From: Papaver somniferum
Taxonomy: Eukaryota > Streptophyta > Magnoliopsida > Ranunculales > Papaveraceae
Assembly (NCBI RefSeq): GCF_003573695.1
Contig: NC_039359.1
Coordinates: 187,076,813-187,140,812, forward strand
DNA: 64,000 bases
Direction of reading: 5' to 3'
Shown here: in pieces, positions 1 to 64,000 of the stretch
Numbering within the stretch: position 1 is the stretch's first letter
Layout of the letters: the number at the start of each line of letters is the position of its first letter
Position numbers and translations under genes: made by a program
The notes under the pieces: model-generated
Told to the model about the DNA's origin: nothing
Database searches by the model: none
The model's input: the letters and a program-made list of their open reading frames with translations, nothing else

Positions 1-589
1 TTAATGTTAATGTGTTAAATATCATGTTAGGTTAAATTAATCACTGTTAGTATTTCAATGTTAGTTCAGTTAGTTGTGATCATGTTTGTTGTTGCTCAAT
101 TCACTGTCATGTTTAAATTCACTGTCATTTGAAGGAATGCTAGGCTAGATACATCTGTGAAGCTTTGAACTAATTGTGCAATGGCAAGAAATCAGTGCTC
201 ATAGCAAGCTGATTTTCTTGCCATTCTTGTTGTATGCTTAGGTTGTAGTATTGGTTGTGCATTGGGAGAAACTAGTGCTTATAGCAAGCTAGTTCTCTTC
301 CATTCTTTTAGTATACCTCCTGTTTGCCTGTATGCTGCCTTAGTATTGCTTCATGTCAGTTTCTCCACAACCCTGCCCTTGGCCTTAGGTCTTGGTTCAT
401 TCTTGTGTTGTTTTCTGTTGCTTTTGCTTTGTTTTGCTTTTGTTCACTGATTGTTTTGTTTTTGCTGTTTAGTTTTCATTTGTTTTCTTCCTTGTTTTTG
501 CCCTGTGCAGTCTTAACTGCTTATGCTTACTTCTTTTGGCTTGCTGCTTGTACATTCTGTTGCTTGTGCATTCTGTTTTGCCTTTCATT

Positions 590-1170
590 CCCCTGCAGCA
601 CTTGTGCTGCTTTTGTGCATTGCTTTCCCTTGTTGCTGCCACTTCTTCTGTTGCTGCTGTAGCTTCCTCTGCTGCTGCTGCCTTTCTGCAGCTACTGCTG
701 CCACTCCTTGCCCTGTAGCTGCTGTTGCCTCCTGCATCTGAGCCTCTGCTGCTGCCAATCCACTTCTGTGACTGTTGCATTGCTGCTGCTTGCTTTGCTC
801 TCCAAGGCTCACTTCACAACTGAGTCCAAGGCCCTAAGCCCAATTCACAGTTGAACTGTTGAGCCCAAAGCTCAAATCAGTTCACTGAAACAAAGCCCAG
901 CTTTCAAAGATCAAGCCCAGTTTCTAAAACCAAAGCCCAATTACTGTGAAAGACCATTTCACTGTTAAGGTGAAATTGAGCCCAAAGCTCAATCAAAGGA
1001 CCAAAGCCCATTTGCACTTCAAAGATAACTGAGCCCAAGCTCAGTTCATTTTATCTTTAACAAACCCACTAAGCCCAATTCATTCAAAGGGCATTCAAAC
1101 CCATTAGCACTCAAAGCCCCATCTAAGCCAAAAGGCTTCTAAGCCCAAAGCAAACTAGAAACCCAATTAG
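590..1170. repeat. Simple-sequence tracts inside the Athila-like LTR
   Basis: From about 590 to 800 the + strand is rich in CTG/GCTG trinucleotides, which makes several overlapping Leu/Cys- or Gln/Ala-rich open frames that are artefacts of composition. From about 830 to 1165 the words AAGCCCA and GAGCCCAAAGCTCA recur many times at irregular 15-30 bp spacing. Upstream, 178-230 and 258-310 form an imperfect direct repeat (both contain TATAGCAAGCT or a close variant). Confidence 0.6.
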
Positions 1171-1316
1171 CTAAAACACTTTCGAAACACACCCGATCTC
1201 TGTGGATCGACCCGTACTTGCACGAGCTACAACCGACAACCGTGCACTTGCGGTATTACTGTAGGCCCGTTTTCATCGCATCATTTTTATACACCTGTCT
1301 AGGCCTGCCAAGTTTT

Positions 1317-1334
1317 TGGCGCCGTTGCCGGGGA
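1317..1334 (+). promoter_or_regulatory. PBS complementary to tRNA-Asp
   Basis: The 18 bases TGGCGCCGTTGCCGGGGA are the complement of the plant tRNA-Asp 3' end including CCA, as I remember that tRNA. The site shows that the element reads rightward and marks the inner edge of its 5' LTR. Confidence 0.85.
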
Positions 1335-1408
1335 TAATTTCTATACCCTTTTAGAGGCCTGCCACTTGGACCATGAAAATTTAAGGTGGTTCCTCTACCC
1401 TGGGTTAT

Positions 1409-1732
1409 ATGTCTGAGAATAGGGGTTATTCTCATGCTTTTGATACAAAACATTAGGTTGTTCAGGTCTGGACTCTAGAAATGCGTGCAATTATGGGAAA
1501 TTTTCAACAAGATGTTCTGAACTGTTACACACAGCACAAATAGAAACTTCAACTTGGTTACAAGAAGTAGTTGCAACAGATTTTGTATTTTTCTCCAGTT
1601 CTAAAGCCTCAACTCTCCTAGCTAGAGACGCAATTTTTTCATTACCCTCAAAGTCAAACTCTCTCTTATGAACACTACCCCTGTTGGTCGACTTCCTAGG
1701 TTCTCTAACAGACTCCCATTACTGAGTTTTCT
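1409..1732 (+). pseudogene. Athila-like gag start, broken
   Basis: An ATG 75 bp after the PBS opens a frame beginning MSENRGYSHAFDTKH. It stops at 1454 and is followed by further stops in the same frame. This is where the gag of an Athila-type element would start. Nothing beyond about 1730 can be assigned to it because the sequence changes to copia LTR there. Confidence 0.5.
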
Positions 1733-2478
1733 CGGTTCCCCCTTTCCTTTTAATTGGCCAGACATACAAAATCCGATCATACCACAGGTGATTACTTAAG
1801 ATCGGTTTTACTAATAAAAGTTATGCCAATACATAAGTCAGGCATTTGTGAATAGTTCTACCAAGAACACAACAAGTTGTGAGCGGTTATACTCTATCAC
1901 ACATGTTGGTTGTTCATAATATATGCAATAAATAACAAAACCAATAACACCTGACAATTTCTTTTTCGGTTCACAAACAAGTTTATGAACTTACTTCCTT
2001 AGAACACATGTAAACATTGTTCCCTAGGATGAAATCCTCACCTCATACCCATACATAATCACAATAGCATTCAAATTATTATGGTGATGTCTTATCTACA
2101 AAGTTTAATGGTTCAGCAATAAACCTCGTATTGTATTCCTTAATACTATGTCTATCTAGAGTTCACATATACTTCGCAGTTATGTTTTCAATATGCACGA
2201 CTTGAAAGATACGTTAGGGAATGAAACAGTTCAAGTCAAATATCACTAACCTCAAGTGGAAGGATGATTGTTGTCGTTGTAGCTCCTTGCTTCTTCACAT
2301 CTTTAAGACTTCGCAATACTTGTAATGTCTCATATCCTAATATTTTCAAGCTAACCTATACGAAGTTGACTCTAGTACATAATTAAGCGACTCTTAACAT
2401 GAGTTTTGATTCACTAAAATATGACAACCAAACTTGACATACCAACGCTTGGTGGGTTCAACCGAGCAATTCTCTAAA
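1733..2478 (-). repeat. Truncated copia 3' LTR
   Basis: This segment is a close direct repeat of 8402-9148. Both contain the same long run from CATACAAAATCCGATCATAC through GTGGGTTCAACCGA, with scattered substitutions. The remaining 2 kb of the LTR, present in the right copy, are missing to the left, where Athila-like sequence takes over. Confidence 0.85.
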
Positions 2479-3449
2479 AATCTCGCCCTTTGTAAATTAA
2501 TGTAACAAAACTCTTACATCATATGGATAAACAAATTACAAAAATTCATTACAATCCGCTTGATTCCCGATTCAACAGCACAGTAAAACTGCTTACATTC
2601 AATCCTTGAAAATGTCGTTGTTGACATTATAATAACAAAGCTAATACTCCCCATAAGGAAGATAGGTAGATATTCAATCCGCACGTCTTTGTTATACCAA
2701 TATATATGACATGTTACTCCCCCTTAGTCTGTGCTTTCACTCTTTCGTTAGATAAAACATTCAAGTACCAATGTTCTTTTCCCTAGCGATGCCAATCAAT
2801 ATAAAACCAATGCAGCATCACCTGTTTACTCCATATATTTCTCCCCCCTTTTGTCACAAAAATGACAAAGAAACGAAAAAAAAATGACAACACGAAAAGA
2901 ATCTTACAAATCTAATAGACTTGCATACTTGTAGAGTTAGGCACGAGGGTTCCACACATCACGTTCTGATAACCAATATCAAAACCGAAACTACAAGTAG
3001 TCTTATTTTGATATGTTACCAAGGAAATAATTGTCCGAAACAGTTTTTCAAATTTTGTTTAGCAAACCAAAAACAACTAATCACATTAGTCCCTTTGCTA
3101 AACCAATTGTTCAAGAACAACCGCTTAATTCGATATTACCAAAATAAAGATAAACTCCATTTTTCTAATCAGGTTTTAATTATCCATAAAAACTCAGACC
3201 TTTCAATTTTAAATAAGACAAGTACTAGGTTAGTTAACTAGCATTCCTTGTTTAGGCATTCGATTAGACTTGAATAACCGAAACCTCACTTTGATAAGAC
3301 AAACTAAGATCAGAATTAACTTAGTTTCTTATCCGTAATCGAATTGGACTAAACAACTCATCCCGTACACAAATTATTTCGTTAAGCCATAAATAATTCA
3401 TACAAACTAAAATAAATCAACTTGCATAATTATTCACCTCAACCGGAAG

Positions 3450-3665
3450 CAATTGAAATGATATAGACATTAAAAGCACCGCAATTGCACCGTAATTTTG
3501 TAAGCCTAAACAATTGATACTATACAAAATCAAGATAACAATGGTTTTTCTTAACCGGAACCAATTGAATAACACACACATAAATTGTACCGAAACTTTG
3601 TAAGCCTAAACAATTTATACCACACAATAAAGCAAGATAACAATAGTTTTTCTTAACCAAAACCA
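3450..3665. repeat. Two diverged tandem units of about 105 bp in the copia 3' internal region
   Basis: Units at about 3453-3563 and 3564-3662 share the order CAATTGAA, TTTGTAAGCCTAAACAATT, AAGATAACAAT and GTTTTTCTTAACC. A third, partial trace continues to about 3750. They lie in the long non-coding part of the element between gag and the 3' LTR. Confidence 0.55.
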
Positions 3666-4354
3666 ATTGAAACACACATCCACACACACATCATGGAATA
3701 AATATCAATTGAACCGAAATTTCGTTAAGAAAAAGCAACAAATATATATAATATAAACTCAGGCTTTTCTTAAACAGGAAAACAATTAACTAACAAGATT
3801 GTTACCTCAAATTTCGCATCCACTTCTCCAATATGATAGCATCTTCGTCCAGGGAGAATTGGTATCGAAATATCACCACGTTGTCATCCATATGCATAAA
3901 CAAAAGAATAAAAACACACCTCAACCTTTACCAGAGAAAGGCTGAAAACCGTTTTTAACAATTGCAAGCAAAAGTTGAAAACCGTCGAAACACATATGCT
4001 TTTATGCTAAAACAAAACCGATTCAACATATTGTGACTTTTTCACATATTGTTTCTATCAGAACCCCTCATGATCCGTTGATAAAGCCTACCTACTAGGG
4101 CTAGAACTTAATCCCGCTAAATCAAAAAGTTACCCAAACCATAAGGGTTCACAATATATGAGATCGAATATTAAGGTAGTAAAACCGAAATCAAGCATCC
4201 CATAAACATAAATAGCAATAAATTAAAAGCAATTAAGCACAGGCTATGTAAACCGAAAACTATCACAAGAAAAATTACTAATCAAATAATTTTATTCATA
4301 ATAGACCAATACAATCAATGAAAGAAATCAACAATTGATTTCTATTATACTCTC

Positions 4355-4585
4355 TCATTTCTTGTGAAGATTGCTTTCAAAAACTAGATTCAAATTCCTC
4401 TGAGTACTTCCTCTTTCAGTAGATATGCTCATCTCCAGCAGTTGAGAATGAAGGTTTGCTAGTACTTCTTTTGAATCCTTTATCATCAGTTCATGATACC
4501 TAATACAACCTTTAACAGGGTGAATTTGTTTCCTTAGAGAGGCTTGAGAGATTTCATGAAGAGGAGCATCATGAGTTTCAGTCAC
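4355..4585 (-). CDS. Short open frame downstream of copia gag, unrecognised
   Basis: A 76-residue open frame (MTETHDAPLHEISQASLRKQ...) lies about 275 bp beyond the gag stop in the same element and strand. It is hydrophilic, with heptad-like Leu spacing (MIKDSKEVLANLHSQLLEM). It could be a remnant of the gag tail or a chance frame. I recognise no domain. Confidence 0.2.
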   Translation of the reverse strand: MTETHDAPLHEISQASLRKQIHPVKGCIRYHELMIKDSKEVLANLHSQLLEMSISTERGSTQRNLNLVFESNLHKK

Positions 4586-4858
4586 AGAGTGCTAGATCAC
4601 CAAGAGATGATTCTTCTTTAACCGATTTCTCCACTGAAATATGATAATCTCCTTTCGGACAAGAATATTTATAAGATGGGAGAAAATCAAGGAATATATA
4701 AAAAAATTGGTTTAAGGAAACCAAAATTTTTCTATCCCAAAAATAAGAAATATTCAATATTTTTAACTAGAGAAACAATCATGAATATCTTGCCCAAATT
4801 TATGCTTCCTCACAATCAGAATTTTGGGCAACAAGTGATGATGCAAAACTCAACACAA

Positions 4859-6253
4859 TCAGTGTGTGTTGAGGTGAGAAATATTCTCACCAATCTTAGC
4901 AAAAACATCTTTAGGATGATTAATCAACACAGTGGATTGTGTTTCCATAGGTTCTCCCTCTCTCTTGTTATTGCGAGAATTTCCAATCATCTTTTGTAAG
5001 CCAAGAACTTTACCAGTCTTCCTTATCCCTTTTTGAAGAGCCTGGATAAGTTTGATTTCGCAAAGGATTGTAGCGAGATCATTTTCTTCACATGGAAAAC
5101 TTGTTGTGTCATCAGAAAAACTGGTTTCTGATTCTCTTGGTATTTCACCCAATTTTTCTGGTTCAGATTCTACCATACAGGATTGATCTGAAATGAATTT
5201 CAGCTGATTTTCAAGATCTAGGATTAACATTTCACTTTTCTTAATTTCCAACTCAAGTTTTTCTAAAAGTTGATTAGACTTACTGAAAACATCATAATTA
5301 GAGTTAGCAACAAGTGCATTGCAATTAGATATTTCTTCATTGGATAGTTCCTCCGGAATATCATCAAGAGTGGAAACATACGCTCTATTGCACTTTCCAG
5401 TTTTTCTGTTGGGGCACTGTTTTTCCATATGTCTGAATCTACGGCACTTGAAGCATTGAAATTCATCATTACCATTTCTATGGCAAACTGATAGAGTATC
5501 AGGAATACATTTATCACAGGATAATATGTTCTTAATTCGTTGCGCAAGATGCACAATAGTTGAGTCAAGCTCCTTTTCAACAGGTGCCATAACCTTTTGG
5601 CAACGTTTTTCAGTTTGATTCTTCAACAAAATTTCTCTATCAAAGATCTTTAACTTTCCTACAAGAGAGCTTCGAGAAAGTGTAGAAAGATCATTCCCTT
5701 CTATTATGGCATGCTTCTTAGACTCGTATTTGGATGGTAACGATTTGAGAATTTTGCATACTATTTCCTTTTCAGGTATTGCCTTTCCAAGGAGAAAAGA
5801 TGCATTAACAATCTCAGAAAGTTTAGAGTTAACCTCCTCAAAGGTGTCGTTATCATCCATATGGAGATGTTCCCATTCAAATGAAAGGATGAGAAGTCTA
5901 GCTTCTTTTTCAGATTCATCTCCTTCGGATACAGTCTCAAGAATATCCCATGCTTCTTTAGAAGTTCTACAAGACAGTACATGATGTAGAAGGTCATCAC
6001 TAACTGTATGTATAATGGCATTTAAACCATCTGAATTCTTTTTTGCAAGAATCCTTTCTTCAAGAGTATATGACGCTAGTCGTTTGAACTCTGACTCTGA
6101 ATAGTCTATCGGACGTTGGTATCCGTCTTCGATAAATAGCCATGTATTAAAATCTCGGGATTGAAGAAAGACCTTCATAGTCGATTTCCATAATGGATAA
6201 TTAGTTCCATTACATCTTGGTGGAACGTTAACTGAATCACTGACCAGATTCAT
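4859..6253 (-). CDS. gag: Copia gag polyprotein (UBN2-type with CCHC zinc knuckle)
   Basis: This open frame of about 464 residues starts at the ATG at 6253 (MNLVSDSVNVPPRC), 56 bp past the PBS. Nine in-frame codons upstream lack an ATG. The first 210 residues have the plant copia gag pattern: NYPLWKSTMKVFL near the start, then SKEAWDILE and an Asp/Glu-rich capsid-like helical region. A CX2CX4HX4C zinc knuckle (CFKCRRFRHMEKQC) follows at about residue 275, and then a coiled coil around SNQLLEKLELEIKKSEM. The protein packages element RNA in virus-like particles. It ends shortly after the coiled coil with a stop and no protease or integrase follows, so this is a stand-alone gag. The frame has no internal stops. 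Confidence 0.85.
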   Translation of the reverse strand: MNLVSDSVNVPPRCNGTNYPLWKSTMKVFLQSRDFNTWLFIEDGYQRPIDYSESEFKRLASYTLEERILAKKNSDGLNAIIHTVSDDLLHHVLSCRTSKEAWDILETVSEGDESEKEARLLILSFEWEHLHMDDNDTFEEVNSKLSEIVNASFLLGKAIPEKEIVCKILKSLPSKYESKKHAIIEGNDLSTLSRSSLVGKLKIFDREILLKNQTEKRCQKVMAPVEKELDSTIVHLAQRIKNILSCDKCIPDTLSVCHRNGNDEFQCFKCRRFRHMEKQCPNRKTGKCNRAYVSTLDDIPEELSNEEISNCNALVANSNYDVFSKSNQLLEKLELEIKKSEMLILDLENQLKFISDQSCMVESEPEKLGEIPRESETSFSDDTTSFPCEENDLATILCEIKLIQALQKGIRKTGKVLGLQKMIGNSRNNKREGEPMETQSTVLINHPKDVFAKIGENISHLNTH

Positions 6254-6308
6254 TCTTATAGGTTGGATCGCACCAAACACAGATTGTTAGATCTTTTCGT
6301 GTTTTCCT

Positions 6309-6320
6309 GCTTTGATACCA
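6309..6320 (-). promoter_or_regulatory. Copia PBS for initiator tRNA-Met
   Basis: On the minus strand the site reads TGGTATCAAAGC, the usual copia initiator-Met primer site with one A/G change. It lies two bases inside the LTR edge at 6323 and 56 bp before the gag ATG, which fixes the element's direction. Confidence 0.85.
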
Positions 6321-6322
6321 AT

Positions 6323-9148
6323 TGAAAAGGCGAGGGTACCCAAATATACCTCAAGCTAAAAAATTTCCTACTTATAAGTCCTTTTTCCGAAAGTGATTGT
6401 CTGTGGACTGAGTCAAGACAATACAACTAATCGGTTCGCACCTCGTGTGATTGTCTATGGATACGAGATCGAGACAATACAACAACGAAGTATGTTTACT
6501 TGATACAAAGGTTCGAACTTAACAAAACACAATAGGATTGCTTATCAAGTAAATAGGAATTAATGTTTGTGTAATTTACTTTAATTATAATAAAACAATT
6601 ATAATGCGGAATATAAAAGTAAATAACACATCAAGATTTTGTTAACAAGGAAACCGCAAATGCAGAAAAACTCCTGGACCTAGTCCATAATTGAATACTC
6701 TCAGAATTAAGCCGCTACACAAACTTACACTAACTTCGTATAGTTGAGACCAAGTCACTAACCCTATAATTCACCTAGTTCCTTCTGTATTCCCATGCCT
6801 CCAACTTATAAATAAGTCGCGTACTTGGAAAAATTCCTTTGGTTCGTATTCCAAACTTTAAAATAACAACAAATCTGTTTGGTATCAACTCTATTCAACC
6901 AAGTGATATGAGTCGGACAAAGGCTCTTCCATTTATCTCAACATAAACTCCTTCGTCGGGTCCTTAGATCTATCTTATGTTCAATCACCCAAAGGTAATC
7001 GATTAAGATTAAGCCAACAACACCTTTAATCCGAAGAACCATGTTCATGTCGATCTACTCAATTAATCAATCCAATCTACCACAAGGATAAACCGATTAT
7101 TAATTGGATCCTCTTTTACCGAAACAAGTATTATGCACACCGAAGATTATAAAACCCAAGACAGATCTTCAATATCTTATTTGTCTTCAAATCTTATTAA
7201 ATCTTTAATAAAAACCTGCACACAATCACTTGAATCTCTTGGGATCAATCACGCACAGAATGGAGTCTGTTAACAATGGATTATCACAAGATCGTCTTTA
7301 AAACTAACAACAGTCTAAAGATCCACGTCGAAACTCTGAACTAGTTTGAGTGAATCATATATGAGAAGAGAAGATTCTCAAGAATAAACAAACTAGGTGC
7401 AATCATATTTCAACCACCGTTAGTCAATCAAATCAATCGAAAACAAAAGATAAACCGCAATTATCTAGTTTTCCACCAACGGGTCGCGCTAGAGATTCTC
7501 AATCCAAAAGAAGACTTTAAACTGAGCGTCCGTAAGAGATTTCGCCTAATTAGGTTACTCTCCTCTCCGAATAGGCGGCTACACCAGTAACAACAACAAA
7601 AGAGTAAATCTGTTGTTACGAAGGATTAGTTTGCTAGAAAAGCAAACTTCAAGTATTTATAGACAAGGATGTTTGGACACCAAGGAATTTACAAAACTGA
7701 AAATATTCTCAAGATATTCATTAAAGCACAAATTAGGTTTCCATAATTCCCGGAAATGCACTGTCCAAAAATAACGATTGAAATCTCCCGGAAAACTAAT
7801 TAGTAAATGCACATTACTAATTTTGTAATTTCCCTATAAAATGAAATTAATAACCTTAATTAAAAGATTCTTAACTTACTTATGTTTCGATCCTGGGATT
7901 CTCTTCCCTTATCCGTTAAGGAATATCTTTGAAAAATTAAAGAAATAAACATTCACAACACGTGTTCAAAGTTTGTCGACATCATAACTTTGTAAGTTCT
8001 CTTTCACACTTACAACCTTCAAACCGATTTCCCACACTTCCAAACAAGTTTAAAATTGGTTCATCTGACTTTCAAGAACTATGTGATTGATCAAACCAAC
8101 ATTCAATCATAATCATGGGTTTACGGTTCTACCAAAACAAGTTTCGGTTCTACCTCCATGTGAGTACTGTGCATAGTCACACTAGCTTTCCAAAAATTCG
8201 ATTGACTAGGTACTAGGATCGGTTCCCCACATATATATGGTATCTAACTTATGTGTGTTGCACATGTCCATAGGATCGGTTCCGTTTTGCCTAAAAACGT
8301 GTTGCACATGTCCATAGGATCGGTTCCCCTTTCTGCTATAAACCTTGCTGCACCCATACAAGGATCGGTTCCCTTTGATGTACTGCACCCCTTACAAAGA
8401 TCGGTTCCCCCTTTACTTTTAATTGGTTATACATACAAAATCCGATCATACCACAGGTGATTACTTAAGATCGTTTTTACTAATAAAAGTTATGCCAATA
8501 CATAAGTCAGGCCTTTGTGAATAGTTCTACCAAGAACACAACAAGTTGTGAGCGGTTACACTCTATCACACATATTGGTTGTTCATAAGATATGCAATGA
8601 ATAACAAAACCAATAACACCTGGAAATTTCTTTTTCGGTTCACAAACAAGTTTATGAACTTACTTCCTTAGAACACATGTAAACATTGTTCCCTAGGATG
8701 AAATCCTCACCTCATACCCATACATAATCACAATAACATTCAAATGATTATGGCGATGTCTTATCTACAAATTTTAATATTTAAGCAATAAACCTCGTAT
8801 TGTATTCCTTAATACTATGTCTATCTAGAGTTCACATATGCTTCGAAGTTATGTTTTCAATATGCACGACTTGAAAGATACATTAGGAAATGAAACAGTT
8901 CAAGTCAAATATCACTAACCTCAAGTGGAAGGATGATTGTTGTCGTTGTATCTCCTTGGTTCTTCACATCTTCAAGACTTCGCAATACTTGTAATGTCTC
9001 ATATCCTAATACTTTCAATCTAACCCATACGAAGTTGACTCTAGTACATAATCAAGCGACTCTTAACATGAGTATTGATTCACTAAAATATGACAACCAA
9101 ACTTGACATACCAACGCTTGGTGGGTTCAACCGATCAATGCTCTAACA
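6323..9148 (-). repeat. Copia 5' LTR, about 2.8 kb
   Basis: On the minus strand the LTR begins TGTTAGAGCATTGATCGG at 9148 and ends ...CCTTTTCA at 6323, next to the PBS. The 5' boundary has the TGTTAGAGCATT start common in plant copia LTRs. Around 8216-8412 the word GATCGGTTCC occurs four to five times, twice within a near-perfect tandem pair containing GTTGCACATGTCCATAG. Confidence 0.8.
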
Positions 9149-9151
9149 CAT

Positions 9152-9443
9152 TTAGTTTACTTTTCCGCATTATAATTGTTTTATTATAATTAAAGTAAAT
9201 TTCACTTTATCTTAACTCCGCAATACTTGATAGTAATCCTATATTGGTTGGTCATTACTGAACCTATTATCAAGTACACACTTTGTTGTAGTATTGTCTC
9301 GATCTTGTATCCATAGACGATCACACAAAGTCTGAACCAAATTGTCATATTGTCTCGACTTTGTCTATAGACGAACACATTTGGTAGAGGACTTATAGGT
9401 TCATAAATAAAATATTGTGGTGTATTTGTGTACCCTCGTCTTT
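9152..9443 (+). mobile_element. Inverted fragment of a related copia LTR 3' end
   Basis: Reverse-complemented, this stretch aligns with 6323-6650. Both share GAGGGTAC, ACTTATAAGTCCT or a close variant, GTCTATGGATAC, AGATCGAGACAATAC and TTATAATAAAACAATTATAA. It therefore sits head to head with the 5' LTR that ends at 9148. No PBS follows at 9444, so it is probably the end of a 3' LTR or a rearranged scrap. Confidence 0.7.
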
Positions 9444-9565
9444 TCAAGATTCATAAGGGATATTTTGTATGCCACCATATTGTCTAACTACTCTCGTCGG
9501 TTTGTACATTATACATCCTTTGAAGTGAAACAGAGGTCTAAAATAACGTTGTTCCTCACACCCAA

Positions 9566-9787
9566 TTATCCTTTTTTCGCTACTTCTTTCTTGTAACAAC
9601 AAAAGACAACATATGTCGTCGTCAATTTGTACAATAGTTGTCTCAAATCCGAAAATATATTTTTCAAACTCTTCGTCTTACCATTGAAGGAGTATCGATC
9701 TCCAAAACAAACACCGTACCATTTTTTGTTCACGGGGACCCTTTCAACATACTTTGGTAAGTACAAGTATATCCACACCTGCATCAA
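9566..9787 (-). pseudogene. Open-frame remnant within the second copia relic, unrecognised
   Basis: A 73-residue open frame ends just past the inverted LTR fragment and reads in the same direction as the gag scrap at 9918-10172. It may be the continuation of that gag after decay, but I recognise no motif in it. Confidence 0.2.
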
Positions 9788-9917
9788 TGTATGATAATAG
9801 GTGATAACTACAATAATTACACCGCTTGAATTACATGTGAAAGAGCTACATTATCTCTGAACTGATTCTTGTTTACCCTAATACATTTTCCCATCTCAAT
9901 CAAAAAGATTTCCTCAT

Positions 9918-10172
9918 TTATATCTTTATCAATATTTGAGTCATCTTCATTAAAATTACATCCAATTGTCTTACTAGGAGCGCTTCCCAATTATTAACAG
10001 TTTCTACATATTTAATAAGATTAACTTGTTTAGTAGATTCACTGAAAGTGATGATTTCATGAAAATTTTCAAACTTTGATCTTGATGAGGAGGTTTCGTC
10101 AAGTGTTAATTCCAAAATTTTAACAAAATTGTAACCTGCGGGTTCCATATTCGATTTATATTCATAGGTCAT
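9918..10172 (-). pseudogene. gag: Second copia element: gag N-terminal scrap
   Basis: An 84-residue remnant (MTYEYKSNMEPAGYNFVKIL...) begins 44 bp inside a copia PBS on the minus strand, the place of a gag start. It is short and ends in stops. The rest of the internal region is missing or unrecognisable, because the inverted LTR fragment begins within 500 bp. Confidence 0.5.
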
Positions 10173-10215
10173 GTCGCTACAAACACGGACTGTTAAGTCT
10201 TAAACGAGTTTTCCT

Positions 10216-10227
10216 GCTCTGATACCA
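10216..10227 (-). promoter_or_regulatory. PBS of second copia element (initiator tRNA-Met)
   Basis: On the minus strand the sequence is TGGTATCAGAGC, the standard copia primer site for initiator tRNA-Met. It lies two bases from the LTR edge at 10230. Confidence 0.9.
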
Positions 10228-10229
10228 AT

Positions 10230-12296
10230 TGAAAATGAGAGAGTACTAAGTACACCACAAATTTTCTTACGTGAACCTATAAGACAAATTCTTTGGATAA
10301 TCTCAAAAATCAATTTCCAAGGACAACCTAGAATGATCATTTTTAAGATCCAAATTCCACCAATAACAAGTCTTGTTTGTTTTACTTTTCAAGAACCGAA
10401 ATATACAAAGTTGACTCTTCGATTACTTTATTTTACTTTAAATATTACAAACATGATTATAATACGGAAGTAAAAAGTAAAGCATGACACATAGAAGTTT
10501 GTTAACGAGGAAAACTGCAATGTGGTGGAAAAAATTCTCGTCTAGATTGAACCCCCATATTGTATTAAGCGGCTATAAACACAAACATTCTATTATACTT
10601 AGGACTAGAATCTTGTTTCGACCGAACTAACCCTCCAAGAAATTCAGCTTCACCCATGCTCCTTATGTCTATTGGATCTCGCAAGACTCTATGCACTTGA
10701 ATCCAGTAACTTGCATCCTTTAAAAGCCTAGGAGTTGCTTGGGGCGAAGAGAAAACTTTTAGTTGTTCTACCTCCAATAGAACACCTATTTGATTTTCAT
10801 TTAGAATTCTTTTGTTTTCATTGAAGAATTACTAGGTAAAAAATAGATACTTAAACAAACTAGTAGAATTAGGGTTTATGCTCTTCAAAACATATAGAGA
10901 TAGATAATTGATTCTACAAAAAGATCAACTATAAAAATTCTAGATATATCTTGCTAAACTTCTTAAGACTTTTGTGTGACACCTTATTGGAAGTTTACTT
11001 TCTAATCTAGATTTCGAACAACTAGTGTTGATATACGATGTTAGTTTGAAATCTATCAAATCTAGGGTTTATGATAAACAATCCTTGGATGTACTTATAA
11101 CAAAATAAAAGGACCTTAGAATATAAAAGAATTATTATAATCAGCTAGATACATGTTCCATAACTACCAACGAAGAAGATTGCTAACTCGTGTTGTACGA
11201 TCCCCAAGTAAAGTCTTCAAAGTATAATTCTTGTTCATGTAAAATAGAAGTAGTGGAAAAAAACCTTAGAATAGACACACATATGGATGGTTTGTGTATC
11301 TACATGAATCCTATTTTTATTGTGAATGATCAGGGCTACGTTGCTTGCATTCAAAGCAGGTTCGCGAACTAGTTTTCTTGTTCACAAACTACTTTGATTC
11401 GAAGCAATCTCAATGTTTCCTAGAACAAGTTTTATCCTTAGATATAAAACAAGTTTGTTTCCTTAGTTTGAACATTTCTTACATTGAGAGTCTTTCCTAA
11501 GTTGTACAATATTATTTTAGATAATTAGATAAATAATTACTATCATAAATTGTATTTTATCAAGTTGTAATTTTCTCTTAATAAGATAAGATTAGTTAAA
11601 ACTTAGCTTAGGAAGGAACAAAATATCACAGTTTAGAAACTAGACAAACACGATAATAGATTGCGTGTCGAAGAGTAGCCACCTTGTCTATGAGAAAAAA
11701 CATTAAAAACTCGACTAAAAGAAGACTTTAAACACATTTTTCATGTTGAGTTCCATGGTTCTTTAATTCGCAAACTGTAACAAAAAATAAATAATCAGGA
11801 ACCTTCTCTCTCATAAATCCCTATATCAACTTTTAGCCACACGTTTTCATCTTTAGTATTTCACTCATAACTTCTTCATCATACAATTGAGTATTTCTTG
11901 GCTCGTTGAGTTCATATTTTCATTTATTACAAATATAGACCTTTCTAAATTCAATGGTCTCCCTCACTAAATTCTTAGGTTCAACTCTCCTCGGGTATAT
12001 ACACAAATGTATATTTGCCGTCATAGAAATTGTTCCAAAGAGTGAGCACTTTAGAATAAATAAGATTTCTAAACAAAATAAGTATTAATTGAAGTCCTAG
12101 TTAATCTCTTTGAATGATTATCGATATTCAATCTTCAAGGGTTATTTGGTGAATTTTAATACTCAACTACCTAATATAATCCTAGTCCGAAACTGACTTT
12201 AGTAGACTTAAATCAAGTAATAGTTTTAGTAAACTAACATTGACAACAAGCTTAACATACCAATACTTGTAGGTTCAACCAAGCAATGCTCTAACA
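10230..12296 (-). repeat. Second copia 5' LTR, about 2.07 kb
   Basis: The minus strand starts TGTTAGAGCATTGCTTGG at 12296 and ends ...CTCATTTTCA at 10230. It is a diverged relative of the LTR at 6323-9148: both ends match, as does internal text such as TGACTCTTCGA and ACATACCAA. No partner 3' LTR is in the window apart from, possibly, the inverted scrap at 9152. Confidence 0.75.
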
Positions 12297-13070
12297 ACTA
12301 TTTATCTTGAGTGATTATGGGTTTGACATTAGAGAAATGCCATGCTTTATAATCGACCGATGTGGACATTCACGTTAACCGGTTGTACCAAAAAAGAACA
12401 ATAAAACATGTCAATTTCTTCATCACATAATCGGGCGATATGAATACTGTTTCCATCGATCTTCTGTTGATGTTCTTAGACTACGAGGAACATCAAGAAC
12501 ATTCGGTCAAAATGAGCATGAAATCGACCGATTAATATAGGAGTCAGTCAACGTGAATATAAACATAACTGATTCTGGTTAAACACAGAAAACCTAAATT
12601 CTAATTCTTTTTTAAATTTTATGAGTTTGTGCATGTTGATAAAACTTAATTAAGATGAATGGGTTGATAAAAAAGTACCTTTTTGAGAAATTTGTTCTGC
12701 TTGTATTGCACTTAGGGTTCTTCATCTTTCGTAACCATTTTCTTATTCGATTGTTATTTCGAATCGCTTCCGTACCTTCGGGATCACTTTCACCAGGTAG
12801 AGTACTTCCACTGATTTGCTTTCTTTCTTTGTCATCGTAGTGATACATGACAAAAAAAATGATTAATCGGCTTTTGAATCGTCGATGTTTTAGTTTGGCA
12901 ATGAAAACAAAGGGGAGAAAAGAGGAAAATAGAAGAGAAGAATCGGTTGATAGAGACTCTGTCACGGAAATGAAAATATATTAGAGTAATAGGTATTAAT
13001 ATAGGATAATTTAGTAGTTTCACCCATTTAGACACTCCACATCCCATTCAGTGGGAGAAAAATATTATAG
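12297..13070 (-). mobile_element. Hairpin-rich element A (one terminus at about 13,070)
   Basis: Reverse-complemented, 12980-13070 aligns with the left end of element B at 16856-16965. Both give TTGAGGCCTA, an AT-rich gap, then GGG(A)T..GG.GTGTCTAAA...TG.GAAA.TAC. The interior (12345-12565) carries several ATCGACCGAT/ATCGGTCGA-type words in both orientations separated by 15-40 bp. The other end is lost at the copia LTR at 12296. Minor open frames (for example 12612-12965) lack motifs and I do not call them genes. Confidence 0.55.
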
Positions 13071-13391
13071 GCCTCAAGTTTTAAAAGGATACACTTTCTA
13101 CTTACCAAATCTCGTGAGTCATACGAGAATCTCTTACTATGTAGACAATTCTAAAGAAATACTTTTTTCGTTCATTTATTATTTTGTTCTTTGCTTTTTC
13201 TAGTTTGTAACAAAAAGTTTATCATGATACAATTGTTTTATTTATGTTAAACTAACCAATCCATTTATACCAAAAAAACTTATTACATAGTGACTTTCAA
13301 GAAAAATTTTATCAAATAGCACACTTGTTGATACCAAATATATCATCAATAATTAAAAAAAAAAAAAAACTTACTTAGTTAGTTAGAACTG
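13071..13391. other. AT-rich spacer, nothing recognised
   Basis: This unassigned AT-rich sequence includes a 14-base A run near 13,357. Before the LINE inserted, this spacer and element B would have been contiguous. Confidence 0.5.
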
Positions 13392-13404
13392 AAATATGTT
13401 TGTC
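13392..13404. repeat. LINE-1 target-site duplication, left copy
   Basis: AAATATGTTTGTC immediately precedes the LINE's T-run. The right copy at 16829-16841 is AAATATATTTGTC, one mismatch in 13. Confidence 0.85.
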
Positions 13405-16400
13405 TTTTTTTTTTTTGCTAAGAAACACACCATGGCATTAACAAAGAAGAGAATTACAAACATCAGATAGGTTCACCTTCCTTATCAAAGAGTTTAATAA
13501 GGAAGGGATGGAGACCCAAAGACCTTTTAGACTATTTGTTCTAGCTCGACGTGCAAGTCGATCCTCTAAAAAATTATCTAGACGCTTAACATACACAGTT
13601 TTTAAGGAAATACACTTAGATAATAAATACCGACATTGTTCAAGAAGATCACCGCTCCGCCACTCTATATTACAGCTGACTCCATTAACAAAATGCACCA
13701 GTTGGAGACAGTCACTAACAAGAACAACTTTGGAGAGCTTCATCTCTTCTGCCCAAGTATTGCCAAAATTAGATTAGCAGCTTCAGCACCTACCGCATCT
13801 GAAATCAATCCAAAGTCAGCTCTCGAACTTCTTACATTTCCTGCACAATCACACCAGATGACACCCATTCCCATTTTAAAATCTTTAAAGGAACCATCAA
13901 TAAAAATGAAATGATCCACTTCAGCAGACATTATTTTAATATCTTTACAAATAACATAGGGACAGTGCTGGAGAGCAATTTAAGAGTAAATCATTCGCTT
14001 AGTATCCAAAATAACACGGGGCAGGTCAATCGATTTCTTCTTAAAGAGCACATCACACCTCAACTTCCAAATACACCACATCAATATAGCACCAACAGAA
14101 GGCCATGAAACTTTATAAGGAGAAGCAGCAAAATCAGGACTATGCCAATACAAAATAAATCATCAATCCATTCCATATCAGTTAAAATCAGGTGTTGTAA
14201 AGATATTCCAAACCAAACATGAGCAGCAATAGGGCATTCAATAAACAAGTGCATAATTGTTTCTTCTTTATTATGACATAAGGGACACAAGACATCAATC
14301 TCCTGGTTATACAACTGAAGCAATGTATTCACAGGGAGCACATGAGCAAATATTTTCCACAAAAAGAACTTGATTTTCGGTAAGCAATAAATACCCCAAA
14401 CTTTTCTCCAAAATCCAGAAACCTCAGACGAAATTATATCATTCACAAATATTATATAAGCTGAATTAACTGTAACTTGTCGTCCTTTGTGTGAGCCCAC
14501 ATTAAAGAATCATTGTGACTGGGATTTAATCTAATAGATTTAATTCTAGTAACAATCTCTTGCGGAAAAAGAGTAGAAAGCAGGTTATAGTTCCAGCAGT
14601 TATTATGAGAGTCAATTAGTTCATTAACATACGTATAATTACTTTGCGAAGGATGAGAAGACGACTGAGGGTTACTATAACCTGGAATCCAGATTGAATT
14701 CCAGATATTGGTAGAAGCCCCCTTATTAATTTTTACAACAGAGTTAGACTTGAAGAATCATAACCCATTTACAATACCTTTCCAGATCCAGGAAGAAGAG
14801 TCAGCAGCCATGTCTATCTCCAACAAATTCTGATTTGGAAAGTATTTATCTTTAAGAAAGGAAGCAAGTAAAATATTTGGGTTTTTCAAGATTCTCCAGC
14901 CAAGTTTACATATGAAGACTTTGTTAGTAGCATGAGTATTCCTAATACCTAAACCACCACTTAATTTAGATTTACCTATATCCCCCAAGAACGAAAATAT
15001 GTGGCGTGTTTAGGATTCCTTTTAGACCACCAAAATGTTCTCTGAGTGGTATCAATTTTAGAAGTGACAGACTTAGGAAGAGGAAAACATGCCATATGAT
15101 AAACAACTAAGGAAGATAACACATGCTTAGTGACAACTGTTCTTCCAGCAACATTGAGATTTGTCTTCTTAGTATAACTTAACCTAAAGCAAAAATTGTC
15201 AATGAGAAACTTGAAAGATTTTGTTTTATCTTTCCCAATAAACAACGGAGTACCTAAGTATTTTTCAAAACTACTAAGAAATTTCATTTTAAGAGTTTTG
15301 GATAAGATTTTAATATGCCTATGATGCATTTTATCACTAGTAATGAAACCTGACTTATCAAAATTAATCGCATGACCTGAGGCTTTAGCAAAGATATTTA
15401 TAATCTTTAAAACATTTCTAGCATAAGTGACAGAAGCTTTGGCAAACAACATATAATCATCGGCAAAAAAAAGATGAGAAATAGATGGACCATTCTTCTT
15501 GAATTTGAAGCCCTAAATCAAATTTTTCTCTTCAGCTTTCAGAAGCAATTGAGACAGAACTTCCATGCAAAGAATGAAGATATAAGGCGAAAGACAATCA
15601 CCCTGCCTAATATCCCTAGAAGGAAGGAAAGTTGCACCAGGAGTACCATTAACCAGAACCGAATAAGAAACCATACTAATGCATTGATATATCATTTGAC
15701 ACCAGTCATCTGAAATACCTAACTTTTTGAAAACAACAAGAATGAAAGACCATCCTAGTATATCAAAGGCTTTAGAAAGATCAAGCTTTATAGCAATATG
15801 ACCATTTTTAGTTTTTTTTTTCTTTTTAAAAGAATGTAGAATTTCATGGGTGATGATTATGTTATCATGAATCTGCCTATTGGCAACAAATGCTGACTGA
15901 TAAGGAGATATCAAAGTGTCTAAGATTGGTTTCAAATGATTGGTTAATATTTTAGAAATGATTTTTTACATAGTATTAGATAAACTAATGCGTCTGAAAT
16001 CATGAGGAGAGGAAGGATTCTTAACCTTGGGAATTAAAGTTATAAAAATACAATTTGACTGCTTAAGGAGAAACTTATTTTTGAAGAAACTCTGCACATG
16101 AGAGATAATTTCATCCTGGAAAATGTCCCATTTATCCTTAAAGAAACCAGCCGGTAACCCATCAGGTCCCTGAGAACTCCAAGGAGCTAAAGTATTGACA
16201 GTATCCTCAATTTCCTTAATCGAAGGAATGGAAGTTACAGAGAAGTTTTTAAGTCCTTAGAAATAATGGGACTAACAGACTTAAGAGCTTCCTCAATATC
16301 ATTATGACCAGGGTTGGAGGAAGTAAAGATTGACTTAAAATGTTTAGTAAGTAACTCAACAACTTGATCTCTATTTTCTAACCAATTTCCCTGATTATCT

Positions 16401-16828
16401 CTTATTGTGTGAATGGTATTATACATGTTTCTAAGTTTCACAGTATTATGAAAGAAGTGAGTATTCCTATCATAAAGGGTGAAGTAGTTTATTCTGGATT
16501 TTTGCTTATAAAAACAATGTTCAATTTCATACCAATAGTCAAGTTGTTTGGAGTAGCTAAGGATATATCCATCAATCTGAGGAGAGTAAGGCATGGCTTG
16601 AAGCTTTTCTAACTTAGCATTTAATCTACCTATAGTGGTTTTAATATGCCCAAAAGAATTGATGTCCCACTTGATTAAATCAATCTTCACATTATTGAGT
16701 TTGTTAACAACCACAAAACTAGGAGAACCATTTACCCTTTTAGACCAAGAGCAATGCAGAATGTCTTTGAACTCAGGATTTAATTGGCAACATCTAAAGA
16801 ACTTATAAGGAATATTGTAATTCCCACA
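13405..16828 (-). mobile_element. 5'-truncated plant LINE (L1-type with RNase H)
   Basis: A T-run at 13405-13416 is the poly(A) tail of a minus-strand LINE. The element ends at 16828, where the target-site duplication recurs. What remains is ORF2 from just before the RT onward. ORF1 and the endonuclease are missing, as expected for incomplete target-primed reverse transcription. Homology to the second LINE (21.8-46.6 kb) runs the whole length, and the two truncation points lie close together in the element. Confidence 0.9.
13438..16714 (-). pseudogene. LINE ORF2 remnant: RT, zf-RVT, RNase H
   Basis: Read on the minus strand in several frames. 16714-16235 is the pre-RT linker (ending near ISKDLKTSL). 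15935-15513 is the RT fingers/palm, with SAFVANRQIHDNI, KLDLSKAFD and RQGDCLSPYIF. The catalytic FADD box is intact at 15467-15456. 15452-14976 and 14988-14758 are thumb and connection, with NLNVAGRTVVTKHVLSS, HMACFPLPK and GGLGIRN. 14500-14081 holds the zf-RVT zinc-binding region (CPLCHNKEETIMHLFIECP). 13931-13438 is RNase H (FIDGSFKDF, then VSDCLQLVHFVNG). Frame changes and stops between these blocks make the gene non-functional. The product would have reverse-transcribed LINE RNA at nicked chromosomal DNA. Confidence 0.85.
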
Positions 16829-16841
16829 AAATATATTTGTC
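16829..16841. repeat. LINE-1 target-site duplication, right copy
   Basis: AAATATATTTGTC matches the left copy at 13392-13404 with one mismatch and defines the 5' end of the inserted LINE. Confidence 0.85.
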
Positions 16842-16855
16842 TACCTCCCTAGTTT

Positions 16856-17974
16856 GAGGCCTACACATATTATTTGAGACTTATCATTTTCTTCACCCAC
16901 CTACATTAAGGGGATAAGGGGTGTCTAAACTATGTGAAAGTACCAAGTTACCCTCACTATTAAAACAGAATCCTAAGCCTTATCCTTTTAGATTTTAAAC
17001 CTATTCAATTCCTCTGAAAACTAAAATCTATTCAAATCATTTCCCTCACAAACTAAAATTAAAACCTAACTTCATCAATCGATTCTAACTACATTGATCG
17101 ATTTAAAAATTGAATAAAATAAAATTATACATAGTCGATTGCAACCCATTACTCTTAATCATACTTGTGATTGATTTATCATTTATCTATTTTAAAATTG
17201 AAAATTGTAAACAATCTTGGGTTACTGTGTTTAACCATAATCGATCGACGTCCATGTCCATATTTAATGATTCCTATGATAACCGGTCAATGTTCATGAC
17301 CACGTCAACTGATTTATTTATATGTGTTTTCTGGTTGAAGAACATTTAGCCAGAATCGGTCGATGTTCATGCCCATATCGACCGAGTCTGGTATATAAGA
17401 AATGCCCATTTTTCAGTATGTTTTTTTGTTGTTGCTAGAATCGGATTATGTGAGTGGCACATAAACCGATTATATAGCCTTTTCTTAACTGTTAAGCCCA
17501 TAATCCGTTCATGTAAATATCCACACAAACCAATTCTTGGTGAAAAATGCGCAACCTTTTTGTATAGTTTCTACCTAGAATCGGTTTTTTATGAGCACTT
17601 GTATGGACCGATTATTTTAGTGCAGTGTTAGGAATCAGTCTATGTGTAAATCGTGCTTATCTATTCTTACAATCAGGCTATGTGTAATATGCAACGATTA
17701 TGGGTGTTCTTCGCGAACTAAAACATCAGCCAAGAATCGGTCTACAGGTGCATGAACATCCGCCGAATTTTTTTCATGTTTTGATGATGAATTAAGATCG
17801 GCTGATTTCTAGTTTAACAAAATTAAACATCTCTTAATTAACTGACTTAACACTAATTAATTAGAGACACATTAACCGATAAGTAAAATAATTGATTAAG
17901 GAATTTCCTGTTTTACTTTAATTTTTTATTATTTTTATCTTCTAGTGGTAGACCTCAAATAATATGTGTAGGTC
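16856..17974 (+). mobile_element. Hairpin-rich element B with 19-bp inverted termini
   Basis: CCTACACATATTATTTGAG near 16,864 recurs inverted near 17,953-17,971, giving terminal inverted repeats around about 1.1 kb. The interior has no credible gene. From about 17,060 to 17,880 it holds many ATCGGT/ACCGAT and ATCGAT words arranged as short hairpins, for example arms TCGGTCGAT (17356-17364) and ATCGACCGA (17377-17385). I found no clear target-site duplication. It looks like a non-autonomous DNA transposon related to element A. Confidence 0.55.
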
Positions 17975-19120
17975 ATAGATGGACAAGAAAAGAAAAAAAA
18001 ATCCACCTAAAGATGGACAAGAAAAATAAAATAACACAAGGGTGTGATATGGTCAATTCATGTTTGTCATTCACACATTGACCATCAATGTGGGGAGAAT
18101 TTCATAAAGATTTGTTGTAATTGAATTTGGGGTTTTAGCAACAAACAAATGCTTCCTTCAGAAATTATCATTATTAAGCTGTCAAAGCAAAATATAGTTA
18201 TAATAAGAAATTTACAGTTTTAATTAGTAAATTTAATCAGATTAATTAGATATTTTACCAAAATTCAGGATTTAATTTTTATAATTATCTTCCAAATTTA
18301 AGTTACTCTGTTTCATCAGAGTTCTTTTCTTATTTCTTTAGGAAAGCAACAGCCCACCATTTCTGATGAAAGATGTGGTCATGAAATTCAACATAACATC
18401 ACAACAACGTTGAATCTGTTTTTAACCGTCACTCTACTCTTTAGATCCATTCCCAGGTCAGTATATATATTTCATTTTTACTAAAATAAATAAATAATAA
18501 TAATTTTTTTTTTTTTTTTTTTTTTTGTTGCTCTTACATTTTAATTTATTTGTGTCTTTATTTTTGGGCAAAATCCTTTATTCTTGTCTAGTTTTAACAT
18601 TTATCAATCCTGGGTTCAAGTTTGTTTCAGAAAAAAAAATACCAGTTTCTGATCAAGATTGTTTAATAGGTATTTTCTGTCCTACCTAAAAAAAACTTTT
18701 TATTTTGATGCTTATACTCTACATTTCTTGTTAGTGAACCATCTATACAAATGCTATTATGTTTTTTAATATTTTGAATTAAATTTGGTAGGGGTTTTTT
18801 CTCGTTATTAGTAGTTTCAGGTTCGGTAACTAGTTCTTGGTTTCGCAAAAGTTTTATGCTTTTCTATTGAAATCACTCATTCTGTTAGTTTGTTAGAAAT
18901 TGGTGTTCTTTTCTTTTTTGCTTTTCTTCAGTCTTATACTAATTCAGAACCCTCATTTGAAGCTGACAGAAAAACATGAAACTGACAGTCGGATAGTTGG
19001 ATTAGTAGTGTCTTCAAAATTTTGGTCCAAAGGTGAAAGCTTTCATCATTAATGAGTTCAATTCTGTATGTATAACTCTTTTTTTGATTTGAATTGCAGT
19101 AACATAATCAGATTTGAGAT
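17975..19120 (+). other. Upstream region and probable 5' UTR intron of the Agenet/ENT gene
   Basis: No coding sequence is seen before the ATG at 19121. A leader exon probably lies near 18,350-18,453 and ends at a possible donor (CAG followed by GTCAGTATATATAT). The intron contains a T-run at 18,505-18,526, and a good acceptor TTTGAATTGCAG ends at 19,099. A 21-bp leader then precedes the start codon. I could not choose a TATA box with confidence. Confidence 0.4.
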
Positions 19121-20892
19121 ATGAAGTTCAAACAAGGAAATAAAGTTGAGGTATTGAGAAAAGAAAAGAAAGAGTTTGAGTCCTGTTGGTATCCAGGTAA
19201 AATAATTTATATAGTTGGATCTCAATACACTGTTAGTTATAATTTGGTTCGAAACTCGAAAGGAGAACCACTTGTAGAAAATGTTTGTCGAGGAGATGTT
19301 AGACCAATACCACCACCAACAAAAAGAGACGGAGAATGGGTAATTGGTGATGTTGTTGAGGTTTTCGATCTTAGTTGCTGGAAAGCGGGGAAGATTGCAA
19401 AAGTCATGAACGGAAATCGTGTTGTTATTAGACTCGTTGGGTCAATCCGACTAAAGGAATTTCATGAGTCTAATTTACGGGTTCGACAAACTTGGCAAAA
19501 TGGGGAATGGATTGCTGCTGTGAAGGTAGATTATGAATGTCCATTGTACTTTAGTCATTTTATAGCCAATCATTTACTGCTGCTTTTATTTATTCTAGTT
19601 TAGTTCTGACGATATTAAGTTGATAATCTTTCATGTTTAGCTTCTTTCATGATTTTTGATGGAGGTAAATGTTTTGTTTGTTGCCAAAGCTTTGGTTGCA
19701 CATAATTGCATCAAACACTTTCCTAACTTGAAAAACATGCACAACTAAGCATTGGCTCGAAGTGTCTGTTGTCATTTTGTGTATCTCCATCATCCAATGA
19801 GGGCATTAGGAGACATTTGTAAGTTCAAAGTTGCTTTGAGCATGCATAATAATGTAATTTGTAAGAGGAATGCTACTTTAGGTTTGTACAATTATCTAGA
19901 TATTGGCGTAGCTATGCAGTTCAGCTGGGGGAACTCTTACTTTCGATCTTTCTGTTCCTTTACTAATATTATCTCCATCTTGCCCAAAACACTTGGGCCT
20001 GATTAAGCTAGGATCAATGTAGATGAACGTGTAATTTGTTCTTGGCATTTTCTGTTCCGACTGTGTATCAATATGGTTTTATAGCTAACATGCTGAAGTA
20101 CTGTCAAAGTCTTACATTTTATCTTTATTTGGAAGGAATGTTAACAACCTTGTAAACTGGTTACAGGGAGGTCGAGAAAGACGCGACGATAATAATGATA
20201 CTCTACGTAAGTGTTCAAGTCTTGCCCAAGGCCTTGGTAGAGGGTCCCAACAACATCTTATTCTCAAAGAACCTTCTGTAAGAGATGGAGAGGAGCAGGA
20301 AAAGTTCAAGAATCTCCAACTTATGAAGAAGTCGAAGAGAAATATTGACCTCCATTTTGAGTCAGCATTTCATGATGAAATAACTGAGATAGGTGGTAGA
20401 AAGAGAAAAGCACTCATGAAAGTGGGAAATAGTGGTCGACTTCCTAAGAAAGCTAAAATGGGTAAGAACTGCAACTATTCTTTGCATCCCTTTTCAATGC
20501 CCGTTAAGGTTGTTACTGAAGATAGCAATGAATGCTCTGTTGCTAGTTGTAGTAGTAATTATTTGCCAGATTATAAGCCCCGAAGTTGGGAAATATCATC
20601 GAAGAATGGGGATGGTAGTTGTTTTGACGATGCTGGATCAGTTTGTCCATCTATGTCTAAGAAGGACTATTTACAATCTTATGCCGACGATGAATTACCA
20701 GACGATGAAGACAATGGCGTTCATAAATTAGAGTTACATGCTTATAAATCAACTGTTCAAGCACTATATGCGTCTGGCCCATTAAGTTGGGAACAAGAAT
20801 CACTCTTAACAAATCTGCGTCTCTCTCTAAACATTTCGAACGAGGAGCACCTTCGTCAGCTGAGACAACTCTTATCTGCGCAGGTTATTTGA
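19121..20892 (+). CDS. Agenet/ENT domain protein (plant Tudor-like), two coding exons
   Basis: Coding exons are 19121-19525 and 20167-20892. The intron (GTAGAT...GTTACAG) is in phase 0, and the joined product is about 376 residues. Residues 1-65 form a first Agenet (Tudor-like) domain, with KFKQGNKVEVLRKEK, then CWYPGKI and YTVSY. Residues 72-135 form a second (WVIGDVVEVFD, CWKAGKIAKVMNG, RLVGSIRLKEF). The middle is basic and low in complexity, with nuclear-type clusters (MKKSKRN, GRKRKALMK, RLPKKAKMGK). The last 55 residues match an ENT domain (LELHAYKSTVQALYASGPLSWEQESLLTNLRLSLNI, given here as its ends LELHAYKS and LRLSLNI). Agenet pairs read methylated histones or bind RNA in plant nuclear proteins; the exact ligand here is unknown. 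Length and domain order resemble the Arabidopsis Tudor-like proteins At4g32440/At5g20030, from memory. A possible donor overlaps the final codons (GCAG/GTTATT), so a downstream exon cannot be excluded. No lesions seen. Confidence 0.88.
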
Positions 20893-21826
20893 TTTCATTA
20901 TTCCCCTAACAGGTACACTTTAAGGGTTAACGTCGAAAATCAAACTAAATTAGTGGAAACAACTACCCTTTCATACTGATTTGCGAGTTTTTTTGTGAAA
21001 AAGGAGGAAACCCTTGAACAGGAACGAGAGCAGAGTTACATTTTCAATTACATTCGAGAAGAAATTTAGGCAGACAATTTTGGGTTGTCTTTCAAATGTA
21101 AATATACATGTAGATGAGGTGTTTCAGTAAAGCCAAATAAGGTAATGTAGTTTTTCAGATGATTATTGCCACTCTTTATCTTTTTTTTTTCAATAGTATC
21201 ATCAGTGCACATTGCAACTCTACTATGTAATTGTTATCCCAATAGGAATTACAAGCTTGCATGATTTTCAGTCTTGTTTTGTCATGAATTTGGTCGCCAA
21301 CCATATTCTTATACCTATCAATATCCCATCCCGTAACACCTTCTATTCTACCAGAAATAACATATTCAGAACCCTGCACAATTATCAAATTTGAAGTTGG
21401 TCAGCAACAACCGAACGTGTTTCATGTACTTTCAAAGGCTCAAACAAGTTTTCTAGTTGTACCAAATGCAAGAAGTTTTCTGATAAAAGGAAAAAGAAAA
21501 TAAAAAGCCATATCTTATGTTTACTCTTGCCACCACGCATAACTAATACTTCCAGCACTAGTTTATCCGGCATTTAGGAAAGGGTTTTTGTTTGTTTTTT
21601 CCTAGGCTACCAAAGAATATATAGTCATTTTCAAATGCTAATCTTAGCGTTCAAACATAGCATATTATACTACTTATTTTGGGTTGAAACGAAAAAGTAA
21701 TAATAACACTTATAAGGAAGCAGAGGTGGTATCATTTAGCTTTGACTGCCTCCATTGCTGGCAAAATTGTATATTTGGCATGGTCGTGGTACACATAGGA
21801 CCTTATAAGTTTGAGCTAGTTTCTAC
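20893..21826. other. 3' flank of the Agenet/ENT gene, no further gene recognised
   Basis: The first about 250 bp are probably 3' UTR. Minus-strand open frames at 21176-21388 (GSEYVISGRIEGVTGWDIDRY) and 21385-21573 (MPDKLVLEVLVMRGGKSKHK) could be exon scraps of an unrecognised gene, but they show no family signature. The stretch ends at the T-run of the next LINE. Confidence 0.4.
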
Positions 21827-21929
21827 TTTTTTTTTTTTTTGTTGTTGGTAAGAAACACACTATATATTAAGCAAGAAGAGAATTACAAACTTCCACTAGA
21901 GGTTCCTTCTAACTAGAGTGTCCAAAAAG

Positions 21930-24036
21930 AAGGAAAATAAACCCAATAGTCTTTAGTACAATACTTCCTAGCCCGACGTGCAAGTCGGTCAGCTAGACGA
22001 TTTTTAACACGCTTAATATACGTAATTTTAAAAGTTCTATTGTTAGAAAATACAGACTGACAATCTACCAATCTATCACTACTTCTCCATCTGATAATAC
22101 TACTATCCCCATTAACAAAATCTACAAGTTGGAGACAGTCACTAACGAAAATTACTTTAGACAGATTTTTCTCTTGCGTCCAAGAGAATGCCCAAAAAAG
22201 CGCAACTGTTTCAGCACCAACCGCATCTTGAATCAGTCAAAATTCTGAACCACAACCTCTTATCCTTCCTGAAGTATCACACCACATGAAACCCATACCC
22301 ATATTAAAATCTTTAAAAGAACCATCAACAAAAATAAAATGATTCACATCCTCTTTAAATATCTTTAACTCTTTCCTAACATTCTGATTAACCACAGGAG
22401 AAAACATATACGTGTTTATCATTCTTCTTATACCCAAAATAGTTTTAACCATATCAATATTAACTTTTTTAAAAACAACATCACATCTCAGTTTCCAAAT
22501 GCACCACATTACTATATCACCAATACTAGGCCAATTCACAGCAAAAGGAGATACTTCCAAACCTTTATCAAACCAATATAAGAATACATCTTCTGAACAA
22601 TTAGCATCAACAGAAACTAAATGTTGTAGAGATAATCTGAACCAGATATGCAAGGCAATAAGACATTTAAAGAACAAATACATAACTGATTCATCATCAT
22701 GCTTACACAACGGACAAATTTCATCTATATAAGTATTATAGCACTTCAGCAAGACATTTACTTGAGAAAAAAATTTCCACATAAAGAACTTAATCTTCGG
22801 TAGACAATCTAATTTCCACACTTTTTTCCAAAAACCAGCTTCATCCATAGAAACTGTTTCACTTGTAAACACTTTATAAGAAGATTTTATTGTATAATTA
22901 CCATCCCTAGTATGATCCCACATTATCCTATCATTTTTCCTTGTACTTAACCTAATAGTACAAATTTTCTTGACTTGGACCTGAGAGAATAAGTCATTCA
23001 ACAAACCCAAATTCCAGCAGTTATTACGAACATCAATAAGATCACTAACTAAAACAAAATCCTTATGACAAGGATTAACAGACACGGGAGGAGAAGCTTC
23101 AAAAAGAATCTAGTTCGAGAGCCATATATTAGTAGACAAGCCATTATTAATTTTTATAAATATATTGGATTTAATGAAACCTAAACTATTTACAATACCT
23201 TTCCAAATCCACGAAGATGAGTCAGCAGCCTTATCAATTTCTAGTAAATTCGGATTTGGATAATATTTATTCTTCAAAAAACAAGTTAACAAAAGATCCG
23301 GATTCTGCAGTAACCTCCAACCCAATTTAGCAATGAAAACTCTATTTGTGGCATAAGATTTTCTAATACCCAACCCACCACAGAGTTTAGATTTACCAAT
23401 ATCCCCCAAGATCTAAAATAAGCAGCATGTCTAGTATCTTTTTTAGACCACCAAGACCCTCTGGATAGAATCAATTTTAGAGGTTACCTTCTTAGGAAGC
23501 GGAAAGCACGCCATATGATACACATCGAGGCTGGATAACACATGTTTAGTCACAACTATTCTTCCAGCAACATTTAAATTTGTCTTTTTACAAGAGTTTA
23601 ATCTAGAATAAAACTTTTCAATTAAAACTTGAAAGCTTTTTGTTTTATCCCTATTGATAAAAAGAGGCGTACCAAGATATTTTTCAGAGTTACACAAAAA
23701 TTTCATTTTAAGAGATTTCGAAAGAAATTCTATGTGTTTATGATGCATTTTAGAGCTAGTAATAAACCCAGACTTGTCAAAGTTTATAGCTTGACCGGAG
23801 GATTTAGCAAACATATTAATAATCTTCATAAGATTCTTAGCATAAACCAAAAGCTTTGGAAAAAAGCATGCAATCATCAACAAAAAACTGATGAGAAGTC
23901 GATGGACTATCCTTCCTAATTTTAAAACCTTGAATAGACTTCTGAGATTCAGCCGTGAGAAGTAACTAAGATAAAACTTCCATGCATAAAATATAAAAAT
24001 ATAAGGCGAAAGACAATCACCCTGCCTGATACCTCT
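21930..24036 (-). pseudogene. LINE-2 ORF2, C-terminal two thirds: RT palm to RNase H
   Basis: On the minus strand the frame enters from the insertion with RGIRQGDCLSPYIF. The catalytic box, near 23,895-23,885 in a shifted frame, reads FVDD instead of the FADD of LINE-1. NLNVAGRIVVTKHVLSS and HMACFPLPK follow at about 23,600-23,500, then GGLGIRK at 23,380. A 282-residue open frame at 23085-22237 contains the zf-RVT region (CPLCKHDDESVMYLFFKC) and the start of RNase H (FIFVDGSFKDFNMGMGF). RNase H continues in other frames to about 21,930. Frameshifts and the insertion make it dead. Confidence 0.85.
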
Positions 24037-24041
24037 AGAAG
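24037..24041. repeat. Target-site duplication AGAAG of the Tat-like element, left
   Basis: AGAAG precedes the left LTR and recurs directly after the right LTR at 45453-45457. Joining LINE sequence across the duplication restores continuous RT-domain homology with LINE-1. Confidence 0.9.
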
Positions 24042-24708
24042 TGTAACTACTGGAAATCCAGTAGCACACCCAAATAAGAAAAGAAACCGATCTAAGACAT
24101 GATAAAGGTCACGGATAAGAAATTATTTATGGTTCAACCACCCAAAGTAGTGAAAATACAAGTTCTTGTCTACAAGGAAACCCTAATCTCTCACAAAGAT
24201 CTCCCCTCCAAAGAATCCGACCCCCTATACATTGCCCAAGGACCCCTATTTATAGACCAATCGACCCTAATGGTGTACAGCTCATTTTAATTCGTCTGCA
24301 TCTCGTGGAGATGCTTTATACTTCTCCCAGGTCATTTTCCATAAATTTTTCCTCTCTCTTTCGCTGACAACTTTGGATATTTGTCGGGACATCTGTCTCT
24401 TTTCTTGCTCCATAATTTACTGACTTCGCAAGTTCTTTCCAGTCAAGTAACCTTACTTCGTCCATCTTTATTTCGTGGCTGATGTCTTGTTGGTTACTCC
24501 CACTGATTATTCACGGTTTAGATTCCTTATACGAGGTGTTTCGTTTTTATGATGCTTCCTCTTCGTGATTTGTGTTATTAGTTAGTGGCGAGGTAATTCT
24601 GACATTTGATTTGACAAGTCACTGATCGAGATCTTTAAGTGAGATTTTATAGTCCTATCTCGTGCCTTCCTGTGCGGCCACGTGGCGAACCTATTTTGTG
24701 TACTTACA
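24042..24708 (-). repeat. Tat-like 3' LTR
   Basis: The 667-bp LTR begins TGTAACTACTGGAAATCC and ends TTTTGTGTACTTACA on the + strand. Compared by eye with 44782-45452 it differs by scattered substitutions and a few short indels, including 5-10 bp near the CTCTCAC positions. Confidence 0.9.
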
Positions 24709-24894
24709 TTTTGCCTTTTCTTATTTCGTTCGAATTTCATGAGAATGGAATAAGAACCGGTTGAGATCCCTTGGACGCCACGTTCTCCACCTTCTTGCTT
24801 CCACGTGACCACGTTCTCCTGGTAACCGGTTATTGACGGTCAAGTTTCCTCGAACGTGCCGAAAACTTGCTCTGCTGGTAACCTTCCACTTGCT

Positions 24895-24902
24895 TATAAA
24901 TA
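24895..24902 (+). promoter_or_regulatory. TATA box of the antisense gene
   Basis: TATAAATA lies about 145 bp upstream of the ATG at 25040, on the strand opposite to the retrotransposon's own genes. A pyrimidine-rich leader typical of plant 5' UTRs separates them. Confidence 0.55.
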
Positions 24903-25039
24903 TCTCGTTTTAGCTCCAGTTTGGGTTTCTTTTTCCTTCTTTTCCCCCTAAACTCAAGCTATTATTTCTTCTGCTCATGTTTCTGCCCTTATAATTACCA
25001 TTATTTTCTCTCAACTTTCTTGCCTTTCTTTTCATTATT

Positions 25040-28000
25040 ATGGCTCCAAAGAAGGTATCAACCACTACTTCACTCAAAGCTCTTGAGGATTTCCAAGCAG
25101 ATTTCTAGATAATGGGTTTGTCTTTAACCCCTGCCATTGACTCCTCCGTGGTTCCTCCCATCTCTGCAACTCCTGATATGGAACTGAACTATAGATGGAT
25201 TCAGTCTGAAACTTGGTCTGCATACAAGATGATTGTCACCGTCGGTCAGTTAAGAGCCGAGTTATCTTTTCCCCTCTACAACCCTTCTAACCCCGTCTTT
25301 CTCGAGATTCTGAATAAGCTTCAGTGTGGGGCCTTCCAGCTTTCCGGCAACGAAATTCGTATCTCTAATGAATTTAGGCTCCGCTCAGAAGGCGGCATTT
25401 CGTAACTCCCGTCATCAACTGAGGAGTACGACTCTCGTGATTACAATGTGGATTATTTCGTGGCTAACTATTTGGCTAGGTTTTCAAACGAGAGGAAGTA
25501 CCAGGAGTAGTGTATCGATCTCATTCGGAATACCATCTCTGCTCCATCCAAATATCTTCTGTTAGACGTGGATCCCCTCAAGCCTGGGCGAAATGACCAA
25601 CTTCGCCTTTCTTGCGACAATGGCTGGACGATGTTTCCTCTTGTGGTTGGGGGACCCTTCATTTGGGGTGTTGACGAGAAGGGAATCCCTCGCTAGGGTC
25701 CTCTTCCCAAACACTGTTATCTCGCCGGTTGTGATCCCTGGAAGCTTCTGTGGTCCGTGCCAGCTGAGGTATTGTTGCATCCTTTAAGCTTTAGTCGCAT
25801 CCTGAGTTTAATCTGTCCTCATGCCCCCTTTTCTCCTTTATTTAGTACGAGATGCCTGTTGCTGGTCTCCCCAAAGATCGCAAGTAAAGGAATGTTAACG
25901 CTGAACAGGTATCCATTTCGCTCATCACTCTCTTTTCTGTGATGTAACCTTAAGTTCTAACCCTGTATTCTTTATAGGGTGATACTCTCCTTATCAAACA
26001 ACCTTCTTCCGAGCCAACTGGGGGACGGAAAAGACGTGACCCTACTTCGACCTCCCTTTCAAATCAGGTATCTTTACTTTGTCGAAGTACGTGTTACGAT
26101 CCTTTGTTTACCAATCGCATTGATCCTGTTATTTTGCAGACTACCTCTTCCCCTGTCCTTCCTTCTGGCGAGCCCAAGAGGAAGCGTAGGAACTTAGATC
26201 TGGCTAGTATGACCGTGGTTAGGAGCTCTGTTGTTTCTCCAAGTCAACCTACTCTTCCAAAGCACCAATCTTCCCAGCCTCTTACAACTTCTTCTTCCAA
26301 TATTGTTGATTCTCCTATTCCTCCTCCTTTGGTGGTTCATATTGAGGAATCCCCTGAAAATCCTTACCCTTGTGAGAAGGGTAAGCAAAGGGTCTCGTCT
26401 GTCTTGTCTAATCCCCTTTATGATCCTGACATGAAGTTTCTGCAAGATATTTACCACAAGGCTCGCGAAGATCCAGCCATGAGATCTCGTGCTCTTGAAT
26501 CTCTGGTGACTTTTAGCGCTGACGACTTTCTTTCCCAAGATGCATCCGCACTGTTGAATTCCTCTATTAATTTGTCTCTCCAACAACATTCTGCTTTAAT
26601 GAACCTGGTGAGTCATTTATGCTCTTTCAGTTATGCCTTCTCCTCATTCTGAGATAGATTTCTAATTTTTGGTCCTTCGATTCGCAGGAAGTCAATTGTC
26701 ACATGGCCAGCCTCGTGGAGATTAGACTTGTTCGCGATAAAGCAAAGAAGGATGATGCTCAAATCAAAGACTTGACGAAGGAGCTTAGAGAGGAAAAGGA
26801 GTATTCCAGTAATCAAGAGAAGAAGATGGAGAAGCTTCGAAGTAAGTTCTCTTCCCTCGCAGATCCATTCCTTGTCTTTGCTTTTACTTATGTTATTTTC
26901 TTATTTGTGTTTCGTCAATCTCGATGCATGCAATGCAAAATGGATGCTTCTGAAGCGTCCATTTAGATGGATTGTGTTGAGAATCTGAACCTCGTGAGTC
27001 AGAATGATTTCTATGTGTCTGAGAATGAGATTTTAAACGAGAAAGTCGAGACCCTCTTTTCACAAGTGGACCACCTGTCTATCGATTGCTCTCATAACGA
27101 GGAGATGAATCATCATCTTCATGACGAGAATGAGCGCCTCAAGTTAGAACTTAAGCGGGTTAACAATTCCCTTACTACTTCGAGGAATCTTCATTCCTTG
27201 TCGTTATCTGCCTATAAGAGGTTGGAGGAAGATAACGAGCGCGTAATCAGTAGGAAAAATCAGGTTGTGGTCGATCTTCGTACATCTCGCAAAAAAGTAG
27301 CTAGTTTAAACGAGGAGATTGACTGTCTAAAGAAAAAGGTGTAATTTGTTCAGGATCAACTGGATAACCCTCAACGCTCGAAGTCTGTCAAATCTTCCTC
27401 CCAAGTCAAGTCTGCATATCTTCGCAAGAGCAAGAGTGCTCTTGTCATTCAACCTAGAAAAGACACTTCAAAGACGGTCATGGTAAAGGATGGGACAATG
27501 CATATCACGATATATGCGTTCCAATTCAAGAGTCATATCTAAAAATCTCCAGGAGGGATCATTTGCATTCTGATATCTAAGAGACCTTAAACACCATTAT
27601 CTTACAGATGGAAGGTAGCTTTAGGTTTAACGCGAGATACTATTGGTTATGTCAAATTTCCGGTTTTTGATAAAGTTTTGTTCAGTTTTTGCAGAGTCCG
27701 AAGAGCGTTACAAGAATCAAGTTCTTCACCTTTCCCATGAAAGAGACGAGTCCTGCAAAGAGGTTTCTTGTCTCAAAGATGATATCAAAGATTTGAACGT
27801 TGATATCGATGATATGATAGAAGATTCGGGGAAAGTAGCGAAGTTAGCTCGCAAGAATACCCAGGATCACCTGATTGCTCTCTTCAACAGCTTCTGTGAC
27901 GAGCAATGCATTCTTCCTCCTACTTTTCCATTGGAAGTCTTTTCTGACGACGAGCAACCAGCCAACCGCGAGATTATCTCGGGTGGAGAAAAGAGGCTCA

Positions 28001-28197
28001 TTGAAGGTAAGGAGGAACAAAAAAACGGTGAGACGATGGTAGAGGAGGAAGAATCCAAGGATGCTTCTGCTTCTATGAGTTCTCTGGGACGACCTTCAAA
28101 TCTTGATGCAGATCCCAACCCTCTACCTCGTCTTAACATTTATCTGAACCCCATTTCGCGACAATGCGACAGGCCTATCCATTCCCATGAATGTTAG
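25040..28197 (+). pseudogene. Antisense multi-exon gene of the Tat-like element (coiled-coil protein)
   Basis: Starting at ATG 25040 (MAPKKVSTTTSLKAL), exons with GT/AG borders are readable: 25040-25768, 25846-25908, 25978-26067, 26140-26607, 26688-26841, then coding blocks at about 26967-27341 and 27676-28197. The first exon has a plant transposon-associated globular region (WSAYKMIVTVGQLRAEL; later DYNVDYFVANYLARFSNERK and FPLVVGGPFIWG). Exon 4 is Ser/Pro-rich with a basic patch (KRKRRN). Exons 5-7 encode long coiled coils (KDDAQIKDLTKELREEKEY; HDENERLKLELKRV; DDIKDLNVDIDDM) and an acidic tail. In-frame stops at 25106, 25403, 25508, 25694 and in exon 2 interrupt it without frame loss. The junction between the fifth and sixth blocks is not resolved. 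Function is unknown; such antisense genes are known from Tat-lineage elements. Confidence 0.65.
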
Positions 28198-29104
28198 CCC
28201 CATGACATTGTCGTATTTTTTGGTCACACAGCTCCCTAATCTGGAGGGTGCCATCCCTTTATATTTCCCCTGATTTCCCCTTCAAGGAGGTTGACCCTAA
28301 CATGCATGTTGGTCTCCTCCCATCCAGTTATTACGACATTCAGTAGTTTTCGTGACTTCTTATCCCCTTCGCCGATATGGTTCGAGGTCACGAATTCACA
28401 CCTTAAGTGAGGTTTATTTGGGATCGAATGCATTGTAGCCAAGACTTGCCATACGGTCATGGCCGGTAACGCTTCAGACGTCCCAGGCACCGGCAGCTCA
28501 ACCGAATACGTCGGCACCTTGGTCGTACTCTGCACTCCTTACCGAAGGCCATCATAAAAGTGACCCTCAGAGGATAGGTCTTATCATTTCCCCTAGCTTC
28601 CTTTCTGAGAGTTGTTCATGACATTCGTTAGGTATTGCCTCTTGCACTTTCATGCGAAATAGGGTGCATGCCGTGGATTCTCAGTCTTCCTAGGCGAAGG
28701 GTTTAAGTTTCCCTAGAAACCATTTATCTCGTGGGTTTTATTCGCCTCCTAATATGAGGTCTTACTTGCCTATGTTGTGGTTCGTTTCGTTTTAAATGCC
28801 TTATGAAAATCCGTATCTTTGAATCGGTTCATCAAACTTCAAAATATCATTGCTATTATTTTGTAAATCTGGTACATTGCCAAATGATAAGTTCACAAGT
28901 ACATTTTCTGGTTTCTATGATTCTTTCTTGATAGCAACGTTATTCTTCTAGGAGGATGTGCTCAGACTGGTACCTTTTCAACTCCTTCATCTTCACTTCG
29001 TTTCTGATGTTGAACAATGTTGAAAATAAGGGGTGTATGGCTGACAGTGCATAAATGGATGATCGTACTAAATCTTCTTCTGATAGCCTTCCTTTTAGTT
29101 CTTT
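28198..29104 (-). other. Region where Tat-like pol would be expected; no RT or integrase seen
   Basis: The only longer minus-strand frame is 28236-28535 (99 residues, with YSVELPVPGTSEALPAM), which I do not recognise. No RT palm motif, RNase H or integrase zinc finger is visible in any frame I checked. Confidence 0.45.
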
Positions 29105-29784
29105 TCAAATCGTATCCCACCTCGCCACAATACTTCGCAAGCTTTCATTTTCCCTTTGTTTCAACGAAAACAGTGCTGTTATTTTTGGTTTACATGGATC
29201 ATTTCTCGCACATTTGTTCATCATTTCTGGTTCTTCCCGCGTTCCATATTTTCTCCCCGTCACTGGGTCATTGCTCGATGCGTCTTTTCTCCTTGTCACC
29301 ATCAATTGCTGCATATGATATTCCTTTTCCCTGAACTCTCTCATGTTGCTTTCAATGGATCTTTTCAAATATTCTTGTTCGTTTTGTTCCCCTCGCCCCT
29401 TTCTATCTCGCCAATACTCATGACGTCCCTCAGTTGCCAATTTCTTTCCCGAAGTATTTTCTCCTCTTTGGGTGTTACGTTCTGTTTGTTTTCTTTTAGG
29501 TGATTGTTTTTAATCAAGAGATTCTCGTTTTGCCTTTCTATCCTTATTCGTTCTCTTACCAAGTCTTCTTTCCTTCGTATTTCTTGGTAGAGCTCCTCCT
29601 TTAATTGTTTCCTCTCCTTGTCTTTGTTGCATGCCTCATTTTCCTTACCAAAATGACCGAGCAACTCAACACTTTTATCAACCTCCTGTATTGATACTTT
29701 TATGCGCTTGGAGTTGTTTTCCTTTGCTCCGCCTTGCGGGGTTCGTTTTTCCTTGGTGATGGGGGTTTCTTTCTTGCTTCTCAC
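29105..29784 (-). pseudogene. Coiled-coil and gag-like reading frame, second copy of a gag segment
   Basis: Two overlapping minus-strand frames. 29784-29365 is a charged coiled coil (KELYQEIRRKEDLVRERIRI). 29440-29105 continues with RKYGTREEPEMM and ends KQRENESLRSIVARWDTI, which resembles the capsid part of Ty3 gag. The real gag lies upstream at 44.6-30.6 kb, so this appears to be a duplicated or recombined gag segment occupying the pol position. Confidence 0.4.
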
Positions 29785-29801
29785 TACTTCGCTTCCTTCA
29801 G

Positions 29802-30402
29802 CTATTTTTCCCTTCTTCGTTTTCCACTTTGCTTTATATCAACTTGGCTTTCCTTCTCCGGAGTTTTCTCGCGATCCTTCTCATTGTCAATCATCATCTT
29901 TTCTGCCTCTTCCATGCTTTTCTGCGTTGCAATCTGCTCCTCGCTTATCCCAATGGTGAACACCATCAGTTGCTCCGCTCTTTTTTCTTCGCATAGCTTC
30001 CTTTTTTGTTCTATCTTCCTTCTTAGTTTTTCATCATAGTTGTGGACATCCTTTTCGATAAAATCTCGTGCATCCTTTAGATCTCCCTTGATCTCGCCTA
30101 TTCCGCTTGACATGGGAAATCGCATGGTCTGATGATATGTAGATGCAACCCCTTTTTATCCCATGTATCCATGTACGGCCTATGAGAGCGTTATAAGGTG
30201 AGTCTATGTCTATCACACAAACAGTAACTTTTGTTTCCAACTCGCCCGCGAAAATATTCACGACTAATTCTCCCTTCAGCTTTGACGCAACCCCGTTGAA
30301 CCCATATATACTGTATGTCGATGGTACAACGTCTGAATCTTTGTACCCCATGGTTCTAAATGCATGGTAAAAGAGTATGTCAACCGAGCTCCTCGTATCC
30401 AC
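29802..30402 (-). pseudogene. Tat-like protease (aspartic), frameshifted
   Basis: The frame 30402-30034 carries the retropepsin region typical of Tat elements: active-site loop DTRSSVDILFY at 30399 downwards, IYGFNG, and VIDIDSPYNALIGRTWIHGI. In retropepsins the loop is DTG/DSG; here the glycine codon has become arginine (30391-30393), which should abolish activity. The reading then shifts frame near 30,125 and continues as MRFPMSSGIGEIKGDLKDAR, the linker normally leading to RT, then becomes a Lys/Glu-rich helix (KLRRKIEQKRKLCEEKRAE) and stops at 29802. Confidence 0.75.
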
Positions 30403-30602
30403 CAGGATTCTGTATATTGCCCAAATTTTCTCTTCCTTGACTTCGTCATCTTCCCATTTTGATTATTTCCCAAAATTTAAGGTTACGACCAACGGTTCTG
30501 TGTGTGAAGCTCCGCCCTCTGGTGTGTCCTTTGCTCCGAATTCTATCTCCCTATTTTGCAACTCTTCTAATGGATCCTTCTTCGCCAAACTGAATATTTC
30601 AT

Positions 30603-31707
30603 TCCCTTCAAAGTCCCTCTTATGCACTCATTTGAGTATATTATCATGGAAATTTTGAATGCTCTTGACTGAATGTATTATCGAATTACAATTCAGTTTA
30701 TGGGTTCCTCGATCTATTTCGATTCGGTACACTTGTTGATTGTCTCGAGGTAGGGGTGGGGGTGAGGGTTGTTGTACATATCCCTCCAAAAGATGAGCGA
30801 GCTTCCCCTGGTCCACTAGACGAAGTATAATCCTTCGGATGTTTCGGCAGTCATTCGTGTGATGCCCATGAAACCAATGATACCTGCAAAATTCATGACT
30901 CCTAGTACTCGAAGGTGCTTCTCTTCCCAGATTTGGTGGGGTGGAATCTCTTCCGTCAGCACTATCGCTTCCCATACATTCTCCACAGTTGTATTGAGTC
31001 TAGGAAGCTTCACATCTTCAAAGGCCGGTGCATTTGGTTTTCGCTCTCCAAACCTAGGTCCTTGATTGATTTTGTGCTGATATCCTGTGTTTTGGATTCG
31101 GGGCTCATAATTCCTTCGTCTTGACTCCTCGTACCTCTATTGATCGATCCACTACTGGTCTCCGCCTGACACAGCTACAGGTTTCGCCGGAACTGGGGTT
31201 GAAGGTTCTCCTTTCTCATATTTCGGATCATCCTCCACGACATGTATTATTCTTGGTAATAGCCTTGAATTTCCTTCCTTTGCTGGAAGTGGTGTTACTT
31301 CGCTGACTTGCCTCTGCTTCTCTTCCAACGCTATGTTTCCTCTTGATACTTCCTTAATTCATTCATTGTCAAGGAATTCCGGATTATGAATATTAGGGTG
31401 TACTACAGGTCGGTCGGGAATAAGGCATTCACAAAGGCTAGGATAAAAAATTTCTCATCAACTGGTCCTGCAAGTTCGCTACACACTGTCCTCCATCTCG
31501 TTACTAGTCCTCGCAAACTTTCCGTTGGTCTTCGCCTTAGGTTAAACAAGGTCTTAATTCCCGGCCTCAGCAGGTTGTTACTTATGTACGTTGTTAGGAA
31601 TATTCTCTGTAGTTCTTTAAATGAAGAAATCGACCTTTACTATAGCCCGTCCAACCATGCCAACGCTTCGCCGGTCAAGCTCGCCGAGAAATATTTACAG
31701 AGTACCG
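30603..31707 (-). pseudogene. gag: Tat-like gag, C-terminal part (capsid end and zinc knuckle)
   Basis: At 31707 the minus strand resumes gag after the Athila insertion (LCKYFSASLTGEALAWLDGL), the conserved capsid stretch of Ty3 gag. Broken frames follow to a zinc knuckle at about 30,890-30,850 (CRYHWFHGHHTNDC, a CX3H-type variant ending H-C) and the flanking RLVDQGKLAHLLEGY. The frame is interrupted repeatedly between 31.7 and 31.0 kb. Confidence 0.7.
31703..31707. repeat. Target-site duplication TACCG of the Athila element, left
   Basis: TACCG precedes the left LTR (31708) and recurs at 43546-43550 after the right LTR. Removing the insert restores the gag frame of the Tat-like element across the junction. 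Confidence 0.9.
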
Positions 31708-33957
31708 TGATGTAGTTTTTACAAGTGATAGGAAATGATTCGTTGCTCGGACTTTTTAAAGGATGGGTTTAAGACAAATAAAAGAAAATACTAAGAAAAA
31801 CTAAATAAAATACATTTTTGATTTATCAAGGAGAGATGAATCTAGGGTTTTGGATTCCACTACTTCTAATGCTTGTAAACTTAATAATTAAAACTTTGAC
31901 ATAATACTCCTAATTTACTCAAAACAATCCGAACTCAATCTCATGCTTTGGAAGATATAATGTTACAAGATCTTTTTTTACGACTCTCATCACTATTCTA
32001 AGGCCTAATTTTCCTTCGCTTATAAAAGATCGACAGATCAAACTACCCAAAACAGTTTTTACGAAGCATACAAAGAAGAGAAAAAATTTAGACAATTGAA
32101 AACACAAATATGAAGTAAAATATGTCAAAGAATTTAAATACTAAATACTACCCATTAAAAATAGTTTCCTCCAAAACCCTAGAAAAGAGATTTAGCTACT
32201 CATGGATCGACAATTGGAGAAAATTTCATTCAACATTGTATTCAAAAAGATATAAATAAGCTTACAATGATTCTGCAGTCGCTAAAGGTCTTTAGCTACT
32301 AAATTGAGCAGCTTAGCTATTACACGGCACAGTGGATGAATATCTTTCTCTACTGAACAGTAAACGATATATGTCTTTTGTCTTTGATACACGATATCTT
32401 TCTGCGACTGTATATGCAAGGCTATGTTCTTCGTGTTCTTGGTTTAGCAGTAGCAGGTGAACTTTTTTGAAACTTGTGATTTTTTCGATTCTGCAGTATC
32501 TATTCTTTCCTAGGCTCTTTGTATGTCGACTCTGACTCTACCCAAGGCTATATATACACCACAGAACCCTATGTTTCTCGATTAAATCTCTTACCTTTCC
32601 TCCCAAGTCTCGGACTTTCCTTTTTTCTACATGGATTCTTTGTATTGTCAAAACCTTTTCTAACCAATAGAATACAGTTGTAGGACCATATGTGTACTGT
32701 GTAATTAAAAATATTCCCAAACTTCACGTACCTTCCTTTGTTTTCAACCCAAACTTCCCGGTAAGAAAAACCGATAATATTCTCACCTTCTTGTCGAGAT
32801 TTAATCCCTTTTAAGCTCCCAAAACACGTCATTGAACGTCTTATATATGGTAAGAACATTATCCTTTACCAAATCCCTTGAAAATCTCCAAACTCGAACT
32901 AACGGAGACCCGTGGATATTTCTTCTCGGGTTTTGTTCGAATACACGGTGTAGCCAAATCCAATCAATTCCAACACACATACCATTCATGTTAAGTCGTT
33001 ACAGGATAACTGTAATCCATTTGACCGTTTGAATCTTAGTGCAAAGGTCCAAATCTTCTCAACAGAACCCGGAGTGTATTTCTGACTCTGTTTTTATCTT
33101 CGGTGATTATCCAGCCCAACTGCATTGAAGAAATCACCCTATTCTCCTTGTTTATCCTTAACAGGCCCAATGAAACTAAATCTTGCGATTGAATCTCATT
33201 AACTCTCGGCCAAAATTCGATAGTAACAAAATTTCCCGATCAAACAGCCAATTCTAGACAGATCAAAAGCCATTACCAACCCTAATTAGGCCCAAAGGAA
33301 GATACCGAATGATTTTCAGCGATTTAGTCTCACTATTACTCCTCCAAATCACGAACCCTAATTCTGCCAGTTGAGATTTGATTTTCCCTCCAATTCTCAG
33401 GTTCAAACGAAGAAGAAAGTGGATGCTCCCTATCCGAGTATGGTGTCACTTTCGCAATTTGGGGTACATTTAGCAATTCCTGGGGGTGCGAATAGCAATT
33501 TGTGGGGTACAAAGATGAATTTTGGGCTGCACATAGTAGAATTTCTGGGGTTCCTTTGTCAACTCTTCTGGGAAATTTCTGGGGGTTCCCTTATCCAATG
33601 TCGGGGTGCCTTTAGTACTTTCTTTATCAACCATCTCTTACCTCTCATATTCACTTCTTTTCTTCAATTTTTATACATCACTAAGGCTGCCATGCTTTTC
33701 AGACATAACTTGCATTACTAAAGTTGACATGCCTTTCAGATAGAGATGAAGAAATAAAAGCAAATGATGAAAAATAATTCGCCTCCAACAACAGTTGCTC
33801 ATCAATGACACTTTAGCCCTTTTAAGCGACGTTTCTTCTTCTTTTCTCCAAAGTACCTAAAACTCAAAATTAAACATAAAATACATAATTTATAAGAAAA
33901 CTTAGCCAAGAAAGCATAAATAATAGATAAATATCAAGGTGTTTTAGACACCTATCA
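31708..33957 (-). repeat. Athila 3' LTR
   Basis: It begins TGATGTAGTTTTTACAAG and ends GACACCTATCA on the + strand. The matching right copy begins TAATGTAG at 41277, one base different at its terminus. Confidence 0.9.
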
Positions 33958-33975
33958 AATTCCCCCACACTTAGA
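33958..33975 (-). promoter_or_regulatory. Athila polypurine tract
   Basis: Directly inside the 3' LTR, the minus strand reads AAGTGTGGGGGAATT, a standard plant Ty3 polypurine tract used to prime plus-strand DNA. Confidence 0.8.
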
Positions 33976-35290
33976 CTTTTCTAATCCTCGAGCAAATCAA
34001 ACTAAACTAATTTTATAGCATACAACTCCCCGTCGTTGAGGATACAATCACACTTAGCACGTACAACAAGCCTTTAAACCCCTAAGTTATAGTCTCGGGT
34101 GGGTTTATAAGAGGTTTACCCACAAACCTTTACTCCAGACCCTAGCTATCTACGCAGAACCTTGGAAGGCACTAAAGAATCTCCTTGGTTGGCATACTCT
34201 CATTGATTACAGGAGAAAGTACCCTGATGCGAAATTCCAATTGTTGTACACGAGTTTGCACTCAAGCATACTAAAATTCATATATAAGTGACAGAGCTCT
34301 ACTCAGATAGTTTGTGGACATCATAACCGGAGTCAACCAATCACATGGATAGATTAAGAAGATGGATGTAGAGAAAAACGTAGATGGATTTGATGTTGAC
34401 TAAGGTGAACGGTGTTTCCCATATATGTCTGAAGGCCACTGCCAAAACGAACCTATCCTAATGGACTGAGATACTGGTCTGGACTAATATCAACACACTG
34501 ACATATACAAGGGTACCAGTGGTCGATAATCCTAACTCTAGGTCAACTCAACTGGCATATACAAGGGTACCAGTAGTCGACTTTATTGAATTTATTCCGG
34601 TTGGTCTGATGGTTTGGTCTCAATTTTTTTTTTTTTTTTTCTTTTTTCTCTTCTTTTTTTTTTTTTTTTTTTTGTATCTCACTCACTCTATTTCACCCTA
34701 GCAGTGGTAACAACTTGATTCGTGAGCCCCACCTAATCACTTAGAAAAACATATTTTAAAAAGAAAACAAAAACAAAAGTGAAAGGGATTCAACGAGATA
34801 TGGCGAAACTACCATGTTTTTCTTTCTAACACCTGATCTCTGTGCTTTTATGAATAGACTCTTTAGATGTTTCCATCTACTCAGATTGGTTCCTCAACTC
34901 CTACAACCAAGATGCTTCCATCCACTTAGATTGGTTAGTGTCATCCTTAATAGGCATAAATTTCTAGGCTCCGGAGTTTAATAATTTTTTTTCTTTTTTT
35001 TTATTATTAAAAACTAACTCAAAGTTTTTCCCTCACCCCCAAACTTAAATCTAACATTGTCCTCAATGTTTAAAAATGAAAATAACAAGAGGAAACAGTA
35101 AAGAGAGAAGTCAGAAAGATAGTATCTGGATGAAGCGTAGCAATCCTTCAATGAGGAATAAGACAAAGATAAAAACTAATGTACAACAACAGCAGGGTCG
35201 TCCAGAGGGACCTTAACATCACCATGTATGGGTTGCCTCCCTACAACGCTAAGTTTATTGTCTTCAGCAAGACTTTGTTACCCGAAAAAA
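33976..35290 (-). other. Athila 3' non-coding region (env-like position), no gene
   Basis: Athila elements often carry an extra open frame here, but none is visible. The region contains two T-runs (about 34,624-34,675 and 34,987-35,003). A local duplication, CATATACAAGGGTACCAGT, occurs at about 34,501 and 34,555. Confidence 0.6.
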
Positions 35291-36543
35291 TTAATCCTGG
35301 TAGACAGGATCTTTCAGCTCTGATTCTTCTATTGCATGACTGGGTAACTCCAAAAATGGTTTCAACCGCTGAACGTTAACCTTGAAAGTTTCTCCGTTCT
35401 TAGGATTTTCAACTTCAACTGCACCATGAGGAAAAACAATTTTGAAAAAGTATGGTCCGGTCCACCGAGACCTCAATTTACCAGGGAAAAGATGTAAATG
35501 AGAAATGTAAAGGAGAACTTTTTGACCTGGTTCAAATGTCCTTCGAATAATCGATTTATCATGAAATATTTTTGTTTTCTCCTTGTAAATTTTCGCACTC
35601 TGGTAAGAATCATTACGAATTTCTTCTAACTCATTGAGTTGCAGTCTACAGTGATCACCAACAGTAGATATGTCAAAGTTTAGCCGTTTAATAGCCCAAT
35701 AAGCTCGGTGTTCTAATTCTACAGGCAAGTGGAAGGCTTTACCGAAGACAAGTCTATACGTAGACATCCCAAGTGGAGTCTTAAAAGCGGTTCGGTAAGC
35801 CCACAATACTTCTACTTAGCGCAAAGACCAATCATTTCGGGTAGGGTTTACGGTCTTTTCTAAAATCTGTTTAATCTGCCTATTAGACACTTCAACTTGG
35901 ACACAAGTTTGTGGGTGGTAAGGTGTAGAAACCTTATGGGTAATGGAGTATTTCTTTATGAGCGCCTCAAAAGACCGATTACAAAAATGGGAACCTCATC
36001 ACTAATGATTGCTCTAGGCATACCAAATCGAGAGAAAATATTGTCTCTAACAAACTTGATCACAACGTGGCGATCATTTGTCTTGGTAGCGATTGCTTCT
36101 ACCCACCTAGACACATAGTCAACAGCTAATAAGATGTAAAAGTTGCCATAAGAATTGACAAAATGACCCATAAAATCTATACCCCACACATCAAATATTT
36201 CTATTATTAATGTAGGACTAAGTGGCATCATATTACGTCGGGTCATCTTTCCTAACTTTTGACATCTATCACAACTTTGACAAAATAGGTGTGAGTCCTT
36301 AAACAGTGTTGGAAAATAAATACCGGATTGCAAAACTTTCGCATCTTTTTTCTTAGAACTAAAGTGACCCCCACAAGCTCCAGAATGACAAAAAGTCAAA
36401 ACACTGGAGATTTCGTTGTCAGGAATATAACGACGGATGATCTGATCAGGGAAATATTTGAATAAGTACGGATCATCCCAGAAAAAGTATTTAACTTCAG
36501 AAAAGAATTTAGCTCTATACAGTTTAGACCAATGGTCGGGCAT
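35291..36543 (-). pseudogene. Athila integrase, frameshifted
   Basis: The frame 36543-35956 begins in the RNase H-integrase linker. It carries the HHCC zinc-binding part (CHSGACGGHF, then CQSCDRCQKLG) and the first catalytic Asp (VWGIDFMGHF). It loses the frame after the second Asp region ([10 protein letters not shown]). A second frame, 35806-35291, covers the C-terminal part ([37 protein letters not shown]). The roughly 150 bp between them are in a third frame. No chromodomain is present, as expected for Athila. Confidence 0.85.
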
Positions 36544-38028
36544 TTTCCCGTTACCAAATAATTGACAATGTCAGCGAACCAGGGTAACAAAGAGATGGAA
36601 AATAAATGTTCGTCAGGGAACCCGTCAAGGATCGGTTTCTCATCATCTCTAATCTCATTAAGGATACGGGATAAATGGTCAGCTACTGCATTTTCAGAGC
36701 CTATCTTATCACGAATATCTAGAGTAAATTCTTGGAACAATAATACCCATCTGATCAATCGAGGTTTTGAGTCCTTCTTTGAAAGGAGATATTTGAGCGC
36801 AGCATGATCATAATAGACTATGACCTTAGACCCTAGGAGATATGACCTAAATTTCTCCAGAGCAAAAACGATGGCTAACATTTCCTTCTCAGTGGTTGTG
36901 TAATTCAACTGGGAATCGTTTAGGGTCTTACTAGCATAATAAATCACACTAGGTTCTTTATCACGTCGTTGGCCAAGGACAGAACCAATCGCATAATCGG
37001 AAGCATCACACATGAGTTCAAATGAGAGGTTCCAATCGGGTGGTTGGATGATAGGGGCAGAAGTCAATAATAATTTAAGCTTCTCAAAAGATGAAACACG
37101 GGCTTCGTCAAACAAAAATGCAGTATCTTTAGCAAGTAAGTTCGACAGAGGTAATGTAATCTTGCTAAAGTCTTTGATGAAATAACGATAAAATCGAGCA
37201 TGGCCTAGGAAAGATCTAAAATCTGTTACATTCTTAGGTGGTCTTAATTTTGAAATTAGTTCAACCTTGGCTTTATCAACTTCTATTCCCTTAGAGGACA
37301 CCACATGTCCTAAAAATATTCCAGATTTAACCATAAAATGACACTTTTCCCAATTAAGGACTAAGTTCTTTTCCTTACAACGTTTTAGAACTAGTGTAAG
37401 GTGGTGCAAGCACTCATCGAACGAGGAACCAAAAACGAAAAAATTGTCCATAAAGACCTCGAGAAATCGCTCGACCATGTCCGATAAGATACTTAGCATG
37501 CAACGTTGGAATGTTGCGGGTGCATTACACAACCCAAAAGGCATACGCATGTAAGCAAAAGTACCAAATGGAAATGTGAAGGTTGTCTTCTCTTGGTCTT
37601 CCGAGGCTATAGGTATTTGGTTATAATCGGAATAACCATCTAGGAAGCAATAATGGATGTGGCAAGCTAATCTTTCTAACATTTGGTTGATGAATGGTAA
37701 AGGAAAGTGGTCTTTCCTAGAGGCTGAGTTCAGCTTACAGTAGTCTATACATACTCTCCACCCGGTGGTAACACGGGTAGGTATCAATTCATTGTTCTCA
37801 TTTGCAACTACCGTAATCCCAGACTTCTTTGGGACAACTTGGACATGGATGACCCATTTTACTATCAGATATGGGGTATATGATACCCGCATCTAACAAC
37901 TTGAGCACCTCAGTGCGAACAACTTCCTTCATATTAGGATTCAAACGTCTCTGCATTTCTCTTAAGGTTTTGGCACCTTCTTTTAGGTAGATGTGGTGCA
38001 TACAATCAGCAGGACTAATTCTTTTCAA
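36543..38028 (-). pseudogene. Athila reverse transcriptase and RNase H
   Basis: The 498-residue frame 37892-36396 spans RT and RNase H; its N-terminus lies in another frame at 38028-37798 ([14 protein letters not shown]), a one-base shift. Landmarks are [36 protein letters not shown] and the active-site box, which reads FMDN at 37454-37443 rather than the usual F/YxDD. The connection and RNase H follow ([59 protein letters not shown]). A long open frame with the second catalytic Asp changed to Asn suggests fairly late inactivation. Confidence 0.9.
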
Positions 38029-38091
38029 ATCTGCTGTAATCCACCCTATTGCAGTCTTGTGCTCACGGAGAACACTAACTAGTCTACTTTC

Positions 38092-39120
38092 CTAATAGGG
38101 ATCTAAGTCAGAGGCAATTATGGTAGGAAGATTATTTTCACTACCAAGAAATACATATTTCAGCGTATCTGGTAGCGGCTTTAATTCAAGGATGGGTTCC
38201 TTAACTGATGATGGGAGGGGTTTATCTATGGTCGGCGGAAGAGGTTCTGATTTACGATGCCATTTTCCATAATTCATTACTGGCGCAGAGTCTAACAACG
38301 CACTAACTTCTTTAAAATGACTATCCTCATCATAATATGCTCCAAAGTGGGCCAAGCAGGCCTCTAAAGGATCACTAACACTATTGGTGGTAAAGGTATT
38401 CTCAACTAGAGAATCAATCATGCATATAGACTCATAGTGTTCAGGGTCCGGTGGGTCTTGTAATGCTTTAAAAACGTTCACCGCGATTTTCTGATTCCCA
38501 GAGGAAAATTCTACTAGGCCAGTTTGACAATGTATGACTGCATTTGTAGTGGCTAGAAATGGACGACCTAGGATGATTGGGATATTGATATCTTGACTAG
38601 AGACGGGTTGAGTGTCTAAAATTACAAAGTCAACTGGATAGATAAAGTTTTCTACCTGAACCAAAACGTCCTCAATAATTCCACGTGGGATTTTGACTGA
38701 CCTATCGGCTAATTGTAGTGTTATCCTAGTTGGTTTCATCTCCCCTAGTCCAAGTTGTTCATATACCGAGAACGGTAAAAGATTCAAACTATCCCAAAGA
38801 TCTAATAGAGCATTGTCTATCGTTTGTTTACCTATGACACATGTGATAGTAGGACAACCAGGATCTTTAAATTTGACTGGGTACTTTTATGAGATTATGG
38901 AACTAACTTGTTGGGTCAAAAATGCCTTTTTATGGACACTAACGTCTCTCTTGACGATGCACATCTCTTTTAGGAACTTGGCCATAGCCAGTACATGTTT
39001 TATTGCATATAAAAAGGGCAGGTTCACCTTAACTTGCTTAAAGATGTCTAGAATTTCAGCATATGTACTAGGCTTTTTCTTAGAGAGTCTTTGAGGAGAT
39101 GGTGCAGGCGGTTTGTACAC
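38092..39120 (-). pseudogene. Athila protease region
   Basis: Frame 38787-38092 starts in the retropepsin domain just after its active-site loop (NLLPFSVYEQLGLGE) and shows LADRSVKIPRGIIEDVLVQV and IPIILGRPFLATTNAVI, typical Athila protease text. Upstream, 39120-38887 (YAEILDIFKQVKVNLPFLYAI) is the gag-protease linker in another frame. About 100 bp containing the active site are out of frame between them. Confidence 0.85.
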
Positions 39121-39422
39121 TCTCTCAGGGATATCTTCCTCACTTGAACTCCTATAACTCTCAGGACCATTAGGGTCTTTAGACGTAGTTTGGTCAACTT
39201 TGGTCTGTTTTTCAGTTGGACTACTATCCTTAGGTGATACTACCGAGTTCTCTAGAGTTTTACCACTCCTAATGGTGATAACTACTTTGATATGTTCATT
39301 GTGGTTAGAAATACCTAATATATTACCCTGGTTAACTCCTTTCGGATTTGGAGTCGTTTGGGTAAGAAATGTCCCGTCCTCCCTACCATTTAACCGGTTC
39401 GAAAGTTGACTTATTTGAGTCT

Positions 39423-40828
39423 CTAAGTTGGCAATAGCCCGGTCGCTGTTTTGTTGGTTACGCTGACTAGACAGGACAAAACGAGCTTCTGACTTAAATG
39501 GTTGATATTTTGGGTAGTCTGGGAATTATTTAGGGCATTACCCTCAACTAAGAGTCTCATACTTTCCTCTAAAGATGACACCCTTTTGTCAACTAGGCTC
39601 GGTTCTTGTACTTGAGCTTGGTTCTTAGAAAAACCTCGTGGTGGGTTGCTAGATGGGCCACCCTGATGGGTACCCTTAGACCACGAGAAATTCGGATTAT
39701 GTCTCCAATCAGGGTTATAGGTATTAGAGTATGGGTCAAACTTGGGTCGACCCTCATATTTAGAGTTCATACCACCATGTAGGACACTAACCTGGTCAGG
39801 GGTAGCTTCACTAGGGTAAAATAGGGGACAATGAGTTCCAATATGAGTTTGATCACCACAAACGGTACATGGATAGGTTCTGGGATCACTGTTACCACTC
39901 ATAGTATGGTTTGACCCTTGGTATATCTCTAAGGCCTCTAGACGCCTAAGGATATCATACCCATTATCAACTCTATTGACCCTATGGATAGGGTTTCTGG
40001 TTATTTCGGGCTCCCTCATTGAAACCCATTGACGAGTCTTTTCAGCTAACTCTATGAACTCGTCAAAACATTCATCTGGGTATTGATGGGTAAATTCTCC
40101 ACCACTAATTGTTTCTACCTGCATTCAGGTTTCACTATCAAGGCCCTCATATAAGATTTGGGCCATGTGGGCTTTATCAAAGCCATGGTGCAGGCATTGG
40201 TATAACAATTCATTAAACTTTTCTACGTAATCATGTAGGTGTTCACCTAATTTCTGCTTAAAGGTTTGGATAGACTGTCGAACAGAAGCAGTCTTATGGT
40301 GTGGGTAGAATTTCTTAACGAAAACCTCTACAAGTCCATCCCAGGTAGTGATTGTTTAGAAGATATGATATGATACCACTCACCGGCTCTCTCTTCTATG
40401 GAAAAAGGAAACAAACGCAACCTAACATCGTCTTTGGTGACATTTGGATAACTCATGGTATCACAAATCATCTCAAAGTCCCGGATATGGGTATACGGGC
40501 TCTCATTCTCTATGCCCCTAAACTTACGTAGCATGCCAAATGTCTCAGGTTTAATATCAAACTTAACGGTAGTGGCCGGTAAAACAACCCCAGGTTCACG
40601 CATCACTCTAGACGGGTTCAAACGGTCCCTAAGAGTTTTAACTGGGACCTCAGCATCTTTTTCATCATTTTCATTAACCATTTCGACAAAAATAGAAGTA
40701 CTGCCTATATCGGTGTAACGGGTCGGACTCAAACTAAAAAGATCGTTTTCCACAAGTCTATCTCCTACCTGTTTCCAACGTCGCATACACAAGCAATAAT
40801 ACCATTGGAAAAAATCGTGCACATGCAA
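39423..40828 (-). pseudogene. gag: Athila gag, two frames
   Basis: Frame 40828-40328 carries the N-terminal and early capsid part (FDIKPETFGMLRKFRGIE; PYTHIRDFEMICDTM; LRLFPFSIEERAGEWY). After about 200 bp out of frame, 40124-39423 holds the capsid end, a CX2CX4HX4C zinc knuckle (CTVCGDQTHIGTHC), an Asn/Gly-rich linker and a helical tail. The nucleocapsid would package element RNA. At least one frameshift disables it. Confidence 0.85.
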
Positions 40829-41248
40829 ATGTAAGGTTTACTAAATTAGGTAAGCTTGGGCTACCTCAGCAAAATATACCCAAAGGTACAGGGCTGAGGC
40901 TTGTGGAATTTTGGCTGGTAACTCCCATAAGGCCCAAGGCACGGGTTCAGCGTACTTTTTCACAGGTTTCCTAAATTCGGTAATCTGACGATGCAATTAG
41001 TGTGTGCAATATGTATTTTTTTTTTAAAAAAAAACTATAAAAGAAATATGTACAAAAGGAAAAAAAAAGGGTTTTGTTACTTACCTTTTTTGGTAGGAAA
41101 CTCCACAATAAATGTAGAATATTACCTGCACAATAAAAATAAGACAAATACCCAAGTAAAAACAAAGAAAAATAATAATAAAAAATAAAAAATACTAAAA
41201 GAATAAAATAAAATAAACTCAAAATAAAAATCTAAACCTAACCTAAAG

Positions 41249-41270
41249 GCAAGTCCGCGTCGGGGGCGCC
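41249..41270 (-). promoter_or_regulatory. Athila PBS
   Basis: On the minus strand TTTGGCGCCCCCGACGCGG lies a few bases inside the 5' LTR. It begins TGGCGCC like the tRNA-Asp site at 1317 but departs from it afterwards, so the primer tRNA is uncertain or the site has mutated. Confidence 0.6.
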
Positions 41271-41276
41271 AAAAAT

Positions 41277-43545
41277 TAATGTAGTTTTTACAAGTGGTAA
41301 GAAAGGATTCGTTGCTCGGCCTTTTCAAAGGATGAGTTTAAGACAAATAAAAGAAAATATTAAGACAAACTAATTAAAATTGATTTTTGATTTATCAAGG
41401 AGATATGAGTCTAGGGTTTTGGATTCCACTACTTCTAATGTTTGTAAACTCAATAATTAAAACTTTGACATAATAGTCCTAATTTACTCAAAACAATCCG
41501 AACTCAATCTCATGCTTTGGAAGATATAACGTTATAAGCTCTTTTTTTACGACTCTCGTCACTATTCTAAGGCCTAATTTTCTTTCTCTTATAAAAGATC
41601 GGCAACTCAAACTACCTAAAACAGTTTTTACGAAGCATACAAAGAAGAGAAAAAATTTAGACAATTGAAAACACAAATATGAAGTAAAATATGTCAAAGA
41701 ATTTAAATACTAAATACTACCCATTAAAAATAGTTTCCTCCAAAACCCTAGAAAAGAGATTTAGCTACTCATGGATCGACAATTGGAGAAAATTCCATTC
41801 ATCATTGTATTCAAAAAGATATAATAAGCGTACAATGATTCTGCAGTCGCTAAAGGTCTTTAGATACTAAATTGAGAAGCTTAGCTATTACACAGCACAG
41901 TGGCTGAAGGTCTTTCTCTACTGAACAGTAAACGATATGTGTCTTATGTCTTTAATAAACGATATCCTTTTGCGACTGTATATGCCAGGCTATGTTCTTC
42001 GTGTTCTTGGTTTAGCAACAACATGTGAACTTTTCTGAAACTTGTGATTTTTTCGATTCTGCAGTATCTATTCTTTCCTAGGCTCTCCGTATGTCGACTC
42101 TGACTCTACCCAAGGCTATATATACGCCACAGAACCCTATGTTTCTCGATTAAATCTCTTACCTTTCCTCCCAAGTCTCGGACTTTCCCTTTTTCTACAT
42201 GGATTCTTTGTGTTGTCAAAACCTTTTCTAACCAATAGAATACAGTTGTAGGATCATACGAGTACTGTGTAATTGAAAATATTCCCAAACTGCACGTGGC
42301 TTCCTTTGTTTACGACCCAAAACTTCCCGGTAAGAAAAACCGATATGATTCTCACCTTCTTGTCGAGATTTAATCCCTTTTTAAGCTCCCAGAACACGTC
42401 ATTGAACATCTTGTATATGGTAAGAACATTATCCTTTACCAAATCCCTTGAAAATATCCAAACTCGAACTAACGGAGACCCGTGGATATTTCTTCCCCTG
42501 TTTTGTTCGACTCCACGTTGTAGCCAAATCCAATCAATTCCAACACACATACCATTCCTGTTAAGTCGTTACAGGATAACTATAATCCATTTGACCGTTT
42601 GAATTCCAGTACAAGGTCCAAATCTTCTCAACAGAACCCGAAGTGTATTTCCGACTCTGTTTTTATCTCCGGTGATTATCCAGCCCAACTGCATTGAAGA
42701 AATCACCCATATCTTCCCTGTTTAGCCTTAACAGGCCCAATGAAACTAAATCTTGCGATTGAATCTCATTAACTCTTGGCCAAAATTCGAACTCAACTCT
42801 GCCAGTGATAGTAACAAAATTTCCAGATCAAACAGCCAATTCTAGACAGATCAAAAGCCATTACCAACCCTGTTTAGCCCAAAGGAAGATATCCAATGAT
42901 TTTCAGCGATTTAGTCTCACTATTACTCCTCCAAATCACGAACCCTAATTCTGCCAGTTGAGATTTGATTTTCCCGCCAATTCTCAGGTTCAAAACATGA
43001 AGAAAGTGGATGCCCCCTATCCGACTATGGTGTCCCTTTAGCAATTTGGGGTATATTTAGCAATCCCGGGGGTGCGAATAGTAATTTGTGGGGTACAAAG
43101 ATGAATTTTGGGCTGCACATAGTAGAATTTCTGGGGTGCCTTTATCAACTCTTCTGGGACATTTCTGGGGTTTCCCTTATCCAATGTTGGGGTGCCTTTA
43201 GTACTTTCTCTATCAACCATCTCTTACCTCTCATATTCACTTCTTTTCTTCAATTTTTATACATCACTAAGGCTGCCATGCTTTTCAGACATAACTTGCA
43301 TCACTAAAGCTGACATGCCTTTCAGATAGAGATGAAGAAATAAAAGCAAATAATGAGAAATAATTCGCCTCCAACAACAGTTTCTCATGAAATGACACTT
43401 TAGCCCTTTTAAGCGACATTTCTTCTTCTTTTTCTCCAAAGTACCTAAAACTCAAAATTAAACATAAAATACATAATTTACAACAAAACTTAGCCAAGAA
43501 AGCATAAAAAATAGATAAATATCAAGGTGTTTTAGACACCTATCA
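41277..43545 (-). repeat. Athila 5' LTR
   Basis: A direct repeat of 31708-33957, about 2.27 kb. It contains the same promoter-proximal text (CAAGGCTATATATACGCCAC near 42,110) with a plausible TATA, followed by the R/U5-like region. TACCG follows at 43546. Confidence 0.9.
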
Positions 43546-43550
43546 TACCG

Positions 43551-44589
43551 CTTCGTTTCGTCCCCACTGCATCAATGACAGAGTATACTGCTTCAAGTGT
43601 TGCACATCACTTTCCGATCCGCTGAATATGCTTGAAAATGTTGGTAGCACGCACTTCTCAGGAATGTCCGCATATATTATCTCATAGGTGAATGAATATT
43701 TATCTGCCTCCTCCATCGCCTATGCCATTTGCACCCTGCCACCTCTTCGCGAATTGTTTATCAGCGTCCTCATATCTCGTAGCTCATTCAAGTCCTCTTG
43801 GTTAAGGTTTCCTCAATTTCTTTCATGATGGTCGCCTCTCATCAAGCTAAGCCTTCCTTCCTCACGTCCGATTGCTTCCTCGTGTCTCTAGTTTACATCG
43901 TGTTGCCTTTCCTCCTCTCGCCTCATTTCGTCTTCGTTCCTCCTTTCTTCTTCGTATCTCCGTCTTTGGTCTTCCCATTTCGTTGCCTCCAACGCTCTCC
44001 TGGGATCCCTTTCTTCAATGCCTTCCCTTTGCCGTCTTTTTTGCCGCTCTCCTCCATCGTCCTCATGGGAAAATCTCCTCCGTCGTGGCTCTTCTTCACC
44101 TGATGATATCGTGTTTCCTTCCGATTCCATGGCGTCAACTTATGTTTCCTAGTTAAGTTGGCGATGTTGTATCTCTAACCTAGCATTCTGTCTCATCAGT
44201 CGGTCGTGTTGCTCCGCTAGATCCCTGTCTCGTACCCGTTCAATGCGAAGTGTCTCCCGTAGATGCTCCAACGTCATGTGTTCTTCATCAATGTTTTCTT
44301 CCAACTCTTCGTGGGTCATTTCTTCCTCGGCACCGGTGTCCGATTCAAAAGTGTGTGTTGAGCCTTCCCTGAAATCGTCTTCACCGGTCTGATTATTCCG
44401 TCGTCGGTTCACACCTGCCTTTCCACTGCCACCAATGTTTCTCCCTTTTCCATTCTTCCTTATCTCTTCGCCTCCAAACGTTTGCTTCTTCTTGTCGCTA
44501 TGAAGTGCCTTGCTCGATCTGCTACCATGGCCATCGACTGATCCTTGGTTCGGTATCTCCAAATTTACTTCCGCTCTTCGATGCAACAC
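43551..44589 (-). pseudogene. gag: Tat-like gag, N-terminal part
   Basis: The minus strand from about 44,589 to 44,149 is a charged, coiled-coil-rich frame (HLRETLRIERVRDRDLAEQH). 44130-43888 is another highly charged Arg/Glu block (RRRYEEERRNEDEMRREEE). From about 43,720 to 43,551 the capsid is recognisable (ADIPEKCVLPTFSSIFSG; LKQYTLSLMQWGRNEAV) and is cut by the Athila insertion. The same capsid frame resumes at 31707. Confidence 0.7.
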
Positions 44590-44759
44590 CCAAAGATTAC
44601 TCTCTCTCCTATATTTCTAATCTTAACTACGAATGAATCGTTTAAGATCTACAAAACCCTAATTTTTAAAACAACTCGCCAAAATCTTTAACTTCTACAA
44701 TTTTAAAACAATTTCAACCTTTCTCAAACTCTTAGATGAGGATGAATCCCTGATCTAAG

Positions 44760-44778
44760 TCCCTGTTTCTGGACGCCA
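44760..44778 (-). promoter_or_regulatory. PBS-like site of the Tat-like element
   Basis: Just inside the 5' LTR the minus strand reads TGGCGTCCAGAAACAGGGA, beginning TGGCG as tRNA-complementary sites do. I cannot assign the tRNA with confidence. Confidence 0.5.
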
Positions 44779-44781
44779 AAA

Positions 44782-45452
44782 TGTAACTACTGGAAATCCA
44801 GTAGCCCACCCAAATAAGAAAAGAAACAGATCTAAGACATGATAAAGGCCACAGATAAGAAATTATTTATGGTTTAACCACCCCAAGTAGTGAAAATACA
44901 AGTTCTTGTCTACAAGGAAACCCTAATCTCTCACTCTAAGCAAATCTCTCCCCTCCAAATAATCTGACCCCTTATACATTTCCCAAGGACCCCTATTTAT
45001 AGACCAATCGACCCTAATGGTGTACAACTCATTTTACTTCGTCTGCATCTCGTGGAGATGCTTTATACTTCGCCCAGGTCATTTTCCATAAATTTTCCCC
45101 TCTCTTTCGCTGAAAACTTTGGATGTTGGGACAATTGTCTCTTTTCTTGCTCCATAATTTACTGACTTCGCAAGTTATCTTTCCAGTCAAGTAACCTTAC
45201 TTCGTCCATCTTTATTTCTTGGATGGTGTCTTGTTGGGTACTCCAACTGATTCTTCGCAGTTTAGATTCCTTATACGAGATGCTTCATTTTTAGGATGCT
45301 TCCTCTTCATGCTTTGTGTTATTAGTTAGTAGCGAGGTAATTCTGACATTTGATTTGACAAGTCACTGACCGAGATCTTTAAGTGAGATTCTATAGTCCT
45401 ATCTCGTGCCTTCCTGTGCGGCCACGTGGCGAACCTATTTTGTGTACCTACA
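44782..45452 (-). repeat. Tat-like 5' LTR
   Basis: 671 bp, TGTAACTACTGG...GTGTACCTACA on the + strand, followed by the AGAAG duplication at 45453-45457. It pairs with 24042-24708. Confidence 0.9.
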
Positions 45453-46548
45453 AGAAGGGTAAAATACTTCACCTGGCGATCCATTTATCAAAACTGAATA
45501 AGAAACTGTACTAATACACTGATAGATTAATTGACACTAATCATCAGAAAAACCAAGCTTTTTAAACACAACAATTATAAAAGACCATTCTAACTTATCA
45601 AAAGCTTTAGAAAGATCCAACTTGATTGCCATAAAACCATTTTTAGATTTTCTTTTTCTTTTTGAAAGAATGAAGAATCTCATGACTGAGAATAATATTA
45701 CCGTGAATTTGCCTATTTGCTATAAAAGCAGACTGAAAGGGAGAGACTAGAGCATCCATCATAGGTTTGAGACAATTAGTTAATATCTTTGAAATGATTT
45801 TATACACAGTATTAGAGAGACTAATGTATCTAAAATCATTCGGAGAAGAAGGATTATTTACCTTAGGAATCAAAGAAATGAAGGAATGATTCATCTGTTT
45901 TAGCAAGAATTTTGATCTGAAAAAATTCTGAACATGTGAAATAACTTCAGGAGAAGTCCCATCCCAATTATCTCTAAAGAAACTAGCAGGATATCCATCC
46001 GGACTTGGAGATTTCCAAGGGGGCATGTTCTTCACAGTAACAAATATTTCTCCAATAGAAGGAATAACAGTCAAAGAATCATTCAATTCATCAGAATTAA
46101 TCGGTTTAATATCTCTCGTAGCTTCATCAATATCAATACTAGTTGGATTATAAGTAGTGTATATATTCTTGAAATGTTTAGATAATAGAGAAACAACTTG
46201 TTCTCTATTATCTAACCAATTTCCTTGATCATCTTTTATAGTATGATTAGTATTATACATATTTCTGAGTTTCACCTTATTATGGAAAAATTTCGTATTT
46301 TTATCATACTGCGTAAAGTAATCAATCCTATATTTTTGTTTATAAAAACTATCCTCAATTTCATACCAATAATCCAGTTGCTTCGAATAGTTTAGAATAT
46401 AACCACCAATTTCAGGAGTATAAGGCTTATATTGTAAGTTCTCTATTTCAAAGTTCAACCGACTGATTTTAGTTTTAATGTGACCAAAAGAACTAATATT
46501 CCACTGATTCAGATCCTGCTTTAAATTTTTAAGCTTACCTACTACCAC
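45453..46548 (-). pseudogene. LINE-2 ORF2, linker and RT fingers
   Basis: A 301-residue open frame (46548-45643) has the pre-RT linker (LDYWYEIEDSFYKQKYRIDY) and RT blocks (PPWKSPSPDGYPASFFRDNW; SFISLIPKV; SAFIANRQIHGNI). It ends in a Lys-rich stop. A second frame to 45453 continues with AIKLDLSKAFD and reaches PGEVFYPS, where the Tat-like insert interrupts the RT. The next residues, RGIRQGDCLSP, are at 24036. Confidence 0.85.
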
Positions 46549-46640
46549 AAAACTTCAGAGAACCATTCATATTCTTAACTCAAGAATTATGAAGAACATT
46601 TTTAAAATTTGGATTCAACTGCCAGCATATCTACTTGTAG
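45453..46640 (-). mobile_element. LINE-2, 5' part
   Basis: LINE homology resumes directly after the Tat-like LTR and ends at about 46,640, close to the point where LINE-1 is truncated. Homology to 15.6-16.8 kb is strong throughout. A target duplication for LINE-2 is not clear; TCTACTT occurs on both sides but is weak. Confidence 0.85.
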
Positions 46641-47568
46641 AAATTAACATTTAATCCCAAATTAGTTGGGATTTAGACACTTTAGTCCCGTCCCTTCAAG
46701 CCTAGTACTAGGAGGTCCAAATTTACCAAATGTAAAACGAGTTACTCCTTTTACAAACGATTCAGTCCAAAATTATATTTTTTGGTGACAAAAATACCCA
46801 TAAGCTGAACTTAATATTACTTCTTCATGGTACAGGATACAGTTTCCATTTTTTTAGAAGAAAAAAAATCTGAAATCTAATCTCGTCATCTCAATGAAAA
46901 CTCAATCTCAAAAACTAAACACGATTATCAAATAAACACTCAGTTCAGCTTCAAACAACGTGTATCGTCGCCATTAGTTTTCTTTTGAAGATCCATTCGA
47001 AATTGAGATGAAAAGTTGATCAGATTCAATTTTATTTTGAAGATTTCATCATAGCGATTAGGAAGATAAGTTGAATACATAATTATCATTTAATGTGACC
47101 GCTATTATTAATTTATGGATTTTTAATTAGTTTCAGAATTTTTTTTTTACTGTTTCGAAAACCTAATTGCTTTGATTTCGGCTCGAATTTCTTATTTGAT
47201 TAATGATTATATTTTACATCTAAAATTATCTCATTTTAATCTATCTATCTGTAGAAGTCTCTGCTCCGGAACCTGTTCTTAATAATGGAGACCATTTCTA
47301 CGACCGGAACAGGTAATCACGAATCATACCTAATTTCTTATTAGTTATATTTAGCTTGATCTTTGTGTATATTTATTCATAGAATTTGGAGACTGGAATG
47401 GTAATTAAATTGTACTAGGATATGTATAATGAAGTTAGTAATTTCTATACAATAAATATTATTAGTAGAGTTCTAATTCTCTTCCCTAGTTTTTCTTTAG
47501 TATAATTTATGATGTTAGTAAATCATGAGCAACCAGCTCAAACAAAGATAAATTGATGAGAAAATAAT
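46641..47568. other. Intergenic, no gene recognised
   Basis: AT-rich sequence. A short exon-like piece near 47,254-47,312 ends at GGAACAG/GTAATC, but no gene can be built around it. The 6.9-kb DNA transposon is inserted at the right end. Confidence 0.4.
47561..47568. repeat. Target-site duplication AAAATAAT (left; right copy 54504-54511)
   Basis: The same 8 bases flank both ends. With the preceding G (47560) and the G at 54503 the duplication could be 9 bp. That matters for the superfamily (hAT 8 bp, Mutator about 9 bp). Confidence 0.85.
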
Positions 47569-47609
47569 CCTGGCGTTTTTAGGGGCCACTCAAAAGGATT
47601 TAGGGGCCA
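47569..47609 (+). repeat. Left terminal inverted repeat
   Basis: 41 bp, identical to the reverse complement of 54463-54503. The word AGGGGCCA occurs twice within it, 18 bp apart. Confidence 0.95.
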
Positions 47610-47693
47610 TCAATTTATACCCAGCCAAAGACTCTAGTTAAGGGGTACCCTATATGATATTGAAGTTACATAAATGCCCTTCTGGTAAAACTG

Positions 47694-47700
47694 TATAAAA
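47694..47700 (+). promoter_or_regulatory. TATA box of the PMD gene
   Basis: TATAAAA lies about 85 bp inside the left terminal repeat and about 155 bp before the ATG at 47851. The leader is CT-rich. Confidence 0.5.
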
Positions 47701-48053
47701 ACCAAATCAAAAACAATTCTACTCATTTCAACTCTTCTTCTTCCAGTTTCATATTATTTTCCGATTGTGGAAGAAAAAAAAATTCCTTGTTCAACCGAAA
47801 CATCGCCGCGAATCGTAAAATCAAAACATCGTCGATTCGATTATAAAACAATGGATAAGAGAAATGAAACCCACAGACCTAGAACCAAAAATGTTGCTCG
47901 GGGTATCGATCCAAACATTGGAATTTTAGCAAGAAATAAAGAAATTCTTGCTGCAAATGAAGAAGAACGCGAAGAACAAGTACCCGACAATGTAGTCGGT
48001 GGTGGCGATTCCGAGACTCAAACACTTCGTCAACTTCAAATGGACCCAATTAG

Positions 48054-48829
48054 GTAAGAATCTATCATTTTTGGGGTTTATTTCGCTTTAATTCGTCGAA
48101 TCGAGAAAAAAAATTTCTAGGGTTATCGGTTATTTATCCAGATTCGGACGATATGCATGCTCATTTACTTCCGAATGTAGTCGTGTTCTTTATTTTTCAA
48201 GAACATCGACAGTATTCGGGAGAAAGATTTGATGATTATCTGCCGAATATTGGTGGCCATATCTTCCTGGATACAAACTGCTAATAATCGGTAGTTTAAT
48301 GAATTTTTTGGCTACCGAATATATTTAAGTAGACACAAAGTATTCGGAAGAACACTCACTACCGAATGTATATATTGAAAAAATCTCAAAATTTATGATA
48401 TAGGAAAAATCCCATTTTGGGGCCAGTATATATTCGGAAGACAATATAATGTTTTATACCTCCGATTGTGTAGGATAAAATTTTAGAGTTTCTGAACTCC
48501 AGTTGATGAATATTCGGTTGTAAACGTGTTTAGTTATATTCCGATTGTTTTTCATTCGGAAAAAAGATGTGTCTTCTTACTTCCGAATTTGTACATTCGG
48601 GTTATAGAGGTGCACTTTTTCTTCCGATTGTGTAGGATGAAAAATTTACAGCTTCTGAACTCCAATTGATGTATATTCGGTTGCAAATATGTTTAGTTAG
48701 CTTCCGATTGTTTTGTATTCGGGAACAATATGTGTCTTTACGTCCGAATGTGTACATTCGGGTTATATTTCCATACTTTGTCTTCCGATTGTATAGTTTG
48801 TAAATATTGTTCCTTTCTTTGTTGTTTAG
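48054..48829 (+). repeat. Intron 1: TTCGG/CCGAA hairpin repeats
   Basis: ATTCGG and CCGAAT/CCGATT words alternate every 15-60 bp. The last 330 bp are two tandem units of about 165 bp (about 48,464-48,625 and 48,626-48,790) sharing CTGAACTCCA, TTGATG.ATATTCGGTTG and GTACATTCGGGTTAT. Confidence 0.75.
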
Positions 48830-50123
48830 ACAAAGTCGAGAAGGGAGGAAGAAAGTGACAGCTAGTGCTAGGAGGGAAAGGAGTGCCAAAGATAATTCAG
48901 GTGCTCAACAAAGCGAACAAGAACAAAGCAGTCAACAAGGAGTGCAACCAACTGTTGAACAACAAGGCAGTGAACAAGGGGTGCGACCAAGTGTTGAACA
49001 AGCCGCTCAACAAAGTGCAGGACCAAGTGTTGAACCAGTTGATCCATTGGCAAGAGTAGAAGAAGAAGGACAACCAAGTGGTACCCAAAAAGCCAAAAAA
49101 GGAAAAGATGTTGTAAGGAAGGATATTGCTAAGAAAGCATCACATCTTGTCCCTCAGCACTTGAAGAAGAAGGGTATTCCAGCAGGCACAATCCTTGGAC
49201 TACCACGGATGGAGGAAAATTGCTATTTGGATACAAAGACTCATGGGCCAGAGAAATATATGAAACCGAGGTAATAAAATTACTATTTTTTATTAATGTA
49301 TTGTCTATATATTATATCGTAATATTGTATTAATAGGATCATCAAGATGCGGTCCGTCTACTCAAACCTACCGCCGCACCAACAAAAATGCTTGCGTGGC
49401 CTTTATCCGGTGAATGTGAAAGGTTCAAGACAATTGTTGCCAACTCGGGGTTAGCTAATGCCGCCGAGAATTCATTGTTGGAACATGATCGTGTGGCCAT
49501 ATCGGCGTTCGTGGAGAGAATGTATCCTGAGACCGATACTTTCCATATGCCGTTTGGGGAGATGACGATCACCCCGGATGATGTTGTGCAGATTCTTAAC
49601 CTTCCCGACCAAGGCACAGCTGTGAAGTTTAACTACACAAAGCAGTTAAGTTGGGCACAACTTTATTCTCTAACTAACAAGTGCTTAGGTTGGGATGAAG
49701 AGACAACAACAACAGAGTTTAGGAGGCATGCAAGTTACAGAACAAGACAGATCAACATTACAGCTTTGATGATATATTTCGAGGCACCTTGGAGAAGGAA
49801 AAGAATGGAACGTTAACTGATGAGCAAGTGAACCACGCTGCCACGCATATCTCCTTTGTGTATTGGGATGTGTCATATTCCCCAATACTTCTGGCAACCG
49901 GATCGACGCCAACCTTATACAACTTTTGGATCCTCTCCATGAAGTCGGTGACTATTCTTGGGGCACGGCATGCCTAGCATTCTTGATGGAAGAGTTGAGA
50001 AAGGCTTCGAGGCTAGGAACCTGCCAAGTTGCCGGGAATGTGGCTCTATTGCAGGTTTTTTCTTTAACTCTATAACTCACTCTATAGTTATTCAGTAGAC
50101 AATACATATGATGCATTCCATAA

Positions 50124-50745
50124 CTCCAAATGACGCATATTCGGTAGGAAATTATCCATCTCTTTTCCGAATGTTGGTTATTCGGTGGTTAGGTACTTAC
50201 TTGTTTTCCGATTATATACAATCGGAAATATTCTTTTGATATTAGAACCGAATATACAGGCCAGAAAAGCTATAGGTTACTGAACTCCAAATGACGCATA
50301 TTCGGTAGGAATTGATCCATCTTATTTCCGAATGTTGGTTATTCGGTGGCTAGGTACTTATTTTTTTCCGATTATATACAATCGGAAATATTCTTTTGAT
50401 ATTAGAACCGAATATACAGGCCAGAAAAACTATAGGTTACTGAACTCCAAATGACGCATATTCGGTAGGAATTGATCCATCTTATTTCCGAATGTTGGTT
50501 ATTCGGTGGCTAGGTACTTATTTTTCCGATTATATAAATCGGAAATATTTTTTGATATTAACCGAATATACAGGCCAGAAAAACTATAGGTTACTGAACT
50601 CCAAATGACGCATATTCGGTAGGAAATGATCCATATCTATTTCCGAATGTTGTGGTATTCGGTGGATAGGTACTCAGTTTTGTTTCCGATTATATATAAT
50701 CGGAAATTATGTTTGGAAATTACTACCGAATATACACAATCTATT
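50124..50745 (+). repeat. Intron 3: four tandem units of about 160 bp
   Basis: Units begin at 50124, 50285, 50445 and 50599 with CTCCAAATGACGCATATTCG. Each contains two hairpins. One has ATTCGG.AGGAAAT and TTTCCGAATG arms. The other has perfect 9-bp arms, TTTCCGATT (50205-50213 in unit 1) and AATCGGAAA (50220-50228). Confidence 0.9.
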
Positions 50746-51829
50746 TACTAAAACTTGGTTTCTTATGTATATAGGCATGGATCTATGACCACTTCCCTAT
50801 CCTGAAGTTGGCCGGAGAGAACCCGGGGTGGTGCAAAGGTACTCCTAGAGGAACAAAGTATATATTTGAAGACAACCGTTCTAGGACAAAGAGCAGCAGT
50901 TGATTCGCATGAGGGAGATTTTGGACCAATTGAAGGCCTCGGACGTATGCTTTGATCCATACAAGGAAGATCGAGTCAGTGGGCATATAAATGTTCGGTC
51001 GGACTTGTCCCTTTATTTTGGACCATTGTGGCACCCCACAGGATATGTGATGTATAACCCCTCTAGGGTGATGCGACAACACGGGTATATACAACATCAA
51101 CCTCTGGAGAAAATGGGGGATTACTACAAATTGGAGTTGGAGTTGTGTTCTTCTAGTGGTGAATCTCACGATTGTTCACACAGGCCCACCTACTGTTCTT
51201 GATAACTGGGATAAGAGGAATGACTTCATTATCGACACTGGTAGACGAACCACCGAGGTGATGAAAATTCTCCAGACTATATGAGTTGGTATAACAAGGT
51301 ATCACATCCTTTGGTTATCCGTGAAATCAAATCCAACACTACTGCGGCGGGTTCAAGTTATAATTGTATCATCAAAGACAAACCAGCTGGTTATGATAGA
51401 CTGGTGCGTGTTCTTATATTTTTGTTCATTTTATATTATTCCTATAAATCTTAGGTAATTACCGTTTGATGTTATGTCATTACGTATAAAAAACAGGTGA
51501 ATAGGTTCAAGCGTGTTTCCAAAATGTTAACTGCATGCTTGAAGAGCGGAGATCCCATGCCAGCTGAGAAGATCAAAGAGGCTAGAGATCTAGTTGATAA
51601 TATGGATAACGAAGATTATGCTGCCCAGTTTGGGGAGAAAGTCACGAAGAGGCATCCCAAGGTGGCAGTATCAAAGACGGGTAAAAGAACTCGAGCTTCA
51701 TCGAGCGCTGAAGTGCTCCAACTGAAGCTGCTCCAACTGAAGTGCTCAACTGAAGGTGCTCAAACCCGTGGTCGTGCAGGACTGGGAGGTAGTCACGGTC
51801 GTAAAGTAAAGAAGAGCAGATAAATGACA

Positions 51830-53290
51830 ATGATTTTTGTTGTACATTCGGAAATTTGTTTGGGTAACTAAGTTAGACAAGTTCAAATGACAATGATGTT
51901 GTGTGGTATATTCGGAAGTTTTGGTAACTAATTTAACTTCCGATTATTTCAAAGACAAAATTTGAAAAGTATAAGTTTTTCCAAATTCTGATTTTTGGGC
52001 CATCGTACATTCGGAACTTTAAAAAAACCTATCCTCCGAATATCACAAGTTCAAAACAAACCACGCCATGGCTCCAGGTGGTTCCAAGGGCCATATTGAA
52101 GGTTAGACATCCCATATTCGGAAGTTTTGGTAACTAATTTAACTTCCGATTATTTCAAAGACAAAATTTGAAAAGTATAAGTTTTTCCAAATTCTGATTT
52201 TTGGGCCATCGTACATTCGGAACTTTATAAAAAACCTATCCTCCGAATATCACAAGTTCAAAAAAACCACGCCATGGCTCCAGGTGGTTCCAAGGGCCAA
52301 TATTGAAGGTTAGACATCCCATATTCGGAAGTTTTGGTAACTAATTTAACGTCCGATTATTTCAAAGACAAAATTTGAAAAGTATAAGTTTTTCCAAATT
52401 CTGATTTTTGGGCCATCGTACATTCGGAACTTTATAAAAAACCTATCCTCCGAATATCACAAGTTCAAAACAAACCACGCCATGGCTCCAGGTGGTTCCA
52501 AGGGCCAATATTGAAGGTTAGACATATTCGGAAGTTTTGGTAACTAATTTAACGTCCGATTATTTCAAAGACAAAATTTGAAAAGTATAAGTTTTTCCAA
52601 ATTCTGATTTTTGGGCCATCGTACATTCGGAACTTTACAAAAAACTATCCTCCGAATATACAAGTTCAAAACAAACCACGCCATGGCTCCAGGTGGTTCC
52701 AAGGGCCAATATTGAAGGTTAGACATCCCATATTCGGAAGTTTTGGTAACTAATTTAACGTCCGATTATTTCAAAGACAAAATTTGAAAAGTATAAGTTT
52801 TTCCAAATTCTGATTTTTGGGCCATCGTACATTCGGAACTTTAAAAAACCTATCCTCCGAATATCACAAGTTCAAAACAAACCACGCCATGGCTCCAGGT
52901 GGTTCCAAGGGCCAATATTGAAGGTTAGATCCCATATTCGGAAGTTTTGGTAACTAATTTAACTTCCGATTATTTCAAAGACAAAATTTGAAAAGTATAA
53001 GTTTTTCCAAATTCTGATTTTTGGGCCATCGTACATTCGGAACTTTATAACCTATCCTCCGAATATCACAAGTTCAAAACAAACCACGCCATGGCTCCAG
53101 GTGGTTCCAAGGGCCAATATTGAAGGTTAGACCCATATTCGGAAGTTTTGGTAACTAATTTAACGTCCGATTATTTCAAAGACAAAATTTGAAAAGTATA
53201 AGTTTTTCCAAATTCTGATTTTTGGGCCATCGTACATTCGGAACTTTACAAAAAAATTATCCTCCGAATATTACAAGTCAAAAAAAACTG
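51830..53290 (+). repeat. Seven tandem units of about 205 bp between the convergent genes
   Basis: ATTCGGAAGTTTTGGTAAC starts units at 51910, 52116, 52323, 52526, 52732, 52936 and 53137 (spacing 206, 207, 203, 206, 204, 201). Each unit includes ATTCGGAAG...CTTCCGATT or CGTCCGATT, ATTCGGAAC...CCTCCGAATAT, and the text CCACGCCATGGCTCCAGG. Differences are mainly single bases and 1-5 bp gaps. Confidence 0.95.
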
Positions 53291-53529
53291 TTTCCTGGAA
53301 CCAAACAACACCATAATCGGAAAGAAAGTTGACTCATAAATAACCGAATATTACAATCGGTAGGTTGTTTAACAAAATAATCTACCGATTTCGTATAATC
53401 GGCTAGTTTTTATATTAATAATACTCCGATTACATCCATTACATAAAGTTCAAACGGCCTTAACCTTACAATTTCGTCAAAAGCACCTAAATCCATACTC
53501 CTAATTGACCATAAAAGTATTAAAACAGA

Positions 53530-53987
53530 TCATAACTTCCAGTGACCATAGAAATTGTCCCTCTTGATTTTGTAGCATCCTTCATGTTCAAATCGTTTCC
53601 CGTAGAGGTCCACATACCGGCGATCCGCAAGATTTCTCTGAAATTACGAATGAGTAACAAGTTAGTACTAACTTTTGTTAATGTGATTGGAGTTACAGAG
53701 ATACTTACTCGTTTTTCATACGTCCACCAAGGAAAAGCGTTCCTAACAAACCGTTCCTCATCTTCAAGTTTGTCAATCTCCTTATCTAGCGCATTCTTTC
53801 TCATCTTAATGTCATTGGATGTTCGAATTCGATTACCATCTAAGGCCTCAAATACCATTAAGATACGGTTCCATATCTGCTCTTCGGATTCCGATTTGTG
53901 GAGCTTGTGAACACGATCATGAGTAGTTACCACAACCCACGCTCTATAAATAGCACAATCTTCTTCTTCGGCAAAAGCAATATCCAT
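53530..53987 (-). CDS. Small Myb/trihelix-like DNA-binding protein, two exons
   Basis: Minus-strand exons are 53987-53709 and 53637-53530, joined by a canonical intron (GTAAGTATC...ATTTCAG) in phase 0, giving about 128 residues. The start chosen is ATG 53987 (MDIAFAEEEDC). An in-frame upstream extension lacks support, and a TATA box lies about 70 bp upstream. Features are an acidic start, Trp-spaced helices (AIYRAWVVV; EEQIWNRILMVFE), a charged middle (KMRKNALDKEIDKLEDEERF) and a C-terminal block (RYVDLYGKRFEHEGCY; NFYGHWKL). The pattern resembles the plant 'GST T3-like'/NAM-associated Myb-SANT proteins, also found as the accessory ORF of PIF/Harbinger transposons. I infer DNA binding. No stops or frameshifts are seen, in contrast to the partner gene. 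Confidence 0.7.
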
Positions 53988-54057
53988 GTTTTTGTTATGA
54001 AAATTAAAACTGAGAGAGGAAAGAGTTTGGTGCAATTGGGGTGATAGATATGAGTTT

Positions 54058-54066
54058 CTTTATATA
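54058..54066 (-). promoter_or_regulatory. TATA box of the Myb-like gene
   Basis: The minus strand reads CCTATATAAAG about 70 bp before the ATG at 53987. Confidence 0.55.
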
Positions 54067-54129
54067 GGTTTAGGGTCCAACGGCTCTTTTTGTTTTTCCC
54101 AAAAACTCCAACGGCTAATTTGACGAAAG

Positions 54130-54385
54130 TTGAATGTGGAGAAACCAATAATCGGTAGGTATTGGATTTAGCATATCTACCGATTATGGTAGCTTTCAAA
54201 ATTTGAATTTGCGGCAACTTATAATCGGTAGGTTTTGTAATATATTTAACTCTCGATTAACGCTGAATCCAAAACACGAACCAAGAAATACTGCACCTCG
54301 TATAATCGGACGTCTGGCAAATATTTTGGCCTCCGATTTCATTCGGAGGGTAACAATGTTATCATATCCTCCGAATATATAAGGG
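54130..54385. repeat. Right subterminal hairpins of the 6.9-kb transposon
   Basis: A hairpin with 11-bp perfect arms lies at 54148-54158 (ATAATCGGTAG) and 54177-54187 (CTACCGATTAT). Further ATCGG, CCGAT, TTCGGAGG and CCTCCGAAT words follow to 54,380. The motif family is the same as in the introns. Confidence 0.75.
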
Positions 54386-54462
54386 TAATTTCGCCATTAC
54401 GAATTACGCGAGATAAGGGCTGGCTACATTTTCCCTTTGGGTGACCTTTTTTGTTTTATTGT

Positions 54463-54503
54463 TGGCCCCTAAATCCTTTTGAGTGGCCCCTAAAAACGCC
54501 AGG
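54463..54503 (-). repeat. Right terminal inverted repeat
   Basis: 41 of 41 bases match the left repeat when reverse-complemented. Beyond it the two ends diverge within a few bases. Confidence 0.95.
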
Positions 54504-54511
54504 AAAATAAT

Positions 54512-55795
54512 ACAAGGGAAGGGTAATTATTGTTCCATGAAAGAAATTTCCAGTGCATTACGTATTGAAACTGAAAACTGTAGGCAATGACTTACGTAGA
54601 TAAATACCAATTACTTTGTTTTGTTTCGTCACTTTTACTCAGATTTTACTTTCCCTCCAAGTCCTTAAACTGATTTGCATCAGTATCATTTACACGCAAA
54701 GCGAACAATTAGCTTCCATAAGATTGAATGAAGTCTTGAATCATTTTTTATTTATATGTATTCGTTTGGTAAAGGAACAGAAATTATATATAATCTAAGA
54801 GAGGAATTTAAACATAACCAGAACATAAATCCACTCTCAAAAACATAGATTTGAGTACTCCTACTAAATTAAGCCGCTCATACATAAAGAAATTAACAAA
54901 AATATACAAGATATCATCAAAATAAATTAAGCAGCTGTGATCGCCTTCTCCTCCAAGCTGCTGCTAATTAATTGAAAGTATTATGGACTTGTACGAACAT
55001 CTTTTCTTGAGTTTATTATATTCTTTTTCTACCTGTATAGTATGACTTTTTCAATTATGTATTAGTACTTGCAGCTTTCTAATAGTGGCCAGGCTCATCC
55101 TTACTATCTAGTGTGTATACGGCCTTTCGGCCATGGTGTCCATTTGTTTCCATTTAGATCGATTATTTATACTCAACCTTTGTGCATATCAAATTGTTTA
55201 AGTTTAGATTTTCAATGTGATTGAAGTCTCATATACCAGTAGGTATCTTGATCAAGTCTTCATAGCATTTTAGGAACTTATGGATAGTTTTTGAAATGGG
55301 TCATTGCGGATAATATGTGAATATTACTTTCATACGGTTTTTTTTGGTTTGTTATTAATAGTGTGGTCGTATAAATTTGGGATTTTTGGATTAGGGATTC
55401 AGGTACCTAATTTCTTTTAGGCCGCTTACTGTATGTATGTTGTATTTTAGTTTGTGTTAGTAATTGAAAATTTTGATCTTGTGAATCCGTGCTTTTTTTC
55501 CTTCTTTGTTTCAGTTTAGGAGGAAGATATATATTGATAGTTCATTGGTTGCTAGCCACTCTTCTGTGGTTGAAGTAACTGTTATGGTCAATAATGAATG
55601 TCTATATTGGACTTTGAGAGGATCTAGTTAAAAGCTTTTGGAATTGGTTAATAAGAAACGAGATAAATTTGAACACGTTGTTATAGAAACAATAGGTACG
55701 TGCATTTCATTTTGAATAGATTTCGGGTTATTGTTGCTCTCAGTTTTGCATTTTTCCATCGAGTTTGTTTGGTATGTGTGCAACCTGTGATATAG
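54512..55795. other. Intergenic, nothing recognised
   Basis: AT-rich DNA without a credible frame or RNA gene. Small exon-like pieces cannot be joined into a known protein. Confidence 0.4.
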
Positions 55796-55798
55796 AAG

Positions 55799-56270
55799 AG
55801 TCCATAAGCTTATGCTTGCATAGATGACTAGGGTGTACAAACTGGTACACATGTAAAAAGTTGACACCTTAAGCTTATGCTTGCATAAAATTAGGGTGTA
55901 AACACTAGTGCACATATGGAGAAAAATGAATATTAGTTTATCCTTGGGTAGATAAATGGGGTGTACAAACTAGTACACTTGTAGAGAATTGACTCCATAA
56001 TGCATGCATCAAGAAATAGGGTGTACGTGTGAAAAAAATAGCTCCATAAGCTTATGTTGCATAAATAACTAGGGTGTACAAATTGGTAAACATATAAAAA
56101 AATTGACTCTATAAGCTTATGCTTGCGTAAAACTAGGGTATACAAACTGGCACACGTGAATAAAATGACTCTATAAGTTTATGCTTGGGTAAATAGAAAG
56201 GGTGTTAAAATTGGTACACGTATGGAAAATTGACTCCATAAACTTATGTTTGAGTAAATAAGCTTATGGA
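55799..56270. repeat. Seven to eight diverged tandem units of about 50-68 bp with GTGTAC/GTACAC
   Basis: Units follow the scheme (C)ATAAGCTTATGCTTGC, TAAATNACTAGGGTGTAC, AAACTGGTACAC, a short AT-rich link, TTGACTCCATAA. Each contains a small inverted repeat, GTGTAC-6 bp-GTACAC, in its better copies. Confidence 0.8.
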
Positions 56271-56430
56271 GTACTGTGCTGAGTTACCTTTTCTTTCTAG
56301 TTATTTAATTTTTTTTGTTTGCTTCTCTTGTAACCTCATGCATTGCTTTAGTATTCTTGACTGCAAGAAGACATTCCTGTCCCAATAAGAAATTGATGCC
56401 TCACCCGAGTATCACAGGTTTAAGATTTGT

Positions 56431-56650
56431 TGATTATCAATGTGTACATAGTTGTACACATACTGATTCTTAATGTGTACATAGTTGTACACATGTTGAT
56501 TAAGCCCCACATAGTTGTACACATGTTGATTCTTAATGCGTACATAATTGTACACATGTTGATTTTTAATGTGCAAATGTTACACACTTGTTGATTGTCA
56601 ATGTACACATGATCATACACCTATTAGTTGTTAACGAGTGCACATGTTGA
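56431..56650. repeat. Tandem 31-36 bp units with TGTGTACATAGTTGTACACA
   Basis: About seven units read AATGTGTACATAGTTGTACAC followed by ATGTTGATTCTT or a variant. The same unit recurs at 57638-57750 (three to four copies) and 58498-58556 (two copies), so one palindromic word has spread over 2 kb. Confidence 0.85.
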
Positions 56651-57637
56651 AATTCATTTTAATTTCAAATTTATTGATTAACATAACTACCTTAGGACAT
56701 CTCCTGCTTAATTATTGTGAAGAAACATTTCATGTTGTTCATTCCTATCTGTTGATACTTGGCTCGTCTTTTATGAACTCTCAAAATTTTCGGCGATAAT
56801 GGGTCCTTGCATTTTCCCATTGTACTGGAAGTTCTATATTGCCCACTGACCTTGCTTCAATTGTCTGTTAGGTTTCTCTTGAAAGGAATAGAAAAATGAG
56901 AGGAAATGCTCCTGAAAGACTGCTATTGGGGTATGATGATATCACCATGTTCCTTTGGGAAACTGTTGTCCCGCCTTACCAGTCACCAGCAAACATTTCT
57001 TGGCCTTCTTATTGAGAGAAAATTCATAAATGCTAATGGAAGTTGGTCTTTTTTTACAGCTTCATTGTCTTTTTAGCCTTCTCCCACTGTGTTCGTGATG
57101 CAATCTGCTGGTTCAAGGTATTCACATTTCTATTATTCAATCTCAAACGCTGGACATGACTTACGGGATGACATAACCTGAATCTTGTTCTATTTATGTA
57201 TTTTTTCATATGGACAATGAAATTATATTCAAGTATTTTTCGTCATTTTAAACCCTGCCAATTTTGTTGCGCTACAATATTTTGCAGGTTCATTGCTTGT
57301 TCCGCTAGGTATGGCCTTATACACTATACTCAATCATCAACGGGTAATTAAGAGTAGTTAATCAAAATTTTGAGTGGTCAATTCATTTTATGTGGTCTAT
57401 TTATTTATCAACGTTTGTGGTATTGTATATGACTTATTTCATTCCAATTAAGATAATTTTGAAACTTCTGGGTTTGAAAGATAATATACTATAACTCATC
57501 TCCTTGTTGGTCTAGGTACAAGAGAACTTGGAATAAGGTTTACTTGGTGGTTTGTATTATTCTTTGTTGTGTTATTATATTCCATGTTGCTTATTGTTTA
57601 AGGTAAACATGGAAATATAGGATCATTTTAGGTATAA

Positions 57638-57750
57638 AATATGTACATAGTTGTACACATCTTGATTCTTAATGTGTACATAATTTTACACAAGTTGAAT
57701 TTCAATGTGTACATAGTTGTACATCTGTTAATCGTTATGTACATTGCTGT
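57638..57750. repeat. Second cluster of the TGTACATAGTTGTACA unit
   Basis: Three to four units with the same palindromic core as at 56.4 kb. A 57641-57901 open frame crosses it, but the repeat origin makes its first half meaningless. Confidence 0.75.
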
Positions 57751-58497
57751 AATATGGATACTGTCATCAACCCACTCTTTTATTTCATTTTACAGTAATA
57801 TAGTTGAAGTAGCGTATCAAGAGGTTGTTGGTTTGAAGAGGATGATGAGCTCGTTCGTTAGGAAGAGGAGAGTTAGCAAGCTGAGAGTGAGAAAAAAGTA
57901 AATGGTTGAGCTGCTGACAAGGAAAAACGCGCTTAGGAAAAACAGATGTAAGTGTCTTTAGCTTTGTAATTTTACTGACTAATATATGTTGATCAGATTA
58001 AAAGGGAGGGTTTCCCATCAACCTCAGGATGGCCTATTGTATGTTGGATTGACATGTAACATTTCGGATTCAGTACATGAAATTTCAGACATACCATGTA
58101 TCATTTTATCTTTAGATTCATCCGAATACTATATACTATTTTATATAACAAACAGGAGCGATTAATTCGAAGTTGAGATGTAACTAGAAAATCAAACGAG
58201 TAGATCTTAATTGTTCTAGTTTATATGCATTATTACTCCTTCAGGCCTCCGCAGGGAAACCATATCAGTGGTAATGAACACATTAGCTGCAACAGATGAT
58301 TTTGTCGCCGTTGTAGAAAACAGTATTATTATTAGCGAAACCTGCATCAGTGCTACTATTAGTTAAACTTACATTAGTGATGCTGATGAACATTACCATG
58401 AAGAGAATAGAAGGAAAGTACTTCAATTCATAGAAGAAATTACAACTAATGTGGATGAAGTTCAAACTCAAGTTATCTTAGAAATTTTACCGCAAGT

Positions 58498-58556
58498 TGA
58501 TGTGTACATAGTTGTACACCTGCTGGTTGTTAATGTGTACATAGTTGTACACCTGT
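58498..58556. repeat. Third cluster of the GTGTACATAGTTGTACAC unit
   Basis: Two adjacent copies, GATGTGTACATAGTTGTACAC and AATGTGTACATAGTTGTACAC (each listed within 20 bases after its first base), directly upstream of the tRNA-like sequence. Confidence 0.75.
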
Positions 58557-58572
58557 TTACGCATCTAATTTA

Positions 58573-58657
58573 GGGACTCACAAGCTGAAAATGGTAGAGC
58601 GCCCAAGCCTATCATAAGGTTTGCGGAGGTTGATGGTTCAAATCCATATGAGTTTCC
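58573..58657 (+). pseudogene. tRNA-like relic
   Basis: GGGACTC (58573-58579) can pair with GAGTTTC (58650-58656) as an acceptor stem with two G-U pairs. TGGTAGAGCGC resembles box A and the D arm. CAAGCC...GGTTTG can form the anticodon stem around an 8-base loop TATCATAA. ATGG-TTCAAAT-CCAT is a good T arm with box B. The oversized anticodon loop, a D-stem mismatch and one extra base point to a decayed tRNA gene or a tRNA-derived SINE head. The anticodon (CAT?) is uncertain. Confidence 0.4.
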
Positions 58658-60103
58658 ATGATATGTTTATAAAATATGGGGTGTGTGTATATACTAGTGC
58701 ATCTGAGTTTCCATATTGATGCACCAGTGTATTTTCCGTAAAAAAGTAAATTTGTGCATCATTATGAATAAATTGTTTCATACATGTTTTGCAGGGGTGT
58801 CATATTGGTGGACCAGTGTAATTCCAATGATAAAATATGTCTGGATATGAATGACCAATTTCATACATGTTTTGTAAATATGTACAACGTGGTGCACATG
58901 TGAAAAAATGACTGCAAAATTCGTGCATGTATATTTTTCTTGTACACGTCGAACAATGAAGCCAAAATTATATTTTTTAAAAACTGAAAATTATATATTT
59001 ATATGGGTACTCTATTTGTAGCTATCGGAAAGAGCTTTCCGAATATATAAAGTTTGTGAGTTTTGAACGAGCGGTTTAAAAAATAAATCATTTTTAAATT
59101 ATTTTTATATTATTTAAAATTGCTTGACATCATTATGAATCACGGTGGACTTAACTGCAAATATTTGAACTAAATTGTAAATAATATGGATTATTTGTGT
59201 ATTTTTTCATATTTTCGACTAATTTATACCTAGTTGACTCGGGATATACTAAATCGTACTTTTGAACTAAAGCGTATTTTCCCTATCTAGTAGTTTGATT
59301 TTCCATACATGGGACCCACAACAAGGTTATGTACGATAAAAATAACAGGTGTTTGGGTCCCACGACCTTAGGTGAACGTTAGATTTGGAAACTGTTCCAG
59401 TAGCCAGGGGAAGTACACTTGGTTTACACCAAAAACTTAACTGTACTTATTGACGGATCGGTATGTGTACAATACACCCGTGCGAAATCTAACTGTTAAC
59501 GTGTTAGGGTTATAGATAGAGGAAGCCAGGGAGGTAAACTCTTTCTCTTCCTCCGATAACCACCAGCACCACGGTTTGCTCTGTCCAATGTCACCGGTTG
59601 TTCTACCACCACCACCACTGCTACTACAATCAGCAGCACCTCCGCCGCTCCTACCACCATGGTTCTGAATCGCTTACTGGGAATTGGTTTCGTTTTCTGA
59701 ATCTGCGGTTATCATGCATTGGGACGGGGCATTGCAATCTTTTTCATCGTCGCTTCCAGACCTCTGCAATTTCTAATTGACTCAAGTTGGTTTTTGATAA
59801 AAAAAATTACAGATAGCTAATGCAGGTAGTTAGATTGAAAAAACAAATAAAGGAAACAGGTAGTTAATCTCTCACATTTTTGTTATTCTCTCACATTTTC
59901 TGTGACTGATTTTCAAACAACAGTTGCAAGAAGATTTGATTGGGTTTTAGCCGAGAGATGGAAAGAGAGGATAATGGTGCTGTCAATGATAATCTGGACT
60001 GACTGTGAAGATTTGTGAATGTCGAATGGCTTCTCAATATTGGTGTGTGGTTAGTTTTTATTGTGCAGGAATTTGGAGAGGGATAGAAGGTGACTCTTGA
60101 TGC
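58658..60103. other. Intergenic; no gene recognised
   Basis: Contains a near-palindrome at 59025-59042 (TCGGAAAG-AG-CTTTCCGA) and a CCACCA-rich tract at about 59,560-59,660 that creates His/Ser-rich chance frames. The same kind of sequence appears to continue at 60,967, after the hAT element. Confidence 0.4.
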
Positions 60104-60966
60104 CAAGGGCGGAGCTATGTTAGATGTAGGTGGGTCTCCGGACCCACCTAAATTTTCCACACTAAACTATTAGTAGGCATCGTTTTGTTAGAAGTCAAAG
60201 AGGAAGTTTTCTATCCGTGGATATAAGTAGACGGAAAGGTTAAAAAAGATAAAGCTTTTAGGGTTTTTCAAATAATTTGGGAATGGATGGCAACCAAAGT
60301 AAAAGGGATGCAGGAGATACGTAATTTTTACTCTTCTTCCACTGGTGTTTAAGAAGACATCAGATTATCTGATGATGTAATATGTATAGTCTTCATATAT
60401 TTAGTAGTTTAGCCAAGAAAATGGTTGAGACGGGAAAGGATGTTGTTTATAGTTTGGTGTACAAGCTTATAAAGCTATCATTAATCTTGCCGGTTGCTAT
60501 TGCTACAGTTGAAAGAGCATTTTCTGCTATGAATATAGTAAAGTCTCGCCTACGAAATCGGATGGGAGATAAATGGTTAAATGATTGCTTAATCATTTAT
60601 ATTGAAAAAGCTATTTTCAACACCATCAGTGATGAGGTAATTATGGAACGTTTCCAGAAAATGAAAAATCGGAAAGGACAATTGTGAATTTCTTGTTTCT
60701 TTGTAGTTCTGCTGAGCTATTTTTCTATTATTGGAAATTATTAGTATTTCATTTTACCTTTATATAAATCTTCTTTTTATTTCTGTTGTTATGAACGATT
60801 AATTTTTTTTAGGTAAATATTCATTTATTCTTTACATTAATTTTTGTTTTACTGTGTATATGATGTGAACCGGTATGTCTTATTTGCCAATAAAAATAGA
60901 TTAATTAAGGTGATATTCTTTTTTTTTATATTGCCCCACCAACCAGAATTCCTGGCTCCGCCACTG
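60104..60966 (+). mobile_element. Internally deleted hAT transposon
   Basis: The left end CAAGGGCGGAGCTA and the right end (reverse complement CAGTGGCGGAGCCAGGAATT) share the GGCGGAGC core of a common plant hAT terminal repeat. They enclose 863 bp with the C-terminal end of a hAT transposase. Flanking octamers CTTGATGC and CATTGTGC match at only 5 of 8 positions, so the target duplication is eroded or the left end is off by a few bases. Confidence 0.7.
60382..60687 (+). pseudogene. hAT transposase C-terminal dimerisation domain
   Basis: A 101-residue frame contains LYKLIKLSLILPVA-type text, here YKLIKLSLILPVAIATVERA, then FSAMNIVKSRLRNRMGDKWL and NDCLIIYIEKAIF, the conserved hAT dimerisation region. 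The BED finger and RNase H-like catalytic core are absent. It starts at an ATG but is only the tail of the original protein of several hundred residues. Confidence 0.85.
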
Positions 60967-62208
60967 CATTGTGCTCAGCAGCTGTTTGCTAATTTTCCTG
61001 AACTAGGAATTGATACTGCTGCCTAAGATTTGTGGACGTGTTTGAAGTATCATGATTCAATTTATAAATTCAAGAAGAACACGGAGCTTACGTGGTCTTT
61101 TACCACCAACTGTTGTGTTTCAAGGTATCCAGGTCATAAGAGAGGATGGGTTTAACTGGGATTTGGAGTTACAGCAAAATAAGAGAAGTTTTGGGTTCAA
61201 TATCTAAGAGGAGTTGAAGCTCAGTTAGGGTTTCTGCTAAATGGGTGAGTGGTGACTGTGTTGAGCTAAGTTTCAAAGGATGGGTATGCTTCAGAGTGGT
61301 GTTGAGTAGAAAGTTTGAGATTGAATTGCAGGGACTAGGAGATGGAATTGTTGAATGGAATAAGGTGATGATGGAGTTAGAGCTTGGCAGTGTCAATGGA
61401 GTTGGTGCTGTTTCTCAAGAGTCAAGAGATGTTGTTGGTTGAAGTGGTGGTGTGCTGAGTGCAGCTCGCGTCACTGGTGGAATTAGAAGCTACAGCTACA
61501 GACATGGTTGGCGTGTGAGTTGCAAGATTGTAATGGGTTTGTGAATGTGCGCATTGCAGATAATGGTGCAGTTGTAATGGGTTTGAATGGGATTTGTGAA
61601 TGTGTGCATCGCGGGGAGGTGGAACGCTGATGCTGTTGAAATGTTGAGTAGATGGTGATTGTACTGTCAATTTGAAAATGATTGTGCCGCTGATGGAGGA
61701 ATTGGTGCTACAGATGGTTGTATGGGTTTGCTGTTGTTCAAGATTGATGCAATGGTTTACAGCTGGGATAAGTGGTGATGCTTGAAGTGAACATTGCAGG
61801 TGGTTACAGAGAACAATGAGAAGACCTAAGATTGAATTGGAGTTGAGTAATTGCAGGGTTTGACTGCAGTTAAGATGACTTGAGTTGGAGATTAGCGTAG
61901 TGTTGTGGTGAATGTGTGCTTGGAAATGACTGGAGGTAATGGTGTTCAAGATTGGTAACAACTTAATGAGCAATGGGACTATTTTATAGACTTTATGCGT
62001 CTCCTCACAAATTTGGAAGAAAATTCCAAGTCAACCCGTGAAAGAGGTGAACGAATGAAACTGTTAAAAGATACTTCAGGGATGGGTAAAAAGAAACACT
62101 CTAAATTGATGAATGAAAGAAAATGCATGACACAGAGTAATGGTACGCCGCATGCAAATGATTCTGCAAATTATGATGAATATGCTTCTGACAGGGTACT
62201 CAGAATAA
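60967..62208. other. Low-complexity GT-rich region, no gene recognised
   Basis: 61,200-61,960 is rich in GTTG, TGGTG and TTGAATGG words, giving long Ser/Thr/His-rich frames on the minus strand that are compositional. A frame at 61,995-62,210 (NLEENSKSTRERGERMKLLK; NERKCMTQSNGTPHANDSA) could be a captured gene piece but is not recognisable. Confidence 0.35.
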
Positions 62209-62522
62209 ACGACGAGGTGAGGCGAGGCGAGGCGAAGCGAAGCCGAGCCACACCCAATCCCAAAATAAAAAATGTATTGCGACGGAACGAGGCGACGCCG
62301 AGCCTTACCAAATAAAAAATCCTAAGTGACGGGGCGGGGCAAAGCTCCGCGACACCAAATGAAAAATCCTAAGCATGTATCGGGTCGGGGCTTCGCCAAA
62401 AATCCAAAGCATGTATCGGGACGGGACGAGGCAAAGCGGTTTTCACACCAACTCAAAAGTCCCAGGACGAGGCAAAGTGGTTTTCAAGTCCGCCCGGTGC
62501 ATAGCACGGGCACAAAATCTAG
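62209..62522 (+). mobile_element. Helitron 3' terminus
   Basis: A GC-rich stretch of GAGGCGA/GGGACGA words (62209-62490) ends in a hairpin GCCCGGTGC-ATA-GCACGGGC (62492-62511, one bulged G). Eleven bases later comes CTAG, with TT outside, fitting the Helitron 3' rule (hairpin, then CTRR, insertion before T). Its 5' TC end was not found, so the element length is unknown. Confidence 0.65.
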
Positions 62523-62533
62523 TTTATTTTATA

Positions 62534-62792
62534 CTTCCTCTGTCTCTATCATAAAGGCGGAGTTTAGAAATTTTGTAGTCTCATTAGATAGGCAGAATTC
62601 CAATACCAAAGTCGTTTTTTTTTCTACACATACCCTTATAATGCATGAGTATCATAACAAGTTAATGTTTTTTGTTTTGGGATGAGATAAAGGGTCAAAT
62701 AAAAAAAGTGATGGATATTTATAAAATACATATTTTTTCTTACTACTATAAAAGAATTGGCAAATTCCGCCTATACATTGGGACAAAGGGAG
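62534..62792. mobile_element. Stowaway-type MITE (Tc1/mariner)
   Basis: CTTCCTCTGTCTCTATCATA and the inverted right end CTCCCTTTGTCCCAATGTAT are related terminal repeats of 27 bp ending AGGCGGA, with about six mismatches. TA flanks each end. The interior of about 200 bp is AT-rich and non-coding. Confidence 0.85.
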
Positions 62793-63130
62793 TAAATTAA
62801 TATTCCTCACGTCTCATCTTAGACGAAGGTTTAAGTTCTTTTACAAATCCCAAATAACTCAAAATTTTCATATTTTTTCCAAAACTTTCCTAAATTGTCT
62901 TGCTTTGAAATCAGACGCACTTAAAATACTCAACTTCCAAAATAATTATTTTAATGAATCCACTAGATTACAAATTCATACTGGATTCTGAAATTTAAAA
63001 CTTTGAGAATTAAATATTTTATGAGAGCATCTCCAATGTAAGGGGTCAAACTCTTAAAATTGCATGAGACATAAGATTTAAAACCTTTTCCACCAAAATT
63101 TGATCTCCAATGCAAAGGAGAAAGTCATAA
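62793..63130. other. AT-rich, possible further MITE remnants
   Basis: CTCACGTCTCATCTTAGACG near 62,806 and GAGCATCTCCAATG near 63,026 look like ends of small plant MITEs, but I could not pair them. GATCTCCAATGCAAAGGAG near 63,103 partly repeats the latter. Confidence 0.3.
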
Positions 63131-63169
63131 ATAATGATCTTAAGTACAAAACACAGTTTGGCTAGGTTA

Positions 63170-64000
63170 GCCTGTGTTAATGGTGGTCCAGATTTTCCTC
63201 AAAAAGATAAATCTATGGCTGTAGTTCTCCTGACCACACCCTCATCTCGCACATGTAAGTGGTGTCCAAGATTTCATCTCCCAATTGATAAATCTATGGC
63301 TGTAATTTCTCTCATAAAACTAACATTTTATGACCCATTAACGAAAATATAATATAATAAATGTAGTAAATGATTTATATATAATAAATACCTAACTAAT
63401 TAGTATTTCACACTAATTGATGATAGTAAATGATTTATTAATTTCTCATAATAATGTTTGTTCACTAATTGCTCATAATAAATACTCTATTAATTTTTTT
63501 CATTATAAAATTTCTCTTAATTAAACATGATAAGTAATGTTTGCCCGCCAACAGTGTGTAAAATCCCTTTTTTTTATAAATAAAATTTTCTCTTAATTAA
63601 ATTAATAAATTTGTATTTCTATTAATAAATAATTTTAATAAAAACAGAAGCAATATCAATAGATATAAGTTGCGATAGTAGGTTGTGGAAGCGGTGGCCG
63701 AGGTCGAATGAATCACTAATTTAATAATATCAATAGATATTAGTTACGGCATGGGTTAAGCTATATACACACATAAATAACCACTAATCTAAGGAACAAG
63801 TACAAGAGACCTGGATCTTCCGGCAACTCATATAATGGAACAATTTATGTTTTGTTTATGCAATCCCATTAAGGAAAATCAATACTAATACTTTGTTACT
63901 TCACTTTCTTATTATTATCATCAAGAATGTAAGGCACAATTTGAATAATTTTTCCCATGTGAGTGGTGGATCAGATTTGTCCCCACAAGAGATAAATCTA
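63170..64000. repeat. Short direct repeats containing GATAAATCTATGGCTGTA
   Basis: GTGGTCCAGATTTTCCTC...GATAAATCTATGGCTGTAG (63,182-63,225) recurs in altered form at about 63,260-63,307 (AGTGGTGTCCAAGATTTC...GATAAATCTATGGCTGTAA). It begins again at the window end (63,960-64,000, GAGTGGTGGATCAGATTTG...GATAAATCTA). The stretch between is AT-rich. Confidence 0.6.

What the first reader, a model, noticed from the sequence alone, without database searches (positions are those of the whole stretch)
47569..54503. Complete TIR transposon combining a plant-mobile-domain gene with a Myb/trihelix-like gene and no recognisable transposase
Perfect 41-bp terminal repeats, an 8-9 bp target duplication and a TATA box near each end show a bounded mobile unit. 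It encodes two convergent, intron-containing genes: one with the domain of the MAIN/MAIL1/PP7L family and one with a small Myb-SANT-like protein of the kind accompanying PIF/Harbinger transposases. I know of mobile domains in Mutator-type and Ty3 elements, but not of this pair in one element. Either a lost third gene supplies transposition, or the element is mobilised in trans, or one of these proteins has an unrecognised mobility role.
Basis: partly seen in the sequence, partly recalled or inferred. Interest (0 to 1): 0.88.

Follow-up and report, generated by a model that had tools for sequence, protein, structure and literature searches.

The report
Poppy jumping gene carrying anti-silencing kit
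An abundant opium-poppy transposon carries no recognisable transposase but a plant-mobile-domain protein whose predicted shape matches a known transposon anti-silencing, DNA-binding protein, together with dozens of regularly spaced paired DNA sites that look like its targets, which suggests what this puzzling plant protein family may do.

Summary
The element is real: 47569-54503, inverted ends of about 46 bp, 8-bp target duplication, two convergent spliced genes. The host is opium poppy, where 2,023 matching ends lie. The 17 complete copies I fetched are built of the same sequence, with no transposase gene. The large gene encodes a plant mobile domain (PMD) protein, broken in this copy and open in 1 of 12 spliceable copies. 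The small protein has no Myb match in Pfam.

Best reading: a transposon carrying a PMD-based, VANC-like anti-silencing cassette, moved in trans. DNA binding, anti-silencing and the transposase are inferred.

The parts
47569..54503 (.). whole element, class A (CCTGGCGTTTTTAGGGGCC ends)
   Evidence: inverted ends and duplication; 2,023 matching ends in host genome
47561..47568 (.). left copy of 8-bp target duplication AAAATAAT
54504..54511 (.). right copy of 8-bp target duplication AAAATAAT
47569..47614 (+). left terminal inverted repeat, with two TTAGGGGCC-type repeats
   Evidence: same design in class-B ends
54458..54503 (-). right terminal inverted repeat
47851..48053 (+). PMD gene exon 1
   Evidence: splice sites and conservation
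48830..49270 (+). PMD gene exon 2, with 39-bp peptide-coding tandem repeat at 48921-49035
49337..50054 (+). PMD gene exon 3, first part of PMD
   Evidence: Pfam PMD on pieces
50775..51403 (+). PMD gene exon 4, second part of PMD
   Evidence: Pfam PMD on a piece, below the cut-off on its own
51497..51823 (+). PMD gene exon 5
53709..53987 (-). small gene exon 1
   Evidence: conserved in diverged copies
53530..53637 (-). small gene exon 2 (my working translation kept the acceptor CAG and so has one residue too many)
48142..48790 (.). intron 1 cluster of inverted AWTCGG pairs (10 pairs)
50139..50731 (.). intron 3 cluster, 160-bp tandem repeat (12 pairs)
51846..53431 (.). cluster between the genes, 206-bp tandem repeat plus a 41-bp-spaced trio (16 pairs)
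54150..54376 (.). cluster upstream of the small gene (3 pairs, not in a tandem array)

Best explanation
A TIR DNA transposon of opium poppy that lacks its own transposase and lives by a self-specific anti-silencing cassette. Proposed working: (1) the PMD protein has the fold of VANC21, the DNA-binding anti-silencing protein of Arabidopsis VANDAL21, and binds AWTCGG half-sites, probably two molecules on each inverted pair about 29 bp apart. (2) Because the sites fill the non-coding parts of its own family, the protein gathers there, removes or blocks silent marks and keeps the genes and ends accessible. (3) A transposase encoded elsewhere recognises the TTAGGGGC repeats of the ends and inserts the element at AT-rich sites with 8-bp duplications. 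(4) Small copies without genes keep the sites and profit in trans. Shown here: ends, duplications, copy number, two genes, motif arrays and their presence in diverged families and gene-less copies, fold match of a relative. Inferred: DNA binding, which protein binds, anti-silencing, transposase in trans.
Against: No binding or methylation data. The PMD profile does not find VANC21 by sequence. The model is of a relative (P0003, 57% identical over 68% of L026), mean pLDDT 72. Helical models often reach high Z by chance (note). VANC21 motifs lie in one orientation and lack CpG; here they are inverted and contain CpG. CpG decay gives no sign of protection: in intron 1, 15 of 462 motif and 7 of 209 other CpGs; over all regions 19 of 636 against 37 of 2,314, slightly worse for motifs. 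L038 has pairs and a weak small-gene match but no PMD. Arabidopsis MAIN/MAIL1, relatives of PMD, promote silencing of TEs (PMC5418596), the opposite sign. No transposase partner was found, and the searches for it did not complete.
Confidence: 0.6

Rival explanations
1. The paired motifs are bound by the small protein or by the unseen transposase, as in maize Spm, where TnpA binds many subterminal sites and relieves methylation (recalled). PMD has another task.
For: Pairs also lie upstream of the small gene. L038 has 12 pairs and a weak small-gene match without PMD. Gene-less copies keep the pairs, as expected of any trans-acting binder. The small protein is conserved between families (58-63% to L026).
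Against: L030, L034, L035 and L036 have PMD and pairs but no match to the small gene. The PMD fold is that of a known motif-binding protein. The small protein has no recognised DNA-binding domain.
Confidence: 0.18
2. No function: a successful non-autonomous element that captured host sequence, whose arrays are tandem-repeat noise and whose genes are passengers.
For: Most copies are broken (1 of 12 PMD genes open); changes private to single copies look neutral (ratio 1.20 for PMD, 0.99 for the small gene). Many pairs belong to tandem repeats, so they are not independent.
Against: 9 pairs (18 of the 26 motifs outside the arrays) are spaced 29-30 bp. Pairs with the same spacing occur in families whose PMD is only 52-58% identical. 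Gene-less copies keep them. PMD dN/dS 0.43 between families.
Confidence: 0.12
3. The PMD protein works with the host silencing side, like MAIN/MAIL1, and the arrays recruit it to tame the element or to regulate host genes.
For: MAIN/MAIL1 are PMD proteins needed for TE silencing (PMC5418596, PMC7156037 passages).
Against: The element itself encodes it and has multiplied recently (copies about 1-2% apart outside array regions). MAIN/MAIL1/PP7L also activate genes, including MORC1 (PMC9899485 passages), so the silencing effect may be indirect.
Confidence: 0.07
4. One of the two proteins is itself an unrecognised transposase.
For: In the 17 complete class-A copies there is no other gene.
Against: The PMD model is mostly helical and its clear match is VANC21; in VANDAL elements the transposase is a separate protein, VANA (PMC5735166 passage). 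The small protein, about 129 residues, is short for a transposase.
Confidence: 0.03

Closest known systems
VANDAL21 with VANC21 (Arabidopsis, sequence-specific anti-silencing; PMC5735166, PMC10398659, passages read)
   Same: Protein of the same predicted fold; short motifs packed in introns and intergenic tandem repeats of the element's own family; arrays that expand and contract; motif type differs between related families; peptide repeats in variable protein parts.
   Different: PMD in place of VANC; motifs in inverted pairs 28-31 bp apart rather than one orientation; motif contains CpG; terminal inverted repeats and 8-bp duplications; no VANA transposase seen.
MULEs with PMD-C fused to the transposase (grasses, Amborella; PMC5418596, passages read)
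   Same: A PMD protein carried by a DNA transposon; its authors speculated about anti-silencing.
   Different: Here PMD is a gene of its own, without MULE transposase, with a second small gene and motif arrays.
Ty3/gypsy elements with PMD-A (PMC5418596, PMC8616336, passages read)
   Same: PMD encoded by a mobile element.
   Different: Here a TIR DNA transposon; no reverse transcriptase or LTRs inside the element.
Maize Spm/En with TnpA (recalled)
   Same: Many short sites in both orientations; an element protein that binds them and opposes methylation.
   Different: CACTA ends, 3-bp duplication, own transposase, sites near the ends only (all recalled).

Membership tests
PMD protein family (PF10536) | full-length PMD above the curated cut-off | tested here: met
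   copy L026: 158.9 bits, cut-off 34.9, profile 13-347 of 347; window copy in pieces
VANDAL / VANC anti-silencing system | protein with the VANC DNA-binding fold | tested here: met
VANDAL / VANC anti-silencing system | VANC sequence domains (DUF1985, DUF287) | tested here: inconclusive
   27 of 43 PMD proteins match DUF1985 at E up to 1, best 1.3e-4; DUF287 not listed; VANC21 not found by profile
VANDAL / VANC anti-silencing system | dense family-specific motifs in non-coding regions | tested here: met
   89 of 90 outside exons; AATCGG 38 of 39 in L030 against 661 of 1,826 in class A
VANDAL / VANC anti-silencing system | motifs arrayed in one orientation (as for VANC21) | tested here: not met
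   86 of 89 neighbouring motifs alternate in strand
VANDAL / VANC anti-silencing system | VANA transposase in the autonomous member | tested here: inconclusive
   no extra gene in 17 complete class-A copies; class-B loci not scanned with Pfam; partner searches unanswered
VANDAL / VANC anti-silencing system | loss of DNA methylation when the protein is expressed | not testable with these tools
   needs plants
Mutator-like elements | 9-bp duplication typical of MULEs (recalled) | tested here: not met
   exactly 8 bp in 14 of 16 class-A copies and 4 of 8 class-B; the rest are 8 bp with one mismatch
Mutator-like elements | MULE transposase | tested here: inconclusive
   none in the window element's ORFs scanned or in L026 proteins; partner not searched
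hAT | 8-bp duplication | tested here: met
hAT | hAT transposase | tested here: inconclusive
   none found in the element; genome-wide search not run
PIF/Harbinger | 3-bp duplication (recalled) | tested here: not met
   8 bp
PIF/Harbinger | Myb/SANT accessory protein | tested here: not met
   no Pfam Myb or SANT match for the small protein or three relatives

The most novel reading that the evidence does not exclude
PMD and VANC are one ancient family of DNA-binding, chromatin-opening proteins. Poppy transposons run a PMD version of sequence-specific anti-silencing that reads inverted AWTCGG pairs with a spacing code, each element family with its own half-site preference, and gene-less derivatives multiply because they keep the code. 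Host MAIN/MAIL1 would then be direct, sequence-specific DNA binders.
Probability: 0.5. Interest if true: 0.92.

Novelty: new variant of a known kind. Interest (0 to 1): 0.84.

Why it matters
[quoted passage not shown] A predicted fold shared with VANC21-on-DNA, plus a ready-made set of paired candidate sites, turns this into a simple binding experiment. It would extend sequence-specific anti-silencing from Arabidopsis VANDAL elements to another transposon type in a distant plant, and the gene-less copies show which cis sequences persist. I cannot say that the PMD-VANC link is unpublished: my searches for it failed.

Tried and rejected
Myb/trihelix and PIF/Harbinger reading: rejected on Pfam and duplication length.

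Third gene in longer copies: the 8.6-kb L010 has a 2,682-bp stretch absent from the window element, inside PMD exon 3. I take it for a nested insertion; it was not scanned with Pfam.

Footprint of protection from CpG decay at the motifs: not seen.

Selection within class A: too few shared changes to judge (PMD 2 silent and 4 replacement). In that call the PMD majority reading had an early stop, which I take for an alignment artefact, so its ratios are weak.

The first structure model, from 13 sequences, was poor (pLDDT 41.7) and was replaced by the 43-sequence one. A Z-based second look lists only chains that Foldseek ranks; other folds are not excluded.

Autonomous partner: a further class of ends and MULE PF10551 did not complete, so the transposase question stays open. 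No Rfam family reached its threshold in the window.
Full report
WHAT IS THERE. The window lies in a 2.7-Gb genome of 34,283 contigs that I take for Papaver somniferum, because the closest named proteins come from it. The element runs from 47569 to 54503 with inverted ends CCTGGCGTTTTTAGGGGCCACTCAAAAGGATTTAGGGGCC and the duplication AAAATAAT. The 40-bp end has 1,007 + 1,016 matches at up to 3 mismatches and none for the reversed pattern. I fetched 20 further copies out of 39 others listed by left-end similarity. With the window, 17 of 21 have both ends: 14 of 16 testable show an exact 8-bp duplication, 2 show one mismatch, L018 could not be tested. Of the other four, L012 and L016 have 206-bp arrays so long that the right end lies outside the 10 kb fetched, or nearly so; L025 matches only in part, and L027 has 1,100 unknown bases.

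GENES. The PMD gene has five exons and the small gene two, tail to tail. Five PMD exons could be spliced in 12 of 17 copies; one (L026) is open, with 773 codons. Of 17 small genes 9 are open, the window's among them. The L026 protein matches PMD over nearly the whole profile (E 2.5e-46) and nothing else above a curated cut-off; the small protein matches nothing above its cut-off. PMD exons 3-5 differ by 0.8-1.0% between copies, against 1.5% in intron 1 and upstream of the small gene; but exon 1 differs by 2.2%, exon 2 by 1.3%, and introns 2 and 4 by only 0.9-1.0%, so selection on exons is not clear within class A. Changes private to one copy look neutral, as expected if most copies are dead on arrival. 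Overall the copies are young.

THE MISSED FEATURE. AWTCGG (context about AYAWTCGGWAG) occurs 90 times, 12.98 per kb against 0.77 in the rest of the window. The motifs form inverted pairs ATTCGG...CCGAAT with starts 25-31 bp apart, mode 29: 41 pairs, against at most 1 in 100 dinucleotide shuffles; 89 of 90 lie outside my exons. Tandem repeats of about 160 and 206 bp carry many pairs, so these are not independent; outside my three array intervals there are 26 motifs, 18 of them in 9 pairs spaced 29-30 bp. All 17 complete copies have 25-53 pairs at 26-31 bp. Spacing depends on half-site type in class A: AATCGG-AATCGG pairs stand at 29-30 (78 of 79), ATTCGG-ATTCGG pairs mostly at 28-29 (258 of 314, with 18 at 20). 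In 102,968 bp of flanks there were 88 motifs (0.85 per kb) and 7 pairs, 4 of them in the window, three of these within what looks like another small element.

RELATED FAMILIES. A genome search with the poppy relative P0003 gave 13,930 first-look candidates, 87 of them scored. I fetched five loci from that list. L030 (family B, PMD 58% identical over residues 220-669) is a complete 4.8-kb element with ends of the same design, duplication AAGAAATA (read), PMD but no match to the small gene, and 14 pairs; L029 (PMD 53%) has 4 pairs. L033 (PMD 52%, small gene 73%) has both genes and 16 pairs; L032 (both about 81%) has 28 pairs; L031 has a class-A left end, PMD exons 90-99% identical, no match to the small gene in the stretch fetched, and 9 pairs. 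Of AWTCGG motifs, 38 of 39 in L030 and 13 of 15 in L029 are AATCGG, against 661 of 1,826 in 21 class-A copies. PMD dN/dS between L026 and L029 or L030 is 0.43 at dS 0.73; both relatives are damaged copies, so the true value is probably lower.

A SAMPLE CHOSEN BY ENDS ALONE. A second class of ends, CCTGGNGTNRTTAGGGGC, has 63 + 68 matches and none in the control. All eight have 27-41 motifs and 4-12 inverted pairs at 25-31 bp, against at most 1 pair in 200 shuffles each. Duplications of 8 bp are exact in four and one mismatch off, by my reading, in the other four. L034, L035 and L036 carry PMD, L037 a remnant, L038 a weak small-gene match (28%, E 3.5e-6) and no PMD. L039, L040 and L041 (2.4, 1.7 and 1.3 kb) match neither gene but keep 29-30 motifs and 9-10 pairs. 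What small copies keep is the ends and the arrays. These loci were not scanned with Pfam for other genes.

HOW IT PROBABLY WORKS. VANC21 binds short motifs packed in non-coding tandem repeats of VANDAL21, causes loss of methylation in those copies, and motif and protein differ between families (PMC5735166, PMC10398659; passages). The poppy element has the same logic with other parts: a PMD protein, inverted pairs instead of one orientation, a CpG inside the motif, terminal inverted repeats and a small second protein. Counter-silencing by TE-encoded PMD proteins had been suggested without a mechanism (PMC5418596, PMC8616336; passages). No transposase was seen in the copies studied; supply in trans is the simplest reading, and my genome searches for a partner did not complete. 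Binding by PMD rather than by the small protein is favoured by copies with PMD and pairs but no small gene (L030, L034, L035, L036); L038 points the other way.

LIMITS. No wet data. The fold is of a relative. Most copies are broken. CpG decay shows no protection: motif CpGs decayed slightly more than others overall (19 of 636 against 37 of 2,314, P 0.03) and equally within intron 1. MAIN/MAIL1 act in silencing in Arabidopsis, the opposite direction. Whether the PMD-VANC link is in print I could not check. Papers were seen as passages found by term, not read whole.

Noticed in passing
window 16853-17972: Short stretch with inverted ends (CCTACACATATTATTTGAG) holding AWTCGG pairs at 17439/17466, 17579/17608 and 17735/17763: probably an older, different element with similar paired motifs; a further pair lies at 12501/12528, and a LINE-like reverse transcriptase lies between.
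   Followed up: partly
window 9453-9611: PMD remnant on the minus strand (35-55% identity to P0003 and P0022, E 2.5e-5 and 2.8e-4).
   Followed up: no
L038 element positions 178-260 and L040 element positions 129-270: Besides inverted pairs, AWTCGG motifs in one orientation at alternating 19- and 21-22-bp steps, a second geometry.
   Followed up: no
L012, L016: The 206-bp array between the genes is expanded to 4 kb or more, so array length varies strongly among young copies.
   Followed up: partly
L010 element positions 2290-4971: 2,682-bp insertion in PMD exon 3, not in other copies; contents not identified.
   Followed up: no
L031 positions 3823-5136: PMD exons 3 and 4 run on without intron 3 in this copy (one tblastn piece for residues 233-669).
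   Followed up: no
proteins P0009-P0014: PMD relatives in spinach and Linum without a fused transposase domain listed; whether they sit in elements with motif arrays could not be tested here.
   Followed up: no
window 4862-6286, 36399-37892, 45646-46554, 14084-15965, 22240-23109: Other retroelement pieces: copia gag, reverse transcriptase with RNase H, LINE-like reverse transcriptase and zf-RVT.
   Followed up: no
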